Positions 1-64,000 of a stretch of 64,000 nt of DNA are shown piece after piece. The notes beneath the pieces are model-generated. The model made no database searches, had not been told where the DNA came from, and saw only the letters and a list, made by a program, of their open reading frames with translations. Position 1 is the stretch's first letter. Each line of letters begins with the position of its first letter. The translations under genes and the position numbers were made by a program. This stretch comes from Sphaerochaeta associata (GTDB taxonomy: Bacteria > Spirochaetota > Spirochaetia > Sphaerochaetales > Sphaerochaetaceae), in contig NZ_CP094929.1 of the NCBI RefSeq assembly GCF_022869165.1, forward strand, positions 1,116,001 to 1,180,000, written 5' to 3'.

Positions 1-485
1 TGAATAGGCAGCGCGCCGCCAATGATTTGGCCTTGTCCATGCACCAAGCCATGCTCGAGGAGGTTCGCAAGCACCTCTCCTCCCCGTTGTTGGAGCAATA
101 CTCCATTGAAGAGTTGTTGATTATAGCTTCCATGATTCAGGCCGAGACTCAGGATGTAAGCCAAATGCCGGGTATTTCTTCGGTGATTCACAATCGGTTG
201 AAGAATAATGAACCGCTTGGAATCGATGCCACCACCCGCTATGAGTTGAACGACTGGGTCAATCCCATTCCAACCCATGCCCTGGAAACAAAGACTCCGT
301 ACAACACCCGTCGTAGAGTCGGCCTACCCCCGACAGGAATCTGCAGCCCCACTTCCGATGCAGTGCAGGCAGCGTTCCATCCTGCCGATACTCCGTATTT
401 CTACTATCTGCACGATACAGACAAGCAGATACATTTTGCACGTACCTATGAGGAGCACAAGGAAAATATCAAACTGTATCGCTAG
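1..485 (+). CDS. mltG: Endolytic murein transglycosylase MltG, C-terminal part
   Basis: The reading frame is open from base 3, so the gene starts before the window and only about 160 C-terminal residues are seen. MltG is an inner-membrane, periplasm-facing lytic transglycosylase that cuts nascent glycan strands and sets their length. Family motifs visible in order are ASMIQAET (active-site region), HNRLKNNEPLGIDATTRYEL, PYNTRRRVGLPPTGICSP and HPADTPYFYYL. The last 17 bases overlap the convergent SdpI-like gene. Identification from these motifs is firm; the missing N-terminus, including the membrane anchor and LysM-like part, cannot be judged. Confidence 0.9.
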   Translation, partial: NRQRAANDLALSMHQAMLEEVRKHLSSPLLEQYSIEELLIIASMIQAETQDVSQMPGISSVIHNRLKNNEPLGIDATTRYELNDWVNPIPTHALETKTPYNTRRRVGLPPTGICSPTSDAVQAAFHPADTPYFYYLHDTDKQIHFARTYEEHKENIKLYR

Positions 486-1128
486 TCTGTTCGGTCCTGT
501 ACAGGATGAACGAATAGATTGCCGGAACTATGACCAGGATTGGTATGCCGATTATGAAAAGGGGAGCAGCATCCAGGTTGAGCAGCAGTCCGAGGATGAA
601 GGCGATGCTTACAACCGTCCAGAGCCAACCGGCAAAGCGGTGGGTTTTCCTCCAGTTGTACTCGCTGGCCAGTGTCCAGGGAATCTTGATGCCTATGGTG
701 TAATTCTGTTTGCATTTCGGCAGATAGTTGCCGATGATCAGTAGGAGTATGGAGACGGCCATCGGTACGACTCGTTGTACTTCAATCGGTTTTCCTAAGG
801 CGATCAAAAGGGTGAGGGGAGTCAAAAAAAGATTGAGTGATGCAATGAGCCAACGGGAGATATGGTAGATTCTCTCTTTGGGATCCCTCTTTGGGTCGGC
901 TTTCAAGGCGACCTGCAGCACTACGTTCAACAGCGTGAGCAACAATGGGAGACCAAATGCAGCAAAGGCCTTGGAGGCAAAGTTGTCCGGCTCTCCGGCA
1001 GCATTGAAGTGAATCGCCACTCGGTCGGGCAGCTCTGCATATACCAAAGCCGAGAATACGAGTGGCAGCAGGCAGACCAAGGTGGTAACGACGAGTGTTC
1101 GGTCAAGAAGAGAGCGTGGTTGTTTCAT
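469..1128 (-). CDS. SdpI family integral membrane protein (DUF1648 + SdpI)
   Basis: About 219 residues with six likely membrane spans. An N-terminal DUF1648-type segment (LPDRVAIHFNAAGEPD) is followed by the SdpI signature around GNYLPKCKQNYTIGIK and NWRKTHRFAGWLW. In Bacillus, SdpI gives immunity to the SdpC toxin and titrates the ArsR-type repressor SdpR to the membrane. The gene directly follows and overlaps an ArsR gene here, as in that system. An ATG at 1128 preceded by GGAGG is preferred to an in-frame start 24 bases further upstream. No toxin gene is present nearby, so a signalling or general envelope role is as likely as immunity. Confidence 0.8.
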   Translation of the reverse strand: MKQPRSLLDRTLVVTTLVCLLPLVFSALVYAELPDRVAIHFNAAGEPDNFASKAFAAFGLPLLLTLLNVVLQVALKADPKRDPKERIYHISRWLIASLNLFLTPLTLLIALGKPIEVQRVVPMAVSILLLIIGNYLPKCKQNYTIGIKIPWTLASEYNWRKTHRFAGWLWTVVSIAFILGLLLNLDAAPLFIIGIPILVIVPAIYSFILYRTEQTSDTV

Positions 1129-1396
1129 CAGATCCTCCAGTAAACTGCGCACACCAGAGCATGATTTCCTCGAATACCGAGGCGTTCAGTTCATAATAAA
1201 TGAAATTCTTGAATTTGCTTTCCGTTATCAAGGAAGCTTTTTTTAAAAGGGAGAGGTGGTAGGATACCGTGGCGGCTGAAAGATTGGGGAAATTTCCTAC
1301 AATTTCTCCTGCACTGAGCCTGCCCTTTTTCAGCAGGGAAAGCATCTCACGCCTCTGAGGGTCGGAAATGGCTTTCATGGTTTCTGAGAACCCCAT
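1103..1396 (-). CDS. ArsR/SmtB family transcriptional regulator (SdpR-like)
   Basis: A 97-residue winged-helix protein. The helix-turn-helix lies near residues 25-60 (LSAGEIVGNF, then SAATVSYHLSLLKKASLI). No CxC metal site is visible, so a metal-independent SdpR-like repressor is likelier than a metal sensor. The ATG at 1396 is preceded by GGAG. The 3' end overlaps the start of the SdpI-like gene, which implies translational coupling and co-expression. A perfect palindrome lies 10 bases upstream of the start codon and is a natural self-operator. Confidence 0.85.
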   Translation of the reverse strand: MGFSETMKAISDPQRREMLSLLKKGRLSAGEIVGNFPNLSAATVSYHLSLLKKASLITESKFKNFIYYELNASVFEEIMLWCAQFTGGSDETTTLSS

Positions 1397-1405
1397 GGTT
1401 ACTCC

Positions 1406-1417
1406 TATTTCGAAATA
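1406..1417. promoter_or_regulatory. Palindrome TATTTCGAAATA, candidate ArsR operator
   Basis: A perfect 12-base palindrome just upstream of the ArsR gene, next to AT-rich promoter-like DNA. Its position suggests autoregulation of the arsR-sdpI pair. Binding is inferred only. Confidence 0.45.
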
Positions 1418-1495
1418 ATTCTAAATAGATAGTAGTCACGGCTCACATGTTCGTCAAGTGGAGACGATTCAGCAGGTACATTTTATACGGTTTTG

Positions 1496-1573
1496 GACAA
1501 GGAAAATCCTCCTTGGCTGAGGTTCATCTGTGTTAAATTTCCATTCATTACTAAATGAGGACTTTTCCTTGTC
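1496..1573. repeat. Long imperfect inverted repeat in a gene-free stretch
   Basis: The left arm GACAAGGAAAATCCTC (1496-1511) is matched by the right arm GAGGACTTTTCCTTGTC (1557-1573), with one extra base on the right side and a 45-base loop. No convincing reading frame covers 1440-1625. The structure could be a small RNA, an RNA processing site or remnant ends of a mobile element; none can be chosen from sequence alone. Confidence 0.55.
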
Positions 1574-1627
1574 GGGAAAGTTCAGAGCCTGCATACCCTT
1601 TATATGACCTGAGGGTTGCTATAAAAA

Positions 1628-1661
1628 AAGTACACACTCTCTTGAAAGCAGTTGTGTACTT
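1628..1661 (-). terminator. Rho-independent terminator after tRNA-Leu
   Basis: The arms AAGTACACA and TGTGTACTT form a nine-pair stem. Read on the minus strand, it is followed by a run of T. It lies about 30 bases downstream of the tRNA-Leu gene. Confidence 0.8.
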
Positions 1662-1692
1662 CTTTTATTTCTTTGCAGAATAAACATTTAAC

Positions 1693-1777
1693 TACCGGCG
1701 ATCGGAATCGAACCGATACGGATTACTCATCCATCAGATTTTGAGTCTGACGTGTCTACCAATTTCACCACGCCGGC
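1693..1777 (-). tRNA. tRNA-Leu (anticodon CAA)
   Basis: An 85-base cloverleaf with acceptor stem GCCGGCG/CGCCGGT and discriminator A. The anticodon arm CAGA-CTCAAAA-TCTG gives anticodon CAA. It has a long type II variable arm and a GGTTCGATTCC T-arm. The 3' CCA is not encoded. A plausible promoter (TTGCTT, 17 bases, TAGCAT) lies upstream on the minus strand, and a terminator follows. Confidence 0.93.
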
Positions 1778-1845
1778 ATCAGCGAAATTCATGCTATCAA
1801 ATCCGGTTGGAAAAAGCAACACAGTTTTAAAAATTTAGCGGTAGA

Positions 1846-1874
1846 TTGTCTTTTCACTCCAATTGTTTTAGAGT
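1846..1874 (+). promoter_or_regulatory. Sigma70-type promoter of the patatin gene
   Basis: TTGTCT, 17-base spacer, then TAGAGT, ending 21 bases before the GTG start of the patatin-barrel gene. Confidence 0.5.
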
Positions 1875-1895
1875 AAAGCGTACACGGAGGGAATT

Positions 1896-3938
1896 GTGAA
1901 GAGTCTTAAGAAATTCCTCGCCATGCTTTTATTGCTTTGTATGGCGGTTTCCACATTGGCAGGTATGGATGCAGATGACATTCTCAGTGCCGACCTTCCT
2001 GTAGCCTATGGGGACGCACAGTTTCGCCAAAGAGTCCTTGAACGAACCAACGGAGAACGGTCTCCGGTCGGATTGGTGCTCAGTGGAGGATCCGCCCGTG
2101 CCTTCGCCCACATCGGCGTATTGAAATACCTGGAGGAACAGGATATCGTTGTCGATTTCATCATCAGCAACTCAATGGGAAGCATTGTGGGGCTGATGTA
2201 TGCGGCCGGTCTTTCCCCCGATCAGATTCTGGAGAGCATCACCGGTGTTTCCATCCAGAGTCTCTTTGACACCACTATACCGTTGCAAGGCGGTTTCTTG
2301 GACTCAGCCCGATTCCTTGCCAAGATTGCATCCATATTAGGATCCGACCTGAAGCTGGAAAACCTCCCTATTCCAATTATTGTCATCAACGAGGATTTGG
2401 TGACCAAACGTCAGATTCATATCAGCGAGGGTGATTTCTATACAGTACTAAGAGGCAGCTTCGCCCTTCCTGTCTATTTCCCGCCGGTGGAGTTCCGCGG
2501 TCATTTGCTGCTTGACGGCGGCGTCACCAATATTGTACCCGTGGACCTGGCCTACGAGTATGCCGATTCGGTTATTGTTTCTACAACCTTCTATGATGTG
2601 GATACGCTGAATCTCAAGAATCCTTTGACGATTTTGAATGTATCCTTGGATATCGGAAAACGAAGAAGGGGGGTGGAGGAGCTCAAGCGCTCCCTCGACG
2701 ATGTAATCTGGATTCGCAACGATGTTGAAGACGTCTCCTTCATGGAGTTCTCCAAGGTGGATTATCTCGCCCAAAAAGGGTATGAGTCAGCAAAAGCGCA
2801 GGAGCAGGCTCTTTTGGGTGTCTATAAGAGTGGAATCAGCTCCGAGCTTTCGCTGTTGAGGTTGCAGCTGCAACAATCCATCAAGAGCGGCAAGGACCAA
2901 TACGATTTATTCAATCATGTACCGGTCAACGTTTCCTCTCATTTGCTTGGAACAGGCCTGGACAGTGACTACTCCAATTTTGACACCTCCGCCCTCAAGG
3001 ATGACACAACCCTTGGTTTGAAGTATGTGTGGAAGTCTGGCAATCTCTCACTTTCAACCAATGCAGGGTTTGCCTTTAATGGTGTTACCAATGACCACTT
3101 TGCAGCAGTTCCTGCTGTAAGAACCCAGGTCGATTATCATCTGCTGAAACATTTGAAGGCGACCGGCTATGCCTCCCTGCTTTTCGATGTTGCCAAGAAA
3201 GCCCCGATTCTTTCATTCGGCGCGGTGCTCGAGGGCAGGCTGTTTGCTCTTCGAAACACATTGAGGCTTGGTTTGATGCAATCCTTTGAGCAGATGAGCA
3301 ATTTCCAGAACAGCTCCTATACGGATTATTGGAACGGCACTACGTACCTCTATACCATTCGTTTGGAAGGGGTGCTGGCCGGTCAAAAGAGGCAGGGTTG
3401 GAGTTTTTCCGATACATCGATGGCTTTTAACTACCAGATCCTGGGTGATTACTCGGCCAACCGTTCGTTTCTTACTGCCAGAGTCGAGTCGGAGCTTGAA
3501 CAGAATTCATGGGACCTGTTCACATCGGTGGAAAGTTTCGCGCGCTTTGCCTTGGATGGCAACGGGGATGTGCCTTTCTTTACCAGTGATGGGTTCAGGA
3601 CCACCAATGCCCTGATCAAGGCTCAAGGCCACGATTTGAGTCTTTCAACCAATCCCGCAAATCATCTGGTTGGCATCAACCTTGCCATCGGATACAGGCC
3701 CTCGTCGTTCAGGCCGACCATGGCCGAGCTTTTCATATTCCAGAACTCCTCGGTGGCGGTCTACACCGATCTGCTTTGGCATCAGAAGAGCTTCAAGCCG
3801 TCTCTCTCCCTGGGATTGGAAGTGCAGACCGACATCTCACTGATTGGTATCCGCACCCTTCCGGTGACCGTTTATGGTGGTTGGGATCAGAGTGTGAATA
3901 CCTTCGTGTGGGGTTTCTTCTTCAATGTAATTTTTTAG
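1896..3938 (+). CDS. Patatin-like phospholipase with C-terminal outer-membrane barrel
   Basis: 680 residues. A signal peptide (1-23) is followed by a patatin domain (about 57-260). The glycine-rich oxyanion segment is LVLSGGSARAFAHIGVL, the nucleophile Ser93 lies in SNSMGS, and the catalytic Asp207 lies in LLLDGGVTN. Residues from about 350 to the end read as alternating beta strands and finish in Phe, as outer-membrane barrels do. This layout resembles patatin autotransporters of the PlpD/FplA type (type Vd), although I see no clear POTRA domain. Expected role: lipid hydrolysis at the outer membrane or cell surface. The first Gly of GxSxG is Ser. GTG start with ACGGAGGG. Ends in a 4-base overlap with the convergent TPR gene. 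Confidence 0.82.
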   Translation: MKSLKKFLAMLLLLCMAVSTLAGMDADDILSADLPVAYGDAQFRQRVLERTNGERSPVGLVLSGGSARAFAHIGVLKYLEEQDIVVDFIISNSMGSIVGLMYAAGLSPDQILESITGVSIQSLFDTTIPLQGGFLDSARFLAKIASILGSDLKLENLPIPIIVINEDLVTKRQIHISEGDFYTVLRGSFALPVYFPPVEFRGHLLLDGGVTNIVPVDLAYEYADSVIVSTTFYDVDTLNLKNPLTILNVSLDIGKRRRGVEELKRSLDDVIWIRNDVEDVSFMEFSKVDYLAQKGYESAKAQEQALLGVYKSGISSELSLLRLQLQQSIKSGKDQYDLFNHVPVNVSSHLLGTGLDSDYSNFDTSALKDDTTLGLKYVWKSGNLSLSTNAGFAFNGVTNDHFAAVPAVRTQVDYHLLKHLKATGYASLLFDVAKKAPILSFGAVLEGRLFALRNTLRLGLMQSFEQMSNFQNSSYTDYWNGTTYLYTIRLEGVLAGQKRQGWSFSDTSMAFNYQILGDYSANRSFLTARVESELEQNSWDLFTSVESFARFALDGNGDVPFFTSDGFRTTNALIKAQGHDLSLSTNPANHLVGINLAIGYRPSSFRPTMAELFIFQNSSVAVYTDLLWHQKSFKPSLSLGLEVQTDISLIGIRTLPVTVYGGWDQSVNTFVWGFFFNVIF

Positions 3939-5008
3939 TTCTTCTCGAGATTGTGCTTTCTGATGTACTCAAGGTCCTCTTCAGTCAAGTCTGTATTCGG
4001 CAGCCTTTCTTCAGATTTCTCAACCGCTTGCTTGACCCGGGGTTTCTTAGGCCGGGCGGCAAACCCTTGAAGCGTTTCTGCGTCCTGGGAGGCGAAGGAT
4101 TCCTGTAGTGGTCTGGGCACTCTTCCTGATGCCACATTCACCGGATCGGCATCGATCTCCTTGGCTGTTCTGAGTCTGGTTTCGGGCGTTTCAAGCCTGC
4201 TCAACAGCTGCTGGATTAGCTCCTGCTTCATGCCCGAAGTGTTGGAGAAGCGCGCCTTAAGTGCACGCTTGAGCATATCGATCGCCGCCTGCACTTCTCC
4301 ATAATGGATGTGAACCTGTGCATAGTGGACATAGGGTTCGGGAAACCGGGGATTCTTCTCTATCAGGGATGAGAAGAGGGCTTCGGCCAGGTCCCATTCT
4401 CCTTGTACGATGTGCAGCCATCCACGATTGTCCTTGATGCCGGGGCTGGTGTTCTCCATCTCCCCCGACTCATCGATCAACGCCTCTGCCTTCTGCAGGT
4501 CCCCGTTCTCCAGGGCGTAGGTGGTGTAATTGATGAAGAGATTCTTATCGCGGTATCCGCTTTCGTAGACCTCCTCCACCGTCCGGATTGCTTTTTGCAA
4601 GTCACCATCCATCCAATAGGCCATGCTGACCATGGTTTTGGCGATGTTGTCCAAGTTGGAATCCTTGCCCTTTGATGTTGCCAGATACTGCTCCAGAATG
4701 GCCTTGCCCTCTAAAGCATCACCTCGCTGGAGGAACATGCTTGCAGAGGTGATGACAAAGGATTTTTGCAACCCCGCCTTGATGGCTTTTCGGTAGAGCG
4801 GCCATGCCTGGTCCCACTCCTGTTCATTCTCACTGGTGATCTTGCGGTTGGCCTTGACGTAATAGAAAATGCTTCGCTTCAGATAGAGCATTCCTGCGAT
4901 AAAAAGACCAAGCAAGAGAATTTTGCTGTATGTCGGGATCTTAAGGGTGAACACTATGACTGTGACCAACAGTGACATCCAAAGTCCCCAATTCATGTTT
5001 CGTTTCAT
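3935..5008 (-). CDS. Membrane-anchored TPR protein
   Basis: 357 residues. Two membrane spans lie near the N-terminus (about 9-23 and 28-46). A helical region with tetratricopeptide-like repeats follows (about 65-270; for example AKTMVSMAYWMDGDLQKAI and DNRGWLHIVQGEWDLAEAL). A charged Lys/Pro tail ends the protein. Such proteins usually scaffold envelope complexes; the partner is unknown. GGGGAGG precedes the ATG by nine bases. It is divergent from queH. Confidence 0.65.
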   Translation of the reverse strand: MKRNMNWGLWMSLLVTVIVFTLKIPTYSKILLLGLFIAGMLYLKRSIFYYVKANRKITSENEQEWDQAWPLYRKAIKAGLQKSFVITSASMFLQRGDALEGKAILEQYLATSKGKDSNLDNIAKTMVSMAYWMDGDLQKAIRTVEEVYESGYRDKNLFINYTTYALENGDLQKAEALIDESGEMENTSPGIKDNRGWLHIVQGEWDLAEALFSSLIEKNPRFPEPYVHYAQVHIHYGEVQAAIDMLKRALKARFSNTSGMKQELIQQLLSRLETPETRLRTAKEIDADPVNVASGRVPRPLQESFASQDAETLQGFAARPKKPRVKQAVEKSEERLPNTDLTEEDLEYIRKHNLEKN

Positions 5009-5058
5009 GCGTATCGGCCTCCCCTGTACGGTTGTACTCTACAAGGATTGGAAGGTGG

Positions 5059-5088
5059 TTGCAAGAGAGGCTTTGTTTGCCGTATCGT
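5059..5088 (+). promoter_or_regulatory. Promoter of queH, likely leaderless
   Basis: TTGCAA, 18-base spacer, then TATCGT. The -10 box ends six bases before the queH ATG, which lacks a ribosome-binding site, so transcription would begin at or next to the start codon. Confidence 0.45.
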
Positions 5089-5094
5089 ATCAGC

Positions 5095-5619
5095 ATGGAA
5101 GCACGTGATATTCTCGTACATGCCTGTTGCGGTCCCTGCAGTACCGCCAGCATCGAGCGTTTGCTCGATGAGGGGTGGAATCCTGTCTTGTACTTCTCGA
5201 ACAGCAACATTTTCCCTGAGGAAGAAGCCGAGAGGCGGTATGAGGCCCTGCTGGAGGTTGCCAAAGTGTATCAGCTTGAGGTAATCGCCGAGCTGTATGA
5301 CCACGAGAGCTGGCTCTCTTTTATCAAGGGCTCTGAGGGGGAGCGGGAAGGCGGCGCACGATGTGAGAAGTGCTTTACTTACAACCTCGGCCAGGCGGCA
5401 GGCAAAGCCCGGGAGCTCGGCTTTACCCATTTTACCACCACCCTTACCGTAAGCCGTTTCAAAAACAGCAAACTTATTTTTTTCGTCGGGCAGCAGTTTG
5501 AAGGATTTGAGTGCATTGATTTCAAAAAGAAAGGTGGTTTTGACAGGAGTGTTCAGCGAACCCGGGAGCTGGGAATCTATAGACAGCACTACTGCGGGTG
5601 TGAGTTCAGCATGCAGTAA
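5095..5619 (+). CDS. queH: Epoxyqueuosine reductase QueH
   Basis: 174 residues of the former DUF208 family, which performs the last step of queuosine tRNA modification (epoxyqueuosine to queuosine) with an iron-sulfur cluster and a metal site. Diagnostic Cys motifs are HACCGPCS near the N-terminus, GARCEKCF near residue 90 and YCGCEFS at the C-terminus; FTTTLTVSRFKN is the other conserved block. The ATG at 5095 was chosen because homology begins right there (MEARDILVHACCGPC). No Shine-Dalgarno sequence is visible. Other queuosine genes are not in this window. Confidence 0.88.
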   Translation: MEARDILVHACCGPCSTASIERLLDEGWNPVLYFSNSNIFPEEEAERRYEALLEVAKVYQLEVIAELYDHESWLSFIKGSEGEREGGARCEKCFTYNLGQAAGKARELGFTHFTTTLTVSRFKNSKLIFFVGQQFEGFECIDFKKKGGFDRSVQRTRELGIYRQHYCGCEFSMQ

Positions 5620-5676
5620 TGTACTTTGCCTCCTCTCCCTTCTGATGGTATACTCATCTGCCAGGAGGAGGTGGAT

Positions 5677-7212
5677 ATGTTGCGAAAACTACTGAAGTTT
5701 TTCACAGGAAGACTGTTCATCTCTTTTGTTTTCATCTCTCTTCAGATTGGTATTCTGGTCAACATCTTCTCCTTTGCACAGAACAGTGCATTGTGGATTC
5801 AATTTCTATCAGCGCTTTCCATCTTCATGACCTTGGTCGTCATCACCCGCGACCTGAATCCTGCGTATAAAATCGGATGGATGCTTATTTTTATGGCGAT
5901 TCCCGTCTATGGCGGCCTTTTCTATCTGCTGTTCGGCAACCGTAAGCTCAATTCCCGGTTGCGTGCACGCCTTGAACAGCTCAACATTTTCTATCAGAAA
6001 GGTGTGGAGGGTGGAACATACAGCGAGCTTTTACCAATGAAAGCCTTGTCCAGCTACTCTCCAACCCTCGCCCGGCAAGCCCAGTATATCGCTAACATCA
6101 CCGGCTTTCCTGTGTGGGGGAATACCGAGGTCGAGTATTTCAGCTCCGGAGAGGCTTGGGTCGTTGATGTTCTTTCCGAGATGAGGAAGGCGAAGTCTTT
6201 CATTTTCATGGAGTTTTTTATTATCAGCGAAGGGGAGGTGTGGGACTCTTTCCTTGCTGTGCTGCTACAGAAGCAGAAAATGGGTGTGAGAGTGTGTCTC
6301 ATGTATGACGACGTCGGCTCGATTTTGGACATACCTTCCCATTTTGACCGCAGACTCAGGTCCCTTGGATTGGAAGTGGTCGCTTTCAATCCGCTGCGAG
6401 CACATCTGAACAGCAAGCTCAACAGCCGCGACCATCGCAAGGTGTTGGTCATCGACGGGAACATCGGATACACAGGCGGTATGAACATCGCCGATGAATA
6501 TGCCAATCGGAAGCTGAAGTTCGGCCATTGGAAGGATACTGCGGTAAAACTGCGAGGCGATGCAGTTTGGAGTCTTTCCCAGATGTTCCTCCAGCTTTGG
6601 GCTTTCTCGACTGGAAAATTCGAGGACTTCGCCAAGCACCGGCCTACCTTGGCCTCCAAGACCGACGGCTTTGTGCAGCCGTTTGCAGACAATCCGTTGG
6701 ACAACGTGAATGTGGCTGAAAACGCCTATATCCAGATCATCAACATGGCGAAGCGGTATGTGTGGATCACTACTCCCTATCTGGTTTTGGATAACGAGAT
6801 GCTGACAGCTCTCAAAATCGCCGCCCAAAGCGGGGTCGATGTGAGGATCATCACACCCCATATGCCGGACAAGTGGTATGTCTTTGCAGTCACGCGCGAG
6901 AACTACCGTCCGCTTCTTGAAGCGGGAGTGAAGATTTATGAGTATACACCGGGCTTTATCCATGCCAAAATGTTTGTCAGTGATGACAGGGTGGCCATTA
7001 TCGGAACCATCAATATGGATTATCGGTCGTTCTACCTGCATTTTGAGAACGGGGTTGCCTTCTATGGGTCCTCGGTGATTCGCAAGGTGTACGAGGATAT
7101 CAAGCATACCCTGGCGATCAGCGAACAGATATCGCTTGCTTATATGAAAAACCGGCCTTGGTATATCCGTTTGGTCGGTCTGATTCTCAAAATTGCCGCA
7201 CCGCTGATGTAG
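5677..7212 (+). CDS. cls: Cardiolipin synthase (phospholipase D family)
   Basis: 511 residues. Two N-terminal membrane spans (about 12-30 and 37-60, then a short segment at 65-85) are followed by two PLD domains. Each PLD domain has an HKD motif: HRKVLVIDGNIGYTGGMN in the first and HAKMFVSDDRVAIIGTINMD in the second. It condenses two phosphatidylglycerols into cardiolipin and glycerol at the inner membrane. The start at 5677 has AGGAGGAGG directly upstream and is preferred to an upstream in-frame ATG. It is followed after eight bases by the ribokinase-like gene, so the two probably share a transcript. Confidence 0.92.
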   Translation: MLRKLLKFFTGRLFISFVFISLQIGILVNIFSFAQNSALWIQFLSALSIFMTLVVITRDLNPAYKIGWMLIFMAIPVYGGLFYLLFGNRKLNSRLRARLEQLNIFYQKGVEGGTYSELLPMKALSSYSPTLARQAQYIANITGFPVWGNTEVEYFSSGEAWVVDVLSEMRKAKSFIFMEFFIISEGEVWDSFLAVLLQKQKMGVRVCLMYDDVGSILDIPSHFDRRLRSLGLEVVAFNPLRAHLNSKLNSRDHRKVLVIDGNIGYTGGMNIADEYANRKLKFGHWKDTAVKLRGDAVWSLSQMFLQLWAFSTGKFEDFAKHRPTLASKTDGFVQPFADNPLDNVNVAENAYIQIINMAKRYVWITTPYLVLDNEMLTALKIAAQSGVDVRIITPHMPDKWYVFAVTRENYRPLLEAGVKIYEYTPGFIHAKMFVSDDRVAIIGTINMDYRSFYLHFENGVAFYGSSVIRKVYEDIKHTLAISEQISLAYMKNRPWYIRLVGLILKIAAPLM

Positions 7213-7220
7213 GAGGAGTG

Positions 7221-8108
7221 ATGAGGTTTCTAAACTACGGGTCAGTAAACATCGACCTGATTTTTACCGTCGATCATATTGTGAAGGGTGGGGAGACGCT
7301 GCAAAGCACTTCCCTTAATAAAAGTGCCGGTGGAAAGGGAGCCAACCAAAGTGCAGCCTTGGCTAAGGCGGGTGCTCCCGTCTTCCATGCAGGCAAGGTC
7401 GGACAAGACGGAGGTTTCCTGCTGCAGCTGCTCTCTTCCTACGGTGTTGATGTATCCTGCATCCGTACCTATGAGGGTTCGACCGGTCAGGCTTTGATCC
7501 AGTTGGATGCAAACAAACAGAATGCGATCATTCTATACAGCGGCGGCAATGGTCAGATCACCACGGCTGAAATCGACCAGACCCTCCAACACTTCGGCTC
7601 AGATGATGTGTTGGTGCTTCAGAACGAGATTGTTCATACCGATTACCTGATCAAGGCGGCCGCGCAACGGGGGATGAAGGTCTGTATGAATGTGGCTCCC
7701 TTCGACCCGTCGGTCCTTACACTTCCGCTGGAGCTCGTCGATTTGTTGGTTGTCAATGAAATCGAGGGTGCAGGTCTCGCAGGCATGCAGGAAACCCCGG
7801 ATTTCAAAGCCATCCTTGAGAGGTTGGTAACACGCTTTCCTAATTCACAGATACTTCTCACGATTGGAAAACAAGGGTGCTGGTATGCCTTCAAGGATTT
7901 GAGGATTCATCATGACATCTACGATACCGAGGTCGTCGATACAACCGCTGCCGGAGATACTTTCATCGGCTATTATCTTGCATCGATAGCCCGAGGCCAT
8001 TCGATTCGTCAGGCCCTCCAATATGCAAGCAAGGCGGCCGGCCTTGCTGTTTCCCGACCTGGTGCCATGGCATCGATACCCCTTGCCGACGAGGTGTTTT
8101 ACTACTAG
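7221..8108 (+). CDS. Ribokinase-like PfkB family sugar kinase
   Basis: 295 residues. The N-terminal PfkB signature GGKGANQSAALAKAG and the C-terminal DTTAAGDTFIGYYLA, which holds the catalytic Asp and the anion hole, are intact. The family phosphorylates ribose or a related sugar or nucleoside with ATP. The start at 7221 has AGGAGGAG immediately upstream. The gene sits eight bases after cls and before a terminator. The exact substrate cannot be fixed, because no ribose transporter is adjacent. Confidence 0.85.
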   Translation: MRFLNYGSVNIDLIFTVDHIVKGGETLQSTSLNKSAGGKGANQSAALAKAGAPVFHAGKVGQDGGFLLQLLSSYGVDVSCIRTYEGSTGQALIQLDANKQNAIILYSGGNGQITTAEIDQTLQHFGSDDVLVLQNEIVHTDYLIKAAAQRGMKVCMNVAPFDPSVLTLPLELVDLLVVNEIEGAGLAGMQETPDFKAILERLVTRFPNSQILLTIGKQGCWYAFKDLRIHHDIYDTEVVDTTAAGDTFIGYYLASIARGHSIRQALQYASKAAGLAVSRPGAMASIPLADEVFYY

Positions 8109-8142
8109 CACGCAAAGAGTCCATTACAGCATACATAAAAAG

Positions 8143-8177
8143 AGAAGCCAGTGATGTTTCCCGCAACACTGGCTTCT
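8143..8177 (+). terminator. Rho-independent terminator after the ribokinase-like gene
   Basis: An eleven-pair stem, AGAAGCCAGTG with CACTGGCTTCT, with a 13-base loop and a short T-rich tail. Confidence 0.8.
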
Positions 8178-8223
8178 GTCTATTTGCAAGCTTGTCTGTC
8201 CGGACGCGCTTTCTGTGAGCAAC

Positions 8224-8460
8224 TCAATTGGCAACTACGAACAAGGTCCTGTCCATTCCCTGCTCGAATACCGAGTAGGTGAAGTTGTAGGCGTTGGAAG
8301 CCACCTGGAATCCGAACTCGTCGGCTGTGAAGGTGGTTCTCTCTGGGATGTAGGCATGAAGCTTAAGCACTACGGTGTCGTTCACCCCTGCAGCGAAGAG
8401 AGAGGAAGAGAGCAGGGCCATCAGGATGATGGTGAGTGTAATGGTTGCTAACTTCTTCAT
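8224..8460 (-). CDS. Small exported protein of unknown function
   Basis: 78 residues. A signal peptide (1-23, ending SSSLFAAG) is followed by a mature part of about 55 residues with no motif I recognise; it looks beta-rich (TVVLKLHAYIPERTTFTADE). AAGGAGAG precedes the ATG and a strong promoter lies upstream, so I take it as a real gene. It stands alone between a terminator and a long intergenic stretch. A periplasmic or surface location is expected. Confidence 0.7.
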   Translation of the reverse strand: MKKLATITLTIILMALLSSSLFAAGVNDTVVLKLHAYIPERTTFTADEFGFQVASNAYNFTYSVFEQGMDRTLFVVAN

Positions 8461-8493
8461 CTGCTCTCTCCTTCTTGTCGTTGTTGTACTTGA

Positions 8494-8522
8494 AGAATAC
8501 GTAAGATGTGAGAAGAAGTCAA
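8494..8522 (-). promoter_or_regulatory. Promoter of the small exported protein
   Basis: On the minus strand: TTGACT, 17-base spacer, TATTCT. It is close to the sigma70 consensus and lies about 35 bases before the start codon. Confidence 0.7.
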
Positions 8523-8817
8523 TACTGTAAATAGTATAATTTATTATAATAAAAGAAATTAGAGAATGTCATATGTGCGAAGAAGTTGCATATAACATCT
8601 ACCAATAACATCTCACATATCACAAGTTTTAACCGGTTTAGCAATTGGTCTGCATCACTTGTGACAGAGAGAAATCGCGAGAATTTGCAAGCATTTGGGG
8701 GAGTGAGAGAAAATTGACCTATGGCACACCATCAGCTGTGACAAGAGACATGAACGAAGAAATAAACTGCTTCTGACAGGAGAGCGGTGAGCAAAGTGGT
8801 CTGAACTTCTATCAAGT
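8523..8817. other. Intergenic stretch with possible operator sites
   Basis: No gene is visible. It holds an AT-rich block (8525-8560), a direct repeat ATAACATCT (8592-8600 and 8605-8613, 13 bases apart) and the palindrome AACCGGTT (8631-8638) in a TTTTAACCGGTTTA context, which resembles LacI-family operators. These lie upstream of the small exported protein gene and could regulate it. Confidence 0.4.
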
Positions 8818-9609
8818 TCAGGTGCCTAAAAGTTGCAGGTGTGTCTTCCTGTAGGCAGAGGGACTGGCTCCTGTGGATTGCTTGAACCGCTTGGAGAAAT
8901 GAAACTCCGAACAGAACTGCAGTTTGTCTGCAATCTCCTTGACCGAGAGGTTGGTGCTGGTGAGCAGAGCCCTTGCCGCCTCCAACTGCAGGTTGGAGTA
9001 GTATTGCATCGGGGTGGTGTTCATGCGCTTTTTGAAGAGACGGACAAAGTAGGAGTGGTCGAGTTGGACATGGTTTGCGATCATCTGCAGATCAACCTTG
9101 TCAAAGACATGGCGCTGCATATACCGGATCGCCTTCTCCAGACGGATGTTTTCTCCCTTCACCTCTTCGATTTTTGTTCCGGCTGCAAGGTTGTACAGGA
9201 GTCCCAATACTTGATGGCATGCACTGATGCGAAGCTCGCGGGTCTGGCTCAGTCCCTTGTCCCTCACCTCCTCGAAGAAGAACCGCCAGTTCGTTCCTAC
9301 CTTGATCGGGTTCATGGCTTCAAGGCGTTTGGCAAGCTCAAGTTCCTCTGGACAGGAGAGCAGTGTAGCGTAGTAGGTAAGGCTCTCCTCCACGCTGGCT
9401 TCGATGCTGTGGATGGTCTGTCCGGTGGTGACGAACAGCGAGCCGGGGGAGATGACGTAACGGTTGTGGGCATTTGAAAATGTCCCGCTGCCGCTCACAA
9501 AGTAGTGCAGTTCAAATTGGCCCTTCTCGTGGCTGTGCACCCGCTGGTGCCACAAGAGTTCCTGCTCTTCATGCATCTGGAAGACGAAAACTGCGTCCAA
9601 TAGTTCCAT
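8818..9609 (-). CDS. AraC family regulator, probable xylose-operon regulator
   Basis: 263 residues. An N-terminal cupin-like sensing domain (HSHEKGQFELHYFVSGSGTF, then SPGSLFVTTGQTIHS) is followed by a C-terminal pair of AraC helix-turn-helix motifs (VDLQMIANHVQLDHSYFVRL and LSVKEIADKLQFCSEFHFSKR). It is divergent from xylB-xylA with an 87-base shared upstream region, so it most likely activates them in response to xylose. The start codon has no Shine-Dalgarno sequence; a TATTAT box lies six bases upstream. Confidence 0.85.
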   Translation of the reverse strand: MELLDAVFVFQMHEEQELLWHQRVHSHEKGQFELHYFVSGSGTFSNAHNRYVISPGSLFVTTGQTIHSIEASVEESLTYYATLLSCPEELELAKRLEAMNPIKVGTNWRFFFEEVRDKGLSQTRELRISACHQVLGLLYNLAAGTKIEEVKGENIRLEKAIRYMQRHVFDKVDLQMIANHVQLDHSYFVRLFKKRMNTTPMQYYSNLQLEAARALLTSTNLSVKEIADKLQFCSEFHFSKRFKQSTGASPSAYRKTHLQLLGT

Positions 9610-9615
9610 AAGTCA

Positions 9616-9645
9616 ATAATACATATGTTTTTCCAATCTTGTCTA
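9616..9645 (-). promoter_or_regulatory. Promoter of the AraC-type gene, likely leaderless
   Basis: On the minus strand: TAGACA, 18-base spacer, TATTAT, then six bases to the ATG. It lies in the shared region with xylB. Confidence 0.45.
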
Positions 9646-9696
9646 TGGTAATACACCCTCTCTTGGAGGATGCTGTACCAAAGGAGACGGAGTGAT

Positions 9697-11175
9697 ATGC
9701 AAGTTGTTGCAGGAATTGATACTGGAACGCAGAGTACCAAGGTGCTCTGTTATGACATTGATACGAAGCGTGTTCTGCTCACCGTCAGTGCGCCCCACGA
9801 GATGTTCAGCTCGGATGACGGGACTCGTGAGCAAGAAGCCGTATGGTACCTGGATGCCATCAGGTCCTGTTTCGATCAGATTGAACCGGCAGTAAAGAAA
9901 CAGATCATCGGCATCGGTGTCTCCGCCCAACAGCACGGCTTTGTTCCTGTGGGGAAAAACGGGGAGGTGCTGGCGCCTGTCAAGCTCTGGTGCGACACCT
10001 CCACCAAGGCACAGTGCGATGAGCTGACAGAGAGGCTTGGAGGCGAACAGAGGGTCTTCTCCCTGCTGGGCAACCAGATTCTTCCAGGGTATACGCTTTC
10101 CAAGATTTTGCATCTGAAGCAGCATCGCAAGGATGCCTATGACAAGCTTGCGCACATACTGCTGCCCCATGACTACATCAACTTCTACCTTACCGGGGAG
10201 TACAGCGCCGAAGCCGGTGATGCCTCCGGTACTGCGTTCTTCGATGTAGAGCACAAGAGGTGGAGCCGCGAGGTTCTCGAGGCTGTCGATGATTCGCGGG
10301 ATTTATACAGTCTGCTGCCTCCATTGGTGGAAGCCGGCCAACGTTGCGGCAGGGTTCAACCTTCCGCAGCCAAGGAACTGGGTATTCCTGTCGGGATTCC
10401 TGTTTCCTGCGGGGCAGGGGACAATATGGCCGGTGCCATTGGAACGGGGTGTGTCGGCAAGGGCGACCTGACGATGAGCATGGGAACCAGCGGAACCTTG
10501 TTCGGTTACAGCGACAGCTGCATCACCGACCGCAAAGGTCGTCTTGCTGCATTCTGTTCGTCCACCGGCGGCTATCTGCCGCTTCTCTGCACAATGAATT
10601 GTACGATCACCACCGAATCGGTTCGCTCGCTGTTCGGCTATGACGTCAAGCAGCTCGACCAACTGGCCGCACAAGCTCCGATCGGATGTGAAGGCGTTGT
10701 GATGCTGCCCTTCTTCAACGGCGAGAGGGTTCCCAACCTGCCTCATGGAAAGGGTGTAATCGCAGGCCTTGACATGAGCAACATGAAGGTGCAGAACATC
10801 GCCCGCTCGGCCTTGGAGAGTTCCATCTATGCAATGAAGGGTGGACTTGATGCTTTTGGAGAGCTGGGGTTTGTTCCACAACGAATCATTCTGACCGGAG
10901 GCGGAGCGAAGAGTCCCATCTGGCGCCAGATCGCCTGTGATGTCATGCAGCTGCCGCTTGCCGTGCCCAAGGTTGCTGAGAGTGCCGCTTTCGGTGCTGC
11001 ACTGCAGGCCCTGTGGACGGTACAGGGGTCGAGTATTGTGGATCTTGCCAGGGAGCATGTGCTCTTTGACGAGTCGAAGTCATGTACACCGGATAAGGAA
11101 GCGGGCAGGCAGTATGACGCAGCCTATGCCCGTTATCAAGCGTATGTAGAGGCGATGACGCCTCTGTTTGCATAG
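9697..11175 (+). CDS. xylB: Xylulokinase
   Basis: 492 residues of the FGGY kinase family. The N-terminal phosphate-binding loop is VAGIDTGTQSTKV; GVSAQQHGFV and the C-terminal ILTGGGAKSPIWRQI and ESAAFGAALQA are typical of xylulokinase. It phosphorylates D-xylulose to xylulose 5-phosphate for the pentose phosphate pathway. The ATG at 9697 with GGAG upstream is preferred to an ATG nine codons earlier. It precedes xylA by nine bases in one operon. Confidence 0.92.
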   Translation: MQVVAGIDTGTQSTKVLCYDIDTKRVLLTVSAPHEMFSSDDGTREQEAVWYLDAIRSCFDQIEPAVKKQIIGIGVSAQQHGFVPVGKNGEVLAPVKLWCDTSTKAQCDELTERLGGEQRVFSLLGNQILPGYTLSKILHLKQHRKDAYDKLAHILLPHDYINFYLTGEYSAEAGDASGTAFFDVEHKRWSREVLEAVDDSRDLYSLLPPLVEAGQRCGRVQPSAAKELGIPVGIPVSCGAGDNMAGAIGTGCVGKGDLTMSMGTSGTLFGYSDSCITDRKGRLAAFCSSTGGYLPLLCTMNCTITTESVRSLFGYDVKQLDQLAAQAPIGCEGVVMLPFFNGERVPNLPHGKGVIAGLDMSNMKVQNIARSALESSIYAMKGGLDAFGELGFVPQRIILTGGGAKSPIWRQIACDVMQLPLAVPKVAESAAFGAALQALWTVQGSSIVDLAREHVLFDESKSCTPDKEAGRQYDAAYARYQAYVEAMTPLFA

Positions 11176-11184
11176 GAGGATACA

Positions 11185-12513
11185 ATGCAGTATTTTGTCG
11201 GAGAACAAGAGTATTTCAAAGGAATCGGCAAGATTGAGTTCGAAGGAAAGGGCAGTAAAAACCCTTTGGCTTTCAAATATTATGATGCTAAGAAGAAAAT
11301 CGCCGGAAAGACGATGGAGGAGCACCTGCGCTTTGCCACCGCTTACTGGCACAGCTTCTGCGCCGATGGTACCGACCCGTTCGGCAATTCCACCATCGAC
11401 TTCCCGTTCCGCAAGGCTGACAAGTATGCGAATGCCATCGCCAAGGCTGATGCAGCTTTCGAATTTTTCACCAAGCTGGGAACTCCGTTCTACTGCTTCC
11501 ACGACATCGATGCCTCCCCGGATTACGAAGCGGTGTCCGAGTATGAGAAGACCTACCACAAGATTGCAGATGAGTTGCTGGTCCGTCAGAAGGCCAGCGG
11601 GATCAAGCTGCTATGGAATACCGCCAATGTATTCTCACACCCCAACTACATGAATGGGGCGGCGACCAATCCTGATTTCAATGTCGTGGCGCGTGCCGCT
11701 GTACAGGTAAAGAACAGCCTCGATGTGAACGTCAAGCTCGGTGGTGCCAACTACGTCTTCTGGGGTGGCCGTGAGGGCTACATGAGTCTTCTGAACACCG
11801 ATATGAAGCGCGAGCAGGAGCACCTTGCAAGGTTCTTGACGATGGCCAGGGACTATGGGCGCAGCATCGGGTTCAAGGGAACCTTTCTGATCGAGCCCAA
11901 GCCGATGGAGCCGACCAAGCACCAGTACGACTATGATGCCGCCACCACCATCGGGTTCCTGAAGAATTGGGGGTTGGAGCACGACTTCAAGTGCAACATC
12001 GAAGCAAACCATGCAACCTTGGCCGGTCATACGTTCAGCCACGATCTGCAGGTCTGCGCCGATCACGGCATGCTGGGCAGTGTTGATGCAAACCAAGGCG
12101 ATTCGATCAACGGCTGGGATACCGACGAATTCCCGACCAACATCTATGAGACCACACAGGCGATGCTGGTGATCCTGAGAAACGGCGGACTCGGAAATGG
12201 TGGTTTGAATTTCGATGCGAAGAGAAGACGCAACTCAACCGACCTCGAGGATTTGTTCATTGCTCACATCGGCGGCATGGACAGCTTCGCCCTGGGCCTT
12301 GAAGTCGCCGGGAAGATCCTGGAGGACGGTGTCATCGACTCCTTCGTAAAGGAACGCTATAGCTCTTTCGACCAGGGAGAAGGCAAGAAGTTCGAGGACG
12401 GCAAGCTTGGTTTGGCTGAACTTGCTGAACTCGGCCGCTCAGCCAAGATTGAGAAGAAGAGCGGAAAGCAGGAGTACTTGAACAACCTGTTGAACTCCTA
12501 TTTGTTCGGTTAA
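11185..12513 (+). CDS. xylA: Xylose isomerase
   Basis: 442 residues, the usual length of the class II (long) enzymes. It converts D-xylose to D-xylulose with two divalent metals. Visible signatures are FCxHD-type [36 protein letters not shown] and [12 protein letters not shown], with metal ligands in the last two blocks and in [15 protein letters not shown] precedes the ATG. It forms an operon with xylB. The stop codon overlaps that of the convergent AEC carrier gene. Confidence 0.95.
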
Positions 12514-13418
12514 GAGAGCAGCGGTGCGAGGATGAAATAACTGAGCACGCTGATCATAACCGATAGCGAAGAGGTGAAGGAAGCGAGTTTTCCCTGATCG
12601 GAGATTTTCTCGGTGAATGCCACCGAGCTGGTAGAGATCGGGGAGAACACCGCCAGAGCCAAGGTGACGCGGATGACCTGGTTGAACTGGGTGTGTTTGA
12701 GGAAGTAGTACGCAAACACCGTCGCCAAACCGTATCGGATGATGAGCAGCACGACCGATTTTTTTATCCATCCCTGCTGGAAACGTATGTCCAACATGAA
12801 CCCGATCATCAACATTGCGATGATCGGGTTTGCTTTTCCTATGGTCTGCATCCAATCCTGAAGGAATCGGGGAAGGGTGAGGTTGGCAAAGGAGAGACTG
12901 ATCATCACCAGATAGGTGATGAAAGGAACCGAGGTGAACAACTTCTTGAGTAGATCCTTGGTGTTGGGTTTTGATCCTCCTGCCGTAGTGGAAGCCAGCG
13001 AGTAGGTGAAACCGGTGGTCATCAAGGCATTGCCCAAATCGAAAAGTGAGGCTGCAACCAAGGCAGGGGCTCCGAAGAGCGCTTGGACGAAGGGGAATGA
13101 GAAGTTGCCCACGTTGTAGGTCGACCCGCACAACAGCGCATACCCCTTCAAGCCGTTCGACTCCTTTCTCATGCTGAAATAGGAGAGAGTCATCATCACC
13201 ACATTGGCCAGGATTCCATAGAATATGAGCACCAACAACGAGTAATCGAGTTTGAATGTGTTGAAGCTTGCCACAATTGCTGCAGGCAAGGTGATGTTCA
13301 ATGTGATTTTTGAGAGGGTCGCTCCTTCTCTTTCCGTAAAGAGCCCGATCCGCTTGAGCATATGTGCGAGGGCGATCAAAAAGAGAAAGAGTGCAACCTG
13401 TAACAATGAATGCGCCAT
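12510..13418 (-). CDS. AEC (auxin efflux carrier) family transporter
   Basis: 302 residues with about ten membrane spans in two inverted halves, typical of the AEC/BART group that moves malate, malonate or other organic anions. Conserved features include the [15 protein letters not shown] segment near the start and [11 protein letters not shown]-like [15 protein letters not shown]. The ATG at 13418 has AGGA eight bases upstream; one three codons earlier has none. The substrate cannot be deduced. Convergent with xylA, with overlapping stop codons. Confidence 0.8.
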
Positions 13419-13466
13419 ACGGTGCATCCTATCTTCTACACAACGGGGAGCACAAGAGGGTTTATC

Positions 13467-14423
13467 TCAGCTTTGCAGAAAAAGCAGGTCCTCCTCTGTC
13501 AGGGTGAGGTCGGCTCCTCCCAAGGTCTCGGTGATCTGTTCAATCCTGCTCGAGCCTGCGATGGCTATCGTAGGATTTTTCTGACTGGTCAAGTACGCCA
13601 TTGCAACAGCCGCCGGGCTTACTTGCAGACGTTGACACAATGCTTGTACTTTTGGAGCCAAAGCAAGATTTCGGGGGGTAAGGAACCTGCGTTTTGCGGT
13701 GGTGCTGAGCGTCTCCTCTTTTCCGGCGAGCAGCTTTGAGAACAAACCCTTCGCCTGGGGGGCGAAACACATCACCGGCATGTTCTGCTTCTCATACCAC
13801 GTTCTCTCTTCCTCGGTCATGCAGACCAAGGTGTCATCCCCCCATGTCTGGGGTGTGCAATGGGCGAGGCTCCATTGGATTTCGCTGATCTCAAAGGGCG
13901 CCCTGCCATGCTCTTTTGCCCAGATGTTGGCTGCTTCGATGCGATCAGTTTTCCAGTTGGAGACTCCAAGGTGTTTGACCAGCTTCTTGTCGATTAAAAG
14001 GGATGCAAGGTCGATGATCTCATCGGCCCCCATCAATGGATTGTCCCGGTGGAAGAACCAGATGTCCAGACAGTCGGTCTTCAAATGGTCCAGGCTCTGG
14101 CTGATGTCCAACATCATGTCCTTCTCGTTGATCCTGCTGTGGTTCATGTCTTCCTTGTACGGATGGCATCCTTTGGAGGCGACCGTTAGTTTCCCATACA
14201 AGTTGTTTGCATGCAGCCACTTGCCCAATACCATCTCGCTGGTTGATGGGCCTCCTGCCTTGTCCTGCCCGTAGATATGTGCGGTGTCCAGCAGGGTGCC
14301 GCCCTGTTGGAAGTAGATATCAAGTTGCTCCAATGCAGTCTTTTCGCTGATTGTTTTGCCGTAATGGTCGCAGCCGAGCGATATTTGGGAGAGACGTTTG
14401 CCGAAAAAGTCGAGATATTTCAT
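13467..14423 (-). CDS. Aldo/keto reductase
   Basis: 318 residues, an NADPH-dependent (beta/alpha)8 oxidoreductase. The catalytic tetrad is visible: Asp and Tyr in LLDTAHIYG, Lys in LTVASKG, His in IWFFHRDNP. A C-terminal cofactor-binding segment is IAGSSRIEQI. The start ATG overlaps the stop of the ferritin/VIT1 gene by one base (TGATG), so it is translationally coupled to it. The substrate is unknown; coupling to an iron-storage-like gene hints at redox or stress metabolism. Confidence 0.87.
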   Translation of the reverse strand: MKYLDFFGKRLSQISLGCDHYGKTISEKTALEQLDIYFQQGGTLLDTAHIYGQDKAGGPSTSEMVLGKWLHANNLYGKLTVASKGCHPYKEDMNHSRINEKDMMLDISQSLDHLKTDCLDIWFFHRDNPLMGADEIIDLASLLIDKKLVKHLGVSNWKTDRIEAANIWAKEHGRAPFEISEIQWSLAHCTPQTWGDDTLVCMTEEERTWYEKQNMPVMCFAPQAKGLFSKLLAGKEETLSTTAKRRFLTPRNLALAPKVQALCQRLQVSPAAVAMAYLTSQKNPTIAIAGSSRIEQITETLGGADLTLTEEDLLFLQS

Positions 14424-15301
14424 CAGATTTCAATTCCCAGGAATCGCTTTACCAGGATTCCAATCACAAACGATATGGCAGCCACACCGAGGCTGATGAG
14501 TGCCATTTCCAGGAAACGCCTGCCGAAAGGAAGATCCTTGGCAACCGATGTGTAGTAGGTGAACAGCATGATGATCACCACCACTGCGGCAAGCATGAGA
14601 ACCAGGGCGAGGACGTAGCTTTCCAAAAGCAGGTAGGGCAGGACCATGAATGCAACGGTGAAGAGGTAGGCGATACCGGTGTACATACTGCTCTTTGCCG
14701 CATTCTTGTCACCACTGTTCTTCGCCGAGAGATACTCGCTCGAAGCCATGGAAAGGGTGGCGGAAATTCCGGTGATCAGGCCCGATAGTGCAATGAGGCG
14801 GGTGTTCTGCAAGGCGAAGGTCAGACCAGCCAAGGTTCCCGAGAGTTCGACCAGGGCGTCGCTGAGACCAAGCACCATGGAGCCGATGTATTGGAGTCGT
14901 TCTTCGTCGAGCATGGCAAGCAGTTGCTGTTCATGCCTGTCCTCGTCCTCGGAGATTTGCTTTGCCTGCGGTACCTCTGCTATAAGGGAGGCATAGCCCT
15001 TGGTAGCCTTATCCTCTCCTTTTTCCATTTTTTTCAGGACGAAGGTATAGCCGAGCAGTAGGGCGAGCATACTGTAGAACCATGCCTTGATCCTATTGGG
15101 TTTGACTTGCTTTCCCGTCATTTTTTCCCAGATTCTGGCATGTCTGAGCTCTTCTTCACCAATGCGCTGAAGAATTTCACTGTTGTGCTTGTCCTTCACT
15201 CGTTTTGCAAGGTTCTGATAGATCAGATGCTCGGTCAGCTCCCCTTTTTGAAGATAGAGAAGGACCTGCATGGTTTTCTTGCTTATTGATTTCTGTTCCA
15301 T
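14423..15301 (-). CDS. Ferritin-like domain fused to VIT1/CCC1 transporter (MbfA-like)
   Basis: 292 residues. The N-terminal 130 residues form a rubrerythrin/ferritin-like four-helix part with likely di-iron ligands (EEELRHA at 49-55, EDEDRHE at 118-124). The C-terminal half is a VIT1/CCC1 iron/manganese transporter with about five spans (SMVLGLSDALVELSGTLAGL is the signature). Related MbfA proteins export iron and protect against peroxide. The ATG at 15301 follows GAGGGAGC and leaves a compact N-terminus. It is divergent from the TrpR-like gene and coupled to the aldo/keto reductase. Confidence 0.85.
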   Translation of the reverse strand: MEQKSISKKTMQVLLYLQKGELTEHLIYQNLAKRVKDKHNSEILQRIGEEELRHARIWEKMTGKQVKPNRIKAWFYSMLALLLGYTFVLKKMEKGEDKATKGYASLIAEVPQAKQISEDEDRHEQQLLAMLDEERLQYIGSMVLGLSDALVELSGTLAGLTFALQNTRLIALSGLITGISATLSMASSEYLSAKNSGDKNAAKSSMYTGIAYLFTVAFMVLPYLLLESYVLALVLMLAAVVVIIMLFTYYTSVAKDLPFGRRFLEMALISLGVAAISFVIGILVKRFLGIEI

Positions 15302-15411
15302 TGTGCTTGCTCCCTCGGCCAAGTATACCCACCCTGTTTCGTTTTGGAAATAGCTTTGCTTGACCGCACCGGTTTCTCTTTGTAGTATTGACGGAGGGCT
15401 CAGGAGGAGAC

Positions 15412-15699
15412 ATGGATACAAACTATGAGGACTTGATCAAGATTTTTGCATCAACCACCGATGTGAAGGACATGCAAAAGCTGCTGGAAGAGATGTTGAC
15501 TCCGAATGAACTCAAGGACCTTCTGCTCAGGTGGAATCTGATGAAGGACCTCTATAAGGGCCTGCCGCAGCGTGAGATTGCAGCCTCCTATGGTATCTCC
15601 TTGTGCAAGATTACCCGCGGGTCGAAGATATTGAAGCAGAAAGATTCGTATTGCAAGAAGTTGCTCAGCGATCGCTACGATGACCATCTTCACATATAG
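15412..15699 (+). CDS. TrpR-like (YerC/YecD family) regulator
   Basis: 95 residues, entirely a Trp-repressor-like helical domain. The helix-turn-helix is LPQREIAASYGISLCKITRGSKIL, split here as LPQREIAASYG and ISLCKITRGSKIL; the ITRGS core matches classical TrpR. The start at 15412 has AGGAGGAG directly upstream. No tryptophan gene lies nearby, so the regulated gene is unknown; the divergent ferritin/VIT1 gene and the downstream sugar-phosphate transferase are the neighbours. Tryptophan binding is possible but unproven. Confidence 0.8.
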   Translation: MDTNYEDLIKIFASTTDVKDMQKLLEEMLTPNELKDLLLRWNLMKDLYKGLPQREIAASYGISLCKITRGSKILKQKDSYCKKLLSDRYDDHLHI

Positions 15700-15792
15700 G
15701 AAGAGAAAGAATAGGAGTTCCTCATTCCTGTCGTATGTGCTACGATGGTTGAAGATATCTCCAAGCATATGTGAAGAAGGTTCCATATCGAT

Positions 15793-17166
15793 ATGAAGAG
15801 TTCAAAACGTTCCTTGCTTGCTTTGAAGTTGGTTTGTGATGCCCTGGCTATTCTTTTCTCCTGGTTGCTTGCCGGATACTTGCGTTTCTATATCATTCCT
15901 GGAGGTGTTCGCGCCTCTTTTGCCCTGTTCGTCCAGATTTCAGTATTGGTGGTGACCTATACGCTTTTTTTCATCAGTCGCAACGGGTTGTATGTTGAGG
16001 ATTTGGAGCACTCGTGGCGCAAACAGACGAACAAGTTGATCTTCAGTGCTTTCGAGGGGTTTCTGTTGCTGGTGATCACCCTGTATTTCGGATTCTTTGC
16101 AAAGGTGAGCCGTCTGGCAATCGGGTTGCACTTCTTTCTCATCATCATTTTTTTAGTTACCGAGCGAACCCTCCTATCCGCTTATATCAAGAGCTGTTAC
16201 CGTAAAGGCAGGTATAACCGGAAAATTCTCTTGGTTGGATATGGGGACAATCTGCAAAACTATGAGCGGGCGCTACACAGCAAAAGCATTCTTGGCATCA
16301 ACCTGGTCGGCCAGTACGACGGACAGGGAACGGCGATCGTAGGGTGCCGTCAGTTGCATGCCGATTCACTTCGCACCGTTGTAGAACAGACCCAGCCCGA
16401 CCTTGTGGTTATTTCCTATCCCGGCACCGAGTATGAGCGGCAGCAGGCCATGGTTGCCCAAGGCCTTGATTTGCTCAATGAGAAAGTGGTTCTGCTTCCA
16501 TCCCTTCCCGAATCGTATATAGGTACCCAGATTTCCGACTTCCGTTGGATCCCGATGCTCACGCTCAATGCTGCCGATATCGGTGCTTTCCAACGGATGG
16601 CCAAGCGTTTGTTCGATATTGTGGCTTGCAGTATCGGAGTTGCAATAATTTCTCCGATTCTCCTTCTGCTGGCTGTCCTGGTGAAGCTCTCTTCTCCCGG
16701 ACCGGTTATTTACAAGCAGAGGCGGGTGACGCGGGATGAGAAAATCTTTACGATGTACAAGTTCAGGAGCATGCGCAGCGATATTGCAGAGGGTACCGCC
16801 CATTGGACGGAGGAGAATGATCCAAGGGTTACCAAAATCGGAAGGTTTTTACGCAGGACCAGCTTGGATGAGCTTCCACAGTTGTTCAATGTGATCGGCG
16901 GTTCCATGAGTTTGATCGGTCCGAGGCCCGAGCGTCCTGAGTTGGTGGAGAAGTTCAATACCGAGATTCCCGGCTATAGGATGCGGCATCGTGTGAAAGC
17001 CGGCATCTCCGGTTGGGCCCAGGTTAATGGATGGAGAGGCAATACGTCGTTGGAACGGCGTATTGAATTTGATCTTTTTTATATCCGTAACTGGAGTATG
17101 CTGTTTGATCTGAAGATCGTACTGTATACGTTCTTCAGAGGTTTTGTGAATGAGAATGCATATTAG
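15793..17166 (+). CDS. Polyprenyl-phosphate sugar-1-phosphate transferase (WcaJ/WbaP type)
   Basis: 457 residues. Four or five N-terminal membrane spans (to about residue 130) are followed by a CoA-binding-like central region and a C-terminal bacterial sugar transferase domain. That domain starts at KRLFDIVACSIGV, with SPGPVIYKQRRV, MYKFRSMR, LDELPQLFNVI, SLIGPRPERPE and GISGWAQVNGWRG. It loads the first sugar phosphate onto undecaprenyl phosphate to begin an exopolysaccharide or O-antigen-like glycan. It heads a run of envelope genes (17180-22044). Confidence 0.9.
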   Translation: MKSSKRSLLALKLVCDALAILFSWLLAGYLRFYIIPGGVRASFALFVQISVLVVTYTLFFISRNGLYVEDLEHSWRKQTNKLIFSAFEGFLLLVITLYFGFFAKVSRLAIGLHFFLIIIFLVTERTLLSAYIKSCYRKGRYNRKILLVGYGDNLQNYERALHSKSILGINLVGQYDGQGTAIVGCRQLHADSLRTVVEQTQPDLVVISYPGTEYERQQAMVAQGLDLLNEKVVLLPSLPESYIGTQISDFRWIPMLTLNAADIGAFQRMAKRLFDIVACSIGVAIISPILLLLAVLVKLSSPGPVIYKQRRVTRDEKIFTMYKFRSMRSDIAEGTAHWTEENDPRVTKIGRFLRRTSLDELPQLFNVIGGSMSLIGPRPERPELVEKFNTEIPGYRMRHRVKAGISGWAQVNGWRGNTSLERRIEFDLFYIRNWSMLFDLKIVLYTFFRGFVNENAY

Positions 17167-17179
17167 GTTGGAGAGGTTG

Positions 17180-18004
17180 ATGAATAGAAGATTTCTTGTG
17201 ATATTGTTGCTCTGTCTCGTTGCCGTGACAGGGCTTTATGCCGCCAATGAAGAGGTTCGTAAGACACTTCCTCACCTTACCGAGGCAGAGTACAAAGCCC
17301 TTGAAGCAGGAGAGATGGTGTATGGACGTACCATCGACGGTGGAAGAATCAGCCAGTATTTTGTACAGGGGACGGAGGCCGCAAAGCGAGCTGTTTCGGC
17401 TGAGCAGGCAGAGAGTGGTTTTTCCATCGGTGCGGTAAGTTACATCCCCTATAGCGCAGCATTGAAAGCAAAACAACCGGTCGATCGTCAGTTGGCGATT
17501 TTTAATGCCATCAGGGCCATTTCCACTCAGGAGGGCCTGACATACATCTCCTGGCGCGCCGGCAATAAGGAGAAGGTTCTCATTGAAAGGTCCTCCTACA
17601 TGGAAGACTCAAAGAATTTGAATAACCTCCTGCCTGATCCGGTAGCAACCGTATTTCCCTATTCGGAAGAAAGTTTTGTCTATCAGCGGGACTCCTCGTT
17701 TGGAGGGAACAGGTACCTGCATACGTATACCAACACCGACGAAGAGATTTTTGTTGAGATCAGCAACATCAGCAATCTGAAGGTGCTTGGGTTGTTCACT
17801 GCCGTGAAATCGGGGCAGTTATCCATCAATATGGGAACCTATCAGTTGCAGGATGGTCTGTTGCTCGTTGCCCTTACCAGTGTACGGGACCGCAAGCCTG
17901 AGGTTTCTGTGCTTGGTCTTACCGTTGATTTGCCTTCTGCATTCAGAAGAAGGATCGTTGCACTTCAGAACTGGTTTATAGACCAGCTTGCCACCATAGT
18001 TTGA
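17180..18004 (+). CDS. Exported protein of unknown function
   Basis: 274 residues with a signal peptide (1-21, ending TGLYAAN). The mature part has no motif I can name. Short hydrophobic beta-like segments (for example ISWRAGNKEKVLIERSSY and NIKVLGLF-type NLKVLGLFTAVKSGQ) suggest a soluble periplasmic beta protein. The ATG at 17180 has GGAGAGG upstream. It lies 13 bases after the sugar transferase gene and 16 bases before the Wzi-like gene, so all three are probably one operon with a role in surface glycan. Confidence 0.7.
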   Translation: MNRRFLVILLLCLVAVTGLYAANEEVRKTLPHLTEAEYKALEAGEMVYGRTIDGGRISQYFVQGTEAAKRAVSAEQAESGFSIGAVSYIPYSAALKAKQPVDRQLAIFNAIRAISTQEGLTYISWRAGNKEKVLIERSSYMEDSKNLNNLLPDPVATVFPYSEESFVYQRDSSFGGNRYLHTYTNTDEEIFVEISNISNLKVLGLFTAVKSGQLSINMGTYQLQDGLLLVALTSVRDRKPEVSVLGLTVDLPSAFRRRIVALQNWFIDQLATIV

Positions 18005-18020
18005 GAATTAGGACTATTTC

Positions 18021-20048
18021 ATGAAACATACCCGATTGCTTTGTATTATTCTGATCTGCTTCTTTGGAATGGCTTCCATTCCTGCTGCTGTGCATACCTC
18101 GGTTCCCGTAGACCATAGAGTGTATCGAATTCTTGATGTCGCCCAAATTCGCGGTCTTATTGACAATCAAATTGATGTCAAGCCGTATAGTGCAAGCAAG
18201 GTCATTTCCCTTTTGGAAACAATCGCCGGGCAACCTGAAGCTCTTCGAAAAGGGGAAGCAGAAGAAGTTGACGAGATTCTTAGCCACCTGTATACCACCT
18301 ATGGAACATCTCCCTCGTACGCTGACAAGCTCTTTTCTACTGGATTTCTGAGAACCTATGATGAAGAAAAGCAGCTTGGAGCTTCCATGGGAATTACCTT
18401 GGCTTCACAGCAAACGATTAGCTTGAATCAGAAAGGTGAATTTGACTCCAGAAATGGGGTAGTAGCCTTCTTAAAAGGGGATATCGGACCCAACATCTCT
18501 TTCAATATGGATTTTGGAATGGTTTTCGACCAACTGAACAACAGGGTATTCCTTCCTTCTGAGTTTACCATTCCAGGTGAAGGCTTCTACTTGTTGATGC
18601 TTGAAGGGGGTAAGCCCGCGTATACTATTCCTTTTGATAGCCTCTATACCAGCCTAACACTTACTCCTGAAGTAAGTGGGTCTTTCTTCGATGGTTCATT
18701 GCTCGTGCGTTGGGGAACACTCAAGCGGGACTGGGGCCCGGGTCTGAACAATCTTATGCTTTCAGCCGATGCCCGGAGTTTCGATGCCATAGAGCTGCAA
18801 TTGCTTCTGACTCCATGGTTCCGTTTCTCGGTTATGAATGGGTCACTTGGAAAGTTTTCTCTCAGGAATATTGATGGAGCTCCCTTTTTCTCTGACTTTT
18901 TTGGTGCAAAAGAAGACAGGGTAAACTATCGCTTCGACAATAATTTCAGTGCGCATCGTGTAGAGATTGATTTCACGAAAAACTTTACCTTCTCTATTTT
19001 TGAATCAACAGTCTGGCAGAAACGTTTTGAGTTGAGTTATCTCAATCCTGCAACCATTTATATGTTTCAACAGAACAGCATGGGAGACATCGATGATTTG
19101 TTTGCCGGTGTCGATGCTACCTTGACGCTTCCTTCAAAGGCACGTCTCTATGGTGCGATGGCCATGAATGAGATGAATGTGGTAGGCAACCCCATAACCA
19201 TGCTCAAGGCCCCCAGGAACATGTTTGCCTTCCAGGCTGGAGTAGTAGTACCGCTTCCCATCGGCACCTTCTCATCGTTGACCTTCCAATGGACCTATAT
19301 CGGGCCGTTTGTGTATACACACTATCCGATGAGGAAGTTGACGGGTACTATTGATACTACATACCGACCTAATGGCTTCGTTGTAGATAACGCTAATCCA
19401 ATTGTCATTACTACCGATACCGGTCGAACGGTGACGTATGATGGGACATCCATTACGCTTTCTAAAAAAGGTCCTGACGAGGAAGAGACTATTGGCATTG
19501 CTCCCGCGGATGTAGCATCTTGGTACAGTAATGATACCTACACCCTGACCAAAGACGGCAGAACCATGATTGAGAAGAAAGGGAATGATTTCCTCATCTA
19601 CGAAACCTATTCAGAAACTGCATATGTCAACAAAGGTGAGAACCTCGGCTATCCGCTTCAACCCAACTCCCAGGAGTTCCTGCTTCAGCTTGACCTCGGG
19701 CTTCCCAAGGGTTGGACAACACAATTTCAGGCCAAGTATCAGGCCCGAAGCGGCCAGTATGGTTATTCACTTGACCAGTTCATGCTGTACGCAATCGATG
19801 ACCAATATCCAGAGAAGGATTTCTGGAACCATGTGTTCAACCATACCCTGTCGATATTGGTCTCAGGAACCAAGAAGCTGGACGGCATGCCCATCTCTCT
19901 TACTGCTTCCTACCGCTTTATCGCCGACTGGGAGCGGCCGATAGACGAAAGTACTGAAAGGTTCGATGGCTTGACTACAATATTTGGAGCATGGCAGGAT
20001 CCTGTCTTCAATCACATTGTACAGGTGGGAGTGAAGATTTTTTATTGA
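18021..20048 (+). CDS. Wzi-like outer-membrane beta-barrel protein
   Basis: 675 residues. A signal peptide (1-24) is followed by a helical stretch (to about 110) and a long beta-rich part. RWGTLKRDWGPGLNNLMLS matches the WGPG signature of capsule-assembly Wzi proteins, which anchor polysaccharide at the outer surface. The C-terminus (HIVQVGVKIFY) is amphipathic and aromatic, as in barrels. Residues 450-545 form an insertion rich in Thr and Asp with no counterpart I know. The location after a glycan-initiating transferase supports the role. The Wzi assignment is by motif and context only. Confidence 0.7.
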   Translation: MKHTRLLCIILICFFGMASIPAAVHTSVPVDHRVYRILDVAQIRGLIDNQIDVKPYSASKVISLLETIAGQPEALRKGEAEEVDEILSHLYTTYGTSPSYADKLFSTGFLRTYDEEKQLGASMGITLASQQTISLNQKGEFDSRNGVVAFLKGDIGPNISFNMDFGMVFDQLNNRVFLPSEFTIPGEGFYLLMLEGGKPAYTIPFDSLYTSLTLTPEVSGSFFDGSLLVRWGTLKRDWGPGLNNLMLSADARSFDAIELQLLLTPWFRFSVMNGSLGKFSLRNIDGAPFFSDFFGAKEDRVNYRFDNNFSAHRVEIDFTKNFTFSIFESTVWQKRFELSYLNPATIYMFQQNSMGDIDDLFAGVDATLTLPSKARLYGAMAMNEMNVVGNPITMLKAPRNMFAFQAGVVVPLPIGTFSSLTFQWTYIGPFVYTHYPMRKLTGTIDTTYRPNGFVVDNANPIVITTDTGRTVTYDGTSITLSKKGPDEEETIGIAPADVASWYSNDTYTLTKDGRTMIEKKGNDFLIYETYSETAYVNKGENLGYPLQPNSQEFLLQLDLGLPKGWTTQFQAKYQARSGQYGYSLDQFMLYAIDDQYPEKDFWNHVFNHTLSILVSGTKKLDGMPISLTASYRFIADWERPIDESTERFDGLTTIFGAWQDPVFNHIVQVGVKIFY

Positions 20049-20171
20049 TTGAAGAGGGGAGAGTCGAAAGATTCTTCCTATTTTTACTGAAAACTGTAAC
20101 GTAGTGGATTACTTCTTGGATTATACTCTATATCACTATGCGTACGAAAAATGGCAGGCTATGTTCTTTTG

Positions 20172-20199
20172 TTGACACTGTCGATGAAAGTGATATATC
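20172..20199 (+). promoter_or_regulatory. Promoter of the Omp85-like gene
   Basis: Consensus TTGACA, 16-base spacer, TATATC, about 40 bases before the start codon. It lies in a 190-base gap that otherwise shows nothing. Confidence 0.6.
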
Positions 20200-20238
20200 T
20201 TGCCATATAGTATTAGTATAATTATTGAATGAGGACAT

Positions 20239-22044
20239 ATGGGTAATCTGAGAAATAAGGTTGTTCTTCTCTTTCTTGTTTTCTTGGTTGGCTTTGGAGG
20301 AATTCTCCAAGCAGGCGAGGCACTGATAACAACCGATCAAGTAACCGGCTATGGAATTGCTGACTATGAGTTCTCTGTAAAAGGAAAAACCACCAAATTT
20401 GCTCTTCGCAATGCAATCGTTCCTTCAGAGGGAGATGTTGTGTACCCAACCAAGGAAGCCTTCATCGGCGCCCTTGATGCGAAGAGGCAGACACTGGTTA
20501 ACAAGCAGTTGTTCTTGAATGTGGAGTATGACTATACCTTTACATCCTTCATCGATGGCATCGCCTATTACTCGGTTACCTACTTTGTGGAAGACTCAAA
20601 CACCCTGTTGGTGCTTCCCTACCCGAAATTCGACAATGATAAGACTGGGTTTCTCTTTGGCCTGAAAGCAAAGGATACCAACTTGCTCGGCACGTTCGGA
20701 GAACTCAACGCTACCGTATATACCTCGCAGAATGACGGAACGCTTCAGAGCTGGGACAACCGCGAAGACCACCTTGAGCTTGATATTTCCAAATTCACTC
20801 TCTTCGATACTTCCATCAGCCTGAACTTCGTATATGAACGGAGAAAGACAACCAATCCCTTGGGAATCTACGACTACGACCTCGATTGGACGGGAATCAA
20901 GTTTCTAGGGACCACGTTGAACATCGAAACGGAAGGGAAGTACGATCCTACTCTCCCGGCTCAAGTCTTCAACTATGATGTGAACTGGACAGGTTTGAAG
21001 CTTCTTGGTACAAGCATCAGCCTCGCCACATGGGCGGATCTCAAACCTGCCACCGATCTTTCCAATCCAGATCCTACGCTGTATGGATTTTCATTCAGTT
21101 ATGGTCCCTTCGACCAGAATGAGGGACGCTACACCCTCAGCTCCTTGGTCCAATGGGAAAGCAACATTACCAATTTCACCACCGAAACCACACTGGCCCA
21201 GCATGACTTGAAGTTCTTCACCCGGCCTCTCTCCTTCAACCTCAGGGTAGAAACAAACCAGAAAACTACTTCGGAAACAGTCGATAATGTACTACTCAGT
21301 TCTACGCTGGGAACCACCTTTCGGTTGCCGCTGGGCCTGACGTGGGGTACTTCGGTTACAGGAGCTGTGAACTTTGTACAAAACCAGAATCCGCTGCAAC
21401 GCTATTTTGAGTATGTGAACACCCTTGGCAACGGCGGGCGCATCAACTATCTGTCCAGTCTGCACAAGTTCCGCAGGGGCTTGGTATTCTCCTTCAAGCA
21501 TGTGTATCGTGATTACCCCCAAGCTGAATATTCCCACCTCGACTATTGGTATATGGAAAGCAGTACAACCTGGTTCCCGTTCATTGCCTGGAGGTTCAAT
21601 CCATCCATCAGGTTGACCGGATTCTATGCAGAGGGTATCAAGTACAGATTCCTGCCTTCAGATGAGGATTTGAATGTTGCCGACTACTTCAGGGGTTACC
21701 TCTCACGCTCGAGTAAAATTTCTGAAGTTAATACCCAACTCTCCTATGGTGGAGTCGTGAATCTGAACATGACCGTTGACTTCATCGATTTCGGCTTTGC
21801 CAAATCGTATGCCAACCCATTTCTCGATATCGGAGTATTCAGCAACCCGTCGGAGCCCGACGGCCGTACCGTCCTTGCCAGTGCCGGTATGGAAGGGTGG
21901 GGCGTCCTAAAGCGCTTCCCAAGCCATCCGATGCGCGTAGCCTTGGGATTCAATCTCTTTGATGTATACGAGGCGATGCAGGGCCGTATGGAGCCGATGG
22001 ATGTGGAGTGGGAACTGTCGGTCAGCTTTGAACTCTATTTCTGA
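20239..22044 (+). CDS. Omp85-like outer-membrane protein
   Basis: 601 residues. A signal peptide (1-25) is followed by a POTRA-like segment (about 60-125: TKEAFIGALDAKRQTLVNK, ending YYSVTYFVED). The start of a BamA/TamA-type barrel comes next (LPYPKFDNDKTGFLFGLKA, then TNLLGTFGELNATVYTS) and the C-terminus ends in Phe (LSVSFELYF). Two adjacent segments resemble each other (DYDLDWTGIKFLGTTLNIET and NYDVNWTGLKLLGTSISLAT), an internal duplication of a barrel hairpin. A dedicated export or assembly role is likely. GAGGAC precedes the ATG. The 3' end overlaps the convergent RND gene by 23 bases. Confidence 0.65.
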   Translation: MGNLRNKVVLLFLVFLVGFGGILQAGEALITTDQVTGYGIADYEFSVKGKTTKFALRNAIVPSEGDVVYPTKEAFIGALDAKRQTLVNKQLFLNVEYDYTFTSFIDGIAYYSVTYFVEDSNTLLVLPYPKFDNDKTGFLFGLKAKDTNLLGTFGELNATVYTSQNDGTLQSWDNREDHLELDISKFTLFDTSISLNFVYERRKTTNPLGIYDYDLDWTGIKFLGTTLNIETEGKYDPTLPAQVFNYDVNWTGLKLLGTSISLATWADLKPATDLSNPDPTLYGFSFSYGPFDQNEGRYTLSSLVQWESNITNFTTETTLAQHDLKFFTRPLSFNLRVETNQKTTSETVDNVLLSSTLGTTFRLPLGLTWGTSVTGAVNFVQNQNPLQRYFEYVNTLGNGGRINYLSSLHKFRRGLVFSFKHVYRDYPQAEYSHLDYWYMESSTTWFPFIAWRFNPSIRLTGFYAEGIKYRFLPSDEDLNVADYFRGYLSRSSKISEVNTQLSYGGVVNLNMTVDFIDFGFAKSYANPFLDIGVFSNPSEPDGRTVLASAGMEGWGVLKRFPSHPMRVALGFNLFDVYEAMQGRMEPMDVEWELSVSFELYF

Positions 22045-24346
22045 TTTTCTCGAGTGCCATCATCAAGGCCGGGAGTATGAACAGGGTTGCTGCAGTGGTG
22101 ACCAATAGGGCGAATGAGAGCAATAAGCCGAAATATTTAACCGGGATGAAACTTGCGAACAGCAACATCATAAGGCCTGCAATCAAGGAGATGCTGGAAA
22201 GCAGGATGGGTCTGCCTGTCTCTTCCAATGTTTGGGAGAGCAGCACTGCATACTCCATGTTTGGATGATCCTTCTGCCGCAGTTTGAATCGTATGAGAAA
22301 ATGAATTGCTGCATCGACACCAACCCCGATGGTAATCGATGCAAAAATCACCGTCACCACATCGAAGGGTATATTGAATAGAAACATCAACACATAGTTG
22401 CACATGATTCCCGTCATGGTGGGGATGAGGGCGAGCAATCCCATCAAAGGACTGCGAAATTGCACCGTCACCAAGAGGAATACGAGAATCAAGGATATGA
22501 TCAGCGAGCGGTCTTGGTCAGCCTTGATGGTGTTTCCCATGCGCAAGGCATCCACTCCGATACCCCAGTCATCGATGGTGATGCCTTCAGGCAAAAGATG
22601 TACTCCCTCTTGGATGGAAGCCTGAAGATTCCGTACGCTTTCCAAGCTCTCCCAACTTTGGTAGCGGCTGTCGTAACTGCGTACCGTGATGGTAATCCTC
22701 GCTCCATCGTCACGAATCAAGGAGGAGAGCATGGGAGTTTCAAATTGGGATGAAGCAACCTTGAGCAGTCTGGAGAGCATGAGTATGAGACCCGGAGTAT
22801 CCGGAATTCCATACGTTCCTTGGTATATCTCATTGAGGGCGGCTGTATAACGGGGAAATGAGAACAGATGGGTAATATCCTCATTGGTGGCAAGCAGGTG
22901 GCTTTCAAAAGCAAAAACCTGTTTCAGCACCTCGGGCTTAAAGAAGTAATCCTGTTCATCGTCCGGGGCTGTGAGGGTGATGTAATGGGGATCCGAACCG
23001 CCGATTTTTCTGGCGAATGCTACAGAACGCTGAATCAGAGGATCGTCCTTTGGGAAGTATGTCAGGTAATCGGTATCCAGTCTCACGTCATCCCTTACAG
23101 CAACAAACCCGATCAGTAACAATGCCATCAGTACCAATGCAATGGGCCAGGCTCGTACAAATGCAATGCTGCAGCGGTGCAACGCCTTGGAGATCCTGCC
23201 GTGGGTGAATCGATGTAGATGCTGTTGCTTGGGATTCGGCAGGATGGCAAGCAGTGAAGGAATATAGATGAGTGACAAGAGGGCACAGAAACTGATGCCG
23301 ATTGAAACGGCAAGCCCGAGCTCTCGGAAAGCTTGCAACTCGCATAGAACGAGGCTGAGAAAACCGACGATGGTAGTCAGGGATGCTCCGAATATTGTCT
23401 TGCTGATTCTTCCAACCGCCAGGATGATCCGCTCTTCCTTCTCTTCCATGGTATTATCGGCTTTGATGGTCTGAAAATATTCGCTGAGAATATGGATTGC
23501 ATAGGAAGAGCCCAGGATGAGAACCATCGAAGGAACGATGATGTTGACCACTGTCAGCTCATAGTCCAGCAGAACCATCACGGCCAATGTCCAGAGCAAC
23601 GCGATTACAGACAAGGAAAACGGAATGATTACCGCACGCTTGGAACGGAAGGCAAGGAAAAACATAAGGACGATGACAAGAAGGCAGAGTAAAAGCAATC
23701 GCTCCAGGTCGTAGGTCAAATACTGCTGGACACGCTCTTCGAAGAGCGGAGTTCCGACCAGTGAGATACTGCCATATGCACGTAGACGATCCAACGTATG
23801 TGCAATCGCGTCAAAAATCTCGTTACTGTATTCCGTATCCGGTTGAAAGGAGAGTTGTATCAGCAGTGAATCCCCGTCTTCAGTGGAGAGAAGGCCTCTG
23901 GCGATTCTGTCTGTACGCAGTCGCTGTGCGAACAATGCTGAACTCTCTTCCGTGAAAGGCTCATTGTTCTTGTTCGGATTCAGGGCAATACTTGCAAGGC
24001 GGGTTCCCTTTTTCTGGAAGGTGATGAATGAGAGTGCCGAGAGAGGAGGCCTGAGCCCCTCTATGGCCTCAAGCTCTGCAAGGACTCCTTGCAGGGCATT
24101 CAACGCCTGCATTGAAAAAATTGCGTTTCCTTCAAACAGGCAGTATACATCCTTTGAGTCTTGAGTCGTCGTGGAAAGAACATCCTCTGAGATTTCGAGG
24201 TGTTCAGGTTTCGGAGGGAGGAGATTGATGTATTCGCTGTTGAGTCGGAGCTGAGGAAGCAGAATGATGGCGAAGAGTGTACAAACAAGTACTATGGCAA
24301 GGAACAACAGCTTGTAGCGCAGAATTGTTTTGATAAGCAGCTGCAC
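22022..24346 (-). CDS. RND/MMPL family exporter, first copy
   Basis: 774 residues with the RND plan: one N-terminal span, a periplasmic domain (about 35-210), five spans, a second periplasmic domain (about 420-600) and a final five spans. TM4 carries GSSYAIHILSEYF and TM10 carries IGVGVDAAIHFLIRFK, as in the COG1033 group that includes hopanoid and lipid exporters. GTG start with GAGGAG upstream. It follows two MGDG-synthase-like glycosyltransferase genes in the same direction, so a glycolipid is a likely cargo. It also has its own promoter. Confidence 0.85.
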   Translation of the reverse strand: MQLLIKTILRYKLLFLAIVLVCTLFAIILLPQLRLNSEYINLLPPKPEHLEISEDVLSTTTQDSKDVYCLFEGNAIFSMQALNALQGVLAELEAIEGLRPPLSALSFITFQKKGTRLASIALNPNKNNEPFTEESSALFAQRLRTDRIARGLLSTEDGDSLLIQLSFQPDTEYSNEIFDAIAHTLDRLRAYGSISLVGTPLFEERVQQYLTYDLERLLLLCLLVIVLMFFLAFRSKRAVIIPFSLSVIALLWTLAVMVLLDYELTVVNIIVPSMVLILGSSYAIHILSEYFQTIKADNTMEEKEERIILAVGRISKTIFGASLTTIVGFLSLVLCELQAFRELGLAVSIGISFCALLSLIYIPSLLAILPNPKQQHLHRFTHGRISKALHRCSIAFVRAWPIALVLMALLLIGFVAVRDDVRLDTDYLTYFPKDDPLIQRSVAFARKIGGSDPHYITLTAPDDEQDYFFKPEVLKQVFAFESHLLATNEDITHLFSFPRYTAALNEIYQGTYGIPDTPGLILMLSRLLKVASSQFETPMLSSLIRDDGARITITVRSYDSRYQSWESLESVRNLQASIQEGVHLLPEGITIDDWGIGVDALRMGNTIKADQDRSLIISLILVFLLVTVQFRSPLMGLLALIPTMTGIMCNYVLMFLFNIPFDVVTVIFASITIGVGVDAAIHFLIRFKLRQKDHPNMEYAVLLSQTLEETGRPILLSSISLIAGLMMLLFASFIPVKYFGLLLSFALLVTTAATLFILPALMMALEKIRNRVQS

Positions 24347-24374
24347 CGTACTCTCCTCGGCGTATAGTATACTA

Positions 24375-24403
24375 ATAGTAGAGAGTCATCATGCTGTTGT
24401 AAA
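24375..24403 (-). promoter_or_regulatory. Promoter of the first RND gene
   Basis: On the minus strand: TTTACA, 17-base spacer, TACTAT, in the 65-base gap after the glycosyltransferase gene. Confidence 0.6.
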
Positions 24404-24411
24404 GGTCCGGT

Positions 24412-25560
24412 TCATACCGATGCAATGCCAAACTTTGTTTTCCTTACTTCAGCAGCGTCGTCGAGAATCTGCCTCGCAAAGGCGTCGCTGTCGAAGACCA
24501 AGGGAAGCTTCGCAAAGGCTTGCAGCATCGCTTCCTGCTGTATTGGATCCTCGCTATAGGCTTGGAGAATATCCACCTGCCTGGTTACGTCGTTCTCCAC
24601 CCAACCGACGTTTCGACGGTTGAAGAAAATGGTGGTGGGCCAGGCCGCATAGAGCAGGCTTGAGATAAGAAAGGGCCGTTGCAGGAACAATGATTCCATC
24701 AAGGCATTTGCTCCTGCTTTCCCAGCCTGTACATCACAGGCACAGATATAGTCCTGAATGTTCTTTACAAACCCGGGCGTGTGCAATGGGAAATCGGGAT
24801 GGTTCTCCTTGAATGCCTTGTAATGCAGTTTTGTACTGCCGCTGAGCTCCCCGACAGTAATTATCTGCCAGTTCAGATTACGTTCAACCACTTCATCCAG
24901 GAAATCGGTGGTACCGATGCCTTCGCCGCCTAGGTTAAGCAACACAGTAAAACAGTCGTCGAGACCCAGTTTTTTCCGTGCATCCTGCTTGCTTAACGGC
25001 TTGGACTGCATGAGCTCGGTTTTCAGTGGGAAGGGGCAGATACGGATGGTATGCTCGGGTTGGCCCGCACGAATGGCAAGCTCCCTGCCGATTTCCGTGC
25101 ATATGTAGAGCCGGTCGAGATGTTTGTTTATACCAAGATTAGGAGTGAAAACCACATCCGCCGCATATTCAAATACCGGCACCTGCAGTTGCAGCAAGTC
25201 TACGAGCGGCTGGATTATTGAAGCTGCAAGGAAATGGGGTACCACGATAAGATCGGGTTTGACCTGTTCGTACCAGTCTTGGAAATCCTTGACGGCATGA
25301 GAATGGGTGGCTACATACCGTACCCTTTTTGCATTTGCTGCAGAGTCGTTTCTTGCATTGACCTTTGCTTCCATTTTGGGAAAATGCAGCTGAAGACGCC
25401 AGTTGTACTTGCTGATCCAATTGATCATGGGCGCGCCGACTGTTGCAAACAAATTCTCTACAACAGTAGTATGGCCGAGTCTCTGGAATGCATCGGAAAG
25501 TGCCCGTGCCGGTGTAATATGCCCTTTCCCTGCATCCACATACAAAAGTGCTATATGCAT
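24412..25560 (-). CDS. MGDG-synthase-like glycosyltransferase (GT28), first copy
   Basis: 382 residues. The N-terminal MGDG synthase motif is LLYVDAGKGHITPARAL. The C-terminal GT-B half has LLNLGGEGIGTTDFL and GKAGANALMESL, the region that binds nucleotide sugar. Members add a hexose to diacylglycerol at the cytoplasmic face of the membrane. The ATG at 25560 was chosen by alignment with the second copy; it has no Shine-Dalgarno sequence, and TATTCT lies six bases upstream. It lies 24 bases after its paralogue, so the pair arose by tandem duplication. Confidence 0.82.
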   Translation of the reverse strand: MHIALLYVDAGKGHITPARALSDAFQRLGHTTVVENLFATVGAPMINWISKYNWRLQLHFPKMEAKVNARNDSAANAKRVRYVATHSHAVKDFQDWYEQVKPDLIVVPHFLAASIIQPLVDLLQLQVPVFEYAADVVFTPNLGINKHLDRLYICTEIGRELAIRAGQPEHTIRICPFPLKTELMQSKPLSKQDARKKLGLDDCFTVLLNLGGEGIGTTDFLDEVVERNLNWQIITVGELSGSTKLHYKAFKENHPDFPLHTPGFVKNIQDYICACDVQAGKAGANALMESLFLQRPFLISSLLYAAWPTTIFFNRRNVGWVENDVTRQVDILQAYSEDPIQQEAMLQAFAKLPLVFDSDAFARQILDDAAEVRKTKFGIASV

Positions 25561-25566
25561 GAGCAA

Positions 25567-25595
25567 AGAATAGGAGAAAATCAGTCAATCTGCAA
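25567..25595 (-). promoter_or_regulatory. Promoter of the first GT28 gene, likely leaderless
   Basis: On the minus strand: TTGCAG, 17-base spacer, TATTCT, then six bases to the ATG. It overlaps the end of the upstream paralogue. Confidence 0.4.
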
Positions 25596-26709
25596 GAGCT
25601 TGCATCTCATTGAGCAGAAGGTTGACGAATAGATCGCTGCTGAAAGAAAGCGGCAGGGAAGCAAGCCTTTCCTGCATGAGTCGCTGAGCCTGTTGATCCT
25701 CAGCAAAGTTCTTGAGAGTAATCATTTGTTGCTTTGGTCTACGTATCACCCATCCTACCTTGTATTCATCAAAGAAGGCCTGGGTATCACGTGCTGCATG
25801 CAACAGCTCATTGATCATAAATGGTCGTCCCAGCGAGAGGGACTCCATCAAGGCATTTGCCCCGGCCTTCCCGGCCTGTACATCACAGGCGAGCATGTAC
25901 AGGCCGATATTGGAAACAAAACCTGGAGTATGAATGTTCATCCCCGGCAGTTCTCTGGCAAGCGCATGGAATCGCAGCTTGGTGTGTTCAGATAGGTTTC
26001 CCACGACAACCACCTGCCAGGCAAGTTTATTTTTGATCAATTGCTTTATCAAGGCGGTTGAACCGATTCCCTCTCCTCCGAGATTCAACAAAATGGTGAA
26101 CCGGTCTTCAAGACCCAGACTTTGTCGTGCTTGACTCTTGGAAAGATGCTCCATCTGCTGGATTGAAGTCTGCAGCGGAAAAGGCGAGAGCCGCACCTGG
26201 TTTGACGTATAGCCCTGGTTAAGGAGATTCTTCACTCCAAGCTCGGTTGGAATGAACAGGCGGTCGATTTTGTGATGATACCCGGCCTTCGGATTATTGA
26301 ATACATCGGCGGCGTAGACGAAGACGGGAACCTTGAGCTTGGCCTGTTTGGCGATGGTTGCGATGACCGAGCCGCCCAGAAAATTGGTGCAGAGAATGAA
26401 ATCAGGTTTGGTTTGCTCATACCAAGCGAGGAAATCACGGTTGATATGCAGTCTGACCGACAGGAACCGCACCACGGATGCAATGAAATGAGTATCCATC
26501 AACCGATGGTAAAACCGTTCAATGCGTGGGTGATGGAGCATGAATCGCCACTCATGTTTGCAAAACCACTGCCAGAAGGGGGCTCTCAGCACATCGAACA
26601 TATCAAGCAGACATGTCTGATGACCTGCACGTTCCATTGCATCCGTTACGGCTTTGGCAGGAATATAATGTCCCTTTCCTGCATGTACATAGAGCATTGC
26701 ACCAAGCAT
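25585..26709 (-). CDS. MGDG-synthase-like glycosyltransferase (GT28), second copy
   Basis: 374 residues, a paralogue of the neighbouring gene. The N-terminal motif is MLYVHAGKGHYIPAKAV; the C-terminal half has LLNLGGEGIGSTALI and GKAGANALMESLSLGRP. The start at 26709 aligns with the first copy. Longer upstream readings would cross the divergent GT4 gene and show no homology. Two tandem copies may act in sequence, adding a first and second sugar to a diacylglycerol, or may use different sugars. Leaderless start likely (TATGAT six bases upstream). Confidence 0.82.
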   Translation of the reverse strand: MLGAMLYVHAGKGHYIPAKAVTDAMERAGHQTCLLDMFDVLRAPFWQWFCKHEWRFMLHHPRIERFYHRLMDTHFIASVVRFLSVRLHINRDFLAWYEQTKPDFILCTNFLGGSVIATIAKQAKLKVPVFVYAADVFNNPKAGYHHKIDRLFIPTELGVKNLLNQGYTSNQVRLSPFPLQTSIQQMEHLSKSQARQSLGLEDRFTILLNLGGEGIGSTALIKQLIKNKLAWQVVVVGNLSEHTKLRFHALARELPGMNIHTPGFVSNIGLYMLACDVQAGKAGANALMESLSLGRPFMINELLHAARDTQAFFDEYKVGWVIRRPKQQMITLKNFAEDQQAQRLMQERLASLPLSFSSDLFVNLLLNEMQALAD

Positions 26710-26715
26710 GGATGT

Positions 26716-26744
26716 ATCATAACCAATAAGCCGGACCACAACAA
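26716..26744 (-). promoter_or_regulatory. Promoter of the second GT28 gene, likely leaderless
   Basis: On the minus strand: TTGTTG, 17-base spacer, TATGAT, then six bases to the ATG, with no Shine-Dalgarno sequence. The clearest example of this arrangement in the window. Confidence 0.6.
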
Positions 26745-26760
26745 GAGCTGATTTTGTTTG

Positions 26761-26789
26761 TTGCGTGGAAGGGACCCTCGCGGTATAGT
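26761..26789 (+). promoter_or_regulatory. Promoter of the GT4 gene
   Basis: TTGCGT, 17-base spacer, TATAGT, 20 bases before the GTG start; AAGGAG lies between. Confidence 0.6.
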
Positions 26790-26809
26790 GCAACAAGGAG
26801 TGATGCGCT

Positions 26810-28030
26810 GTGAAGATACTCATCACCACGGACTTTTTTGTGCCTTCGGTAACCGGGGTGTCGACCGTAGTGGTCAATGAAATGCTCATGCTCCCTTTCC
26901 AAGGGCATGAGGTGCGGCTTCTAACCATCGGCGATGCACGCATTTCCTACTTCCGTGACGGTGTGTATCACATGAAGGCCAGCAGAATCAAACCATTCCC
27001 CGATTCCTATATGACCTTCTCTTACAGAGATCCCCTGTTGGGCGACATCCTTGCTTGGAAGCCCGATGTAATCCACTCCAACAACGAGTTCTTCTCCATG
27101 GGGTATGCCAGGCGAATACAGAGAGTGCTTCACATACCGCTGCTTCATACCTGTCATACTGACTTTACCCGCTACGATGAGCAACAGAGAATCCGACATA
27201 CCCTGTGGGATGCTGCAATGGCGGCTGTCGTCAAACGAAGGGTGCGGTTTTGCAGTCTGCTTATCAGCCCCTCAGCCGCCCATAAAGCGATGCTTGAGCG
27301 CTATCGAATATCCAAGCCGATCGAGGTATTGCCAAGCGGCATAGAACTCAGCCGGTTCGGTCTGAGCCTCCCTGAAGAGACAAGAAACAGAATTCGAAGC
27401 GAATATGGCTTTGGTGTGGAGCACATTGTGCTGATCTCAGTCTGCCGATTGGCTTCAGAGAAACGAGTGAACCGCACCATTGATGCCTTCTTTCTCCTCT
27501 CCCTGCTTGAGCCTTCGGTTCGCCTGCTTATTGTTGGAGGAGGGCCTAAACAGGAGAGCCTGAAGCAGCAGGTGAGGGATTTCGGCTTGGAAAATCGTGT
27601 AATTTTCACCGGTACGGTTCCATCCGAATCAATACACCGCTTGTATCAGGCCAGTGATCTATTCGTCTCCTCGTCAATACGGGAGTCACAGGGATTGGGT
27701 TTCGTGGAGGCAATGGCAAGCGGCCTTCCTGTCTTGCTCAGAGAGGACGGCTCTCTTGGTTTCTCAATCGAGGAATCCGGATGTGGGTTTCTCTATCACG
27801 ATGAAAAAGGGTTTGTATCCATTCTCTCCTCTCTCATCCATAATCCCTCTCTCATCAGGCAGATGGGGGAGCGGGCGAAAAAGGAGAGCGAGCGTTTCAA
27901 CCTCGAACGTTGGGCTTGTGCCCTATCTGCGTTGTGTGTTCGTTTGCATGCCGATTTTTCGCTGAAAGAAAGTAACCAAGCGAATCACCGAAGGCATGAT
28001 CAGCAGGGTGGAGAGCATACAGTTCAATAG
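26810..28030 (+). CDS. Glycosyltransferase family 4, diacylglycerol glucosyltransferase-like
   Basis: 406 residues, GT-B fold. The acceptor half includes MKILITTDFFVPSVTGVST and HTCHTDFTRYDE. The donor half has ISVCRLASEKRVNRTIDA and the retaining GT4 motif RESQGLGFVEAMASGLP with its paired Glu. It resembles the enzymes that make monoglucosyl-diacylglycerol in mollicutes and Gram-positive bacteria. GTG start with AAGGAG. It is divergent from the GT28 pair. The last 36 codons are antisense to the second RND gene and read as an unstructured tail (KESNQANHRRHDQQGG), suggesting a stop codon that moved downstream. Confidence 0.82.
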   Translation: MKILITTDFFVPSVTGVSTVVVNEMLMLPFQGHEVRLLTIGDARISYFRDGVYHMKASRIKPFPDSYMTFSYRDPLLGDILAWKPDVIHSNNEFFSMGYARRIQRVLHIPLLHTCHTDFTRYDEQQRIRHTLWDAAMAAVVKRRVRFCSLLISPSAAHKAMLERYRISKPIEVLPSGIELSRFGLSLPEETRNRIRSEYGFGVEHIVLISVCRLASEKRVNRTIDAFFLLSLLEPSVRLLIVGGGPKQESLKQQVRDFGLENRVIFTGTVPSESIHRLYQASDLFVSSSIRESQGLGFVEAMASGLPVLLREDGSLGFSIEESGCGFLYHDEKGFVSILSSLIHNPSLIRQMGERAKKESERFNLERWACALSALCVRLHADFSLKESNQANHRRHDQQGGEHTVQ

Positions 28031-30361
28031 TGCCATGCTCATGAGGCTTCCGAAGTAGCGAACCGGGGTATAGGAGGCAAACAGGAACATCAGCATGCCG
28101 CCGACGATGGAGAGGGTGGTGAGAATGATGGGTCTGCCGGTTTCCCGTATGGTCTCTGAAAGAAGCGACTCAACCGTACGGTCGTCGATACCGAGCTTGT
28201 TCTTGTAACGGATCAAGAAATGGATGGCATCGTCGATGCCCGCCCCGACTGCAATCGATCCGAAACTTACCGTGATCATATCGAAGGGGATTTGGAAGAA
28301 ATACATGAAAATGTAGTTGGCCATGACACCGCTGATGATGGGAATCAGGGCATACAGGGCCAGGGAGACCGATTTGAAAGCGAAGAGTACCACCAAGAAC
28401 ACTAATAACACACTTGCGTATGTGCTCTTCATCTGATCCGACAGCAAGGCTTCAGAGAAGTGTAAACTTCTATGCGGCTCCCCGTCGAGTGTAACGATCG
28501 TCCCATTTGGCAACAACGGCAGCAGGGATATTACGGTATCCTCAATTCTTTTTGCACTTCCAATGGTTCCAAGGGCTTGTTCCTTGGCGTCATAGTTCTG
28601 CAGGATGATGGTCAGTTTCGTCCCTTCAGGATTCATGATGGTTCCCATATCCTCCTGGCCTTGTCGGCTCATCAGGATGACCATACGGCTGAGCAGGTTG
28701 AGCAGACCGTCCGATTCGGGAATACCCTCTTCCTGGCTGTAGACGGAGTTGGCGAAGGCGACATAAGACGCAAAAGAGATGATATGGCGGACATCGTCGC
28801 TTGATTGCTGCACCGCTTGCTCGAATGCGTAAACATCCTGCAGGTTCCCGCTCTTCAGGAAGAATTGTGATTCACCCTCAGGTGCTTCCACGGTAATGAG
28901 AAAGGGGGTGTCTCCTCCCATTTTCTGTGCAAAACGCCGGCTGGTCTCACCCAGAGGTTCCTTCTTCGGCAGATAGGACATGTAGTTGGTATTTACCGGG
29001 ATATAGTCTCGTGTAGCGAAATACCCGATGATGACGAGCAAGAACACTACAACAAGCAGAGGCCAAGCATGTTTGACCGAACGATCGATGGATATGACCA
29101 GCTGTGCAAGATACCCTTTCTTATAGGTTTTTATCTGCTCCTGCTTGGGGGGTACCACCAGACTCAGCATGGCCGGAAGGTAGGTTGATGCAAGAACAGC
29201 GCAATAGCTTACCCCGATCCCCACTGCAATGCCGAACTCCCTAAGCGCCGGCGTTTTGGAAAAAAGCAGGCTCATAAAACCGATGACAGTGGTTATGCAT
29301 GCAAAAACGATGGTACGCAGAATTTTTTGGGTGGATTGAATCGGATTCAAGCCTTTTGCATAATCCGTATAATACTCGCCGATGACATGGATGGCGTAGG
29401 AGGAACCCAGGTTGAGTACCATGCAAGGCGTGACAATATTGATGATGGTCAACGAGTAGCCGAGCAGGTGCATCGTACCAAAGGTCCATATAATACCTAT
29501 GAGAGACATGGAGAAGGGAAGGAGCACACTTCGTTTGGCTTTGAAACTGAGATAGTAGATGGTCAGGATTGCGATGAAGCAGAGCGAGAGTAGAATGCTC
29601 AGGTCGCGTCCGAGGTAGTGCATCAAGCGATTGGTGATAATCGCTCCGCCGTTGATTGATACCGTGATGTCTGCCTCTCTGAGCTCATCAAGCAAATTGG
29701 AAAGTTCAGCTTCCATCTGATGTGTCAGTGCAAAGGACTCGAAGCTGAATAACATCGCATCCAGATTTTCACTGACCAAGTAGTTTTTCACCAACGGATC
29801 GTTCTCAATACGCTGCTTGAGAAGTTGTGCCTGCTCCTCGCTCCACTTGTTCTGCATTGAACTCGAACCAAACGGGACGGTGACCAAGCGGCTGCCTTTT
29901 TTTTCGAATGTCACAAAATCGAGCACTGAGAAACTTTTACTGAGATACCCGGTGTCGGTGAGCTTCTGCATCACCGTCGTGATGCGGTTAAGCGTCTCCG
30001 CTTCAAACAGGGCAGGGCTCTCCACCATCACCAGGTACGAAGTGCTGTAAGCGAGGTTGTCTTCAGGCATCGGAGGTTCAACCTCAGCGCTGGCTACCAG
30101 ATGGGAGCCGAGGGCGGTAGTGTCAAGTACCATTGTTTCTGGAATAAAGGACTCGACAAGGGCCGAACCTTGCTGGTCCATATACTCGCCTGAACCTCCT
30201 TGATAGGACACCCCCTTCCCTGTTTCGTTCATGAGGGAGTTGTAATCTGCATCGAGGTGCAGGAATGCTGCGTGGTATAAGAAGAAGGCTGTTATCAGAA
30301 GAATCACAATCAATGTACTTTTGCTGTGCTTTCCGACAAAGACAAGTAAACTATGTTTCAT
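27923..30361 (-). CDS. RND/MMPL family exporter, second copy
   Basis: 812 residues with the same twelve-span RND layout as the 22022-24346 gene and clear similarity in TM4 (LGSSYAIHVIGEYY) and TM10 (VGAGIDDAIHFLIRYK). The first periplasmic loop is longer by about 40 residues. The ATG at 30361 follows GGGAG and is preferred to an upstream start. The C-terminus overlaps the convergent GT4 gene by 108 bases. The likely cargo is a lipid or glycolipid, by family and neighbourhood. Two different exporters close together suggest two cargoes or two steps. Confidence 0.85.
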   Translation of the reverse strand: MKHSLLVFVGKHSKSTLIVILLITAFFLYHAAFLHLDADYNSLMNETGKGVSYQGGSGEYMDQQGSALVESFIPETMVLDTTALGSHLVASAEVEPPMPEDNLAYSTSYLVMVESPALFEAETLNRITTVMQKLTDTGYLSKSFSVLDFVTFEKKGSRLVTVPFGSSSMQNKWSEEQAQLLKQRIENDPLVKNYLVSENLDAMLFSFESFALTHQMEAELSNLLDELREADITVSINGGAIITNRLMHYLGRDLSILLSLCFIAILTIYYLSFKAKRSVLLPFSMSLIGIIWTFGTMHLLGYSLTIINIVTPCMVLNLGSSYAIHVIGEYYTDYAKGLNPIQSTQKILRTIVFACITTVIGFMSLLFSKTPALREFGIAVGIGVSYCAVLASTYLPAMLSLVVPPKQEQIKTYKKGYLAQLVISIDRSVKHAWPLLVVVFLLVIIGYFATRDYIPVNTNYMSYLPKKEPLGETSRRFAQKMGGDTPFLITVEAPEGESQFFLKSGNLQDVYAFEQAVQQSSDDVRHIISFASYVAFANSVYSQEEGIPESDGLLNLLSRMVILMSRQGQEDMGTIMNPEGTKLTIILQNYDAKEQALGTIGSAKRIEDTVISLLPLLPNGTIVTLDGEPHRSLHFSEALLSDQMKSTYASVLLVFLVVLFAFKSVSLALYALIPIISGVMANYIFMYFFQIPFDMITVSFGSIAVGAGIDDAIHFLIRYKNKLGIDDRTVESLLSETIRETGRPIILTTLSIVGGMLMFLFASYTPVRYFGSLMSMALLNCMLSTLLIMPSVIRLVTFFQRKIGMQTNTQRR

Positions 30362-30419
30362 GATGCTCCCGAATTGTATGGTAGAGAAAAAGTATAGCAC
30401 AGAGTCTACATAAGAAAAA

Positions 30420-30440
30420 CCCACTTGATTACCAAGTGGG
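30420..30440 (-). terminator. Rho-independent terminator after deaD
   Basis: The eight-pair stem CCCACTTG/CAAGTGGG with a five-base loop is followed on the minus strand by TTTTTC. It lies eight bases after the deaD stop codon. Confidence 0.85.
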
Positions 30441-30448
30441 CTTCGATT

Positions 30449-32323
30449 TTAGTCGTTGTATCTTCGTCTGCTGCTGGGACCTTTTTTCGGGAAAGATCCT
30501 TTCTTGGCCTTGGAAGTGTTGTACTTTCCATGAACCCGTCCGACACGGTCATCGGCAAAAGCAGGTCGGCCTTCGTAACGATCTTCACCGCCATAGGAGT
30601 CCCTACCGTACGGCTGGTAGTCGTCACGGTCTCCTCGTCTGGGTCTGCGTTCCGCATAGGATGGACGCCTTTCCTCCCCACGGGTTCTTACCGAGAGGTT
30701 TTTCCCGTTGGGATTGTCGGGCTTTGCCCTGGTAATGATGGGCTTCCCTTCCGGACCTTGGTCGCCGAAGGTCTTCAGGATTCGCTCGGCAACCTGAAGC
30801 GGGGCGCTGACAAAAGAGAACTCCTCACGAACGGAAACATCCTGGATGTCCCTGTCTTCGGCCCCCACCTGCTCGATGAGGTAGTCGACCAACATTCGCT
30901 TGTCAAGTCCGTCCTTCCTGCCGCGTGCAATGAACAGGCGGGTGAATCCGCTCTCCTCGTCACGTACAGGTCGGTCGCCCCTTCGATCATCCCTTCCGCC
31001 ACCGATGTGCTGGTACTTGGAAACATCAAGCTGGTCTTTGTAGAAGTGATCCAAAAGAGCCGCAACTACGACTTCGGGCCTTTTACCGTCCAACAACTGT
31101 TCGGCGATCGGCAGGAAGTGGCTGCTCTGTGCATCTTCATCGGAGAGGGCGGTAAGCCGGCTGAGAATTCTCGCCCGCTTGATCCTGATGATCTCACTTG
31201 CTTCAGGGACGGATTCGCGTCTGATATCAGTCTTTGAGACTTTCTTGATGAAGGAGAAGCGCTTGAACTCACGGGGAGCTACAAAAGTGATGGCGATGCC
31301 GGTCTTTCCTGCTCGTCCGGTTCTTCCTACGCGGTGGATGTATGCATCCGGATCTTCGGGCAGTGAGAAGTTGATGACGTGGGTGAGATCGGAAATATCG
31401 ATGCCACGTGCCGCTACGTCGGTGGCAACAATAATGCTGATGGTTCTCTCACGCATTTTGTGGAGGATCAGTTCTCGCTGTTTCTGGGAAAGATCTCCAT
31501 GCAAAGGTTCGGCATCGTACCCACGGTCTATCAGCTTTCTGCCGATTTCATCACATTGGACCTTGGTTCGGCAGAAAATAATGCCGTAGAAACTCTCTTC
31601 CATGTCGATGATGCGGGTAAGAGCCTCCAACTTGTCGGACTCCTTCACCTCAACATAGATTTGGTCGGTGAGGTTGCTGGTCATGGTATCCTGCTGGATC
31701 TTGACCAGATGCGGATCACGCATGAACCGTTCGGCAAGCCTCTGTATCGGCTGGGGCATGGTCGCGGAGAAACAGAGCATGCGCTTTTCAGCGGGTGTCT
31801 GTTTCAGTACTTCTTCGATATCATCGATGAAACCCATATCGAGCATTTCGTCTGCTTCGTCGAGTACCATGAACTTGAGATGCTCGAGGTGCAGGGAACC
31901 GCGTCTGAGGTGGTCGAGGATACGACCGGGAGTTCCAACAACGACATGCACGCCCCGCTTGAGTTTACGCAGTTGCAGTTCCATGGAGGCACCGCCGTAT
32001 ACAGCGGCAATTTCCAACCTTCGGTCTCCCTTCAGGGAGTTGATCTCTTCAGCGGTTTGTACAGCAAGTTCACGAGTGGGTGCGAGAATGAGTGCTTGGA
32101 CCTGATACAGTGATGGGTCTACAAATTCGAGAATAGGGAGGCCGAAAGCGGCGGTTTTACCGGTTCCGGTTTGTGCCTGGCCAATAACGTCGACCTGATC
32201 CTTGAGGAGCAGCGGTATGCATGCGCTCTGAATCTTGGTTGGTTCTTCGAAGCCTTTCGCTTTAATGGCGGCAATGGTTTGTGCGGACAGCCCTAGGTCC
32301 GCAAAGTTTGTTAACTCTGACAT
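30449..32323 (-). CDS. deaD: DEAD-box ATP-dependent RNA helicase (DeaD/CsdA type)
   Basis: 624 residues. RecA core motifs in order: Q motif (EPTKIQSACIP), Walker A AQTGTGKTAAFGLP, PTRELA, VLDEADEMLD, SATMPQ, ATDVAARGID and HRVGRTGRAG. A DbpA-type RNA-binding domain follows (about 460-540), then a basic Arg/Gly-rich tail (from about 545). It unwinds RNA in ribosome assembly and mRNA turnover, often with cold induction. AGGAG precedes the ATG, and a small hairpin (TCGGT/ACCGA, 32354-32368) sits in the leader. A monocistronic unit. Confidence 0.93.
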   Translation of the reverse strand: MSELTNFADLGLSAQTIAAIKAKGFEEPTKIQSACIPLLLKDQVDVIGQAQTGTGKTAAFGLPILEFVDPSLYQVQALILAPTRELAVQTAEEINSLKGDRRLEIAAVYGGASMELQLRKLKRGVHVVVGTPGRILDHLRRGSLHLEHLKFMVLDEADEMLDMGFIDDIEEVLKQTPAEKRMLCFSATMPQPIQRLAERFMRDPHLVKIQQDTMTSNLTDQIYVEVKESDKLEALTRIIDMEESFYGIIFCRTKVQCDEIGRKLIDRGYDAEPLHGDLSQKQRELILHKMRERTISIIVATDVAARGIDISDLTHVINFSLPEDPDAYIHRVGRTGRAGKTGIAITFVAPREFKRFSFIKKVSKTDIRRESVPEASEIIRIKRARILSRLTALSDEDAQSSHFLPIAEQLLDGKRPEVVVAALLDHFYKDQLDVSKYQHIGGGRDDRRGDRPVRDEESGFTRLFIARGRKDGLDKRMLVDYLIEQVGAEDRDIQDVSVREEFSFVSAPLQVAERILKTFGDQGPEGKPIITRAKPDNPNGKNLSVRTRGEERRPSYAERRPRRGDRDDYQPYGRDSYGGEDRYEGRPAFADDRVGRVHGKYNTSKAKKGSFPKKGPSSRRRYND

Positions 32324-32449
32324 GGATCTCCTGATATATATGTGGGTGGATTATCGGTTGAGGACCGAAATAAACACAATAAGCCTGTCTAGTCTATACA
32401 AATGAGCAAGTTGTTGCAAGACAGAAACATCCCAAATGCCTAAATTCGC

Positions 32450-33490
32450 CTACCAACGATTATAGACCTGTTCTGCAAAACCCGATAGCCTGTCGAGTTG
32501 CAAGAGTGTGCCATCGTCCAAGATGCAGGTTCCGCTGAAATACCCGAACACTTGGTGTTGATCGCTCTTGATCACCAGGAAATTCGTTTTGGAAGAGCGG
32601 TCGACAAGGGGATCGAATACAAGATTGAGCCTTCCTTCTGCATCCCTGACCGTCCAAGGATTAAGAAAATTATCCTGATCGAAGCTGAAGACAACCTCAC
32701 CCAGCTTGTGTATGCAATTGTTATAGATGACGGCATTCTCACTGGCTGGGGAGCGGTCGGAGAAGCCGTAGCCGAGATTCAGGCCGAACGGAATGTTCTC
32801 AAGCAAGCCGGAGGCACTTGCCCAATACCATGTGTTCTGGTAGGTCCACCTGCCTCTTCCCCAATCGAGAACCCCCCAGGCCTCCCCAAGCAGGAGCTGC
32901 TCGGTTTCCATGCCCCTGCGTATGGTGCCGGTTGCCTTGAGACAGTTGATTTTCTCATTGAGATAAAAGGCCTTGCGATTTTCCTTCCAGCTGGTTGCAA
33001 TATTGAGGCTCTGTGCACCCTCAGCTTCTGTGAGGGTGATGTCGTAATCCAATCCCACCGACCCGTCAGGAAGCTCCAGCGTTGGGCAGGCTGCCATGAT
33101 GTGGCGTTCCCGTCCACGCTTGATGAAGGCCAAACGAAGGTTTTTGTTGGCCCACGAGACCTGGCTGTCCTCGGTGGAGGATGGTGCGAGCCCTATCGAA
33201 CCCCTGGGAAAGAACGCCAGGGCATCCGTTTGGCTGACCTTGGCGGCATTGAAGTCGATATAGCTGAGAGCAAACAGTGCTGCATACCCCAAGTCGCTGA
33301 TGGTGGCCGTCACCGCATATCCTTGTTGTTGGTTGATTACTGCATAGTAGTCCCACTCCTTGATTGCAAGGGCGCCGCCTTTGACCATGCTTCGATCGTA
33401 CTTCCAATAAGGATGGCGGGCCCAGCCTTCCTGGATAATATGACCCTTCTTGTCGAGTAGAGCTTGTACCTGCCTGATTTCTGTCTGCAT
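32450..33490 (-). CDS. DUF2804 family protein
   Basis: 346 residues, matching DUF2804 in length and by its Trp-rich blocks: GHIIQEGWARHPYWKYDR at the N-terminus and LGEAWGVLDWGRGRWTYQ in the middle. The fold is probably a double beta-barrel of the lipocalin-like/tocopherol-cyclase type, which suggests binding of a hydrophobic molecule. No enzymatic activity is established for the family. No signal peptide, so cytoplasmic. It follows the phosphoesterase gene by 23 bases and is probably in its operon. Confidence 0.75.
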   Translation of the reverse strand: MQTEIRQVQALLDKKGHIIQEGWARHPYWKYDRSMVKGGALAIKEWDYYAVINQQQGYAVTATISDLGYAALFALSYIDFNAAKVSQTDALAFFPRGSIGLAPSSTEDSQVSWANKNLRLAFIKRGRERHIMAACPTLELPDGSVGLDYDITLTEAEGAQSLNIATSWKENRKAFYLNEKINCLKATGTIRRGMETEQLLLGEAWGVLDWGRGRWTYQNTWYWASASGLLENIPFGLNLGYGFSDRSPASENAVIYNNCIHKLGEVVFSFDQDNFLNPWTVRDAEGRLNLVFDPLVDRSSKTNFLVIKSDQHQVFGYFSGTCILDDGTLLQLDRLSGFAEQVYNRW

Positions 33491-33513
33491 GCCTGCACCC
33501 CCTTTTCTCTATT

Positions 33514-34587
33514 CTATAAAATCCAGTCATCAACCGTATAGGTGGCGACCTCATACGGCCGGCCATCGCTGAACAAGGTAATGGTTTTCATCCCTTTGCT
33601 GTGGTATCTCGAGCCGTAGGATCCGTAGCTTGCGCTTCTCCCGTAGTGTAGGTCGATGCCTTCCCACGTACCGGAGAAATCGTTGAGGTGGTCGTGACCA
33701 CTGAAGACCGCCACCGTGTTCATTTTCTCTTGCATAGCGGCAAAAAGCCCTGAGTTCTCAAGCGGTACGTTGACTTTCTTGTCCAGCATTACACCTTGAG
33801 CTGTTCCACTTTCCCATACTAGTTTGAATTCGGGGAAAGGAATATGGATGAAGGTATACAGAGGAACCTCCCCCAGCCCGTCTTCCACCCACCGATACCA
33901 AGCTATTTGGGTAGGGTAGATGTAATCGGGAGCAATGATGCCACCTTCATAGATTCTGCTGTCATGGGAATCGAGCAGGATGACCGCCTGCAAAGGCTGT
34001 CCATCCTTGGTGAGGACTATCGGATAATTACTGTGACCTGCAACCCAATCCTCACCGCGGGAAAAGAGCGCGGTAGGGTAGCTGTCCAGGAGATTGGCCA
34101 AAGTCGGCTTGTCATGGGTGTACTGCCCGTCATGATTGCCGAAACCGAAGGCCCATGAACGGCCATGGTATTGCATGAAATCGGCGAACTCGGTGAGCAT
34201 TTTCAGGCTGTCGAAGCTGAACAACAAATCCCCGCTGATCACCGTCAAGTCGGGATCGGTCTCTGTAAAGGCTTTTTCAAGCAGGGCGTAGATTTTCTTG
34301 CGGTTGGAAAACGGCCCCCTCCGCAAATGAAAGTCCGTTCCCCAGAGAATGGTGAAGGAGTCGTCCTCATAAGGGATGGCGAAGGCCTTCTGCTCCTGGA
34401 GAGCCTGCTCAAGATCGAACGGGTGCTGTGGTACGGCAAAGAGCTCGGTATACTGGTCAAAATCCTGATAGATTCTGGTGTTGGTCAACCCATCGATGAC
34501 CAGGTACGTAGCAATGCCTGTCCCGAGGATCAGGACGGCCAAGGAAATGAGAACAGTCTTGAGAATCCAAGAGGAAGGTGGCTTCAT
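33514..34587 (-). CDS. Membrane-anchored metallophosphoesterase
   Basis: 357 residues. One N-terminal span (about 8-30) is followed by a calcineurin-like phosphoesterase domain. Metal-binding blocks are GTDFHLRRG, VISGDLLF, FGFGNHDGQ, and the later FSGHDHLNDF. The catalytic part would face the periplasm if the anchor is a signal anchor. Substrates in this family range from nucleotides to lipid-linked pyrophosphates. The pairing with DUF2804 is the only context. No clear Shine-Dalgarno sequence. Confidence 0.8.
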   Translation of the reverse strand: MKPPSSWILKTVLISLAVLILGTGIATYLVIDGLTNTRIYQDFDQYTELFAVPQHPFDLEQALQEQKAFAIPYEDDSFTILWGTDFHLRRGPFSNRKKIYALLEKAFTETDPDLTVISGDLLFSFDSLKMLTEFADFMQYHGRSWAFGFGNHDGQYTHDKPTLANLLDSYPTALFSRGEDWVAGHSNYPIVLTKDGQPLQAVILLDSHDSRIYEGGIIAPDYIYPTQIAWYRWVEDGLGEVPLYTFIHIPFPEFKLVWESGTAQGVMLDKKVNVPLENSGLFAAMQEKMNTVAVFSGHDHLNDFSGTWEGIDLHYGRSASYGSYGSRYHSKGMKTITLFSDGRPYEVATYTVDDWIL

Positions 34588-34632
34588 ATAGCAAGTAGCC
34601 TAACACGGAACAGCCTTGACTTCCATATGAAA

Positions 34633-34656
34633 AAAGCTGGCACGAATGCCAGCTTT
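34633..34656 (-). terminator. Rho-independent terminator upstream of the phosphoesterase, after the PpiD-like gene
   Basis: The ten-pair stem AAAGCTGGCA/TGCCAGCTTT with a four-base loop is followed on the minus strand by TTTTTT-type sequence. It ends the PpiD-like transcript. Confidence 0.85.
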
Positions 34657-34677
34657 CCATCACTTGGGTTTCTCTGA

Positions 34678-36243
34678 TTATGAGTTCTGACCGAGAATGA
34701 CAGTCAGGAAGGTGGTCAGGAAGTTGTCCTCGAAGGCATCGGAGGTATACAAGGCCTGGGAGAAATCCTGTTGGTTCTGGCTTCCACTGTAGTAGTCGTA
34801 GAACATTGAGAGGTAACTGGTCATTCCCTCATCCTGGGTATCCTCTCCCACTTCAAGCAGCAGGTAGGAAGAGCCGACCTTGATGGGATCGAGCAGGGTG
34901 TTGGGTTCGGTGGTGTACAGCTGCTTGGCTACATCGCCGGTGGCTGCACTGCCAAGCAGGCCTGAAGGATCGGTATAGGTGAAATCGCTCATATAGCTGC
35001 TCTTTCCGACGTTGTAGGGTGTAGCACCTACTTCGACGACTTCAAGACCATTCTGGAGAGCCACTTCATCAAGCCCTTCGGCCTTTGCGGTTTCAACCCA
35101 ACTCTTTGCAAGGTCGGAGAGATAGGTGTCGATCAAGGCAGAGTCATTGACCGCGAGGTATGCTTTCACTGATGCGAGGGTTCCCTCACTGGTGTAATCA
35201 CTCTCCACGGCGGCACTGTTGACCTTATAGAGGGAGAAAGAACCGTTTGCTTCGAAGGGGCCGAGCACATCGCCGTCCTTTGCACTGAGTAGGGCAAGAG
35301 CGTCTTCGGCATTCTTGAAGTTGGAAGTTATGCCGTAGTAATAGATTTGGCCGACCTTGCCTTCCTCTGCAGCAAAACTGTCGAGGCTGTTTGCAACTGC
35401 TGCCGCCTCGAACGTGGTCTGTCCGCTGGTAATGGAATCGTAGATTGTCTTGGCCTGCTCGGCGGTTTCAGTGGAGATGATGCTCAGGTCCATCGTATAG
35501 AAGAGCTGCTTGTTCTGCAGGGCATACTGGGAAGCCAGCTCGTTAGGATACTGGTTCTGGTCGACTGCAAGGTAGCGGAAGGTTCTTCCACTACCGGCCA
35601 TCGTTGCAATATATTCAGCCTCGGCACTGGAGGAGAGCACGGTTCCTATATCGTCAACCACGATCTGATAGGGCAGGGAGCGACGAACCGACTTCTCTAC
35701 GTTTGCCTTGCTCTCGGCGCTCGCATTCTGATAGGTAGCAACATCGAACTTGCCGTCCTTGTTGTAGGCGCCGCTGTTGATGATTGCACGATTGACAACA
35801 TCATTGGCTGCAATGATGCCGGCCTTTGATGCCAGTTCGTTGATTGCCGTGAAGATGACGGTGCTGTCATATGCACTCTTCCAAATCTGGTAGAGGGCCT
35901 GGGTCTGGTCGGCTCCGCTGGACTTGTACTGGTCGGCATAGTTCTGGACCTGGTCATAGAAATAGTTGCCGTAGGCGTACTTGATCTCCTGCTTGCCGTA
36001 TTTGCCGAAGACAATGCCGTTGCTTGTGCTCTTGCCTACAAAGGCTTCAATTGCCGGAGCCAACACAAAGGAGATGGCAATGAGAATCAGGATGAACATT
36101 CCCAAAACCCAGCCGACGGTAATCTTACGTTTCGGTTTGAGAGCAGCCTCTTTTACCGCTGCGTCCTTTTTTACTTTACCGATTGTGAGCTCTTTGGCCT
36201 CACCTTCGGGCTTCTTCCCATTTGTGTCGTCGTTTACAGACAT
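34678..36243 (-). CDS. PpiD/SurA-like periplasmic folding factor
   Basis: 521 residues. A 45-residue Lys-rich cytoplasmic segment is followed by one membrane span (about 45-67) and a SurA_N-type chaperone domain. A parvulin-like region follows (about 240-340: ETAEQAKTIYDSITSGQTTF, then AAVANSLDSFAAEEGKVGQI). PpiD-like proteins help outer-membrane proteins leave the SecYEG channel. Whether the parvulin part is active cannot be told. The ATG at 36243 with AGAGG upstream is preferred to an earlier start. A single-gene unit, divergent from tRNA-Pro. Confidence 0.75.
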   Translation of the reverse strand: MSVNDDTNGKKPEGEAKELTIGKVKKDAAVKEAALKPKRKITVGWVLGMFILILIAISFVLAPAIEAFVGKSTSNGIVFGKYGKQEIKYAYGNYFYDQVQNYADQYKSSGADQTQALYQIWKSAYDSTVIFTAINELASKAGIIAANDVVNRAIINSGAYNKDGKFDVATYQNASAESKANVEKSVRRSLPYQIVVDDIGTVLSSSAEAEYIATMAGSGRTFRYLAVDQNQYPNELASQYALQNKQLFYTMDLSIISTETAEQAKTIYDSITSGQTTFEAAAVANSLDSFAAEEGKVGQIYYYGITSNFKNAEDALALLSAKDGDVLGPFEANGSFSLYKVNSAAVESDYTSEGTLASVKAYLAVNDSALIDTYLSDLAKSWVETAKAEGLDEVALQNGLEVVEVGATPYNVGKSSYMSDFTYTDPSGLLGSAATGDVAKQLYTTEPNTLLDPIKVGSSYLLLEVGEDTQDEGMTSYLSMFYDYYSGSQNQQDFSQALYTSDAFEDNFLTTFLTVILGQNS

Positions 36244-36365
36244 GATAAACCTCTTTCTCCGGAGCATTTTCCGCATGAGCGGACAGTCTTATGAAAAATA
36301 GCATTTCACCTAGCTACTGTCAATGAATTGCTGTATAAAAGCAAAAACGGTCATTTTATTTCGTA

Positions 36366-36394
36366 TTGACATTCAAAGAGCCAATGGGTATATT
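36366..36394 (+). promoter_or_regulatory. Promoter of tRNA-Pro
   Basis: Consensus TTGACA, 17-base spacer, TATATT, ending 21 bases before the tRNA. Near-ideal, as expected for a stable RNA. Confidence 0.8.
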
Positions 36395-36415
36395 GAACCT
36401 CGGCTGTGAAGCTGA

Positions 36416-36488
36416 CGGGTAGTAGCGCAGGGGCTAGCGCACTTGGTTCGGGACCAAGGGGTCGGAGGTTCAAATCCTCTCTGCCCGA
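36416..36488 (+). tRNA. tRNA-Pro (anticodon CGG)
   Basis: A 73-base cloverleaf. The acceptor is CGGGTAG/CTGCCCG with discriminator A. The anticodon arm CTTGG-TTCGGGA-CCAAG gives CGG. The T-arm is GAGGTTCAAATCCTC. The 3' CCA is not encoded. Confidence 0.93.
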
Positions 36489-36504
36489 GTATGCAGCATA
36501 TGAT

Positions 36505-36536
36505 AACTCCTTGTTTCGTAAGAGAAATGAGGAGTT
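36505..36536 (+). terminator. Rho-independent terminator after tRNA-Pro
   Basis: AACTCCTTGTTTC pairs with GAAATGAGGAGTT around a six-base loop (13 pairs, two of them G-U) and is followed by TTCTGTTTAT. Confidence 0.75.
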
Positions 36537-36557
36537 TTCTGTTTATAGGAGCACTCG

Positions 36558-37367
36558 ATGTACACCACCTTGGCCTTGGATTTGGACGGAACTCTCACTA
36601 CCAGCACCAAAGAAATCACCCTGCGCTCAAAAGAGGCGGTCCAACGCGCCTACGACAAGGGGGTACACATCGTCCTGGCAAGCGGAAGGCCCGTTTTGGG
36701 CATTGTCCCGGTTGCTGAGAGGCTTGGTCTGCTGGGAGAGGATGCCACCATCCTTGCCTACAACGGGGGGCAGCTGGTCAGTACCCGTGATCTTAAAGTC
36801 ATGTGGGAGAGAAGTGTGGACCTGCGCACAATCCACACCTGTTTTGCCTATGCAAGGCAGCACAAGCTCGCCGCCCTCAGTTACGACAGCAAGGGTGTAA
36901 TCACCGAAATGCCAGATGACCGGTATGTAGGGCTGGAGGCATACAACAACACCATTCCCATCCGCAGGGTTGATGATCTTGTTGCAGAGGTTCGTCATCC
37001 CATGCCCAAGGTGATGATCGTAGGTGAACCGAAGCGGCTTCTTGAAGCCAGGGCGGCGTTGCTCCCGTTGGTAGGCGAACATGCCGACCTGGGATTCAGC
37101 GACCCGTTCTTCATGGAAATCACGGCAAAAGGAGTACAGAAAGCATCAAGTCTGACTACGTTGCTTGCGCTGCTGGGCCATACTGCACAAGACCTCATGG
37201 TCATCGGCGACGGCCTCAACGATGTGCCGATGTTCGGCATCGCAGGCCTTGCCGTCGCCATGGACAATGCAAGTGACGAAGTGAAGGCGCATGCCCATAC
37301 CACAACGGCTTCCAACAACGAAGACGGGGTTGCACGGGCCATAGAACGCCATATTCTTTCCAAATAG
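36558..37367 (+). CDS. HAD superfamily hydrolase, Cof type
   Basis: 269 residues. The nucleophile motif is LALDLDGTLTTS at the N-terminus. Motif II follows (VLASGRP), and the C-terminal motif IV is VIGDGLNDVPMF. A Cof-type cap lies between them. The class IIB members dephosphorylate sugar phosphates, pyridoxal phosphate or flavin precursors. AGGAG lies before the ATG. It sits between a tRNA terminator and the BMP operon promoter, so it is probably on its own transcript. Confidence 0.9.
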   Translation: MYTTLALDLDGTLTTSTKEITLRSKEAVQRAYDKGVHIVLASGRPVLGIVPVAERLGLLGEDATILAYNGGQLVSTRDLKVMWERSVDLRTIHTCFAYARQHKLAALSYDSKGVITEMPDDRYVGLEAYNNTIPIRRVDDLVAEVRHPMPKVMIVGEPKRLLEARAALLPLVGEHADLGFSDPFFMEITAKGVQKASSLTTLLALLGHTAQDLMVIGDGLNDVPMFGIAGLAVAMDNASDEVKAHAHTTTASNNEDGVARAIERHILSK

Positions 37368-37382
37368 GGCAAAAACTCTTCA

Positions 37383-37410
37383 TTCACAATACTTTTTGTT
37401 GTGGTACAAT
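37383..37410 (+). promoter_or_regulatory. Promoter of the nucleoside ABC operon
   Basis: TTCACA, 16-base spacer, TACAAT with an upstream TGG (extended -10 character), 43 bases before the start of the binding-protein gene. Confidence 0.7.
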
Positions 37411-37453
37411 ACCAGGTACATTCATCACGGACCAACCATAAGGAGGGTAATCC

Positions 37454-38554
37454 ATGAAAAAACTGACTATTCTGGTACTTGTATTGGCGATGGCAACCAT
37501 GCTCTTCGCCCAAGGCGGCAAGGAAGCGGCGGCATCCGACGGCAGACCGACCATCCGCCTGCTCACCGACGCAACCGGTATCGACGACAAGTCCTTCAAC
37601 GCAGCAGCGTGGAGAGGCATCGTCGAGTACTATGGTGATACGGTTGAAAAACCTGCCAACCGCGGCAAGCTCTACGATGTAGTGACTGCACAGACCCAGG
37701 ACATGTACATCCCCAATCTCAGACAAGCTTCCGATGAAGGCTATGACCTGATCATGGTCACCGGATTCACCTGGGCCGATGCGCTGAGCGAAGTCGCCCC
37801 CCAGTATCCTGATCAGAAGTACACCATCGTCGACGTAGACTGGGTTGGACAGCCCAACGTCATGGAATTCATCTATTCAGAGGAGCAGGGCTCGTTCCTC
37901 GTCGGACTGGCCGCTGCACTGCAGGCCAAGGAAGACGGCATCCAGAATCCAAGATTCGGATTCATCGGCGGTGTTCCCGGAGCAACCATCACCAAGTTTG
38001 AGATGGGCTATGTACAGGGTATTCGTTCGGTGTTCCCCAATGCTCAGATTTATGACTACTACGCCAACGACTGGGGCAAGCCCGAGCTTGCAAAGGCACA
38101 GGCGAAGAACTGGTACGACATGGGCGTCTACTGCATTTTCAGCGCAGCTGGTGGAACCGGAAACGGAACCATCGCACAGGCCAAGGAGTATCGCAATCAG
38201 GGCAAGAACGTCTGGGCGATCGGTGTTGACAGCGACCAGTACGCCGATGGAATCTACACCGGAACCAAGAGTGCCGTTCTGACGTCGATGCTCAAGAGAG
38301 TGGAGAACTCTTCCCTGATGGTCCTCAAGGCCGTTGCAGATGGATCTTTCTCCGGTGGTGTGGTTCAGATGGGCATGGCCGACGATGGCGTTGGATATTC
38401 AACCGCCAACCCCGAACTCAGCGCAAACGTGGTCAAACTGGTCGATGCAGCCAAGGCTGACATCAACAGCGGAAAGATCAAGATTTTCAAGACCTATCGC
38501 GAGGCCCTTGCAGCAGGGGCTGCGCCCGCAGGCCTTGCAGCGCTTGATGACTGA
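37454..38554 (+). CDS. BMP-family (PnrA-like) nucleoside-binding protein
   Basis: 366 residues. A signal peptide (ending MLFAQGG) is followed by a periplasmic-binding fold. Family blocks include TDATGIDDKSFNAAAWRG at the start of the mature part and GFIGGVPGATITKFEMGY. In Treponema, PnrA of this family binds purine nucleosides. No lipobox Cys is visible, so the protein is probably periplasmic rather than a lipoprotein. AGGAGGG precedes the ATG. First gene of an operon ending with nucleoside phosphorylase and a nitroreductase. Confidence 0.9.
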   Translation: MKKLTILVLVLAMATMLFAQGGKEAAASDGRPTIRLLTDATGIDDKSFNAAAWRGIVEYYGDTVEKPANRGKLYDVVTAQTQDMYIPNLRQASDEGYDLIMVTGFTWADALSEVAPQYPDQKYTIVDVDWVGQPNVMEFIYSEEQGSFLVGLAAALQAKEDGIQNPRFGFIGGVPGATITKFEMGYVQGIRSVFPNAQIYDYYANDWGKPELAKAQAKNWYDMGVYCIFSAAGGTGNGTIAQAKEYRNQGKNVWAIGVDSDQYADGIYTGTKSAVLTSMLKRVENSSLMVLKAVADGSFSGGVVQMGMADDGVGYSTANPELSANVVKLVDAAKADINSGKIKIFKTYREALAAGAAPAGLAALDD

Positions 38555-38564
38555 TTGCATCGAT

Positions 38565-38584
38565 GCCGGCAGGAGACTGCCGGC
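38565..38584 (+). terminator. Intra-operon hairpin after the binding-protein gene
   Basis: The perfect eight-pair stem GCCGGCAG/CTGCCGGC with a GAGA loop is followed by a pyrimidine-rich run but not by a true T-tract. It likely stabilises or limits the transcript so that binding protein exceeds permease. Confidence 0.6.
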
Positions 38585-38644
38585 TCTCTCCCTGCCCATT
38601 GGATGAAGTGGTCAGAGAAAGAGCCTTGAAATGAGGAGCTGACG

Positions 38645-40174
38645 GTGAGCGAATACGCGATTGAGATGAATAACATCACCAAAACGTTTCCCGGTGTTGT
38701 GGCGAACGACAAGGTGATATTGCAGGTAAAACATCAGGAAATCCATGCACTTCTGGGTGAGAACGGGGCTGGAAAATCTACATTGATGTCCATTCTGTTC
38801 GGGTCGTACAGTGCCGACAGCGGCAGCATCCTGCTCGATGGCAAGCCTGTCGAGATCAAGAACCCCAATGTAGCTACGAGTCTGGGGATAGGGATGGTGC
38901 ATCAGCACTTCAAGCTGGTGCAGAACTACACCGTCACCGAGAATATCGTCTTGGGGGTGGAACCTACGAAAGGCCGTCTGCTCGATATGAAACGCGCCCG
39001 GGAGCGGGTTGAAGCGCTGAGCAGCCAGTACGCACTCAAGGTCGACCCCGATTCCTTGGTCGAGGATATAACAGTCGGCCAGCAGCAGCGTGTCGAGATT
39101 CTGAAAACGCTGTATCGCAACGCAAATATCATTATTTTCGATGAACCGACGGCTGTCTTGACTCCTCAGGAGATTGATGAGTTGATGGAAATTCTCAAAA
39201 AGCTCCGCTCTGAGGGAAAGACCATTGTACTGATCACCCATAAGCTCAAGGAAATCAAGGAAGTCTGTGACCGTTGTACGGTCCTTCGACGCGGGCGATG
39301 CATTGGAACGGTCGATGTGCAGGATGTCAGCGAGCAGGACCTTGCCGAAATGATGGTGGGCCGGGCGGTGAAGTTCGAGATCGATAAACCCGAGCAACAG
39401 GCGGGCAGGGTGATGTTGAGCCTGCAGCATCTGCAGGTCGCAGACATAAGCGGCGCCCTTCGTGTCAAGGATTTGAGCCTCGATGTGCATGAGGGCGAAA
39501 TCGTCGGCATTGCGGGTGTCGACGGCAACGGTCAGAGCGAGCTACTCGGCGCCATCACCGGTTTGTTGCCGCTTTCAGGTGGCTCCATCCTGCTTGACGG
39601 CACATCGATCGGAAATCTCTCCATCCGACAGAGGATCGAGAAGGGACTTGGCTACATCCCCGAGGATCGAAAGAAGTACGGGGTGGTGGGAGAGTTCTCC
39701 ATTGCAGAGAATACCGCCCTTAAGAACTACTACCGCGACACATACCGTAAGCGCTTCGGCATCTTGGACTTTGAGGCGATGAACCAGGAGGCTGAGAATC
39801 TCATCGCGCAGTTCGATATCCGCAGTGCCGAGGGGGCGAAGACCAATGCAGGCAGCCTTTCAGGGGGAAACCAACAGAAGGTCATTGTCGCCAGGGAGAT
39901 CTCCCTCTCCCCGAAGGTCCTGGTGGTGGCCCAACCCACCCGGGGCTTGGATGTTGGAGCGATCGAGTACATCCGAAAACGGATCATTGCAGAGCGGGCG
40001 AAGGGCAGGGCCATCCTGTTGGTCTCCTTCGAGCTGGATGAGATCATGAATCTCTGCGACCGCATTGCAACCATCAGCAAGGGGAGTATTGTGGCGGTGA
40101 ACAAGCAGCATGAGGTTACTGAATACGAAATTGGATTAATGATGGCAGGATCGAAGAAGGAGGCGGCGCGATGA
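38645..40174 (+). CDS. Nucleoside/sugar ABC transporter ATP-binding protein (two ABC domains)
   Basis: 509 residues with two fused ATPase domains, as in the RbsA/NupO-type importers. The first has Walker A LLGENGAGKST, an atypical signature VGQQQRVEILKT and IIFDEPTAVLT. The second has a degenerate Walker A (IAGVDGNGQSE), LSGGNQQKVIVAREI and VVAQPTRGLDVG. GTG start with GAGGAG. Its stop overlaps the next start as ATGA, so the operon is translationally coupled. Confidence 0.92.
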   Translation: MSEYAIEMNNITKTFPGVVANDKVILQVKHQEIHALLGENGAGKSTLMSILFGSYSADSGSILLDGKPVEIKNPNVATSLGIGMVHQHFKLVQNYTVTENIVLGVEPTKGRLLDMKRARERVEALSSQYALKVDPDSLVEDITVGQQQRVEILKTLYRNANIIIFDEPTAVLTPQEIDELMEILKKLRSEGKTIVLITHKLKEIKEVCDRCTVLRRGRCIGTVDVQDVSEQDLAEMMVGRAVKFEIDKPEQQAGRVMLSLQHLQVADISGALRVKDLSLDVHEGEIVGIAGVDGNGQSELLGAITGLLPLSGGSILLDGTSIGNLSIRQRIEKGLGYIPEDRKKYGVVGEFSIAENTALKNYYRDTYRKRFGILDFEAMNQEAENLIAQFDIRSAEGAKTNAGSLSGGNQQKVIVAREISLSPKVLVVAQPTRGLDVGAIEYIRKRIIAERAKGRAILLVSFELDEIMNLCDRIATISKGSIVAVNKQHEVTEYEIGLMMAGSKKEAAR

Positions 40175-41268
40175 AACTCTCACGTCAAAAATTCATCCAA
40201 TCGGATGGGGCCGTTTCCGTCATGGTTGTCGTATTGGGTTTCTTGGTAGGGACGGTTTTGGTCGCCTTGGTAGGGAAGAACCCCTTGAACATGTACAAGG
40301 CGCTTTTTCAGGCTCTCAGTGGTTACAATATTGACAACGGCCGGATGAACGTCCGATACATCGCCGAGACACTCAACTACTCGGTTCCTTTCATCCTCTG
40401 CGGTCTTTCAATGGGGTTTGCCAAACGTGTCGGTCTGTTCAACATCGGAGGCGAGGGCCAGTACATCATGGGCATGACCATAGCGCAGGCAATCGCACTG
40501 CTTGGCCCCCGAATTCCAGTGATGCATTGGATGTTCGCGATGGTAGGTGCTGTACTCATCGGATCGTTGTGGGGCGGGGTGGTGGGAATCCTGAAGGCGA
40601 AGTATGAGGTGAGCGAGGTCGTCTCCACCATCATGCTCAACTATGTTGCGCTGTACCTGAGCCGCATCATCTGCCTGCAACTGCCGGGTGCCACCACCTA
40701 TAAGACGGCGAACTTTCCCGAAACCGCCTTGATCGGGAATGCCTTCTTTCAGAAGATCACCAACAACTCACTGCTGAACAACGGAATATTCATGATGGTT
40801 GGAGCTGTATTGGTCTACTGGTTCATCATGGAGAAGACCAGCCTCGGATACGGCATGCGGGCCACTGGTTTCAACAAGGATGCAGCCAGGGCAAGCGGTA
40901 TTCCGGTAGTAAAATCCATTTCCATCTCCATGGCCATCAGCGGGGCGTTTGCAGGACTTGCAGGGGGCATCGTAGCGCTGGGTTCCTTCAAGTATGGGCG
41001 TGTACTCTCGGGTATGGACAACTACGGCTTCGACGGTATTGCAGTTGCGTTGGTAGGCAACTGTACAGCCTTGGGTACCACCTTGGCCGGCTTGCTCTTC
41101 GGACTCCTGAAGAACGCCCAAGCCCTGATGCAGGGTAAGCAGATTCCCAAGGAAATCACTTTCATCATCCAAGGTCTCATTGTAATTTTCATCGCCCTGC
41201 GCTCTGCCCTCAAGCTCTACCAGGAGTACTTGGACAAGAAGCAGCTGCAGAAGGAGGTAGGAGTCTAA
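40171..41268 (+). CDS. Nucleoside ABC transporter permease (first)
   Basis: 365 residues with about nine or ten spans, of the BPD_transp_2 family (NupP/YufP-like). The recognised block is KRVGLFNIGGEGQYIMGM. Together with its partner it forms the membrane channel for nucleosides. Overlapping start and stop with both neighbours. Confidence 0.9.
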   Translation: MKLSRQKFIQSDGAVSVMVVVLGFLVGTVLVALVGKNPLNMYKALFQALSGYNIDNGRMNVRYIAETLNYSVPFILCGLSMGFAKRVGLFNIGGEGQYIMGMTIAQAIALLGPRIPVMHWMFAMVGAVLIGSLWGGVVGILKAKYEVSEVVSTIMLNYVALYLSRIICLQLPGATTYKTANFPETALIGNAFFQKITNNSLLNNGIFMMVGAVLVYWFIMEKTSLGYGMRATGFNKDAARASGIPVVKSISISMAISGAFAGLAGGIVALGSFKYGRVLSGMDNYGFDGIAVALVGNCTALGTTLAGLLFGLLKNAQALMQGKQIPKEITFIIQGLIVIFIALRSALKLYQEYLDKKQLQKEVGV

Positions 41269-42179
41269 TGAGTATGATATGGGGAATGCTTCCTTCTGTT
41301 CTGATGATTGTAGCCCCGATTCTCATCACCGCCATCGGCGGTATGATTTGTGAGAAGGCGGGTGTCGTAAATATCGCCCTTGAAGGCCTGATGGCCATCG
41401 GAGCCTGTACTGCAGCCGCAGCCCACGTGTTGATGGAGGGTTCTGGCATGCCTCACTCACTCTCGCTCTTCCTGGCGCTGACGATGGGTCTTGTCGTCGG
41501 AGGCCTGTTCTCCTTGGTGCACGCCCTGGCGGCCATCAACTTGAATGCCGACCAGACCATCAGCGGTACGGGCATCAACCTGCTGGCAAACGGCGTCACC
41601 ATATTCGCCAGCCAGATTCTCTTCAGCGCCGATCGCACCCGTGAGTTCCGCATGGGTATGCAGACCGACGCTCTGGGCATCTATCCTACGGCTTATATCG
41701 CAATTGCGGTTGTGGTACTGTCATGGTTCCTGCTCTACAAGATTCCGTTCGGAGTGCATCTCAGAGCCTGCGGCGAACATCCGGGAGCGGCTGAGAGTGT
41801 GGGTATCAATGTCAAGAAAATGCGTTATTTCGCTGTGGTTGCCAGCGGGGTGCTGGCCGGTCTTGCCGGAGGGTGCGTGGTGCTCACCCAGACCATCCAG
41901 TATACGTCAAATACCATCAACGGCCGCGGCTTCATCGCCCTTGCAGCGGTTTCCTTCGGGAGGTGGAGACCCCTTGGGGTGACAGGAGCTGCCTTGCTCT
42001 TCGGTACCGCCCAGGCGTTCGCCATAATCGCCAACAATATTCCGGCGCTCAGGGTGCTGCCCACCGAGGTGTTCAATATTTTGCCCTATGTAGTAACGCT
42101 CGCCGCCCTGGTGCTCTTCAGCGGCAAGAACTATGCACCCAGCGCAGCCGGCAAAGCGTATGAGAAGGGGGCCAGCTGA
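41268..42179 (+). CDS. Nucleoside ABC transporter permease (second)
   Basis: 303 residues with about eight or nine spans, of the BPD_transp_2 family (NupQ/YufQ-like). The block CEKAGVVNIALEGLMAIGA matches the first permease's equivalent. The start overlaps the previous stop (TAATG) and its stop overlaps the PNP start (TGATG). Confidence 0.9.
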   Translation: MSMIWGMLPSVLMIVAPILITAIGGMICEKAGVVNIALEGLMAIGACTAAAAHVLMEGSGMPHSLSLFLALTMGLVVGGLFSLVHALAAINLNADQTISGTGINLLANGVTIFASQILFSADRTREFRMGMQTDALGIYPTAYIAIAVVVLSWFLLYKIPFGVHLRACGEHPGAAESVGINVKKMRYFAVVASGVLAGLAGGCVVLTQTIQYTSNTINGRGFIALAAVSFGRWRPLGVTGAALLFGTAQAFAIIANNIPALRVLPTEVFNILPYVVTLAALVLFSGKNYAPSAAGKAYEKGAS

Positions 42180-42895
42180 TGACACCCCACAATCGTGCAG
42201 ACAAAGCTGATATTGCTTCTGTTGTTCTGGCCCCCGGCGATCCGCTTCGGGCCAAGCTGGTTGCCGAACACTTTTTACGTGATGCAAGCCTTGTAACCGA
42301 TGTTCGCAACGTATTGGGCTATACCGGCTTTTTTCAGGGGCGGAAGGTCTCAGTGATGGCAACCGGCATGGGCGGGCCCTCGATCGGGATTTACAGCTAT
42401 GAGCTTTTTACCACCTATGATGTGAAGACAATCATCCGCATCGGTACCTGCGGAGGTCTGCAGAAGCAGATCGGCGTAGGGGATTTGGTCTATGCTATGA
42501 CTGCCAGTACCGACTCTGCCTGGGCCCACCAATACAACCTCAAAGGGACACTCAGCCCCTGCTGCGATAGTTCCTTGCTTGTAAAAGCGGTCGATCAGGC
42601 ACAGATGATGGGATATCCCTGCCATGCGGGCATGGTGTTTTCCAGCGACCTGTTCTCCTCCTACAACGCCTTGGGGGAGGATAGTTGGAAGGCATGGGCA
42701 CGGATGGGAGCCCTCGCCCAGGATATGGAAACCTATGCACTCTATGCGACGGCTGCGTGGACGCAGCGGCGTGCTCTCTCGATCCTGACCATGACCGACA
42801 GCTGTGTAACCGGTGAGGGGTTTGGTCCCGATATGCGAAGCAAAGGCCTGTATCCCATGATCGAAGTCGCCCTGCATGTTGCGCTGGAGGTGTAG
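42179..42895 (+). CDS. deoD: Purine nucleoside phosphorylase, DeoD type
   Basis: 238 residues of the hexameric nucleoside phosphorylase family. Phosphate-binding and base-binding blocks are LAPGDPLRAK, MATGMGGPSIGIYSYEL and IRIGTCGGLQ. The DMETYALYATA segment carries the purine/ribose-binding Glu, and SILTMTDSC holds the catalytic Asp region. It cleaves imported purine nucleosides to base and ribose 1-phosphate, which matches its place after the transporter genes. Confidence 0.9.
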   Translation: MTPHNRADKADIASVVLAPGDPLRAKLVAEHFLRDASLVTDVRNVLGYTGFFQGRKVSVMATGMGGPSIGIYSYELFTTYDVKTIIRIGTCGGLQKQIGVGDLVYAMTASTDSAWAHQYNLKGTLSPCCDSSLLVKAVDQAQMMGYPCHAGMVFSSDLFSSYNALGEDSWKAWARMGALAQDMETYALYATAAWTQRRALSILTMTDSCVTGEGFGPDMRSKGLYPMIEVALHVALEV

Positions 42896-42897
42896 TG

Positions 42898-43509
42898 ATG
42901 GATTTTCTTGAGGCCATGCAACATCGGTTTGCCTGCAAGGTATACGACAGCCGGCGAGTGCTTGAAGACAGCGAGATCCAAAAGATTCTCGAATACGGAA
43001 GGCTCACTCCCACTTCCTTCGGTCTTGAGCTCTGGTCTTTTCATGTCGTACAAGGCTCACAGAAAAAAGAGGCTTTGTTTCATGCCTGTTTTGACCAAGA
43101 GTCGGTCAGGACCAGCGCGATGACGCTAGCCGTCTTGGTTCGCACCTCAGCGTTTGCCAATCCTGATGGGGATCTGGTACACAGCCGCGGCAAGCGCTTT
43201 CCCGATCCATTGTCGGTGTTCATCGATGACTACCGCCCTTATTACGATTTTCTCAGGTCGGAAGGCAGGCTCGATTGCTGGCTGAAAAGCCAAGGGTATC
43301 TGGCTATTGCAAACATGATGACCGGAGCCGCCGCCATGGGTATCCAAAGCTGCGCGATTGAAGGCTTCGATGAGAAGAAGGTGCTCAGGGTCCTGGATGT
43401 CAGTTCCGATCAATGGCAGGTCTCCCTGCTTGCAACCTTCGGCTATCCTGCTGAAGAGGAGCGGCCGAAGATTCGCCAGAGTCTGGACAGCCTGGTAACG
43501 TACCACTGA
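42898..43509 (+). CDS. Nitroreductase family protein
   Basis: 203 residues, an FMN-dependent NAD(P)H oxidoreductase. The N-terminal block QHRFACKVYDSRRV and YGRLTPTSFGLELWSF are the FMN-binding signature; IANMMTGAAAMGIQSCAIEG is the later conserved segment. The ATG at 42898 with GGAGG upstream is preferred to the overlapping GTG. Last gene of the nucleoside operon; the role there is not evident. Confidence 0.88.
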   Translation: MDFLEAMQHRFACKVYDSRRVLEDSEIQKILEYGRLTPTSFGLELWSFHVVQGSQKKEALFHACFDQESVRTSAMTLAVLVRTSAFANPDGDLVHSRGKRFPDPLSVFIDDYRPYYDFLRSEGRLDCWLKSQGYLAIANMMTGAAAMGIQSCAIEGFDEKKVLRVLDVSSDQWQVSLLATFGYPAEEERPKIRQSLDSLVTYH

Positions 43510-43510
43510 C

Positions 43511-44428
43511 CTAGGGAAGATTGGCCAGAGCGCGATCCACCAAGGTCCAGAACCAAGGAATGTCAATGCGCTTGGCAACCAGGACGCCACCCTCGGATGA
43601 AGTGGGTGTTTTGGTTGTTTTGCCGTAGGTGGGCCCTTCACACGTATCAACATAAACCGTGCAATACTCGGCTTCCACCTTGGAAGGATCGACCAGGTAT
43701 GCTACGCACAGGGGATCGTGCATCTGCGGTTCTCCCTGTCCGCGCTTTGTATAGTTTGCGGTATAGGTATCCATGCAGGAGCTGAAGACTGACGTGCTCA
43801 GTCCGCTTCGTGTACGGAAATCCGCCAAACGTGCAGGACTGAGGGTGACAAGGCGGGTGCAGTCCAACGGAAAAAGCACCAGTTTCGCTCCCGAGGAAAA
43901 GACCTGGGCGGCGGCTTCGGGATCGGCATAGGTATTGAACTCGGCACTCTCTGTGACATTGCCCCGGCTGAACGACCCTCCCATGATCACAATCTGCTTG
44001 CAAAGGCTCGCCACCGATGGCTCTCGGCTAAGAGCGAGTGCCAGGTCGGTCAAGGGACCTACACTGACGATGGTGATCTGGTGGGGATTGGCTTTCACCA
44101 ACCTGATGAGTGCTTCAATGCCGTCTTCTTCTCGTACCTTTTGGAATGTTCTTGGAGCAAAAACCGGACCGTCCAGTCCTGACTCGCCGTGGAAATCACC
44201 GGCCTCAACCGGCTTTCTCACCAAAGGCTTGTCTGCACCCTTGTAGACAGGACATCTGATTCCAGCCGTTTCAAGAATATTCAAAGTGTTTTCCACTGTC
44301 TTGACCAAGCCTACGTTTCCTGCGGTTGCGATTACCGCCTCGATGCTGATCTCTTCCAAGCCAGCGGCAAGGAACAAGGCGACTGCATCATCCAATCCTG
44401 TATCGACATCCAAAATAATCCGTTCCAT
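43511..44428 (-). CDS. Inosine-uridine preferring nucleoside hydrolase
   Basis: 305 residues. The diagnostic N-terminal calcium-binding motif ILDVDTGLDDAVAL is intact; further blocks are TAGNVGLVKTVENTLNIL and GRANT-free NPHQITIVSVGPLTDLALA. The enzyme hydrolyses the N-glycosidic bond of ribonucleosides. It is directly downstream of the NCS2 permease gene (adjacent, no gap), so uptake of bases and nucleoside cleavage are linked. Which nucleoside it prefers cannot be told. Confidence 0.9.
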   Translation of the reverse strand: MERIILDVDTGLDDAVALFLAAGLEEISIEAVIATAGNVGLVKTVENTLNILETAGIRCPVYKGADKPLVRKPVEAGDFHGESGLDGPVFAPRTFQKVREEDGIEALIRLVKANPHQITIVSVGPLTDLALALSREPSVASLCKQIVIMGGSFSRGNVTESAEFNTYADPEAAAQVFSSGAKLVLFPLDCTRLVTLSPARLADFRTRSGLSTSVFSSCMDTYTANYTKRGQGEPQMHDPLCVAYLVDPSKVEAEYCTVYVDTCEGPTYGKTTKTPTSSEGGVLVAKRIDIPWFWTLVDRALANLP

Positions 44429-45721
44429 CTAATTCCTCTTTGGCAGCATGACATGCAAGGCGACAGCCACGATGGTGGCGATTACTACCGGCGATTCTCC
44501 GAATATGGTCTGAAACCAAGCAGGGAAGGTAGAAAGGGCGGCCGAAGAATCGGCAATCCCAATGCCGAGTGCAGCCGATAGACCGACTATGGACGTATTT
44601 CGGTAGTTCATCTCCTCTGATACTACCAACTTCATCCCGGTCATGGCAATCGAGGCAAAAACACTGATCGTCGCTCCTCCCAATACACTTTGGGGAATGG
44701 TGGTGAGCAGGGCGGAAAACTTGGGGACCAAACCTGCGATGAGAAGAATAAGTGCAGAAAGGGAGAGCGTATAGCGGTTGATCACCTTCGTGGTGGTTAC
44801 AATTCCGACATTCTGGCTGTAGGTTGCCGTTGGAAGGCCTCCCAGCAGCGATCCAAGCACATTGGACAAGCCGTATCCGACAATGCCCCGTTTCAATTCC
44901 TTGTTTGTGGGCTCTCGGTCCATTGAGCCTACGGTGGTGGCGGTGAAGTCGCCGATCGCCTGGATCGAGTTGATCGCAAACAAGATTCCCAGAGAGAAGC
45001 ACGCGGCCACCTCGAAGCGGAGGCTGAAATGCATGAGCCTGGGTGCCTGAAAGAGGCTGGCACTGCTTACTGCGGTGAAGTCTACAATTCCCAGCAACAG
45101 GGAGAGGATGTAGCCGACGGCAATACCGATGAGAATGGAGGCAAGCTTGAAGATACCCTTTCCCATATGGTTGAGGACCGTGACGATGGCAAGGGTGAGA
45201 AAGGCGAGCAGCCAGTTCTGAGCCGACCCGTAGGAGGGGCTGTCCACCCCTCCTGCCATGTAGTTGATGGCGGTGGGGTAGAGCGAGAGACCGATGGTGA
45301 AGACAACCGTGCCGGTTATGAGGGGAGGGAAGAGGACGCGAAGGCGTTTTACATTGAGTCCGACCAGCACGGCGATCAGACCTCCGACCAATTGCGACCC
45401 GAATATGGTGGCAAGGTCGTAGCCGCCTGCGATGGCCTGCATGGTGGGAAGGTAGGCGAAGCTCACTCCCAGGATCACCGGAAGTCCTGCCCCGAACGGT
45501 CCGATCGGAAAGAGCTGGAGGAACGTCGCCAAGGCTGCGATTACCAGCGCTCCCTGCACCAGGATGATGGAATCCTGGCTTGAGAGGCCTGCAACCCTGC
45601 TCAGGATGAGGGCCGGCGTCACACAACCGACGATCATGGCAACCACATGCTGGACGGCCAATGGCAGGGCCTTGCTTAAGGGAGGTCTCCCACTGAGCTC
45701 GAAGATACTTGCTTGGTTCAT
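44429..45721 (-). CDS. NCS2 family nucleobase permease (xanthine/uracil type)
   Basis: 430 residues with about 13 spans. Signatures are GLPTATYSQNVGIVTTTKV and TIPQSVLGGATISVFASIA, which place it in the xanthine/uric acid part of the NCS2 family. It imports a purine or xanthine with protons or sodium. The ATG at 45721 begins the recognisable protein; the upstream in-frame extension is not convincing. No strong Shine-Dalgarno sequence; TACCAT lies six bases upstream. Confidence 0.88.
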   Translation of the reverse strand: MNQASIFELSGRPPLSKALPLAVQHVVAMIVGCVTPALILSRVAGLSSQDSIILVQGALVIAALATFLQLFPIGPFGAGLPVILGVSFAYLPTMQAIAGGYDLATIFGSQLVGGLIAVLVGLNVKRLRVLFPPLITGTVVFTIGLSLYPTAINYMAGGVDSPSYGSAQNWLLAFLTLAIVTVLNHMGKGIFKLASILIGIAVGYILSLLLGIVDFTAVSSASLFQAPRLMHFSLRFEVAACFSLGILFAINSIQAIGDFTATTVGSMDREPTNKELKRGIVGYGLSNVLGSLLGGLPTATYSQNVGIVTTTKVINRYTLSLSALILLIAGLVPKFSALLTTIPQSVLGGATISVFASIAMTGMKLVVSEEMNYRNTSIVGLSAALGIGIADSSAALSTFPAWFQTIFGESPVVIATIVAVALHVMLPKRN

Positions 45722-45765
45722 GGTTCGATGGTACCACAATACCTGGAGGCGCTCTAGGAAAAATG

Positions 45766-45774
45766 TGCTACTAT
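45766..45774 (+). promoter_or_regulatory. Extended -10 element of the esterase gene, likely leaderless
   Basis: TGCTACTAT (extended -10, TGn plus TACTAT), then seven bases to the ATG at 45782, with no Shine-Dalgarno sequence. Confidence 0.5.
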
Positions 45775-45781
45775 AGGCGGT

Positions 45782-46582
45782 ATGAGAATCATACAAATTG
45801 CTGTGGGGCCCAAGCAGGTCCCGCTTACCGGGTATTTGCAGGATATCACCAGCGACGGGGGGATTCGAAACATCAGGCCGTCGGTTGTCATTTGTCCGGG
45901 AGGAGCGTATCGATTCCGCTCCGAACGTGAGCGCGATCCTGTAGCCCTTCACTTCCTGAACATGAGCTACAATGTATTCATTCTCGATTATTCAGTCAAA
46001 GAGGATGCCAAGGACCTCAACCCGCTGCTCGAGGCAAGCGATGCCTTCATCAAGATCCGCGAGCATGCATTCTCCTGGATGTGCGACCCCACCAGAATCG
46101 CCATCGTGGGCTTCAGTGCAGGAGGACATCTGGCTGCTTCCTTGGCAATCCTGCATGACCACGCTCTGGTTGCCTCGAAACAGACGATCAAGGATGAGAA
46201 CAACCGCCCCGATGCCGCCGTGCTCTGCTATCCGGTGATCACCGGTGGTGAATATGCACATCAAGAGAGCATCGGCTGGGTGAGCGGTGGTGATGAGAAG
46301 CTGAGGGCTCTGATGAGCTTGGAAAACCAGGTATCTTCATCAGCAAGCCCGATGTTCATCTGGCACACCGTCACCGACGCCTCGGTTCCTGTGGAGAACA
46401 GCATGCTGCTCGCACTCTCGTTGAGGCGCGAGCAGGTGCCGTTTGAATTGCATCTCTTTGAGAGCGGAAATCATGGGCTGTCCATGTGCACCGAAGAAGT
46501 TGGCACCCCGCATCCAGGATGCAGACAGTGGGTGGACCTTGCCTCTACATGGCTGAACAGCCGGTTTCATCACAATCTATAA
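45782..46582 (+). CDS. Alpha/beta hydrolase, acetyl-esterase-like
   Basis: 266 residues. An oxyanion-type PGGAYRFRS motif and the nucleophile elbow GFSAGGHLAASLA are followed by Asp in VTDASVPVE and His in GNHGLSM, a complete triad. Similar enzymes deacetylate sugars or xylan oligomers. Divergent from the NCS2 permease; convergent with the FAD enzyme by six bases. Substrate unknown; no signal peptide, so cytoplasmic. Confidence 0.85.
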   Translation: MRIIQIAVGPKQVPLTGYLQDITSDGGIRNIRPSVVICPGGAYRFRSERERDPVALHFLNMSYNVFILDYSVKEDAKDLNPLLEASDAFIKIREHAFSWMCDPTRIAIVGFSAGGHLAASLAILHDHALVASKQTIKDENNRPDAAVLCYPVITGGEYAHQESIGWVSGGDEKLRALMSLENQVSSSASPMFIWHTVTDASVPVENSMLLALSLRREQVPFELHLFESGNHGLSMCTEEVGTPHPGCRQWVDLASTWLNSRFHHNL

Positions 46583-47860
46583 GGTGGCAAGCATCCCCTC
46601 GGCCGATCTGATCCCGCTGGCCCATGCCCCGGTTATACCGCGGCTGGTGCCGGCTCCATCCCCTGCAAACCAGATATCCTCGGTTACACGGAAGTTCTCA
46701 TCAAGATAGGCTGGTTTGTTTGCATACAGCTTGATCTCAGGATAGTACATGATGGTTGAGGGATGCAGCACCCCCGGCACAATGGTGTCCAGGTTCTTCA
46801 TCGCCTTCCAGATGGCCCTGAGTATTTTTGCAGGTATAGCCAGGGATATATCCCCGGGGCAGCACGTTCTCAGCGTCGGTTCAAAGTCATACAGGTCGCC
46901 GCTGAAGCTTGCCTCCTTGCTGCGCGATCCCAGGCGGAAGTCGCCGACGCGCTGCATGAGCGGCTGACCTCCTCCCATGAGGGCCGCCTGAAGTCCGAGG
47001 TTCTCTGCAAAGGCCTGACCGCTTGCCAGAGGGGCGGTGAAACGCACAGTCTTGAGAATGGCGAAGTTGACCAAGCCGTTGTCATGGCGGGCATCGGGGG
47101 CGAATGCATGGCCGTTGACCGAGTACCACTGGTCGCCACGGTTGGTTGCATAGCGCTCGCGCACCACGTGGGCGTTGCCGCTGTTGGTACAGAAGGTCCG
47201 TACCTTCTCAGGAAAATAGAATTTCGGGTCGTAGTAGTCACGAACGATCGGGTAATGCTCGATTCGGGTCTCAACCCTCAGTCCGATGTCCACAATATTG
47301 TCGATGAAGGGGATGGAGAGCGAGCGCATCAAGTCCTGCAGGAAATGAAAGCCCTTTCTGCCCGGGGCGACCAGAAGTTTCTTATAGCCGATCTCGCGTT
47401 TCTCTGTGATGATGAACCGGTCTTGCGCATTCACGCTCTCCATCGCTTCGCCGAGGGCGAGCTCGACTCCGGCATCGGCGAGCCTGGCAAGCAGCTGCTT
47501 GATCAAGAGAAGGCCGCCGTCGGTTCCCAAGTGGGTCTGCTTGATCTCCAAGAGGGTACAGCCGAGGCGCTCAGCCCGCTTTTGATAGATTTCAATGTTT
47601 GATTTTTCCAGGAACGAGGGCTTGAGGAAGTCGATGACCTCATTCAGATAGTGTTTTGCAGCCTCTTCGGTCCAATACTCGACCGGAAAACCAATCGGAT
47701 AGGTGAAGTTCATTTTGCAGTCATTGCGCATGCCGCCGGTCGAAACCTTTTCGCGGTCGATCATCAGGATTTTCAAATCCGGTCGCTTCTTGATGAGCGT
47801 GAATGCAGTACCCATGCCCGCAGGCCCGCTTCCTACAATGACAACATCATACATGTCCAT
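46577..47860 (-). CDS. FAD-dependent oxidoreductase (COG2509 type)
   Basis: 427 residues. The N-terminal Rossmann motif is VVIVGSGPAGMGTAF; a family-specific block DREKVSTGGMRNDCKMNF follows. A C-terminal FAD-contact segment is IWFAGDGAGTSRGITGAW. Members of COG2509 are widespread, but their reaction is not established. Of two close ATGs, 47860 fits the GGGAGGG ribosome-binding site best. An inverted repeat (47883-47901) lies in its leader. Confidence 0.82.
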   Translation of the reverse strand: MDMYDVVIVGSGPAGMGTAFTLIKKRPDLKILMIDREKVSTGGMRNDCKMNFTYPIGFPVEYWTEEAAKHYLNEVIDFLKPSFLEKSNIEIYQKRAERLGCTLLEIKQTHLGTDGGLLLIKQLLARLADAGVELALGEAMESVNAQDRFIITEKREIGYKKLLVAPGRKGFHFLQDLMRSLSIPFIDNIVDIGLRVETRIEHYPIVRDYYDPKFYFPEKVRTFCTNSGNAHVVRERYATNRGDQWYSVNGHAFAPDARHDNGLVNFAILKTVRFTAPLASGQAFAENLGLQAALMGGGQPLMQRVGDFRLGSRSKEASFSGDLYDFEPTLRTCCPGDISLAIPAKILRAIWKAMKNLDTIVPGVLHPSTIMYYPEIKLYANKPAYLDENFRVTEDIWFAGDGAGTSRGITGAWASGIRSAEGMLATL

Positions 47861-47882
47861 GAAGACCCTCCCAGGTGTAGTA

Positions 47883-47901
47883 GGAAAGGATCTCCCTTTC
47901 C
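47883..47901. repeat. Perfect inverted repeat in the leader of the FAD gene
   Basis: GGAAAGG, five bases, CCTTTCC. It lies between a candidate minus-strand promoter (TTTACC, 17 bases, GATAAT) and the start codon, so it could be an operator or an RNA hairpin. Confidence 0.45.
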
Positions 47902-47958
47902 AACCAATTATCCCCATTGTCAGGTGTTTGGTAAACCCCTTGTTGGTGCATCCATCCT

Positions 47959-47987
47959 TGCATAGAGCATGTATTCATGGTATTACA
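47959..47987 (+). promoter_or_regulatory. Promoter of the HTH-Fic gene
   Basis: TTGCAT, 17-base spacer, TATTAC, 33 bases before the start codon. Confidence 0.55.
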
Positions 47988-48020
47988 CCAAAGTAGGAAT
48001 GGTTGTTGTGAGGTGACAGA

Positions 48021-48920
48021 ATGTACATAAGTGCCAAGGAAGCTGCAAAGAAGTGGGGTATCTCCGAACGAAGGGTGCGCATCCTCTGTTCTGAAGGCAG
48101 GGTCGACGGTGTGCTCAGGACCTCCTGGGCCTGGAATATTCCCGCCGACGCACCGAAACCCGGGGACGGCAGGCACCTCAGGCACATGAAGAACCACGAC
48201 CTGAGGATCGGGGGCATGGATTTCTCCCGGCTCGAGGCGGAGGCGCAAAGCCTGAGAAAAATCGTCGACCGCCAGCAATTCATCCGCTCGTACCACAGTT
48301 TGGTGACCAGGTATGTGCTTACCGCCTTTGCAAGCGAGGATATTCTTGTCCAGCCACAGGATTTGGCGGTTCTGTACAATCATTGTTTCGTCCCTTCCCT
48401 GGCTTTCGAGATTCAACTGCTCGCACTCAACGCCCGCTCCATTCTGATTCGAATGCTGTATCAATACGGCTTGGGTCCGGTTGAGGGTAAAAGCCGGCCG
48501 CAGATGAGTGAACAGCGGCTGAAGGAATTGTACCAGATGCTGTGCCAGGGTATCGAGGATGAGGGGCCGGTTGTCTATCTCGATTCTGATAAAGCCCAAC
48601 AGATGGAAACGCTCTTTGTCCAATACGATCGCGACTGGGTGCATTTGCACCCTGTTGTACGAGCCCTCTTCCTCTATGGGGAGCTCTTGCGTATCAAACC
48701 GTTCGGCAGGTATGACGGGTTGCTCTCCTCCCTGGTCTTCGCCCAGGAATTGATCAATTCGGGCTTCCCCCCGAGCCTCTTCGACGCCGAGCATGTCGAT
48801 GAGTTCAAGGCAGCCATGATTCTGACCAGAAGCCGTGGAAATTATCAGAATGCACTGCGTATGCTTGAACAGATGCTTCTGTTCGAGTGCTCCAAGCTTG
48901 GCGGCAAGGAGTCAATATGA
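48021..48920 (+). CDS. HTH protein with degenerate Fic-like domain
   Basis: 299 residues. The N-terminus (1-45) is a MerR/excisionase-like helix-turn-helix (SAKEAAKKWGISERRVR). Residues about 85-255 follow the Fic helical plan: HPVVRALFLYGELLRIKPF, then GRYDGLLSSLVFAQEL. The canonical HPFxxGNGR is replaced by KPFGRYDGLL, so the catalytic His is Lys226 and the GNGR anion nest is lost. AMP-transfer is therefore unlikely; a ligand-sensing or protein-binding role is more probable. GAGGTGA precedes the ATG. The stop overlaps the D-aminoacylase start, which suggests control of that gene. Confidence 0.6.
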   Translation: MYISAKEAAKKWGISERRVRILCSEGRVDGVLRTSWAWNIPADAPKPGDGRHLRHMKNHDLRIGGMDFSRLEAEAQSLRKIVDRQQFIRSYHSLVTRYVLTAFASEDILVQPQDLAVLYNHCFVPSLAFEIQLLALNARSILIRMLYQYGLGPVEGKSRPQMSEQRLKELYQMLCQGIEDEGPVVYLDSDKAQQMETLFVQYDRDWVHLHPVVRALFLYGELLRIKPFGRYDGLLSSLVFAQELINSGFPPSLFDAEHVDEFKAAMILTRSRGNYQNALRMLEQMLLFECSKLGGKESI

Positions 48921-50485
48921 TGGTGTTCTCCAATGCAACGGTGGTCGACGGCAGTGCATCCTCCCCTTTTAAGGCCGATGTGGTCATCGAGGGGACCCGT
49001 ATCGTCTCCATCCTTCCTCCGCAATCCAGCGATGACGGCGCATCAATCGATTGCACCAATCTTGTCTTGTGTCCGGGATTTGTGGACATCCATGGACACA
49101 GCGACCTTGAAGTATTGCGCAATCCTTCCATGAGAAAGAAAATCGGGCAGGGGATTACCACCGAGGTAGCCGGCAATTGCGGTATCGGGGTGTTTCCGGC
49201 GGAAATTGGTGATTCTCTTCTCGCCGAACTTACATCCGATGTACTGGGACGCTATCCCAGAGTCGGTTGGCCCTCCTTCAGTTCCTATCTTACAAAGCTT
49301 AAAGAGAAGGGAAGCGGCACCAATACAGCATTTCTGCAGGCTCACAGCACCCTCAGAAGCCATGCCATGGAGGGTAAGGCGAATCGTACAGCCACTGAAG
49401 AGGAGATTCGGCGTATGTGCCTGTACCTTCAGCAGAGTCTGGAGGAGGGGTGTATCGGGCTTTCCAGTGGCCTCTACTATGCTCCGTGCATTTTTGCAGA
49501 CCACAAGGAGCTGCTTGCACTGCTGTCGGTAGTTGCGTCCTTCGACCGGCTCTTTAGCGTACATATGCGCTGCGAAGGCTCTGATATCCTGGACAGCATA
49601 CAAGAGGTGCTCGACCTGGCCCGCCTAAGCGGGGTGAAGCTTCAGATCAGCCACCTGAAGGTGATCGGGAAAAAGAACCAACGTTTGGTCCCCTCCATGC
49701 TCGCCCTGATCGAGCAGGCCAGGGTTGAGGGTGTGGATGTCCAATTCGACCAATACCCCTACGAATACGGCTCAACAAGCCTTTTCAGCCTGCTTCCTCC
49801 TCCCTATCTCAAGCTGGGCAGGTCTGAATTGAAATCTGCTCTAGGCAGTGAGTCCGAGAGGCGAATCATCAAGGCGATGATGGAGGAGGGCAAAGGCTGG
49901 GACAGCATTGCTTCTCTCTGCGGTTGGGATGACATTAAGGTGTTGGTGCTTCACAGTAATCCTCAGTATGAGGGATTGAGCATGAACGAAGTGGCGCAAC
50001 TGCGCAACCAGGACCCGTACGAGGCGTTTTTCGACGTGCTCGTACAGGAGGAGGGATCGGCTCTGATGACCGATGTCACCCAAAGCCAGGACTCGATCAA
50101 GCGCATTCTCTCCCATCCTTTGATGTGCTTTGGAACCGACGCCCTCTATGCCGGACAAAAGGCTCATCCCAGAAGCTATCAGGCGGCCCTGCATCTGCTC
50201 GAGCGGTATTGGAAACAAGAGCCGGTTCTCAGTCTTGAGCAACTCATTGCAAAGATGACAAGCTGTGGGGCCAAACGGCTTGGTCTTGCAGATCGCGGGT
50301 TGGTTTCAAAAGGTTATAAGGCCGATTTGGTACTCTTCGACCCGGTCGAGCTTGCCGACCGTTCGGACGATGGACACCCCGACGCACCGTTCAACGGTCT
50401 GCGTTTGGTCATGGTGAATGGAACGGTTGCCTTTCAGAACGGCAGATATACCGACAGCACCAGTGGTTCGATTCTGCTGGGTTAG
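48917..50485 (+). CDS. N-acyl-D-amino-acid deacylase (D-aminoacylase family)
   Basis: About 522 residues of the amidohydrolase superfamily. The first metal ligands lie in [12 protein letters not shown], and [14 protein letters not shown] is the family hallmark. A later ligand His lies in [10 protein letters not shown], and [11 protein letters not shown] closes the small beta-sandwich. It removes the acyl group from N-acyl-D-amino acids or related derivatives. Of two adjacent ATGs, 48917 overlaps the upstream stop as ATGA; 48920 is equally possible. AAGGAG precedes both. Convergent with the amino-acid ABC operon. Confidence 0.85.
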
Positions 50486-51246
50486 GGTTGCTCGTATCGA
50501 TTGAGGAATCGCTTCGTCCTGGGATTGGTCGGGTCGTTGAACAGCTTGTCCGGACTTCCTTCCTCGACGATCAATCCATCGTCCATGAAGATGACACGGT
50601 CTGAAATATCCCTGGCGAACGACATCTCGTGGGTGACGACGATCATCGTCATCTTCTCCTTTGCAAGGTCCTTGATTACCTTCAGGATTTCTCCCGTCAG
50701 CTCGGGATCGAGGGCACTGGTTGGTTCATCGAAACAAAGTACATCAGGATTGAGGGCAAGAGCGCGGGCGATGCTTACACGCTGCTGTTGCCCGCCGGAT
50801 AGTTGGCAGGGGTAGGCTTTTGCCTTCTCCTCCAGTCCCATTTTTACAAGCAGTGCACGTGCAACCTGTTCGGCTTCCGCCTTGTTGCGGCCCAGCACAT
50901 GCATCTGTGCTTCAGTAATGTTGCGCAGCACGCTCATATGAGGAAAGAGGTTGAAGTTCTGAAAGACCAGGCCCAGGTTGAGGCGCACAGCCTTGAGCGT
51001 CTGTTTATCGGCGTAGGTGACTTTTCCTGCTTCAGTTGTACTTACCATGGTCTTGGAGCATACTTCGATGGTGCCCCCATCAATGGGTTCAAGCTGGGTG
51101 AGGCAGCGCAGCAACGTGCTTTTTCCGCTGCCCGAGGGGCCGATGATGGAAAGGACTTCTCCCTTGTTGAGGGTGAATGAGATGCCCTTGAGTACTCCCA
51201 GACCGTCGAACTCTTTCTTCAGGTTTGCGACCGATATGATTTCCAT
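50482..51246 (-). CDS. Polar amino acid ABC transporter ATP-binding protein
   Basis: 254 residues. Walker [10 protein letters not shown], signature [15 protein letters not shown] and Walker [15 protein letters not shown] are intact. GlnQ/HisP-type length and [17 protein letters not shown] block. It powers the importer encoded by the two upstream genes. Confidence 0.92.
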
Positions 51247-51255
51247 CCTGATCTC

Positions 51256-51891
51256 CTAGTGGTAGTAGTTGAGCTTCTTCTCAAGCAAATCGAAGGAGCG
51301 GGAGACGAGTGCATTCATGATGAAGTAAAACACCCCTGCAATAAAGATGGGCATGGTGGAGAACTGCCTTGCCGATGCGTTCTGGGCGACCCTGAACAGC
51401 TCTGCAACCCCGATGGTCTGCGCCAAGGCTGTATCCTTGACCAGGGTGATCACCTCGTTTCCCATGGCGGGAATGATTCGCTTCACCACCTGAGGTGCGA
51501 CAATATGGGTAAATGTATGGGCCTTGGAGAACCCCAGTACCAATGACGCCTCATACTGGCCGACCGGAATGGACTGGATGCCCCCCCGGTAGATTTCTGC
51601 GAAATATGCAGCATAGTTGATGACAAAACCTACGATGACAGCGGTGAAACGGTCATAGGAGGCTCCAAAGATATAGTAAGGCGCAAAATAGACGAACAAC
51701 AGCTGCAGAATCAAGGGGGTTCCTCGCATGATCATGATATAGACATTGACCATATTTGAGATTACCGGATTCTTGGACATCCTGCCTTTTGCAACCAGCA
51801 ACCCCAATGGAAGTGAGAAAAGCAACGTAAGGACGAATATTTTCAGACTGACGACGGTTGCCGCCAACATCTGCAGCAAGAGGTTTCCCAT
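51256..51891 (-). CDS. Polar amino acid ABC transporter permease
   Basis: 211 residues, five spans, of the HisMQ family; the EAA-type loop is near YEASLVLGFSKAHTFTHIV. Nine bases separate it from the ATPase gene. A single permease implies a homodimer. Confidence 0.9.
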   Translation of the reverse strand: MGNLLLQMLAATVVSLKIFVLTLLFSLPLGLLVAKGRMSKNPVISNMVNVYIMIMRGTPLILQLLFVYFAPYYIFGASYDRFTAVIVGFVINYAAYFAEIYRGGIQSIPVGQYEASLVLGFSKAHTFTHIVAPQVVKRIIPAMGNEVITLVKDTALAQTIGVAELFRVAQNASARQFSTMPIFIAGVFYFIMNALVSRSFDLLEKKLNYYH

Positions 51892-51934
51892 GCAAGTCTC
51901 CTATAAATTGGATAGTTCCCTTAGGAAAAAAGAA

Positions 51935-51955
51935 ACGGGGAGCAATGCTCCCCGT
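51935..51955 (-). terminator. Hairpin with T-run between binding-protein and permease genes
   Basis: The nine-pair stem ACGGGGAGC/GCTCCCCGT is followed on the minus strand by TTTCTTTTTT. A strong terminator inside the operon; read-through would set lower permease and ATPase levels. Confidence 0.75.
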
Positions 51956-51971
51956 CATCATACTGTTTTCC

Positions 51972-52787
51972 TTATTTTCCGACAACGGTGATGTCAGAGC
52001 CAAACCATGCGTTGGAAATCTTGGCCAATGTACCGTCGGCTTTCATGGCGAGCAGCTGATCCCAAACAGCATCAGCAAGCTTCTGATCGCCCTTGCGGAA
52101 TCCAATGCCGTAGTCTTCGGGAGCGAGTTCCTCGCTGAGGATCCTGAAGGCCTTTCCGCTGCGCTGGATGTTGTCGTTTGCAACAGTGACGTCCACAACC
52201 AAGGCATCGATGCCGCCGATCTCAAGGTCCATGAGGCCGGTCAGGTTTTCCTTGAATTCAACGAACGTCTTGATGGACTTCTTGAACTCGGGGGAAGCAT
52301 CAATGGCGCTGGAGGCCGAGGATCCCGCCTGATAGCCCACGCTCTTTCCACTCAGCGATGCGAGGGTGGTATAGGGGCTGTCATCGCGAACTACGACAAC
52401 CTGTGCATTGTGGATGTACGGAGGGGTGAAGGTCATGGCCTGCTTACGCTCTTCGGTGATGGTGAAGCCGTTCCAGATGCAATCGATGTTGCCGGTGTTC
52501 AGCTCTTGTTCCTTGGCATTCCAGTCGATCGGCTGGAGCTTGAGGGTGACGCCCATGCGTTTGGTTACTTCCTTGGCAAGGTCGACGTCGAAACCGACTA
52601 TTTCACCCTTTTCATTGCGGAAGCCCATCGGGGGGAAGTTGTCGTCAAGTCCCATGACGAACTGACCCTTGCTCAGTACCTTGTCAAGGGAGTTGTCTCC
52701 ACCAGGAGCTTGTTCCTTGGTGCCGGCGGCGAACAGACTTGCGCCTGCCAAAAGCAGGGCCAACAGTACAACAGTGCATCGTTTCAT
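51972..52787 (-). CDS. Amino acid ABC transporter substrate-binding protein (family 3)
   Basis: 271 residues. A signal peptide (ending ASLFAAGT) is followed by a family 3 binding domain: GFDVDLAKEVTKRMGV, WNAKEQELNTGNIDCIWNG and FTITEERKQAMTFTPPY. The Arg/Asp ligands for the alpha-amino and carboxyl groups are in their usual places. AGGAG precedes the ATG. First gene of the amino-acid import operon. Confidence 0.92.
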   Translation of the reverse strand: MKRCTVVLLALLLAGASLFAAGTKEQAPGGDNSLDKVLSKGQFVMGLDDNFPPMGFRNEKGEIVGFDVDLAKEVTKRMGVTLKLQPIDWNAKEQELNTGNIDCIWNGFTITEERKQAMTFTPPYIHNAQVVVVRDDSPYTTLASLSGKSVGYQAGSSASSAIDASPEFKKSIKTFVEFKENLTGLMDLEIGGIDALVVDVTVANDNIQRSGKAFRILSEELAPEDYGIGFRKGDQKLADAVWDQLLAMKADGTLAKISNAWFGSDITVVGK

Positions 52788-52896
52788 TGCTATTTCTCCT
52801 CAATTACGAACTACATGTGCTCTCTTTTGGGTGAGTGTACCCGTAAAATGAGGAAAATTCCAGACTTTCTGTATAAATATTCAATAGTTGTATATG

Positions 52897-53067
52897 TCAG
52901 TGACAGGAATCCGCAAATTTACACCCCTTGCAGGCACTGTTCTTTTTCGTGCCGCAGGAGGCGCAACCCTCTTCCTTGCTGTGCTTTCGCAGGGTTTTAA
53001 TGGCAAAGGTGATGAGAGCGAGGATGACGAGGGCGACGATGGTATTCGAAATGATGGCTGTAAGCAT
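52897..53067 (-). CDS. FeoB-associated Cys-rich membrane protein
   Basis: 56 residues. One membrane span (about 5-24) is followed by a Cys-rich tail with GCASCGTKKNSACKGCKFAD. It matches the small proteins found after feoB in many bacteria, thought to help ferrous iron transfer. It sits seven bases after feoB. GAGG lies before the ATG at 53067; upstream readings of the same frame have no support. Confidence 0.85.
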   Translation of the reverse strand: MLTAIISNTIVALVILALITFAIKTLRKHSKEEGCASCGTKKNSACKGCKFADSCH

Positions 53068-53074
53068 GCTGACC

Positions 53075-55036
53075 TCACAGAAATAGAAGGGTTGCAGAGC
53101 GGATGAGCAACGCTGCAACATAGGCGAATCCGGTTTGCCAGAGGACCGCGAAGAGAAGCTTGCGTTTACTGCCAAGCTCCTTGAACATGGCGCTGATGGC
53201 TGCAATGCAAGGCGATGAGAGGAGGATGAACGTCATATAGGCAAGGGCGGTGTCGGCTGTGAAGAAGGCCGAGAGTGAGGATGTCCCGATGGTGACGCTC
53301 AGAGTGCTGACGATAGATTCCTTGGCTGCTATTCCGGTCAGAAGTGCGACGCTTGCCTGCCAGAAGCCGAATCCCAGCGGAGCGAACAGCGGGGAGATGA
53401 GCCTGCCCATGATGGCGAGCATGCTCTGCTCTGCATCCACTGCCTGCAAGGTGAAGGAGTAGGATGAGAGCAGATAGATGATGACCGAGGAGAGCAAAAT
53501 GATGGTTCCCGCCTTTTCAATGAAGCCCAAGGTACGGTCCTTTGTTTGCAACCAGATGTTCTTGGCTGCCGGAATCTGGTAGCGGGGCAGCTCCAGGATG
53601 AAGGCGTTGGTCTCCTTGTGCTTGTCCAAGGCGCGCGCCAGAAGGCCGGTGATGACCACCGCTGCGATTCCCAGCAGGTAGATAAGGGGGGCGATGAACC
53701 ATTTGCCGGGGAAAAAGTAGGTAAGCATGAGGGCGAATACGGGCATTTTCGCTCCGCAGGGTATGAAGGGAGTGACGATGACCGTCAACTCCCGTTGTTT
53801 CTGGTGCTCGATGGTTCTGCTGCTCATGATGGCGGGGACCGAGCAGCCGGTGCCGATCACCAAGGGGATGATCGACTTGCCCGACAGGCCCATGCTGCGC
53901 ATCAACCGGTCCATGATGAAGGCGATGCGTGCCATGTATCCGCAGTCTTCCAGGATGGAGAGCAACAAGAAGAGCACAAACAACTGGGGAACAAAGGTCA
54001 GTACCGCACCCACTCCTGCAATGATGCCGTCCACCAGAATGCCGGACAGCAGGGGGTGTACCTGCATTGCATCTGCAAAGGTTTGGATGTGGGCTGAAGC
54101 GAAAGCAAAGAACGACTCGAGCCAGCCGGTGGTATAACCGCCCACCAATCCGATGGAGAGGTAGAAAACTGCTGCCATAATGGCTATGAACAGGGGGATG
54201 GCTCCAAACTTGCTGGTGGCAAGGTTGTCGAAGTTGAACTGTTTCTCCTTTTTCGTCTTGATCTGGCAATCCTTTGCGATATGTTCGGCTACTTTGTATC
54301 GTTGGTCGATGATGATTGCCTGTACATCGTCGTCGTAGTGCTCGGTCAAGTCTTTGCGTGCCTGCTCTATATAGGTTTGGAAGGCCTGGGGCGGAGCGGG
54401 CATGGAGGAGAGAAAGAGTTCATCCGCTTCCAGCAGCTTGATCGCCGCCCATCGCATCTGCCTCCCTTTGGGTATGAGATGCAGATAGTCGTCGGTGATG
54501 ATGGTCGTGATGTACCGTTCAACAAAGTTGGAAAAGAGCGGCTGCATGGGAAGCTTTTTTTCTCGCAGCGATCGCTCGATCTCTTCCAACAGGCTGGATA
54601 TGCCGGTTCCTTTGCTTGCCGATATTTGTACAACAGGACAGCCTGTCATCTGCGAAAGCCGCTTCCCGTCGATGCGGATACCCTCCTTTTCAAGCAGGTC
54701 CTCCATATTCAGGGCAAGCAGCAACGGTCTTCCAAGCTCGGCCAGCTGGGTGGTCAGGTAGAGACTGCGTTCCAGATTGGTTGCATCGATGACATCGATG
54801 ATCAGGTCGGGCTGTTCATCGAGTATATACCGTCTGGAGAGTTTCTCCTCGGGGGAGTAGGGGGAAAGGGAGTATATACCAGGCAAATCGAGGATTCGGT
54901 GTCCGTTGACCACCCCTTCTTTCTTTTCCACGGTGACACCAGGCCAGTTGCCGACATACGCAGTGGTGCCTGTAAGGGTGTTGAAGAGCGTAGTCTTCCC
55001 GCAATTGGGGTTCCCGATGAGAGCAATTGTTTGCAT
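53075..55036 (-). CDS. feoB: Ferrous iron transporter FeoB
   Basis: 653 residues. The N-terminal GTPase domain has G1 GNPNCGKTTLFN, G3 LDLPGIYSLSPYS and G4 ALNMEDLL. A GDI helical part follows and then two Gate-type membrane halves with conserved Cys (VIGTGCSVPAIMSSR, and FIPCGAKMPVFAL). It moves Fe2+ across the inner membrane. feoA lies immediately upstream and a Cys-rich partner downstream, so the operon is feoA-feoB-small protein. Confidence 0.95.
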   Translation of the reverse strand: MQTIALIGNPNCGKTTLFNTLTGTTAYVGNWPGVTVEKKEGVVNGHRILDLPGIYSLSPYSPEEKLSRRYILDEQPDLIIDVIDATNLERSLYLTTQLAELGRPLLLALNMEDLLEKEGIRIDGKRLSQMTGCPVVQISASKGTGISSLLEEIERSLREKKLPMQPLFSNFVERYITTIITDDYLHLIPKGRQMRWAAIKLLEADELFLSSMPAPPQAFQTYIEQARKDLTEHYDDDVQAIIIDQRYKVAEHIAKDCQIKTKKEKQFNFDNLATSKFGAIPLFIAIMAAVFYLSIGLVGGYTTGWLESFFAFASAHIQTFADAMQVHPLLSGILVDGIIAGVGAVLTFVPQLFVLFLLLSILEDCGYMARIAFIMDRLMRSMGLSGKSIIPLVIGTGCSVPAIMSSRTIEHQKQRELTVIVTPFIPCGAKMPVFALMLTYFFPGKWFIAPLIYLLGIAAVVITGLLARALDKHKETNAFILELPRYQIPAAKNIWLQTKDRTLGFIEKAGTIILLSSVIIYLLSSYSFTLQAVDAEQSMLAIMGRLISPLFAPLGFGFWQASVALLTGIAAKESIVSTLSVTIGTSSLSAFFTADTALAYMTFILLSSPCIAAISAMFKELGSKRKLLFAVLWQTGFAYVAALLIRSATLLFL

Positions 55037-55039
55037 ATG

Positions 55040-55264
55040 CTATCTTAATTCAATGGCACGGGCTTCAGCTTTTCTGAGGCACAAATGGTATCCACGCAAA
55101 GAAACTTCCATCGGATCGCCCATGGGTGCCATCTTGACTACCTCAACGCCAACCCCTTTGGTGAAGCCCATATCCATAAGTCTTCGTTTGAGTTGTTTTG
55201 GTGCATTGATTGCCTTGACAGCTCCCTTTTGACCTACGGTCAGTTCGTCCATTGTCATCTGCAT
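55040..55264 (-). CDS. feoA: FeoA domain protein
   Basis: 74 residues, a single SH3-like FeoA domain (AINAPKQLKRRLMDMGF, then GVEVVKMAPMGDPMEVSL). It is a cytoplasmic partner of FeoB. Three bases separate it from feoB. It is preceded by a promoter that carries a palindrome between -35 and -10. Confidence 0.92.
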   Translation of the reverse strand: MQMTMDELTVGQKGAVKAINAPKQLKRRLMDMGFTKGVGVEVVKMAPMGDPMEVSLRGYHLCLRKAEARAIELR

Positions 55265-55284
55265 CTTTCTTTTCCCTCACCTAT

Positions 55285-55313
55285 AAGTTAGTTAATACAA
55301 ACATTTGTGTCAA
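55285..55313 (-). promoter_or_regulatory. feoAB promoter with candidate iron-regulator operator
   Basis: On the minus strand: consensus TTGACA (55313-55308), 17-base spacer, TAACTT. The palindrome ACAAACATTTGT (55297-55308, arms of five) sits inside the spacer, where a bound repressor would block RNA polymerase. The divergent DtxR-type gene is the obvious candidate. Confidence 0.55.
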
Positions 55314-55366
55314 GGTTTTTTATCTCTTCCGATGACAAATCGCTTGAGGCATGATACCATCACCAC

Positions 55367-55744
55367 ATGCACAAGTCAGGTGAAGATTATCTAGAGGCCG
55401 TATTGGCTCTCAGCCAGGAACATGAAAAGGTACGGACAACCGATGTTGCCCTGCGCCTGGGTGTGTCCAAGCCGAGTGTCAATCGTGCCATGAAGGTGCT
55501 CGCCTCCGAAGGGTATGTGAACCAGGAGACATACGGGGATATCCACTTGACCGAGAAAGGCAGGCTCAAGGCTTCCCAGGTATATTTCAGGCACAAGACC
55601 CTTACCAGCTTTCTCAAGGATGTGCTTGGTGTCGATGCTGTCATCGCCGAGCAGGATGCGTGTCTGATCGAGCATGACATCTCCAGCGAAACCATGGAAA
55701 AGCTTGCTTCGTTTTTGCGCTCATATCGTGGCGAGTCATCCTGA
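55367..55744 (+). CDS. DtxR/MntR family iron-dependent regulator
   Basis: 125 residues. An N-terminal winged helix (VRTTDVALRLGVSKPSVNRA, then VNQETYGDIHLTEKG) is followed by the metal-binding and dimerisation helices (LIEHDISSETMEKL). The C-terminal SH3-like domain is absent, as in MntR-type proteins. It is divergent from feoAB, which it probably represses when iron is plentiful. The start has no Shine-Dalgarno sequence; ATGACA, 17 bases, TACCAT ends six bases upstream, so the mRNA is probably leaderless. Confidence 0.85.
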   Translation: MHKSGEDYLEAVLALSQEHEKVRTTDVALRLGVSKPSVNRAMKVLASEGYVNQETYGDIHLTEKGRLKASQVYFRHKTLTSFLKDVLGVDAVIAEQDACLIEHDISSETMEKLASFLRSYRGESS

Positions 55745-55845
55745 ATCTTGTATACAGGTGCTTCGTTTCTGCTATCTTTCCATCATTCTTGTCCAACTAC
55801 ACAAAATCGCATGCATAAACACAAAACCTTTTTCTTGTGAATTCC

Positions 55846-55859
55846 CTAAAGCCTTTTAG
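55846..55859. repeat. Inverted repeat CTAAA/TTTAG upstream of the sugar-binding gene
   Basis: CTAAAGCCTTTTAG, five-base arms around a four-base centre, 32 bases before the start codon. Possible operator; weak. Confidence 0.3.
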
Positions 55860-55891
55860 ACTGAAGGTAGATAGACTTTAGGAGGTCTCAC

Positions 55892-57202
55892 ATGAAAAAG
55901 ACGTTCATCGTTGTTTTACTCATCGCATTGCTGCTTCCTCTTTCCCTGTTCGCACAGGGGTCGAAGGCAACAGCCGTCGACGAAACCAAGCCCGTAACCA
56001 TCCAGTACTGGACCCATGAGGATCCGGCCAGAACCCAGCTCGAAACCGAGCTCATCGCCAAATTCATGGCGGACAACCCGAACATCACCGTCGTGCGCTC
56101 CACCCAGGCCTCGGTCAAGCAGATTGAGCTGGTGCAGACCGCTTTCGCTGCCAATCAGGGTCCTGACATGTTCAACCTGCCGATCGAAAACCAGTATTCC
56201 TACATTTCCAACGGTCGTGTAGCCCCGGTCGATTATCAGGCAGCAGGCTATGCCAACAAGCAGGATCTCTTGGACAAGTACATGGACGGCGTGCTGGATA
56301 CCGTCACCGTCGATGGTGAAGTATATGGTCTCCCACTGGAACTGACCAACTGGTCCATCTACCTGAACAAGAAGGTATTCCGCTCCGCCGGCCTTGATCC
56401 TGAAAAGGATTACCCCAAGACTTGGGAAGAGATGGCTGACATCTCCGAGAAGCTGGCGATTCGTGACGGCGACATCCTCATCCGCCGCGGCTATGACTTC
56501 CGCTATCCGTACTATTTGACGTTCTTTGTTCCCATGGTGGAACAGCTTGGCGGCGACCTACTCAGCGCTGACGGCAAGAAGGCCATTATTGGTGATGAAG
56601 CTTGGCTGAAGGCTCTTACCTACATGCAGCAGTGGGGACCGTCGGGTCGCAACCTCGGCTCACCGACCTACAAGAATGCACGTAACCTGTTCAACCAGGA
56701 CAACAACGACATCGCCATGGCTCATACCGGTCTCTACCAGCAGGGCAGAATCGAGAAAGACAATCCTGCCTTCTTCAACAGCGGCGAGTGGATGGTAATC
56801 CCGTATCCTACCTTCAAGGATGCCGTTCGAGATGTTGCAGCTTGCTACTACGGCCACTTCTTCATGGTCAATGCCGACAGCGATCCTGCCGTTCAGAAGG
56901 CAGCTTGGAAGCTTTCCGGCTACCTGCTCAGCCACGGTGAGGAGTACCTGACCCGCGGTGGAAACATCATTCAGCCGACCAAAGCCCTCTTTGCTTCCGA
57001 TACGCTGAAGAATATGCCCTACAGCCAGGTCTTCATCGATGATATGGCCCGCTCACACATGATTTACTACGGAGAAAACTCACCTCAGGTCCAGACTCAG
57101 ATTCGCAATGCAGTCGAATCGGTCATGCTCAGCGGCGTAAGTCCTGAAAAGGCGCTTGCCACTCTCAGAGCTTCTGTTCAGGAAATTATCGACGAGCAGT
57201 AA
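55892..57202 (+). CDS. Sugar ABC transporter substrate-binding protein (family 1)
   Basis: 436 residues. A signal peptide (ending SLFAQGSK) is followed by a family 1 (maltose-type) binding fold: VTIQYWTHEDPARTQLE at the N-terminus and the NTTWEE-like YPKTWEEMADISEKL. Strong Shine-Dalgarno (AGGAGG). First gene of a sugar-import operon. No ATPase gene follows, so a shared ATPase elsewhere is expected. The sugar is unknown. Confidence 0.9.
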   Translation: MKKTFIVVLLIALLLPLSLFAQGSKATAVDETKPVTIQYWTHEDPARTQLETELIAKFMADNPNITVVRSTQASVKQIELVQTAFAANQGPDMFNLPIENQYSYISNGRVAPVDYQAAGYANKQDLLDKYMDGVLDTVTVDGEVYGLPLELTNWSIYLNKKVFRSAGLDPEKDYPKTWEEMADISEKLAIRDGDILIRRGYDFRYPYYLTFFVPMVEQLGGDLLSADGKKAIIGDEAWLKALTYMQQWGPSGRNLGSPTYKNARNLFNQDNNDIAMAHTGLYQQGRIEKDNPAFFNSGEWMVIPYPTFKDAVRDVAACYYGHFFMVNADSDPAVQKAAWKLSGYLLSHGEEYLTRGGNIIQPTKALFASDTLKNMPYSQVFIDDMARSHMIYYGENSPQVQTQIRNAVESVMLSGVSPEKALATLRASVQEIIDEQ

Positions 57203-57216
57203 ACGTTCATAATTCT

Positions 57217-57245
57217 GCGGTCCTGTGCCTGTACGACAGGACCGC
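57217..57245 (+). terminator. Hairpin with T-rich tail between sugar-binding and permease genes
   Basis: The ten-pair stem GCGGTCCTGT/ACAGGACCGC with a nine-base loop is followed by TCTCTTTTA. Partial termination would favour the binding protein over the permeases. Confidence 0.75.
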
Positions 57246-57280
57246 TCTCTTTTAATCCTTACGCATCCGGGGAGAACATT

Positions 57281-58213
57281 ATGGGTATGAGAAAATATCG
57301 GGGTATCGAGAGAAAGCAGGCTCGATGGGGATTTGTCTTCGTTCTGCCGGCCATGCTTTTCTTCTCCTTGTTCAGTTTTTATCCAATTTTCAATGCCATT
57401 TATACCAGTTTTTTTGATAAGCGCGCATTGAGCAAGCTACCCCCGAAGTTCCTTGGGCTGGGCAACTACATCAGGCTCTTCGATCCAAGCAGGGCCGCAA
57501 GCGACCTCTCTTTCCTGAACAGTCTCAAATCCACATTGGTCTTTACGCTGGGAACCTTCATTCCATTGTTGATCGTCAGCCTGATCTTGGCTGTATTCAT
57601 CAGCAACCTTTCCAGCAACAAGACCAAGAAATTCCTGCAGATTTCCTACTACACTCCGGCCATCCTTTCCAGCGTTGTTGCAGCAACCATCTGGATGATC
57701 ATTTTCGACCCGCGCGGGTTGGGGAACCAGTGGCTCAACGCCCTGATGAACACTCCCGGTGTTGACCGCCGATGGCTCGTCGATCCGGTTATGGAGCAGG
57801 TTTCCACCATGGTCATCTACTTCTGGAAGTACATCGGCTACTTTGTGATTCTCTTCATTACCGGCCTTGCCTCGATTCCTCCCACCATCTACGAAGCATC
57901 AACCATCGATGGGGCGACCAAGAACCAGGTGTTCTGGCGCATCACGTTGCCATTGCTCAAGCCGACGGTGGTCCTGGTTTCGGTCATGGCTATGCTGCAG
58001 TGTTTGAAGACCTTCAGCACCCAGTACATGCTCTACTCCAATGGAGCGCCCCGAGCCCCGATCAACGTAATTACGTTCAACATCTATGTTACCGGTATTC
58101 AACAACAGTACCTTGGTAGGGCAAGTGCCATGAGCGTCGTGTTGTTCATCATGATGCTGTTGCTGACCTTGCTGCAGTTCAAGACCACCAAGAGTGAGAA
58201 TGTGGAATATTAG
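57281..58213 (+). CDS. Sugar ABC transporter permease, MalF/UgpA type
   Basis: 310 residues, six spans. The EAA loop is present as TIYEASTIDGATKNQVFWRI, in its usual position before the last two spans. GGGGAG precedes the ATG. It pairs with the next gene to form the channel. Confidence 0.92.
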   Translation: MGMRKYRGIERKQARWGFVFVLPAMLFFSLFSFYPIFNAIYTSFFDKRALSKLPPKFLGLGNYIRLFDPSRAASDLSFLNSLKSTLVFTLGTFIPLLIVSLILAVFISNLSSNKTKKFLQISYYTPAILSSVVAATIWMIIFDPRGLGNQWLNALMNTPGVDRRWLVDPVMEQVSTMVIYFWKYIGYFVILFITGLASIPPTIYEASTIDGATKNQVFWRITLPLLKPTVVLVSVMAMLQCLKTFSTQYMLYSNGAPRAPINVITFNIYVTGIQQQYLGRASAMSVVLFIMMLLLTLLQFKTTKSENVEY

Positions 58214-58222
58214 GAGGACAGG

Positions 58223-59071
58223 ATGCAGATAGAAAAACGATTCACCCTGCCGAAAATCGGCATTTACCTGGTCCTGTTGGTTATGTTGACATTCACCTTG
58301 ATGCCCATCATTTTCATGGTCAGTGCATCGATGATGACCAGCCGCCAGATTCTCAAGATGCCTTACACCTGGATTCCCGAGGGCATCGCTTGGGAGAACT
58401 TTGCAAAGGCCATCCAAGGCAACGACAAGACCTACATTTTTGTGCGCAATATCTCCAACTCGCTGATCGTCAGTACCTCGGTTGCCATCACCACCGTCCT
58501 GATCGCCAGCCTCACCGGATACGGACTTGCAAAGTTCCGCTTCCGAGGCCGCAACACCGTGTTCATGATGATCATGGCGACCATGATGATTCCCTTCGAA
58601 GCCATCATGATTCCCCTGTACATGGTTGTCATGGCACTGCGCATCCAGAACTCCTATATCGGTCTTATTCTTCCCTTCCTGGTAAGTGCCTTCGGGGTGT
58701 TCCAGATGAAGCAATTTTTGACGACGTTCCCCACCGAATTCCTGGATGCAGCGCGGGTGGACGGCATGGGTGAGTTCGGAATCTATTGGCGCATCGTGCT
58801 TCCCAACTGCAAGCCCGTTATCGCTACCTTGTTGATTCTCTCCTTCCGCAGCCAGTGGGACAACCTCTTGTGGCCGCTCTTGGTCAGCCAGAGTGACAAG
58901 ATGAAGACCATCCCCCAGTACATCTCCTCGTTCGCTCTTGAGCGCAGCACCGATGAAGGGGCGATGATGGCCGCAGCCCTGCTTGCCTCGATTCCCATGT
59001 TCATCCTCTTTATGTCGCTGACCAAGTATTTCATCGGCGGGTCGGCCATCTACGAATCGAGAAAGGGTTGA
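58223..59071 (+). CDS. Sugar ABC transporter permease, MalG/UgpE type
   Basis: 282 residues, six spans, with the EAA loop FLDAARVDGMGEFGIYWRI. AGGAGG precedes the ATG by a few bases. The stop is three bases before the HAD gene's ATG. Confidence 0.92.
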   Translation: MQIEKRFTLPKIGIYLVLLVMLTFTLMPIIFMVSASMMTSRQILKMPYTWIPEGIAWENFAKAIQGNDKTYIFVRNISNSLIVSTSVAITTVLIASLTGYGLAKFRFRGRNTVFMMIMATMMIPFEAIMIPLYMVVMALRIQNSYIGLILPFLVSAFGVFQMKQFLTTFPTEFLDAARVDGMGEFGIYWRIVLPNCKPVIATLLILSFRSQWDNLLWPLLVSQSDKMKTIPQYISSFALERSTDEGAMMAAALLASIPMFILFMSLTKYFIGGSAIYESRKG

Positions 59072-59073
59072 GT

Positions 59074-59925
59074 ATGTACGACAGGCTCTGCACCGATCTT
59101 TCTTCAGGTCATCCCGCCCAAGAGGTGCTGCAACAGTTCACCGATCGGCTGGATGCATTTCCCTTGCAGCGTTTGGATTGTCCGATGAACCGCTGTCTGC
59201 TTGTCACCGACAGGGCGGACAGCGTCGAGGAAGCTCAACGATTGGGCATGGGCTCGATGCTTGCCCACGGGCGGTTCGGGCTCGATTCTCTGTTGCCTCA
59301 TCTGTCCTGGGTGGATTCGACCATCCCCGATCCCTGTTCGCTGTTCCTCTTTGATATGGGAAATGTCGTGGTGAAGAACATTACGATGCTCGACAAGATT
59401 GCCAAGCGCTGGAATCTCGATCGAGAGGAGTTTTTCACCGACTACCTGCACTATGAGTTCCCCCTCATGGATGGCACTTTTTCCAGCGCACAGTATTGGG
59501 CCCATGTGAAAGAGGTGTTTGGGACGGAGGTGGAAGGTGATCCTTTCTACGATGCCTTCGAGCCGGTTTTCAATGATGAGATCATCAGCTTGATTGCCAA
59601 GTTGAGAGCGGCAGGCAAGCGGGTGGTATGTGCCTCCAACACCATCGACCCTCATTGGAGGATACTCGATGCGATGGGAGCCCTCTCCTTGTTCGACGAG
59701 GTGTATGCATCACATCTGATGCGCACCACAAAACCCTCGAGGCATTTCTTTATGCAGATTCTTCAGAGTGAGGGGTGTCCCATCGAGCAAGCTTACTTTA
59801 TTGATGATCATGAACCGAACATCGAGCGGGCGCGAAGCTTCGGCCTGGCAAGCCTGCTCTACGCAGACAAAGGGGGAAGAGAGGCCTCCGAGCGGCTCTC
59901 TTCGGCCTTCTCCTTCGTGTTATAG
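59074..59925 (+). CDS. HAD phosphatase with a duplicated motif IV segment
   Basis: 283 residues. A HAD-IA core begins at residue 90: nucleophile FDMGNVVV (Asp94), Ser188, Lys220 and the acidic DD pair at 244-245 (FIDDHEPN). It resembles YihX-type alpha-glucose-1-phosphate phosphatases. The extra N-terminal 80 residues contain a segment (41-70) that aligns with the C-terminal motif IV region (239-268) but lacks one of its acidic residues. Co-transcribed with the sugar transporter, so it may act on an imported sugar phosphate. ATG at 59074 chosen over an in-frame TTG. Confidence 0.8.
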   Translation: MYDRLCTDLSSGHPAQEVLQQFTDRLDAFPLQRLDCPMNRCLLVTDRADSVEEAQRLGMGSMLAHGRFGLDSLLPHLSWVDSTIPDPCSLFLFDMGNVVVKNITMLDKIAKRWNLDREEFFTDYLHYEFPLMDGTFSSAQYWAHVKEVFGTEVEGDPFYDAFEPVFNDEIISLIAKLRAAGKRVVCASNTIDPHWRILDAMGALSLFDEVYASHLMRTTKPSRHFFMQILQSEGCPIEQAYFIDDHEPNIERARSFGLASLLYADKGGREASERLSSAFSFVL

Positions 59926-60687
59926 ACTGCCCAGCTCGTCGCGGAACTGCGTAGGGGTCTTGGTGGTGAAACGCTTGAAGATCTTGGCGAAGTAGCCGGG
60001 GGTGGGGAAGCCGCAACTGGTTGCGATCTCACCGATGTTCTTCTTCGGATCCTTCATGAGCTCCACCGATTTATTCACCCGCCACGCGTTCAGGTATTGG
60101 AGGAAGTTAAGTCCTGTCACTTCCTTGAACAGCCGCGAAAGATGACTCTCGGAGAGTTCAAGGTAGGAGGCAGCCTCCTGCAGGCCGACCGGGTTTGCAT
60201 AGTTGTCGGCGATGAAGGCGATTGTGGCATCGATGACATGGTTGTTCACGTTGCGCGGAAGGGCGATCAACTCGGCGGCGGTACTCGTTCCTTTTTTCAA
60301 TTGCTCGAAATCCTTGTCCTCTTCCTGGATTTTCTTGACCAGGTTGGCCAGCGTTTCTTCCAGCTCCTCGTCGTCGATGGGCTTGAGCAGGTAGTCGAAC
60401 ACACCCAGTCGGATGGCTTGTTTCATGTAGTTGAAATCGGTATGGCCGGTCAGGATGATGGCATGGTTGACCGGACAGTGGCTGAGCATGGTAAGCCCGT
60501 CCTGGGCGGGAAGGCGGATGTCGGTTATGACGATGTCCGGCTCGACACGTTTGATCAGTTGCTCCCCCTCCAGGCCGTCGGCGGCGGTTCCTGCCAATTT
60601 CAATCCCAACAGTTCCCAGCGGATCGAAGAGACTATTTCCTCACGGACGATTTGTTCGTCTTCTACAAATACCACACTATAGCTCAT
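59920..60687 (-). CDS. Response regulator with AraC-type output (YesN-like)
   Basis: 255 residues. The receiver domain (1-125) has the phosphoacceptor Asp56 in VITDIRLPAQDG and the DYLLKPIDDEE block with conserved Lys. The C-terminal 100 residues hold two AraC helix-turn-helix motifs (GLQEAASYLELSESHLSRLF and IGEIATSCGFPTPGYFAKIF). Shorter than Bacillus YesN. It follows the histidine kinase gene by three bases. It probably activates the adjacent sugar ABC operon. Confidence 0.9.
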   Translation of the reverse strand: MSYSVVFVEDEQIVREEIVSSIRWELLGLKLAGTAADGLEGEQLIKRVEPDIVITDIRLPAQDGLTMLSHCPVNHAIILTGHTDFNYMKQAIRLGVFDYLLKPIDDEELEETLANLVKKIQEEDKDFEQLKKGTSTAAELIALPRNVNNHVIDATIAFIADNYANPVGLQEAASYLELSESHLSRLFKEVTGLNFLQYLNAWRVNKSVELMKDPKKNIGEIATSCGFPTPGYFAKIFKRFTTKTPTQFRDELGSL

Positions 60688-60690
60688 AGC

Positions 60691-62457
60691 CTATTTCCTC
60701 TCTTTTGTTTCGTCCGGGAATGATATGTTCACCGTCGTACCTTCCCCGACCTTGCTGGTCAAGGAAAAAGTCATCTGCTTACCATAGGTAAGGAACAATC
60801 TTCTATATACATTGTATACACCAACGTGTGTCGAGTTGGCAAGTTCATCGAGGTTGTCCGGCAGCGTTCCTGGTGGAAATCCTATCCCGTTGTCCTCAAT
60901 GGTGATGAAAATCCGGCCTGAGAGCTTAACGACCCTGACCGATAGCTTCCACTCTCCGACTTTCGGTTCAAGGCCGTGGATGATGGCATTCTCCACCAGC
61001 GGCTGGATGATCAGCTTGGGTGTCTTGACGGAAGCGCAGCCGGGATCGAGGTAGGTCTGCACTTTCAGCTTGGAGCCGAAGCGCAGCCGTTGGATGGTCA
61101 GATAGGAGTCGATCAGGGCCATGCTCTGTTCGAGGGTGCACTCGCTTTCATGGTTGTCGATTGTCGATCGCAGCAGTTTCCCGAGCTTCACCGTAATGGT
61201 ATAGATGTCCTCTTCTCCATGCATTCGTGCAAGAGCCTTGATGGTGTTCAGTGTATTGAAGAGGAAGTGCGGGTTCATCTGGCTCTCAAGGGCCTTCCGT
61301 TCGGCCTCGCTGAGTTTCTCCTGCTCCTCACGGGTGAGCTCGAGCAGCCCTGCAATTTGTTGTACCATGATGTTGAATGAGTGTTCGAGCTGGGCGAACT
61401 CCCAGATTCGGCTCTTTACCGCCTTGGTCTGCAGATTGCCCTGTTCAACCTCTCCCATGCGATAGGCAAGGTTGCGGATCGGCCTGGCGATGGAACGGGA
61501 GAACAGGAAGGACAAGCCCATTGCCAGAAGGGTTCCTACCGCCATGGTAAGGCCGAATGCATAAAGCAGTCGGTCCAGGCTCTCCTGGAAGGGTGCTGCA
61601 CTGACGCTTCCCGCCAGATGCAACGTCGTGCCGTGTATCGGCGTGATGGAGACAATCGAAGTTCCTGTATGCATGGTCCTGCGTGAGTAGTCGCCTTTGA
61701 GCTGTGAAAGCGAAGGAAATTTGTCAAAGGTTCCGAAGCGTTCGGTGTGCACCAGGCTGGTAGCATAGAAGTCACGATTGTCGATCAGCAGTACATCGCC
61801 GAGCAATCGTTCGGTATTTACCAGGTTGCTGAGGGCTTCGGCATAGATGTCGATGACCAGGTATCCCAGGTTCGTACCCTCGCTGTCATAAATGCGTCTG
61901 AGGATAGAAGCAACCACCTGTCTTCCATTGTCGGCCATCCGATGGCCCCGGATGCTGATGATGCTGGCCGTCGGGGAGATGTTCGCATTCTGGCTGATGA
62001 TCGAGTTCATGTCCCAGTCGTTGCCGTGATAGCGCAAGTCATAGACATCGGGGAAGGTGTGGGTGCTGATGCGCACCCTTCCGGTATTGCTGACGATGTT
62101 TGCACTTGCAAGATAGGTGTCCCCGCGCATCACGCTGAACAACAGCTGGTAGAGGTCCCGGCTGATGGTGGAGTTAGCCTCCAGCCTGTCCTCTTCCATA
62201 ATGTGAACGATCAGAGGATTGGTTGAGAGCTGGTAGGCCTTATGCCGGTAGTCCTCTAAAACAGAGGATACTTTGTCAGCGTCTACGGCGACCAGATTCA
62301 TAGTCTGCTCGGTGAGGTACCTCTCTTGGTTTCTTCCACCGATTAGTGCATAATAGGCGGAAAAGAGGCCGAGCGGTACGATGAGGACGATCAGAAAGTA
62401 GATGAGTAGTCTTCCGAAGAGCGTTCGCTTTCTCCAGAAGTTGGGTTTGCTGTCCAT
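60691..62457 (-). CDS. Sensor histidine kinase, YesM family
   Basis: 588 residues. Two membrane spans (about 15-35 and 290-312) enclose an extracytoplasmic dCache-like sensor. A HAMP linker follows (to about 365), then the His_kinase domain with its phospho-His in NPHFLFNTLNTIKALAR and an HATPase with IIQPLVENAIIHGLEPK and ITIEDNGIGFPPG. It senses a ligand outside the membrane, often a sugar or oligosaccharide. Paired with the AraC-type response regulator and convergent with the sugar transporter. Confidence 0.92.
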   Translation of the reverse strand: MDSKPNFWRKRTLFGRLLIYFLIVLIVPLGLFSAYYALIGGRNQERYLTEQTMNLVAVDADKVSSVLEDYRHKAYQLSTNPLIVHIMEEDRLEANSTISRDLYQLLFSVMRGDTYLASANIVSNTGRVRISTHTFPDVYDLRYHGNDWDMNSIISQNANISPTASIISIRGHRMADNGRQVVASILRRIYDSEGTNLGYLVIDIYAEALSNLVNTERLLGDVLLIDNRDFYATSLVHTERFGTFDKFPSLSQLKGDYSRRTMHTGTSIVSITPIHGTTLHLAGSVSAAPFQESLDRLLYAFGLTMAVGTLLAMGLSFLFSRSIARPIRNLAYRMGEVEQGNLQTKAVKSRIWEFAQLEHSFNIMVQQIAGLLELTREEQEKLSEAERKALESQMNPHFLFNTLNTIKALARMHGEEDIYTITVKLGKLLRSTIDNHESECTLEQSMALIDSYLTIQRLRFGSKLKVQTYLDPGCASVKTPKLIIQPLVENAIIHGLEPKVGEWKLSVRVVKLSGRIFITIEDNGIGFPPGTLPDNLDELANSTHVGVYNVYRRLFLTYGKQMTFSLTSKVGEGTTVNISFPDETKERK

Positions 62458-62549
62458 GCCTGCAGTGTATCTGCAATAGGGTGGGAGAGCAATAACTTCG
62501 ACTTATAGGAATTTTTACTGCATAAACATACTGTTTTTTGTATAAAGGG

Positions 62550-62579
62550 TTGACAGAAATCCTAAAAGAGAGCTACAAA
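62550..62579 (+). promoter_or_regulatory. Promoter of the ilv operon
   Basis: Consensus TTGACA (62550-62555), 18-base spacer, TACAAA (62574-62579). A transcript from here would start near 62586 and include the leader peptide. The hairpin AACGGC/GCCGTT (62585-62601) would be at the very 5' end of the RNA. Confidence 0.65.
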
Positions 62580-62617
62580 CAAGAAACGGCCCATCGCCGT
62601 TCATTGAGGAGAGTATC

Positions 62618-62821
62618 GTGAACGCGTTCACCAAGCAGGTGCAGGCAATGCACCGGACAATTGAAAGGAAATGGAAGATGCAGGACTGCTCTCAGTTCTG
62701 TTTCGGCACACCTGATTCTTCGCATGCCGCTCTTTCCTTGCTTCTTGGACGCACCATCCTCCTCCCCCTCATCTCCCTCATTACCCTCCTCATTATCGTA
62801 GTAAGCCTAATTATTCTCTGA
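62618..62821 (+). CDS. Leader peptide of the ilv operon, rich in Leu, Ile and Val
   Basis: A 67-residue reading frame with a GTG start and a good GAGGAG site; an internal ATG at 62678 with AGGA would give a 47-residue form. The last 30 residues contain 12 Leu, 7 Ile and 2 Val, ending TLLIIVVSLIIL. This is the make-up of attenuator peptides that sense charged Leu, Ile and Val tRNA. Stable hairpins follow, and ilvN starts 111 bases after the stop. The hydrophobic end could instead be the single span of a small membrane protein, but its position argues for a leader. Confidence 0.7.
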   Translation: MNAFTKQVQAMHRTIERKWKMQDCSQFCFGTPDSSHAALSLLLGRTILLPLISLITLLIIVVSLIIL

Positions 62822-62886
62822 CCACGGCTGCAGAGTGAGATACCTGCATGGACCGTGGACGAAGAGCCCCCAATTGAAGCCTGGGG
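62822..62886 (+). promoter_or_regulatory. Hairpins between the leader peptide and ilvN
   Basis: Directly after the leader stop, CCACGG (62822-62827) pairs with CCGTGG (62853-62858), with TGCAG/CTGCA nested inside. A second, shorter hairpin is CCCCA (62868-62872) with TGGGG (62882-62886). No T-tract follows, so this is not an ordinary terminator. A Rho-dependent or translational form of attenuation is possible; the ilvN ribosome-binding site (AAGGAG) lies downstream. Confidence 0.5.
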
Positions 62887-62932
62887 AGCAATCGCTTATA
62901 CCCAAACACCATACGAAGGAGACAAACATCAC

Positions 62933-63463
62933 ATGAATAGTACAGAAAACCGCTACACACTGGCCATCCTGGTCAACAACCACCCCGGTGTCTTGATGCG
63001 TGTCGTCTCCCTGTTCTCCCGAAGAGGCTACAACATCGACAGCTTGTCGGTCGGAGAAACGGAGAACGAGGCGGTCAGCCGCATCACCATCGTAGTCAGC
63101 GGCGACCGTCCTGTTGTCGAGCAGATCAAGAAGCAGGTGGGCAAGCTCATCGATGTCAAGCGCGTGTATGAGATGACCCAGACGCGGAGCCTGCAGCGCG
63201 AGCTGGTCATGGTCAAGGTCTCCACCAAAAGTGAAAGCCGCTCGCAGGTGGTGGAGCTTGCCCAGATCTTCAAGGCAAAGATCATCGATGTCACCGCTTC
63301 CACGGTGTCCCTTGAGATGACCGGCAGCTTGGACAAGATTCAATCCTTCCTCGATCTTATGATGCCGTACGGTATTGTTGAGATGGCCAGGACGGGTATC
63401 ACGGCCCTCGAACGCGGCTCGCGGGCTCTCAGCTCGATCAGCTACAGCGAGGATGATGTCTAA
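62933..63463 (+). CDS. ilvN: Acetolactate synthase small (regulatory) subunit
   Basis: 176 residues. The N-terminal ACT domain is YTLAILVNNHPGVLMRVVSL with SRRGYNIDSLSVG; the second, C-terminal half includes RELVMVKV and GIVEMARTGITAL. The subunit gives valine feedback control to acetolactate synthase, the first common step of valine, leucine and isoleucine synthesis. The ATG at 62933 fits both homology and an AAGGAG site. The catalytic large subunit is not upstream, which is unusual; it may lie beyond the window. Confidence 0.93.
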   Translation: MNSTENRYTLAILVNNHPGVLMRVVSLFSRRGYNIDSLSVGETENEAVSRITIVVSGDRPVVEQIKKQVGKLIDVKRVYEMTQTRSLQRELVMVKVSTKSESRSQVVELAQIFKAKIIDVTASTVSLEMTGSLDKIQSFLDLMMPYGIVEMARTGITALERGSRALSSISYSEDDV

Positions 63464-63492
63464 ACGCAACGCCCCAAGGGCGCTTACCATAA

Positions 63493-64000
<508 letters not shown>

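Follow-up and report, generated by a model that had tools for sequence, protein, structure and literature searches.

The window, that is the whole stretch of 64,000 nucleotides that was analysed, belongs to a Sphaerochaeta-type genome of 3.55 Mb and carries at 20239-30361 an island of glycosyltransferases, exporters and a predicted barrel (gene coordinates are given with refined start positions). Two MGDG-synthase/UgtP-like glycosyltransferases, GT28b (25585..26709, minus strand, 374 aa; Pfam, NCBIfam and PDB profile matches) and GT28a (24412..25560, minus strand, 382 aa; NCBIfam and PDB profile matches), form a run whose final gene encodes HAE3-A, an MMPL/RND exporter (22022..24346, minus strand, 774 aa; Pfam, NCBIfam). 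HAE3-A converges, with an overlap of 23 bp, with the gene of a one-POTRA Omp85-like barrel (20239..22044, plus strand, 601 aa), assigned by predicted structure and Foldseek. On the other side of the run a GT4 glycosyltransferase, closest to alpha-monoglucosyl-diacylglycerol synthase (26810..28030, plus strand, 406 aa; NCBIfam), is convergent with HAE3-B, the second MMPL/RND exporter (27923..30361, minus strand, 812 aa; Pfam, NCBIfam, structure model), and the two genes overlap by 108 bp. All the genes named in the preliminary description of this DNA are present. A hairpin resembling an intrinsic terminator, by consensus match only, lies in the gap between a DEAD helicase gene and HAE3-B (30416..30444, minus strand). 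The adjoining plus-strand unit is opened by a polyprenyl-phosphate sugar transferase (15793..17166; PF02397 and CoA_binding_3), continues with a DUF6675 protein (17150..18004, plus strand) and includes a Wzi-like outer-membrane barrel (18021..20048, plus strand; PF14052 at E 0.027 only). The former two are kept neighbours in relatives and are regarded as associated, non-core genes, and barrels related to the Wzi-like protein recur close to GT28/HAE3 loci.

Sequence relationships support the assignment of the island enzymes to the diacylglycerol-glycosyltransferase type. The GT28 profile matched only two solved structures, 9wde, a processive diacylglycerol beta-glucosyltransferase (8e-24), and 4wyi, Arabidopsis MGD1 (7e-21); the MGD1 match spans profile positions 3-372 and both domains, and the GxGH, GGEGxG and AGxxxxxE blocks of the profile line up with MGD1. 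The likeness to UgtP/YpfP and MGD1 thus extends across most of the GT28 protein, with GxGH and the donor-site blocks aligned, whereas the island GT28s differ in falling far under NCBIfam cut-offs (64.0 and 68.5 bits against diglucosyl-diacylglycerol synthase NF010135, cut-off 500) and in being two diverged tandem copies with 45% identity. GT28b scores just below the cut-off of MGDG_synth PF06925 (24.4 against 25 bits), and a Pfam search with GT28a returned no match. For GT4 the best of 38 NCBIfam families was alpha-monoglucosyl-diacylglycerol synthase NF049988, with 126 bits under a curated cut-off of 400.

Both pumps match the MMPL family PF03176 (1.8e-39 and 6.6e-35), and TIGR00921 (HAE3) is the top NCBIfam model for each, at 232.5 and 207.5 bits, below its cut-off of 351.9. 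HAE3-B, the pump that was modelled (pLDDT 82.8), shows the RND transmembrane fold with two periplasmic domains, and its comparison with MmpL5 gave Z 42.1 and rmsd 3.9 over 670 residues, a match with which many other RND proteins tie. The proton relay of RND proteins uses charged residues in TM4 and TM10. In TM10, Asp710 of HAE3-B is invariant in 28/28 aligned sequences, and the TM4 aspartate is found in 0/28 of the same alignment. The TM4 signature GSSYxIH was considered as a mark of the island pumps but discarded: the TM4 Asp is likewise absent from the genome's other two HAE3-type proteins, which keep that of TM10. No pump partner subunit was recognised within the island.

The barrel was earlier described as an Omp85-like protein overlapping the end of an exporter gene; the overlap stands, and the Omp85 label is likely, though not proven. 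The model (mean pLDDT 63.9, which is low) contains a beta-alpha-alpha-beta-beta domain at 37-119 followed by a barrel, and all 50 matches listed by Foldseek are chains or complexes of the Omp85 superfamily (BamA, TamA, FhaC, CdiB, SAM), the best E among them being 8e-9 with TM of merely 0.2-0.3. In VIA-align, Omp85 proteins are intermixed with TonB receptors, which tie, and for this reason the label stops short of proof. The Omp85 superfamily is characterised by an RG motif in loop 6 and an FxDxG strand motif; in the barrel Arg485-Gly486, Phe528 and Asp530 are invariant in 16/16 sequences. Searches for Pfam or NCBIfam support of the assignment and for PDB sequences gave no match, and comparison of the barrel profile gave no signal with the genome's own BamA (hhalign, 2% only) or with Wzi-like families (2-3% over these comparisons).

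Conservation in relatives, proposed earlier as a check, shows a conserved neighbourhood and not scattered orthologues. Among the matches listed, 21 other genus genomes have HAE3-B, and in 17 of them it adjoins a GT28 or GT4 orthologue, so that the clustering exceeds chance; 19 other genus genomes carry the barrel, and in 18 of them it sits among the glycosyltransferase and exporter genes. The composition of the set varies. By a hand count over related genomes, HAE3-A is confined, among the matches listed, to genomes with two GT28 genes (7/12, versus 0/11 with one GT28). In the closest relative with the whole neighbourhood (G018) HAE3-A is absent and the glycosyltransferases are kept, and in S. 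halotolerans HAE3-B is a decayed remnant beside intact GT28a, GT4 and barrel, so that neither pump is indispensable. A genome nearer to the window (G012, 96-100% identity) offers 3.3 kb at the locus, carrying the start of HAE3-A; contig ends cut near the locus in G005, G007, G012, G013, G020, G021 and G024. GT4 is absent from some other relatives, and two genomes (G006, G014) have HAE3-B and the barrel without any GT28 match and with another GT4 close to HAE3-B. The overlap of barrel and HAE3-A is not general, HAE3-A being missing in G018 and in one-GT28 genomes, and a fixed barrel/exporter gene pair was rejected since many relatives retain the barrel without HAE3-A.

Beyond the genus, the best 80 of 86 GT28 matches gave 75 loci, which were sorted by judgement, on record titles and the order of genes, into 15 loci of Sphaerochaeta type and 60 from outside, several of the latter from one genome and many ending early at contig ends. 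An HAE3 gene is nearby in 23 of the 60 (within 1.5 kb in 12), and 37 have none in the DNA covered. Within 922 kb of GT28 flank there are 25 HAE3 genes; this density of about 2.7 per 100 kb compares with a rough genome-wide figure of about 0.12 per 100 kb (at least 192 matches in about 166 Mb) obtained with a different query and threshold; the density within 2.5 kb of GT28 (3.7 per 100 kb) is modestly over that farther out (2.1-2.5). At the genome level no clear association of GT28 and HAE3 was seen beyond the genus (34 genomes, 9 with a GT28 match), because strong HAE3 matches, among those listed, occur both with and without GT28. Monoglucosyl-diacylglycerol synthase was the top match for 5/5 tested GT4 genes adjoining outside loci (219.7 bits in L125, 207.7 in L127 and 108-120 in L130, L157 and L178). 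Wzi-like barrels occur at 22/60 outside loci, and in one (L133) a Wzy_C gene and a GT2 gene adjoin HAE3.

LpxC had a match in 0/60 genomes searched, that of the window included, and MlaD in 0/22 genus genomes, compared with 8/14 other Spirochaetia. Owing to these two absences it is plausible that glycolipids fill the outer leaflet. LptF/LptG matches were obtained in 35 of 36 genomes searched, the window's genome among them, where both genes lie about 0.5 Mb from the island; a LolA-like gene is also present in this genome, outside the island. The preliminary description was accurate that no MlaD, LolA or Lpt component stands within the island, but its suggestion that the exporters hand over cargo by another path overlooks LptF and LptG. 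With these two encoded elsewhere, the island may be just one part of the route. A search for LptD with one model (PF19838) found none, which is a weak negative given that of 14 controls only Bacteroides was detected, and one LptD_N-like match in the window's genome is barely above cut-off.

In this spherical relative of the spirochetes, which is without ordinary outer-membrane LPS, the conserved cluster probably makes, and helps to deliver, glycolipids of the outer surface. In the reading preferred here, to which a probability of about one half is given, the enzymes build outer-membrane glycolipids, the pumps translocate them and Lpt and/or the barrel deliver them. Acting on the cytoplasmic side of the inner membrane, GT28a, GT28b and GT4 would add at least one sugar to diacylglycerol or a lipid akin to it; proton flow would drive HAE3-A and HAE3-B, by which the product may be lifted or flipped to the periplasmic side or beyond; delivery to the outer membrane would be finished by the one-POTRA barrel, by an Lpt-type bridge whose genes lie outside the island, or by both. 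The dedicated glycolipid route proposed earlier is favoured by the conserved cluster, the diacylglycerol-type enzymes and the lack of LpxC/MlaD matches, but has to be softened, the set being variable and LptF/LptG lying elsewhere.

MmpL proteins move mycobacterial glycolipids, and HpnN moves hopanoids. The island pumps share the RND superfamily and a position beside enzymes for a presumed lipid with HpnN and with the sterol transporter BstA, whose gene adjoins enzymes for its presumed lipid (PMC10942540); they differ in matching the HpnN model TIGR03480 in part only (105 and 116 bits, the cut-off being 752) and in that no BstB/BstC-like partner was recognised in the island. MmpL12 is reported to export lipooligosaccharides in mycobacteria (PMC12507525); the common points are an RND pump tied to glycolipid export and the fold match of HAE3-B to MmpL4/MmpL5, whereas the envelope is of another kind and the island pumps are linked to diacylglycerol-type GT28/GT4. 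The Borrelia BBJ23-29 cluster also joins an Omp85-superfamily barrel to an inner-membrane transporter (PMC13078400), but its barrel has no POTRA and its transporter is of the ABC type, with a LolA-like protein alongside; the island barrel has one predicted POTRA, and its neighbours are glycosyltransferases and RND pumps.

It is somewhat unlikely that the enzymes make outer-membrane glycolipids and Lpt does all the transport, with HAE3 carrying fatty acids or toxic amphiphiles and linked to the enzymes merely by history. Such a route agrees with the LptF/LptG matches in nearly all genomes searched, the marginal LptD_N-like match and the dispensable HAE3-B of S. halotolerans, and Lpt has been proposed to carry glycolipids in Borrelia (PMC10353723) and Treponema pallidum (PMC8407342), where presumed cargo and LPS-free envelope type are the same; the bridge, in contrast to the island pumps, is ATP-driven and has nothing in the island. 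The enrichment of HAE3 around GT28 loci across Spirochaetales, the way HAE3-A tracks the second GT28 among the matches listed, and the failure to find LptD with the single model used all speak against it. It is improbable that the locus supplies a lipid anchoring some larger surface glycan (compare the lipoteichoic-acid anchor), the glycan being kept at the surface by Wzi-like barrels and the anchor or finished chain being moved by HAE3: the sugar transferase and Wzi-like barrel adjoin the island, GT2 does so too in relatives, and outside the genus Wzi-like barrels recur and one locus has Wzy_C, but no chain-polymerising enzyme was identified among the genes tested and the sugar-transferase unit, on the opposite strand, may be independent. 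The least probable version is a proton-driven, Lpt-independent line in which the HAE3 pumps pass diacylglycerol glycolipids straight to the one-POTRA Omp85-type barrel; if true, such a line builds the outer leaflet in a diderm with neither LPS nor MlaD. Tentatively, and compatibly with the other explanations, the barrel may be a TamA-like accessory insertase for outer-membrane proteins, separate from lipid export: BamA and TamA top the matches listed by Foldseek, and its gene, which follows that of the Wzi-like barrel in the same orientation, is retained where exporters are lost, yet it stays in the glycosyltransferase/exporter neighbourhood in nearly all genus genomes having it.

The question at stake is how LPS-free diderms such as spirochetes place glycolipids on their surface, for which the proposals considered here rest on Lpt. 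Among the matches listed from open-licence papers there was no account of the cluster in Sphaerochaeta, and the papers searched gave no lipid data for the organism. On the preferred reading the locus provides enzyme candidates, together with a second class of transporter, in a free-living, cultivated genus, and S. halotolerans without intact HAE3-B and G018 without HAE3-A are natural partial knock-outs, which makes it directly testable by lipid analysis.

The neighbourhood lies in a genome of one contig (3,554,903 bases) and begins on the forward strand with genes for a sugar transferase (15793-17166), a DUF6675 protein (17150-18004), a Wzi-like barrel (18021-20048) and the Omp85-like barrel (20239-22044). 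These are followed on the reverse strand by the MMPL/RND exporter HAE3-A (22022-24346) and the tandem MGDG-synthase/UgtP-like glycosyltransferases GT28a (24412-25560) and GT28b (25585-26709), then by GT4 on the forward strand (26810-28030), and by the second exporter, HAE3-B (27923-30361), and a DEAD helicase (30449-32323), both reverse. GT28b, GT28a and HAE3-A are co-oriented, separated by short gaps of 24 and 65 bp, and, judged from this arrangement, probably form a single transcript; a terminator-like hairpin is located between the helicase gene and HAE3-B. The convergent 3' overlap of GT4 and HAE3-B (27923-28030) is long and conserved: of the 11 genus loci measured, ten overlap by 48-111 bp, and only L081 differs, its two genes lying about 40 bp apart.

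The identity between GT28a and GT28b is 45%, and an alignment of the pair with 18 relatives contains 49 invariant columns. Only two solved proteins, MGD1 and the processive diacylglycerol beta-glucosyltransferase, matched their profile, and the conserved blocks line up. The identity of GT4 is less certain than that of the GT28 pair: its best named family is monoglucosyl-diacylglycerol synthase, at a score well under the cut-off, and in the PDB it matches other members of the GT4 family. HAE3 is the nearest family of both MMPL proteins. The HAE3-B model has RND architecture with good confidence, its fold being uninformative on cargo, with ties among many RND proteins including NCR1, Patched, MmpL4 and MmpL5. 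Another HAE3-type gene of this genome, separate from the island, belongs to a TetR / HAE3 / LolA-like / DUF1302 cluster (L108 5661-10671; G000:C1:1022000-1040000), therefore the setting of the island pumps, which lack a LolA-like partner, is different. The barrel sequence is recognised by no Pfam or NCBIfam family; its weak model (mean pLDDT 63.9) comprises one POTRA-like domain and a barrel, all 50 of 50 Foldseek rows among the matches listed were BamA, TamA, FhaC, CdiB or SAM-complex chains, and the Omp85-like label is likely on this modelled fold.

In 25 other genus genomes, related and partly incomplete and tallied by hand, GT28 was matched in 22, orthologous GT4 in 15 (leaving out a G021 match on a separate contig, 32% identity), HAE3-B-type pumps in at least 21, HAE3-A in at least six and the barrel in 19. 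Orthologous GT28 or GT4 adjoins HAE3-B in 17 of the 21 genomes with HAE3-B, among the matches listed; in the other four the neighbour is a different GT4 (G006, G014), there is none (G004), or the contig ends (G013). The barrel is inside the neighbourhood in 18 of the 19 genomes having it, the exception being G006. Among the matches listed, every genome with HAE3-A has two GT28 genes; in genomes with a single GT28 the place of HAE3-A is taken by a PTS_EIIC_2 gene or a same-sized ORF. The PTS_EIIC_2 membrane protein was assigned from L075 only (11526-12560), the same-sized ORF occurring in seven sister loci.

Either pump can be lost, because HAE3-A is absent from G018, the closest relative in which the neighbourhood is not cut by a contig end (76-86% identity), and HAE3-B is decayed in S. 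halotolerans 4-11. In the latter a remnant between the helicase gene and GT4 (L077 6279-6844) retains only broken pieces matching residues 5-39, 634-676, 700-742 and 744-802; GT28a, GT4 and the barrel are all full length.

The preliminary description proposed a dedicated, self-contained route making glycolipids and exporting them to the outer membrane. The conserved neighbourhood and the diacylglycerol-glycosyltransferase-type enzymes speak for it; support for self-containment is only partial, mainly because LptF/LptG are encoded in the same genome (two genes; matches in 35 of 36 genomes) and Lpt has been proposed by others as a glycolipid route in Borrelia (PMC10353723) and T. pallidum (PMC8407342). 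An LptD_N-domain match in this genome is barely above the cut-off, and the LptD_2 model found no match (of 14 controls, only Bacteroides was positive). LpxC was matched in none of 60 genomes (positive in 4 of 14 controls), and MlaD in none of 22 genus genomes versus 8 of 14 other Spirochaetia. Most likely, diacylglycerol glycolipids would be made at the cytoplasmic face, transferred by RND pumps to the periplasmic leaflet or periplasm, and delivered by Lpt and/or the barrel; the transport steps are suggested by protein families, gene content and conservation being the observed part. Each part is of a known kind; what is unusual, and open to testing, is to find them together in a diderm lacking LpxC and MlaD matches.

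A GT28 scan with one genome per species gave at least 75 loci, 60 of them classed by our judgement as outside Sphaerochaeta. Among the matches listed, all 75 come from spirochaete records by title, and HAE3 is near GT28 in 35 of 75, including 23 of the 60 outside loci (within 1.5 kb in 12); seven of the 60 have a GT4 scoring >200 bits to that of the window, and 22 have Wzi-like barrels, 11 of these also with HAE3. The enrichment of HAE3 near GT28 over genome background is large but its slope with distance is shallow, which is read as a neighbourhood rich in envelope genes as a whole. The linkage of GT28 to DUF2804 and a SurA-like chaperone, sometimes joined by a DEAD helicase gene, extends to distant members of the Spirochaetales (window 30449-36276; L122, L128, L132, L146, L147, L167, L170, L185). 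Upstream of GT28 in L139 (5968-8125) are M78-peptidase-like and phospholipase-D/cardiolipin-synthase-like genes; pairs of similar size occur in L128, L130, L132, L138, L149 and L157, the larger gene of the L157 pair matching Wzi-like barrels instead.

Follow-up and report, generated by a model that had tools for sequence, protein, structure and literature searches.

In Sphaerochaeta associata, an operon in which leucine, isoleucine and valine are all made is preceded by a leader peptide gene that very probably senses a shortage of these amino acids. The leader lies near the end of the window, by which we mean the whole stretch of 64,000 nucleotides that was analysed. Attenuation by the leader peptide is highly probable, and we consider it rather likely that the control is a ribosome-mediated transcription attenuation of the complete Leu/Ile/Val operon, with Rho the most likely agent of the stop step here. 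The leader, its regulatory codons, the position of the first hairpin behind it (H1) and the mutual exclusion of antiterminator and terminator in sister genera are well supported, while for Sphaerochaeta itself the stop step, most likely by Rho on the leader codons, is inferred. The features of the region, all on the forward strand, are as follows.

62550 to 62579, forward strand: promoter TTGACA-18 nt-TACAAA, hexamers and spacing identical, as the pattern given below, across 21 genus loci.
62585 to 62601, forward strand: 5' hairpin of the leader RNA, present in 17/17 distinct genus sequences.
62606 to 62611, forward strand: leader Shine-Dalgarno GAGGAG, conserved in the genus 7-8 nt 5' of a GTG or TTG.
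62618 to 62821, forward strand: leader ORF of 67 codons, C-terminal ...LLIIVVSLIIL and stop; a Leu/Ile/Val-rich end with adjacent H1 is found in 21 genus and 37 other-genus loci.
62720 to 62797, forward strand: rut-like stretch of putative function overlapping the leader codons (C minus G = 29, 28 YC, MFE -2.3 kcal/mol).
62729 to 62818, forward strand: regulatory codon run, 21/30 Leu/Ile/Val with CTA and GTA over-used, from codon counts.
62822 to 62858, forward strand: H1, homologous to the antiterminator of sister genera, with a CCACGG/CCGTGG outer stem and a covarying inner stem.
62866 to 62889, forward strand: H2, a second hairpin in the terminator position, without a U-tract.
62896 to 62903, forward strand: conserved TTATACCC (RTAYCC), 7-11 nt 3' of H2 both in Sphaerochaeta and in genus g121.
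62916 to 62921, forward strand: ilvN Shine-Dalgarno AAGGAG, from the sequence.
62933 to 63463, forward strand: ilvN, acetolactate synthase small subunit and first structural gene.
63523 to 64000, forward strand: ilvC, which runs past the window end and is followed by leuA, cimA, leuC, leuD, leuB, ilvD and ilvB.

The -35 hexamer (62550-62555) is exact and stands 18 nt before the -10 TACAAA (62574-62579); the pattern GGTTGACA-18-TA(C/A)AA(A/C) is present in all 21 genus loci. The original prediction had called this a consensus promoter, which is right for the -35 and is backed by the conservation in the genus, but the -10 lacks its final T, and for that reason a generic promoter scan makes no call here. 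The short 5' hairpin that had also been predicted is found, with an energy of -7.8 kcal/mol. Hairpins of -5 to -10 kcal/mol are kept across the genus despite sequence turnover, with arms such as ACGGC/GCCGT, ACAGC/GCTGT and CCTGCA/TGCAGG. Immediately 5' of the -35 (62519-62546 of the window), a sequence resembling TGCATAAACATACTG...TTTATGAATA is conserved in most genus loci and may be a repressor operator.

The leader starts with GTG at 62618 and stops with TGA at 62819-62821. A recount agrees with the earlier figure of 21 Leu, Ile or Val codons among the final 30. No other frame on either strand of the 64-kb window reaches 18 or more such codons in 30, and none of 20,000 first-order Markov randomisations of the leader region reaches 21. 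The frame is well initiated, as had been claimed, since both the Shine-Dalgarno sequence and the start are conserved in the genus. In the 21 Sphaerochaeta loci the leaders have 35-74 codons and begin with GTG or TTG behind a Shine-Dalgarno sequence; a translatable leader with its own Shine-Dalgarno sequence is kept at every locus, and the surroundings of the stop codon are nearly invariant. A comparison across genomes had been proposed, in which a variable hydrophobic end behind a conserved N-terminus would speak against a leader. The opposite pattern is seen: drift affects the middle and the length, and the Leu/Ile/Val end is conserved. In this window the leader is in frame with ilvN, which is due to chance, as the distances between leader and ilvN in relatives differ by non-multiples of three.

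The choice of codons is also unusual. CTA makes up 2% of the Leu codons in the genome versus 19% in the genus leaders, and GTA 19% versus 56% of the Val codons, while CTG and TTG together fall from 50% of the Leu codons in the genome to 7% in the leaders.

A hydrophobic end of this kind could, from its sequence, span a membrane, so the ORF might instead encode a small membrane protein. We regard this as extremely improbable, because the ORF varies from 18 to 76 codons, its N-terminal part is unconserved among genera, and its end consists of Leu, Ile and Val in rare codons with few other hydrophobic residues. Further, the position of H1 is tied to the leader stop codon, and the peptide has neither an NCBIfam match nor a significant Pfam match.

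The genes downstream fit a leader that carries codons for Leu, Ile and Val together. They form a nine-gene operon, ilvN-ilvC-leuA-cimA-leuC-leuD-leuB-ilvD-ilvB, which covers all three branched-chain amino acids, so that the end products are those encoded in the leader codon run. It had been noted that the operon begins with ilvN without the large subunit upstream. This is true for the upstream side, but ilvB is present about 9.4 kb downstream, as the final gene of the same cluster.

We compared 58 loci of the family Sphaerochaetaceae, i.e. 21 from Sphaerochaeta and 37 ilvN loci from ten other genera. The leader is found in all of them, and in nearly all CCACGG or a variant of it lies within a few nucleotides of the leader stop, with the arm altered in a few other-genus loci (e.g. 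L087, L098 and L104). A pattern search for the leader end together with H1 gives 15 matching stretches among about 85,000 species genomes; those with titles belong to Sphaerochaeta (including S. halotolerans 4-11) or to MAGs named only Sphaerochaetaceae, Spirochaetales or Spirochaetia. An RNA model built for the own genus gives one match per genome in 9 genomes, all from a single genus out of 112, Sphaerochaeta; hence this RNA is not duplicated ahead of other operons. Comparison with the Rfam families, T-box and others, gives no credible match for this region of the window or for five relatives.

H1 begins immediately 3' of the leader stop codon. In the genus its outer stem is invariant in sequence, whereas compensatory changes occur at 5/5 pairs of the inner stem, where 98% of the cells are paired versus 29-47% in slid controls.

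What H1 does is best seen in two sister genera, g19 (12 loci) and g22 (11 loci). Here the 3' arm of H1 also pairs downstream, and the resulting hairpin is followed by 7-8 T in 8 nt at 23/23 loci. The partner arm GCCCGTGG is common to H1 and to a second hairpin such as GCCCGUGG...CCACGGGC. Since the arm is shared with the hairpin that precedes the U-tract, H1 and the terminator are mutually exclusive and H1 is the antiterminator. In five other genera (g18, g115, g27, g23 and g122) a long alternative helix takes the place of H1, and no U-tract follows directly after it. The two sides of this helix coevolve, as cognate sides pair at -16.4 kcal/mol versus -12.4 kcal/mol for non-cognate ones (exact permutation p = 1.7e-4). 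A GTANCC similar to the RTAYCC of Sphaerochaeta and g121 lies within the coevolving helix of g18, g27 and g115. From sequence alone, the comparison establishes the attenuator logic predicted for the family.

Attenuation of ilvN by a leader may predate the Sphaerochaetaceae, as suggested by a spirochaete of another family (L022, G026:C7). There, a Leu/Ile/Val leader of 84 codons lies in the region from about 400 to 150 nt 5' of ilvN, and the gene is preceded by a hairpin that has a T7 run, but the CCACGG hairpin is absent.

The mechanism that we propose is as follows. When charged tRNAs are plentiful, the ribosome would reach the leader stop codon that adjoins H1, and its footprint would break H1; once the ribosome is released, transcription would end short of ilvN. 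Under a shortage of Leu, Ile or Val, the ribosome would stall in the codon run rich in rare CTA and GTA, H1 would form and the RNA polymerase would read on. In g19 and g22 the 5' arm of H1 would be covered by a ribosome on the stop codon, so that the terminator can form, while a stall further upstream would let H1 form. In Sphaerochaeta, Rho would load on the C-rich, G-poor leader codons after the ribosome has left, and a stalled ribosome would cover the Rho site.

It is at the stop step that the own genus differs. Both hairpins predicted before ilvN are present and conserved, and the predicted absence of a T-tract holds as well: in the window no 8 nt after H1 or H2 hold more than 4 T. Earlier-branching Sphaerochaeta have U-rich tails after H2 (L017, L018, L020 and L021, of which L020 and L021 keep TCCTTTTTT). 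No such tail follows H2 in the 13-sequence clade that holds the window, which has apparently lost the intrinsic terminator. By parsimony the U-tract trait has changed 6 times in the tree, with at least 4 of these changes forced by supported branches.

Nor do we find a mutually exclusive antiterminator and terminator in Sphaerochaeta. H2 is fully formed in the folds, whether or not the 15 nt starting at the stop codon are masked, and is independent of H1. A swap test for a longer alternative pairing of the H1 3' arm with the H2 region is negative (p = 0.88), and we dropped an extended terminator using that arm in the genus. The check by folding of alternative pairings that had been suggested therefore gives a divided answer, with exclusive folds in sister genera but non-competing H1 and H2 in Sphaerochaeta. 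This counts against the proposed mechanism, as it leaves the role of H1 in the own genus unaccounted for if Rho terminates. The 3' arm of H2 can also re-pair with TTATACCC into a weak hairpin, H3, of -3 to -5 kcal/mol, in 17/17 sequences; we gave H3 no part in the mechanism.

Features known from rut sites are a high C:G ratio, YC dinucleotides and little structure (PMC12121999). As far as features of the sequence go, the leader is rut-like, being C-rich, G-poor and weakly structured. The C-over-G bias and YC content of 62720-62797 are unmatched by 21,308 sampled 78-nt windows from both strands of the 64 kb. It should be kept in mind that rut features are low in information and that the C-richness is partly due to the encoding of Leu and Ile. 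However, the own leader also exceeds what is expected from its peptide and the codon usage of the genome (P = 0.001 for C minus G, P = 0.005 for YC). The synonymous bias of C over G has a mean z of 2.5 over the 13 U-less Sphaerochaeta leaders, with an excess in 13/13, while in the genera with U-tracts it is absent (g22, -0.1) or small (g19, 1.0). The G+C content does not explain the excess, because a sampled g22 genome has 0.56 and the own genome 0.52.

Leaders at loci that have lost the U-tract are long and C-rich, with a median of 67 codons vs 28 (Spearman -0.79, from 51 loci), but the groups compared are related to each other and provide only 4-5 independent contrasts; all contrasts with a length difference agree in direction, yet they are too few for significance. 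In some genera the start of the leader was assigned by Shine-Dalgarno score and could be misplaced by a few codons. At L071, L089 and L092 there are 6-7 T in 8 nt, though not behind the alternative hairpin; the tree analysis treats these three loci as having no U-tract, and the rank correlation does not. The genome encodes rho (PF07497 match, E 7.5e-29).

Taken together, the long leaders of U-less loci, the window-wide extreme of C over G and YC, and the synonymous excess favour Rho. That the Leu/Ile/Val codons double as a Rho-loading site, with Rho as the terminator in this genus, is a reading to which we would give even weight for and against. A wider and more tentative idea, which we hold to be somewhat less probable than that, is that attenuators of this family have exchanged an intrinsic U-tract terminator for Rho, with the codons lengthened and synonymously recoded as a Rho-loading site that the starving ribosome would mask directly.

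The same attenuator could also work without Rho, if H2 were a U-poor intrinsic terminator or a hairpin-dependent pause with TTATACCC placed where the active site of the polymerase would be. H2 does occupy the position of the relatives' terminator, where L020 and L021 retain TCCTTTTTT and L017 and L018 a U-rich tail, and RTAYCC follows H2 at 7-11 nt in the genus and in g121. The tail of the window, AATCGCTTATACCC, with its 4 T in 8 at most, speaks against this. At 67 stops of the own genome that look like operon ends, a hairpin followed at 7-11 nt by RTAYCC is not seen, and we dropped this combination as a general terminator of this genome. The synonymous excess of C over G would also be left unexplained, and we consider a stop at H2 itself possible but unlikely.

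It is improbable that the attenuator has simply decayed, with leader and H1 remaining, the terminator lost and the operon constitutive or controlled by its promoter. The lack of both a U-tract and an exclusive pairing in the own clade is what such decay would predict, but the U-less clade retains the outer stem of H1, the leader end, H2 and TTATACCC, with compensatory changes, and the synonymous bias of C over G has been gained, not lost.

Of the two outputs that the original prediction offered, Rho agrees with what the sequence shows; for the other, masking of the ilvN ribosome-binding site, there is no consistent change in Shine-Dalgarno accessibility. The minimum free energy fold of the own leader does pair UCUCU before the stop with the ilvN Shine-Dalgarno sequence, as translational attenuation would ask for, with the leader ribosome governing access to the binding site. 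However, L006 and L007 read CTATAA at this place, which breaks the pairing, and an occupied stop codon raises the accessibility in some species and lowers it in others (0.52 to 0.47 in the own leader). The relatives with U-tracts, moreover, plainly act on transcription. We therefore rejected sequestration of the site by the leader end and regard control at translation as quite improbable.

We had also considered a genome-wide loss of U-tract terminators in Sphaerochaeta and set it aside, as the gene-end detector is weak and finds 14% at E. coli control ends. On the reverse strand of the window, at 51934-51956, there is a strong canonical intrinsic terminator of 10 bp followed by TCTTTTTTCC, so U-tract terminators do occur in the own genome.

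The ilvL, ivbL and leuL attenuators of enterobacteria have runs of Leu, Ile and Val codons, with the rare CUA in leuL, and a four-segment layout of 1:2, 2:3 and 3:4 pairings. The Sphaerochaeta leader resembles them in its codon runs and, as in leuL, in the rare CUA. Unlike them, it has no four-segment layout, its antiterminator arm adjoins the stop codon, and its own genus lacks the intrinsic terminator. Of the predicted attenuator layout like that of enterobacterial ilv operons, the branched-chain leader attenuator is strongly supported by the family comparison, but the layout is a two-hairpin form and not the enterobacterial one. This form, with the antiterminator arm at the stop codon, is a simple one.

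The ilvB leaders of Mycobacterium, Corynebacterium and Streptomyces are similar in that an Ile/Val/Leu-rich leader ORF precedes an acetolactate synthase operon and termination is favoured when a ribosome sits at the stop codon (PMC1262725, PMC13236596, PMC11857589; see also PMC10272879). These belong to another phylum, with other sequences and gene order, and use U-tract terminators, which the own clade of Sphaerochaeta lacks; further, Sphaerochaeta has all Leu/Ile/Val genes in one operon. Control by Rho has been suggested for mycobacterial cys leaders (PMC1262725). As in tnaC and toiL-topAI (PMC12121999), the upstream ORF overlaps a rut-like region, where a stalled ribosome would block Rho. 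In contrast to tnaC, where the nascent peptide arrests on free Trp, the signal in Sphaerochaeta would be uncharged tRNA, and in contrast to toiL, which acts through the topAI ribosome-binding site, the rut would consist of the regulatory codons themselves.

Among spirochaetes, the Leptospira ilvB (WRC-14-1) motif is likewise a conserved RNA before a branched-chain gene (PMC8632094). It is a riboswitch candidate reported there only in Leptospira, and we set it apart by its description, not by sequence. In the open-licence literature we found no published description of a leader-peptide attenuator for any amino-acid operon in spirochaetes. Within the family, the sensor and the antiterminator persist alongside an intrinsic, a changed or a lost terminator, a natural series that makes an attenuator's change of termination mechanism approachable.

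Divergently from the leader, on the reverse strand at 59920-62457 of the window, lies a two-gene unit that from its ORFs would encode a 588-aa sensor-histidine-kinase-like protein, together with a 255-aa response regulator whose C-terminus is AraC-like.
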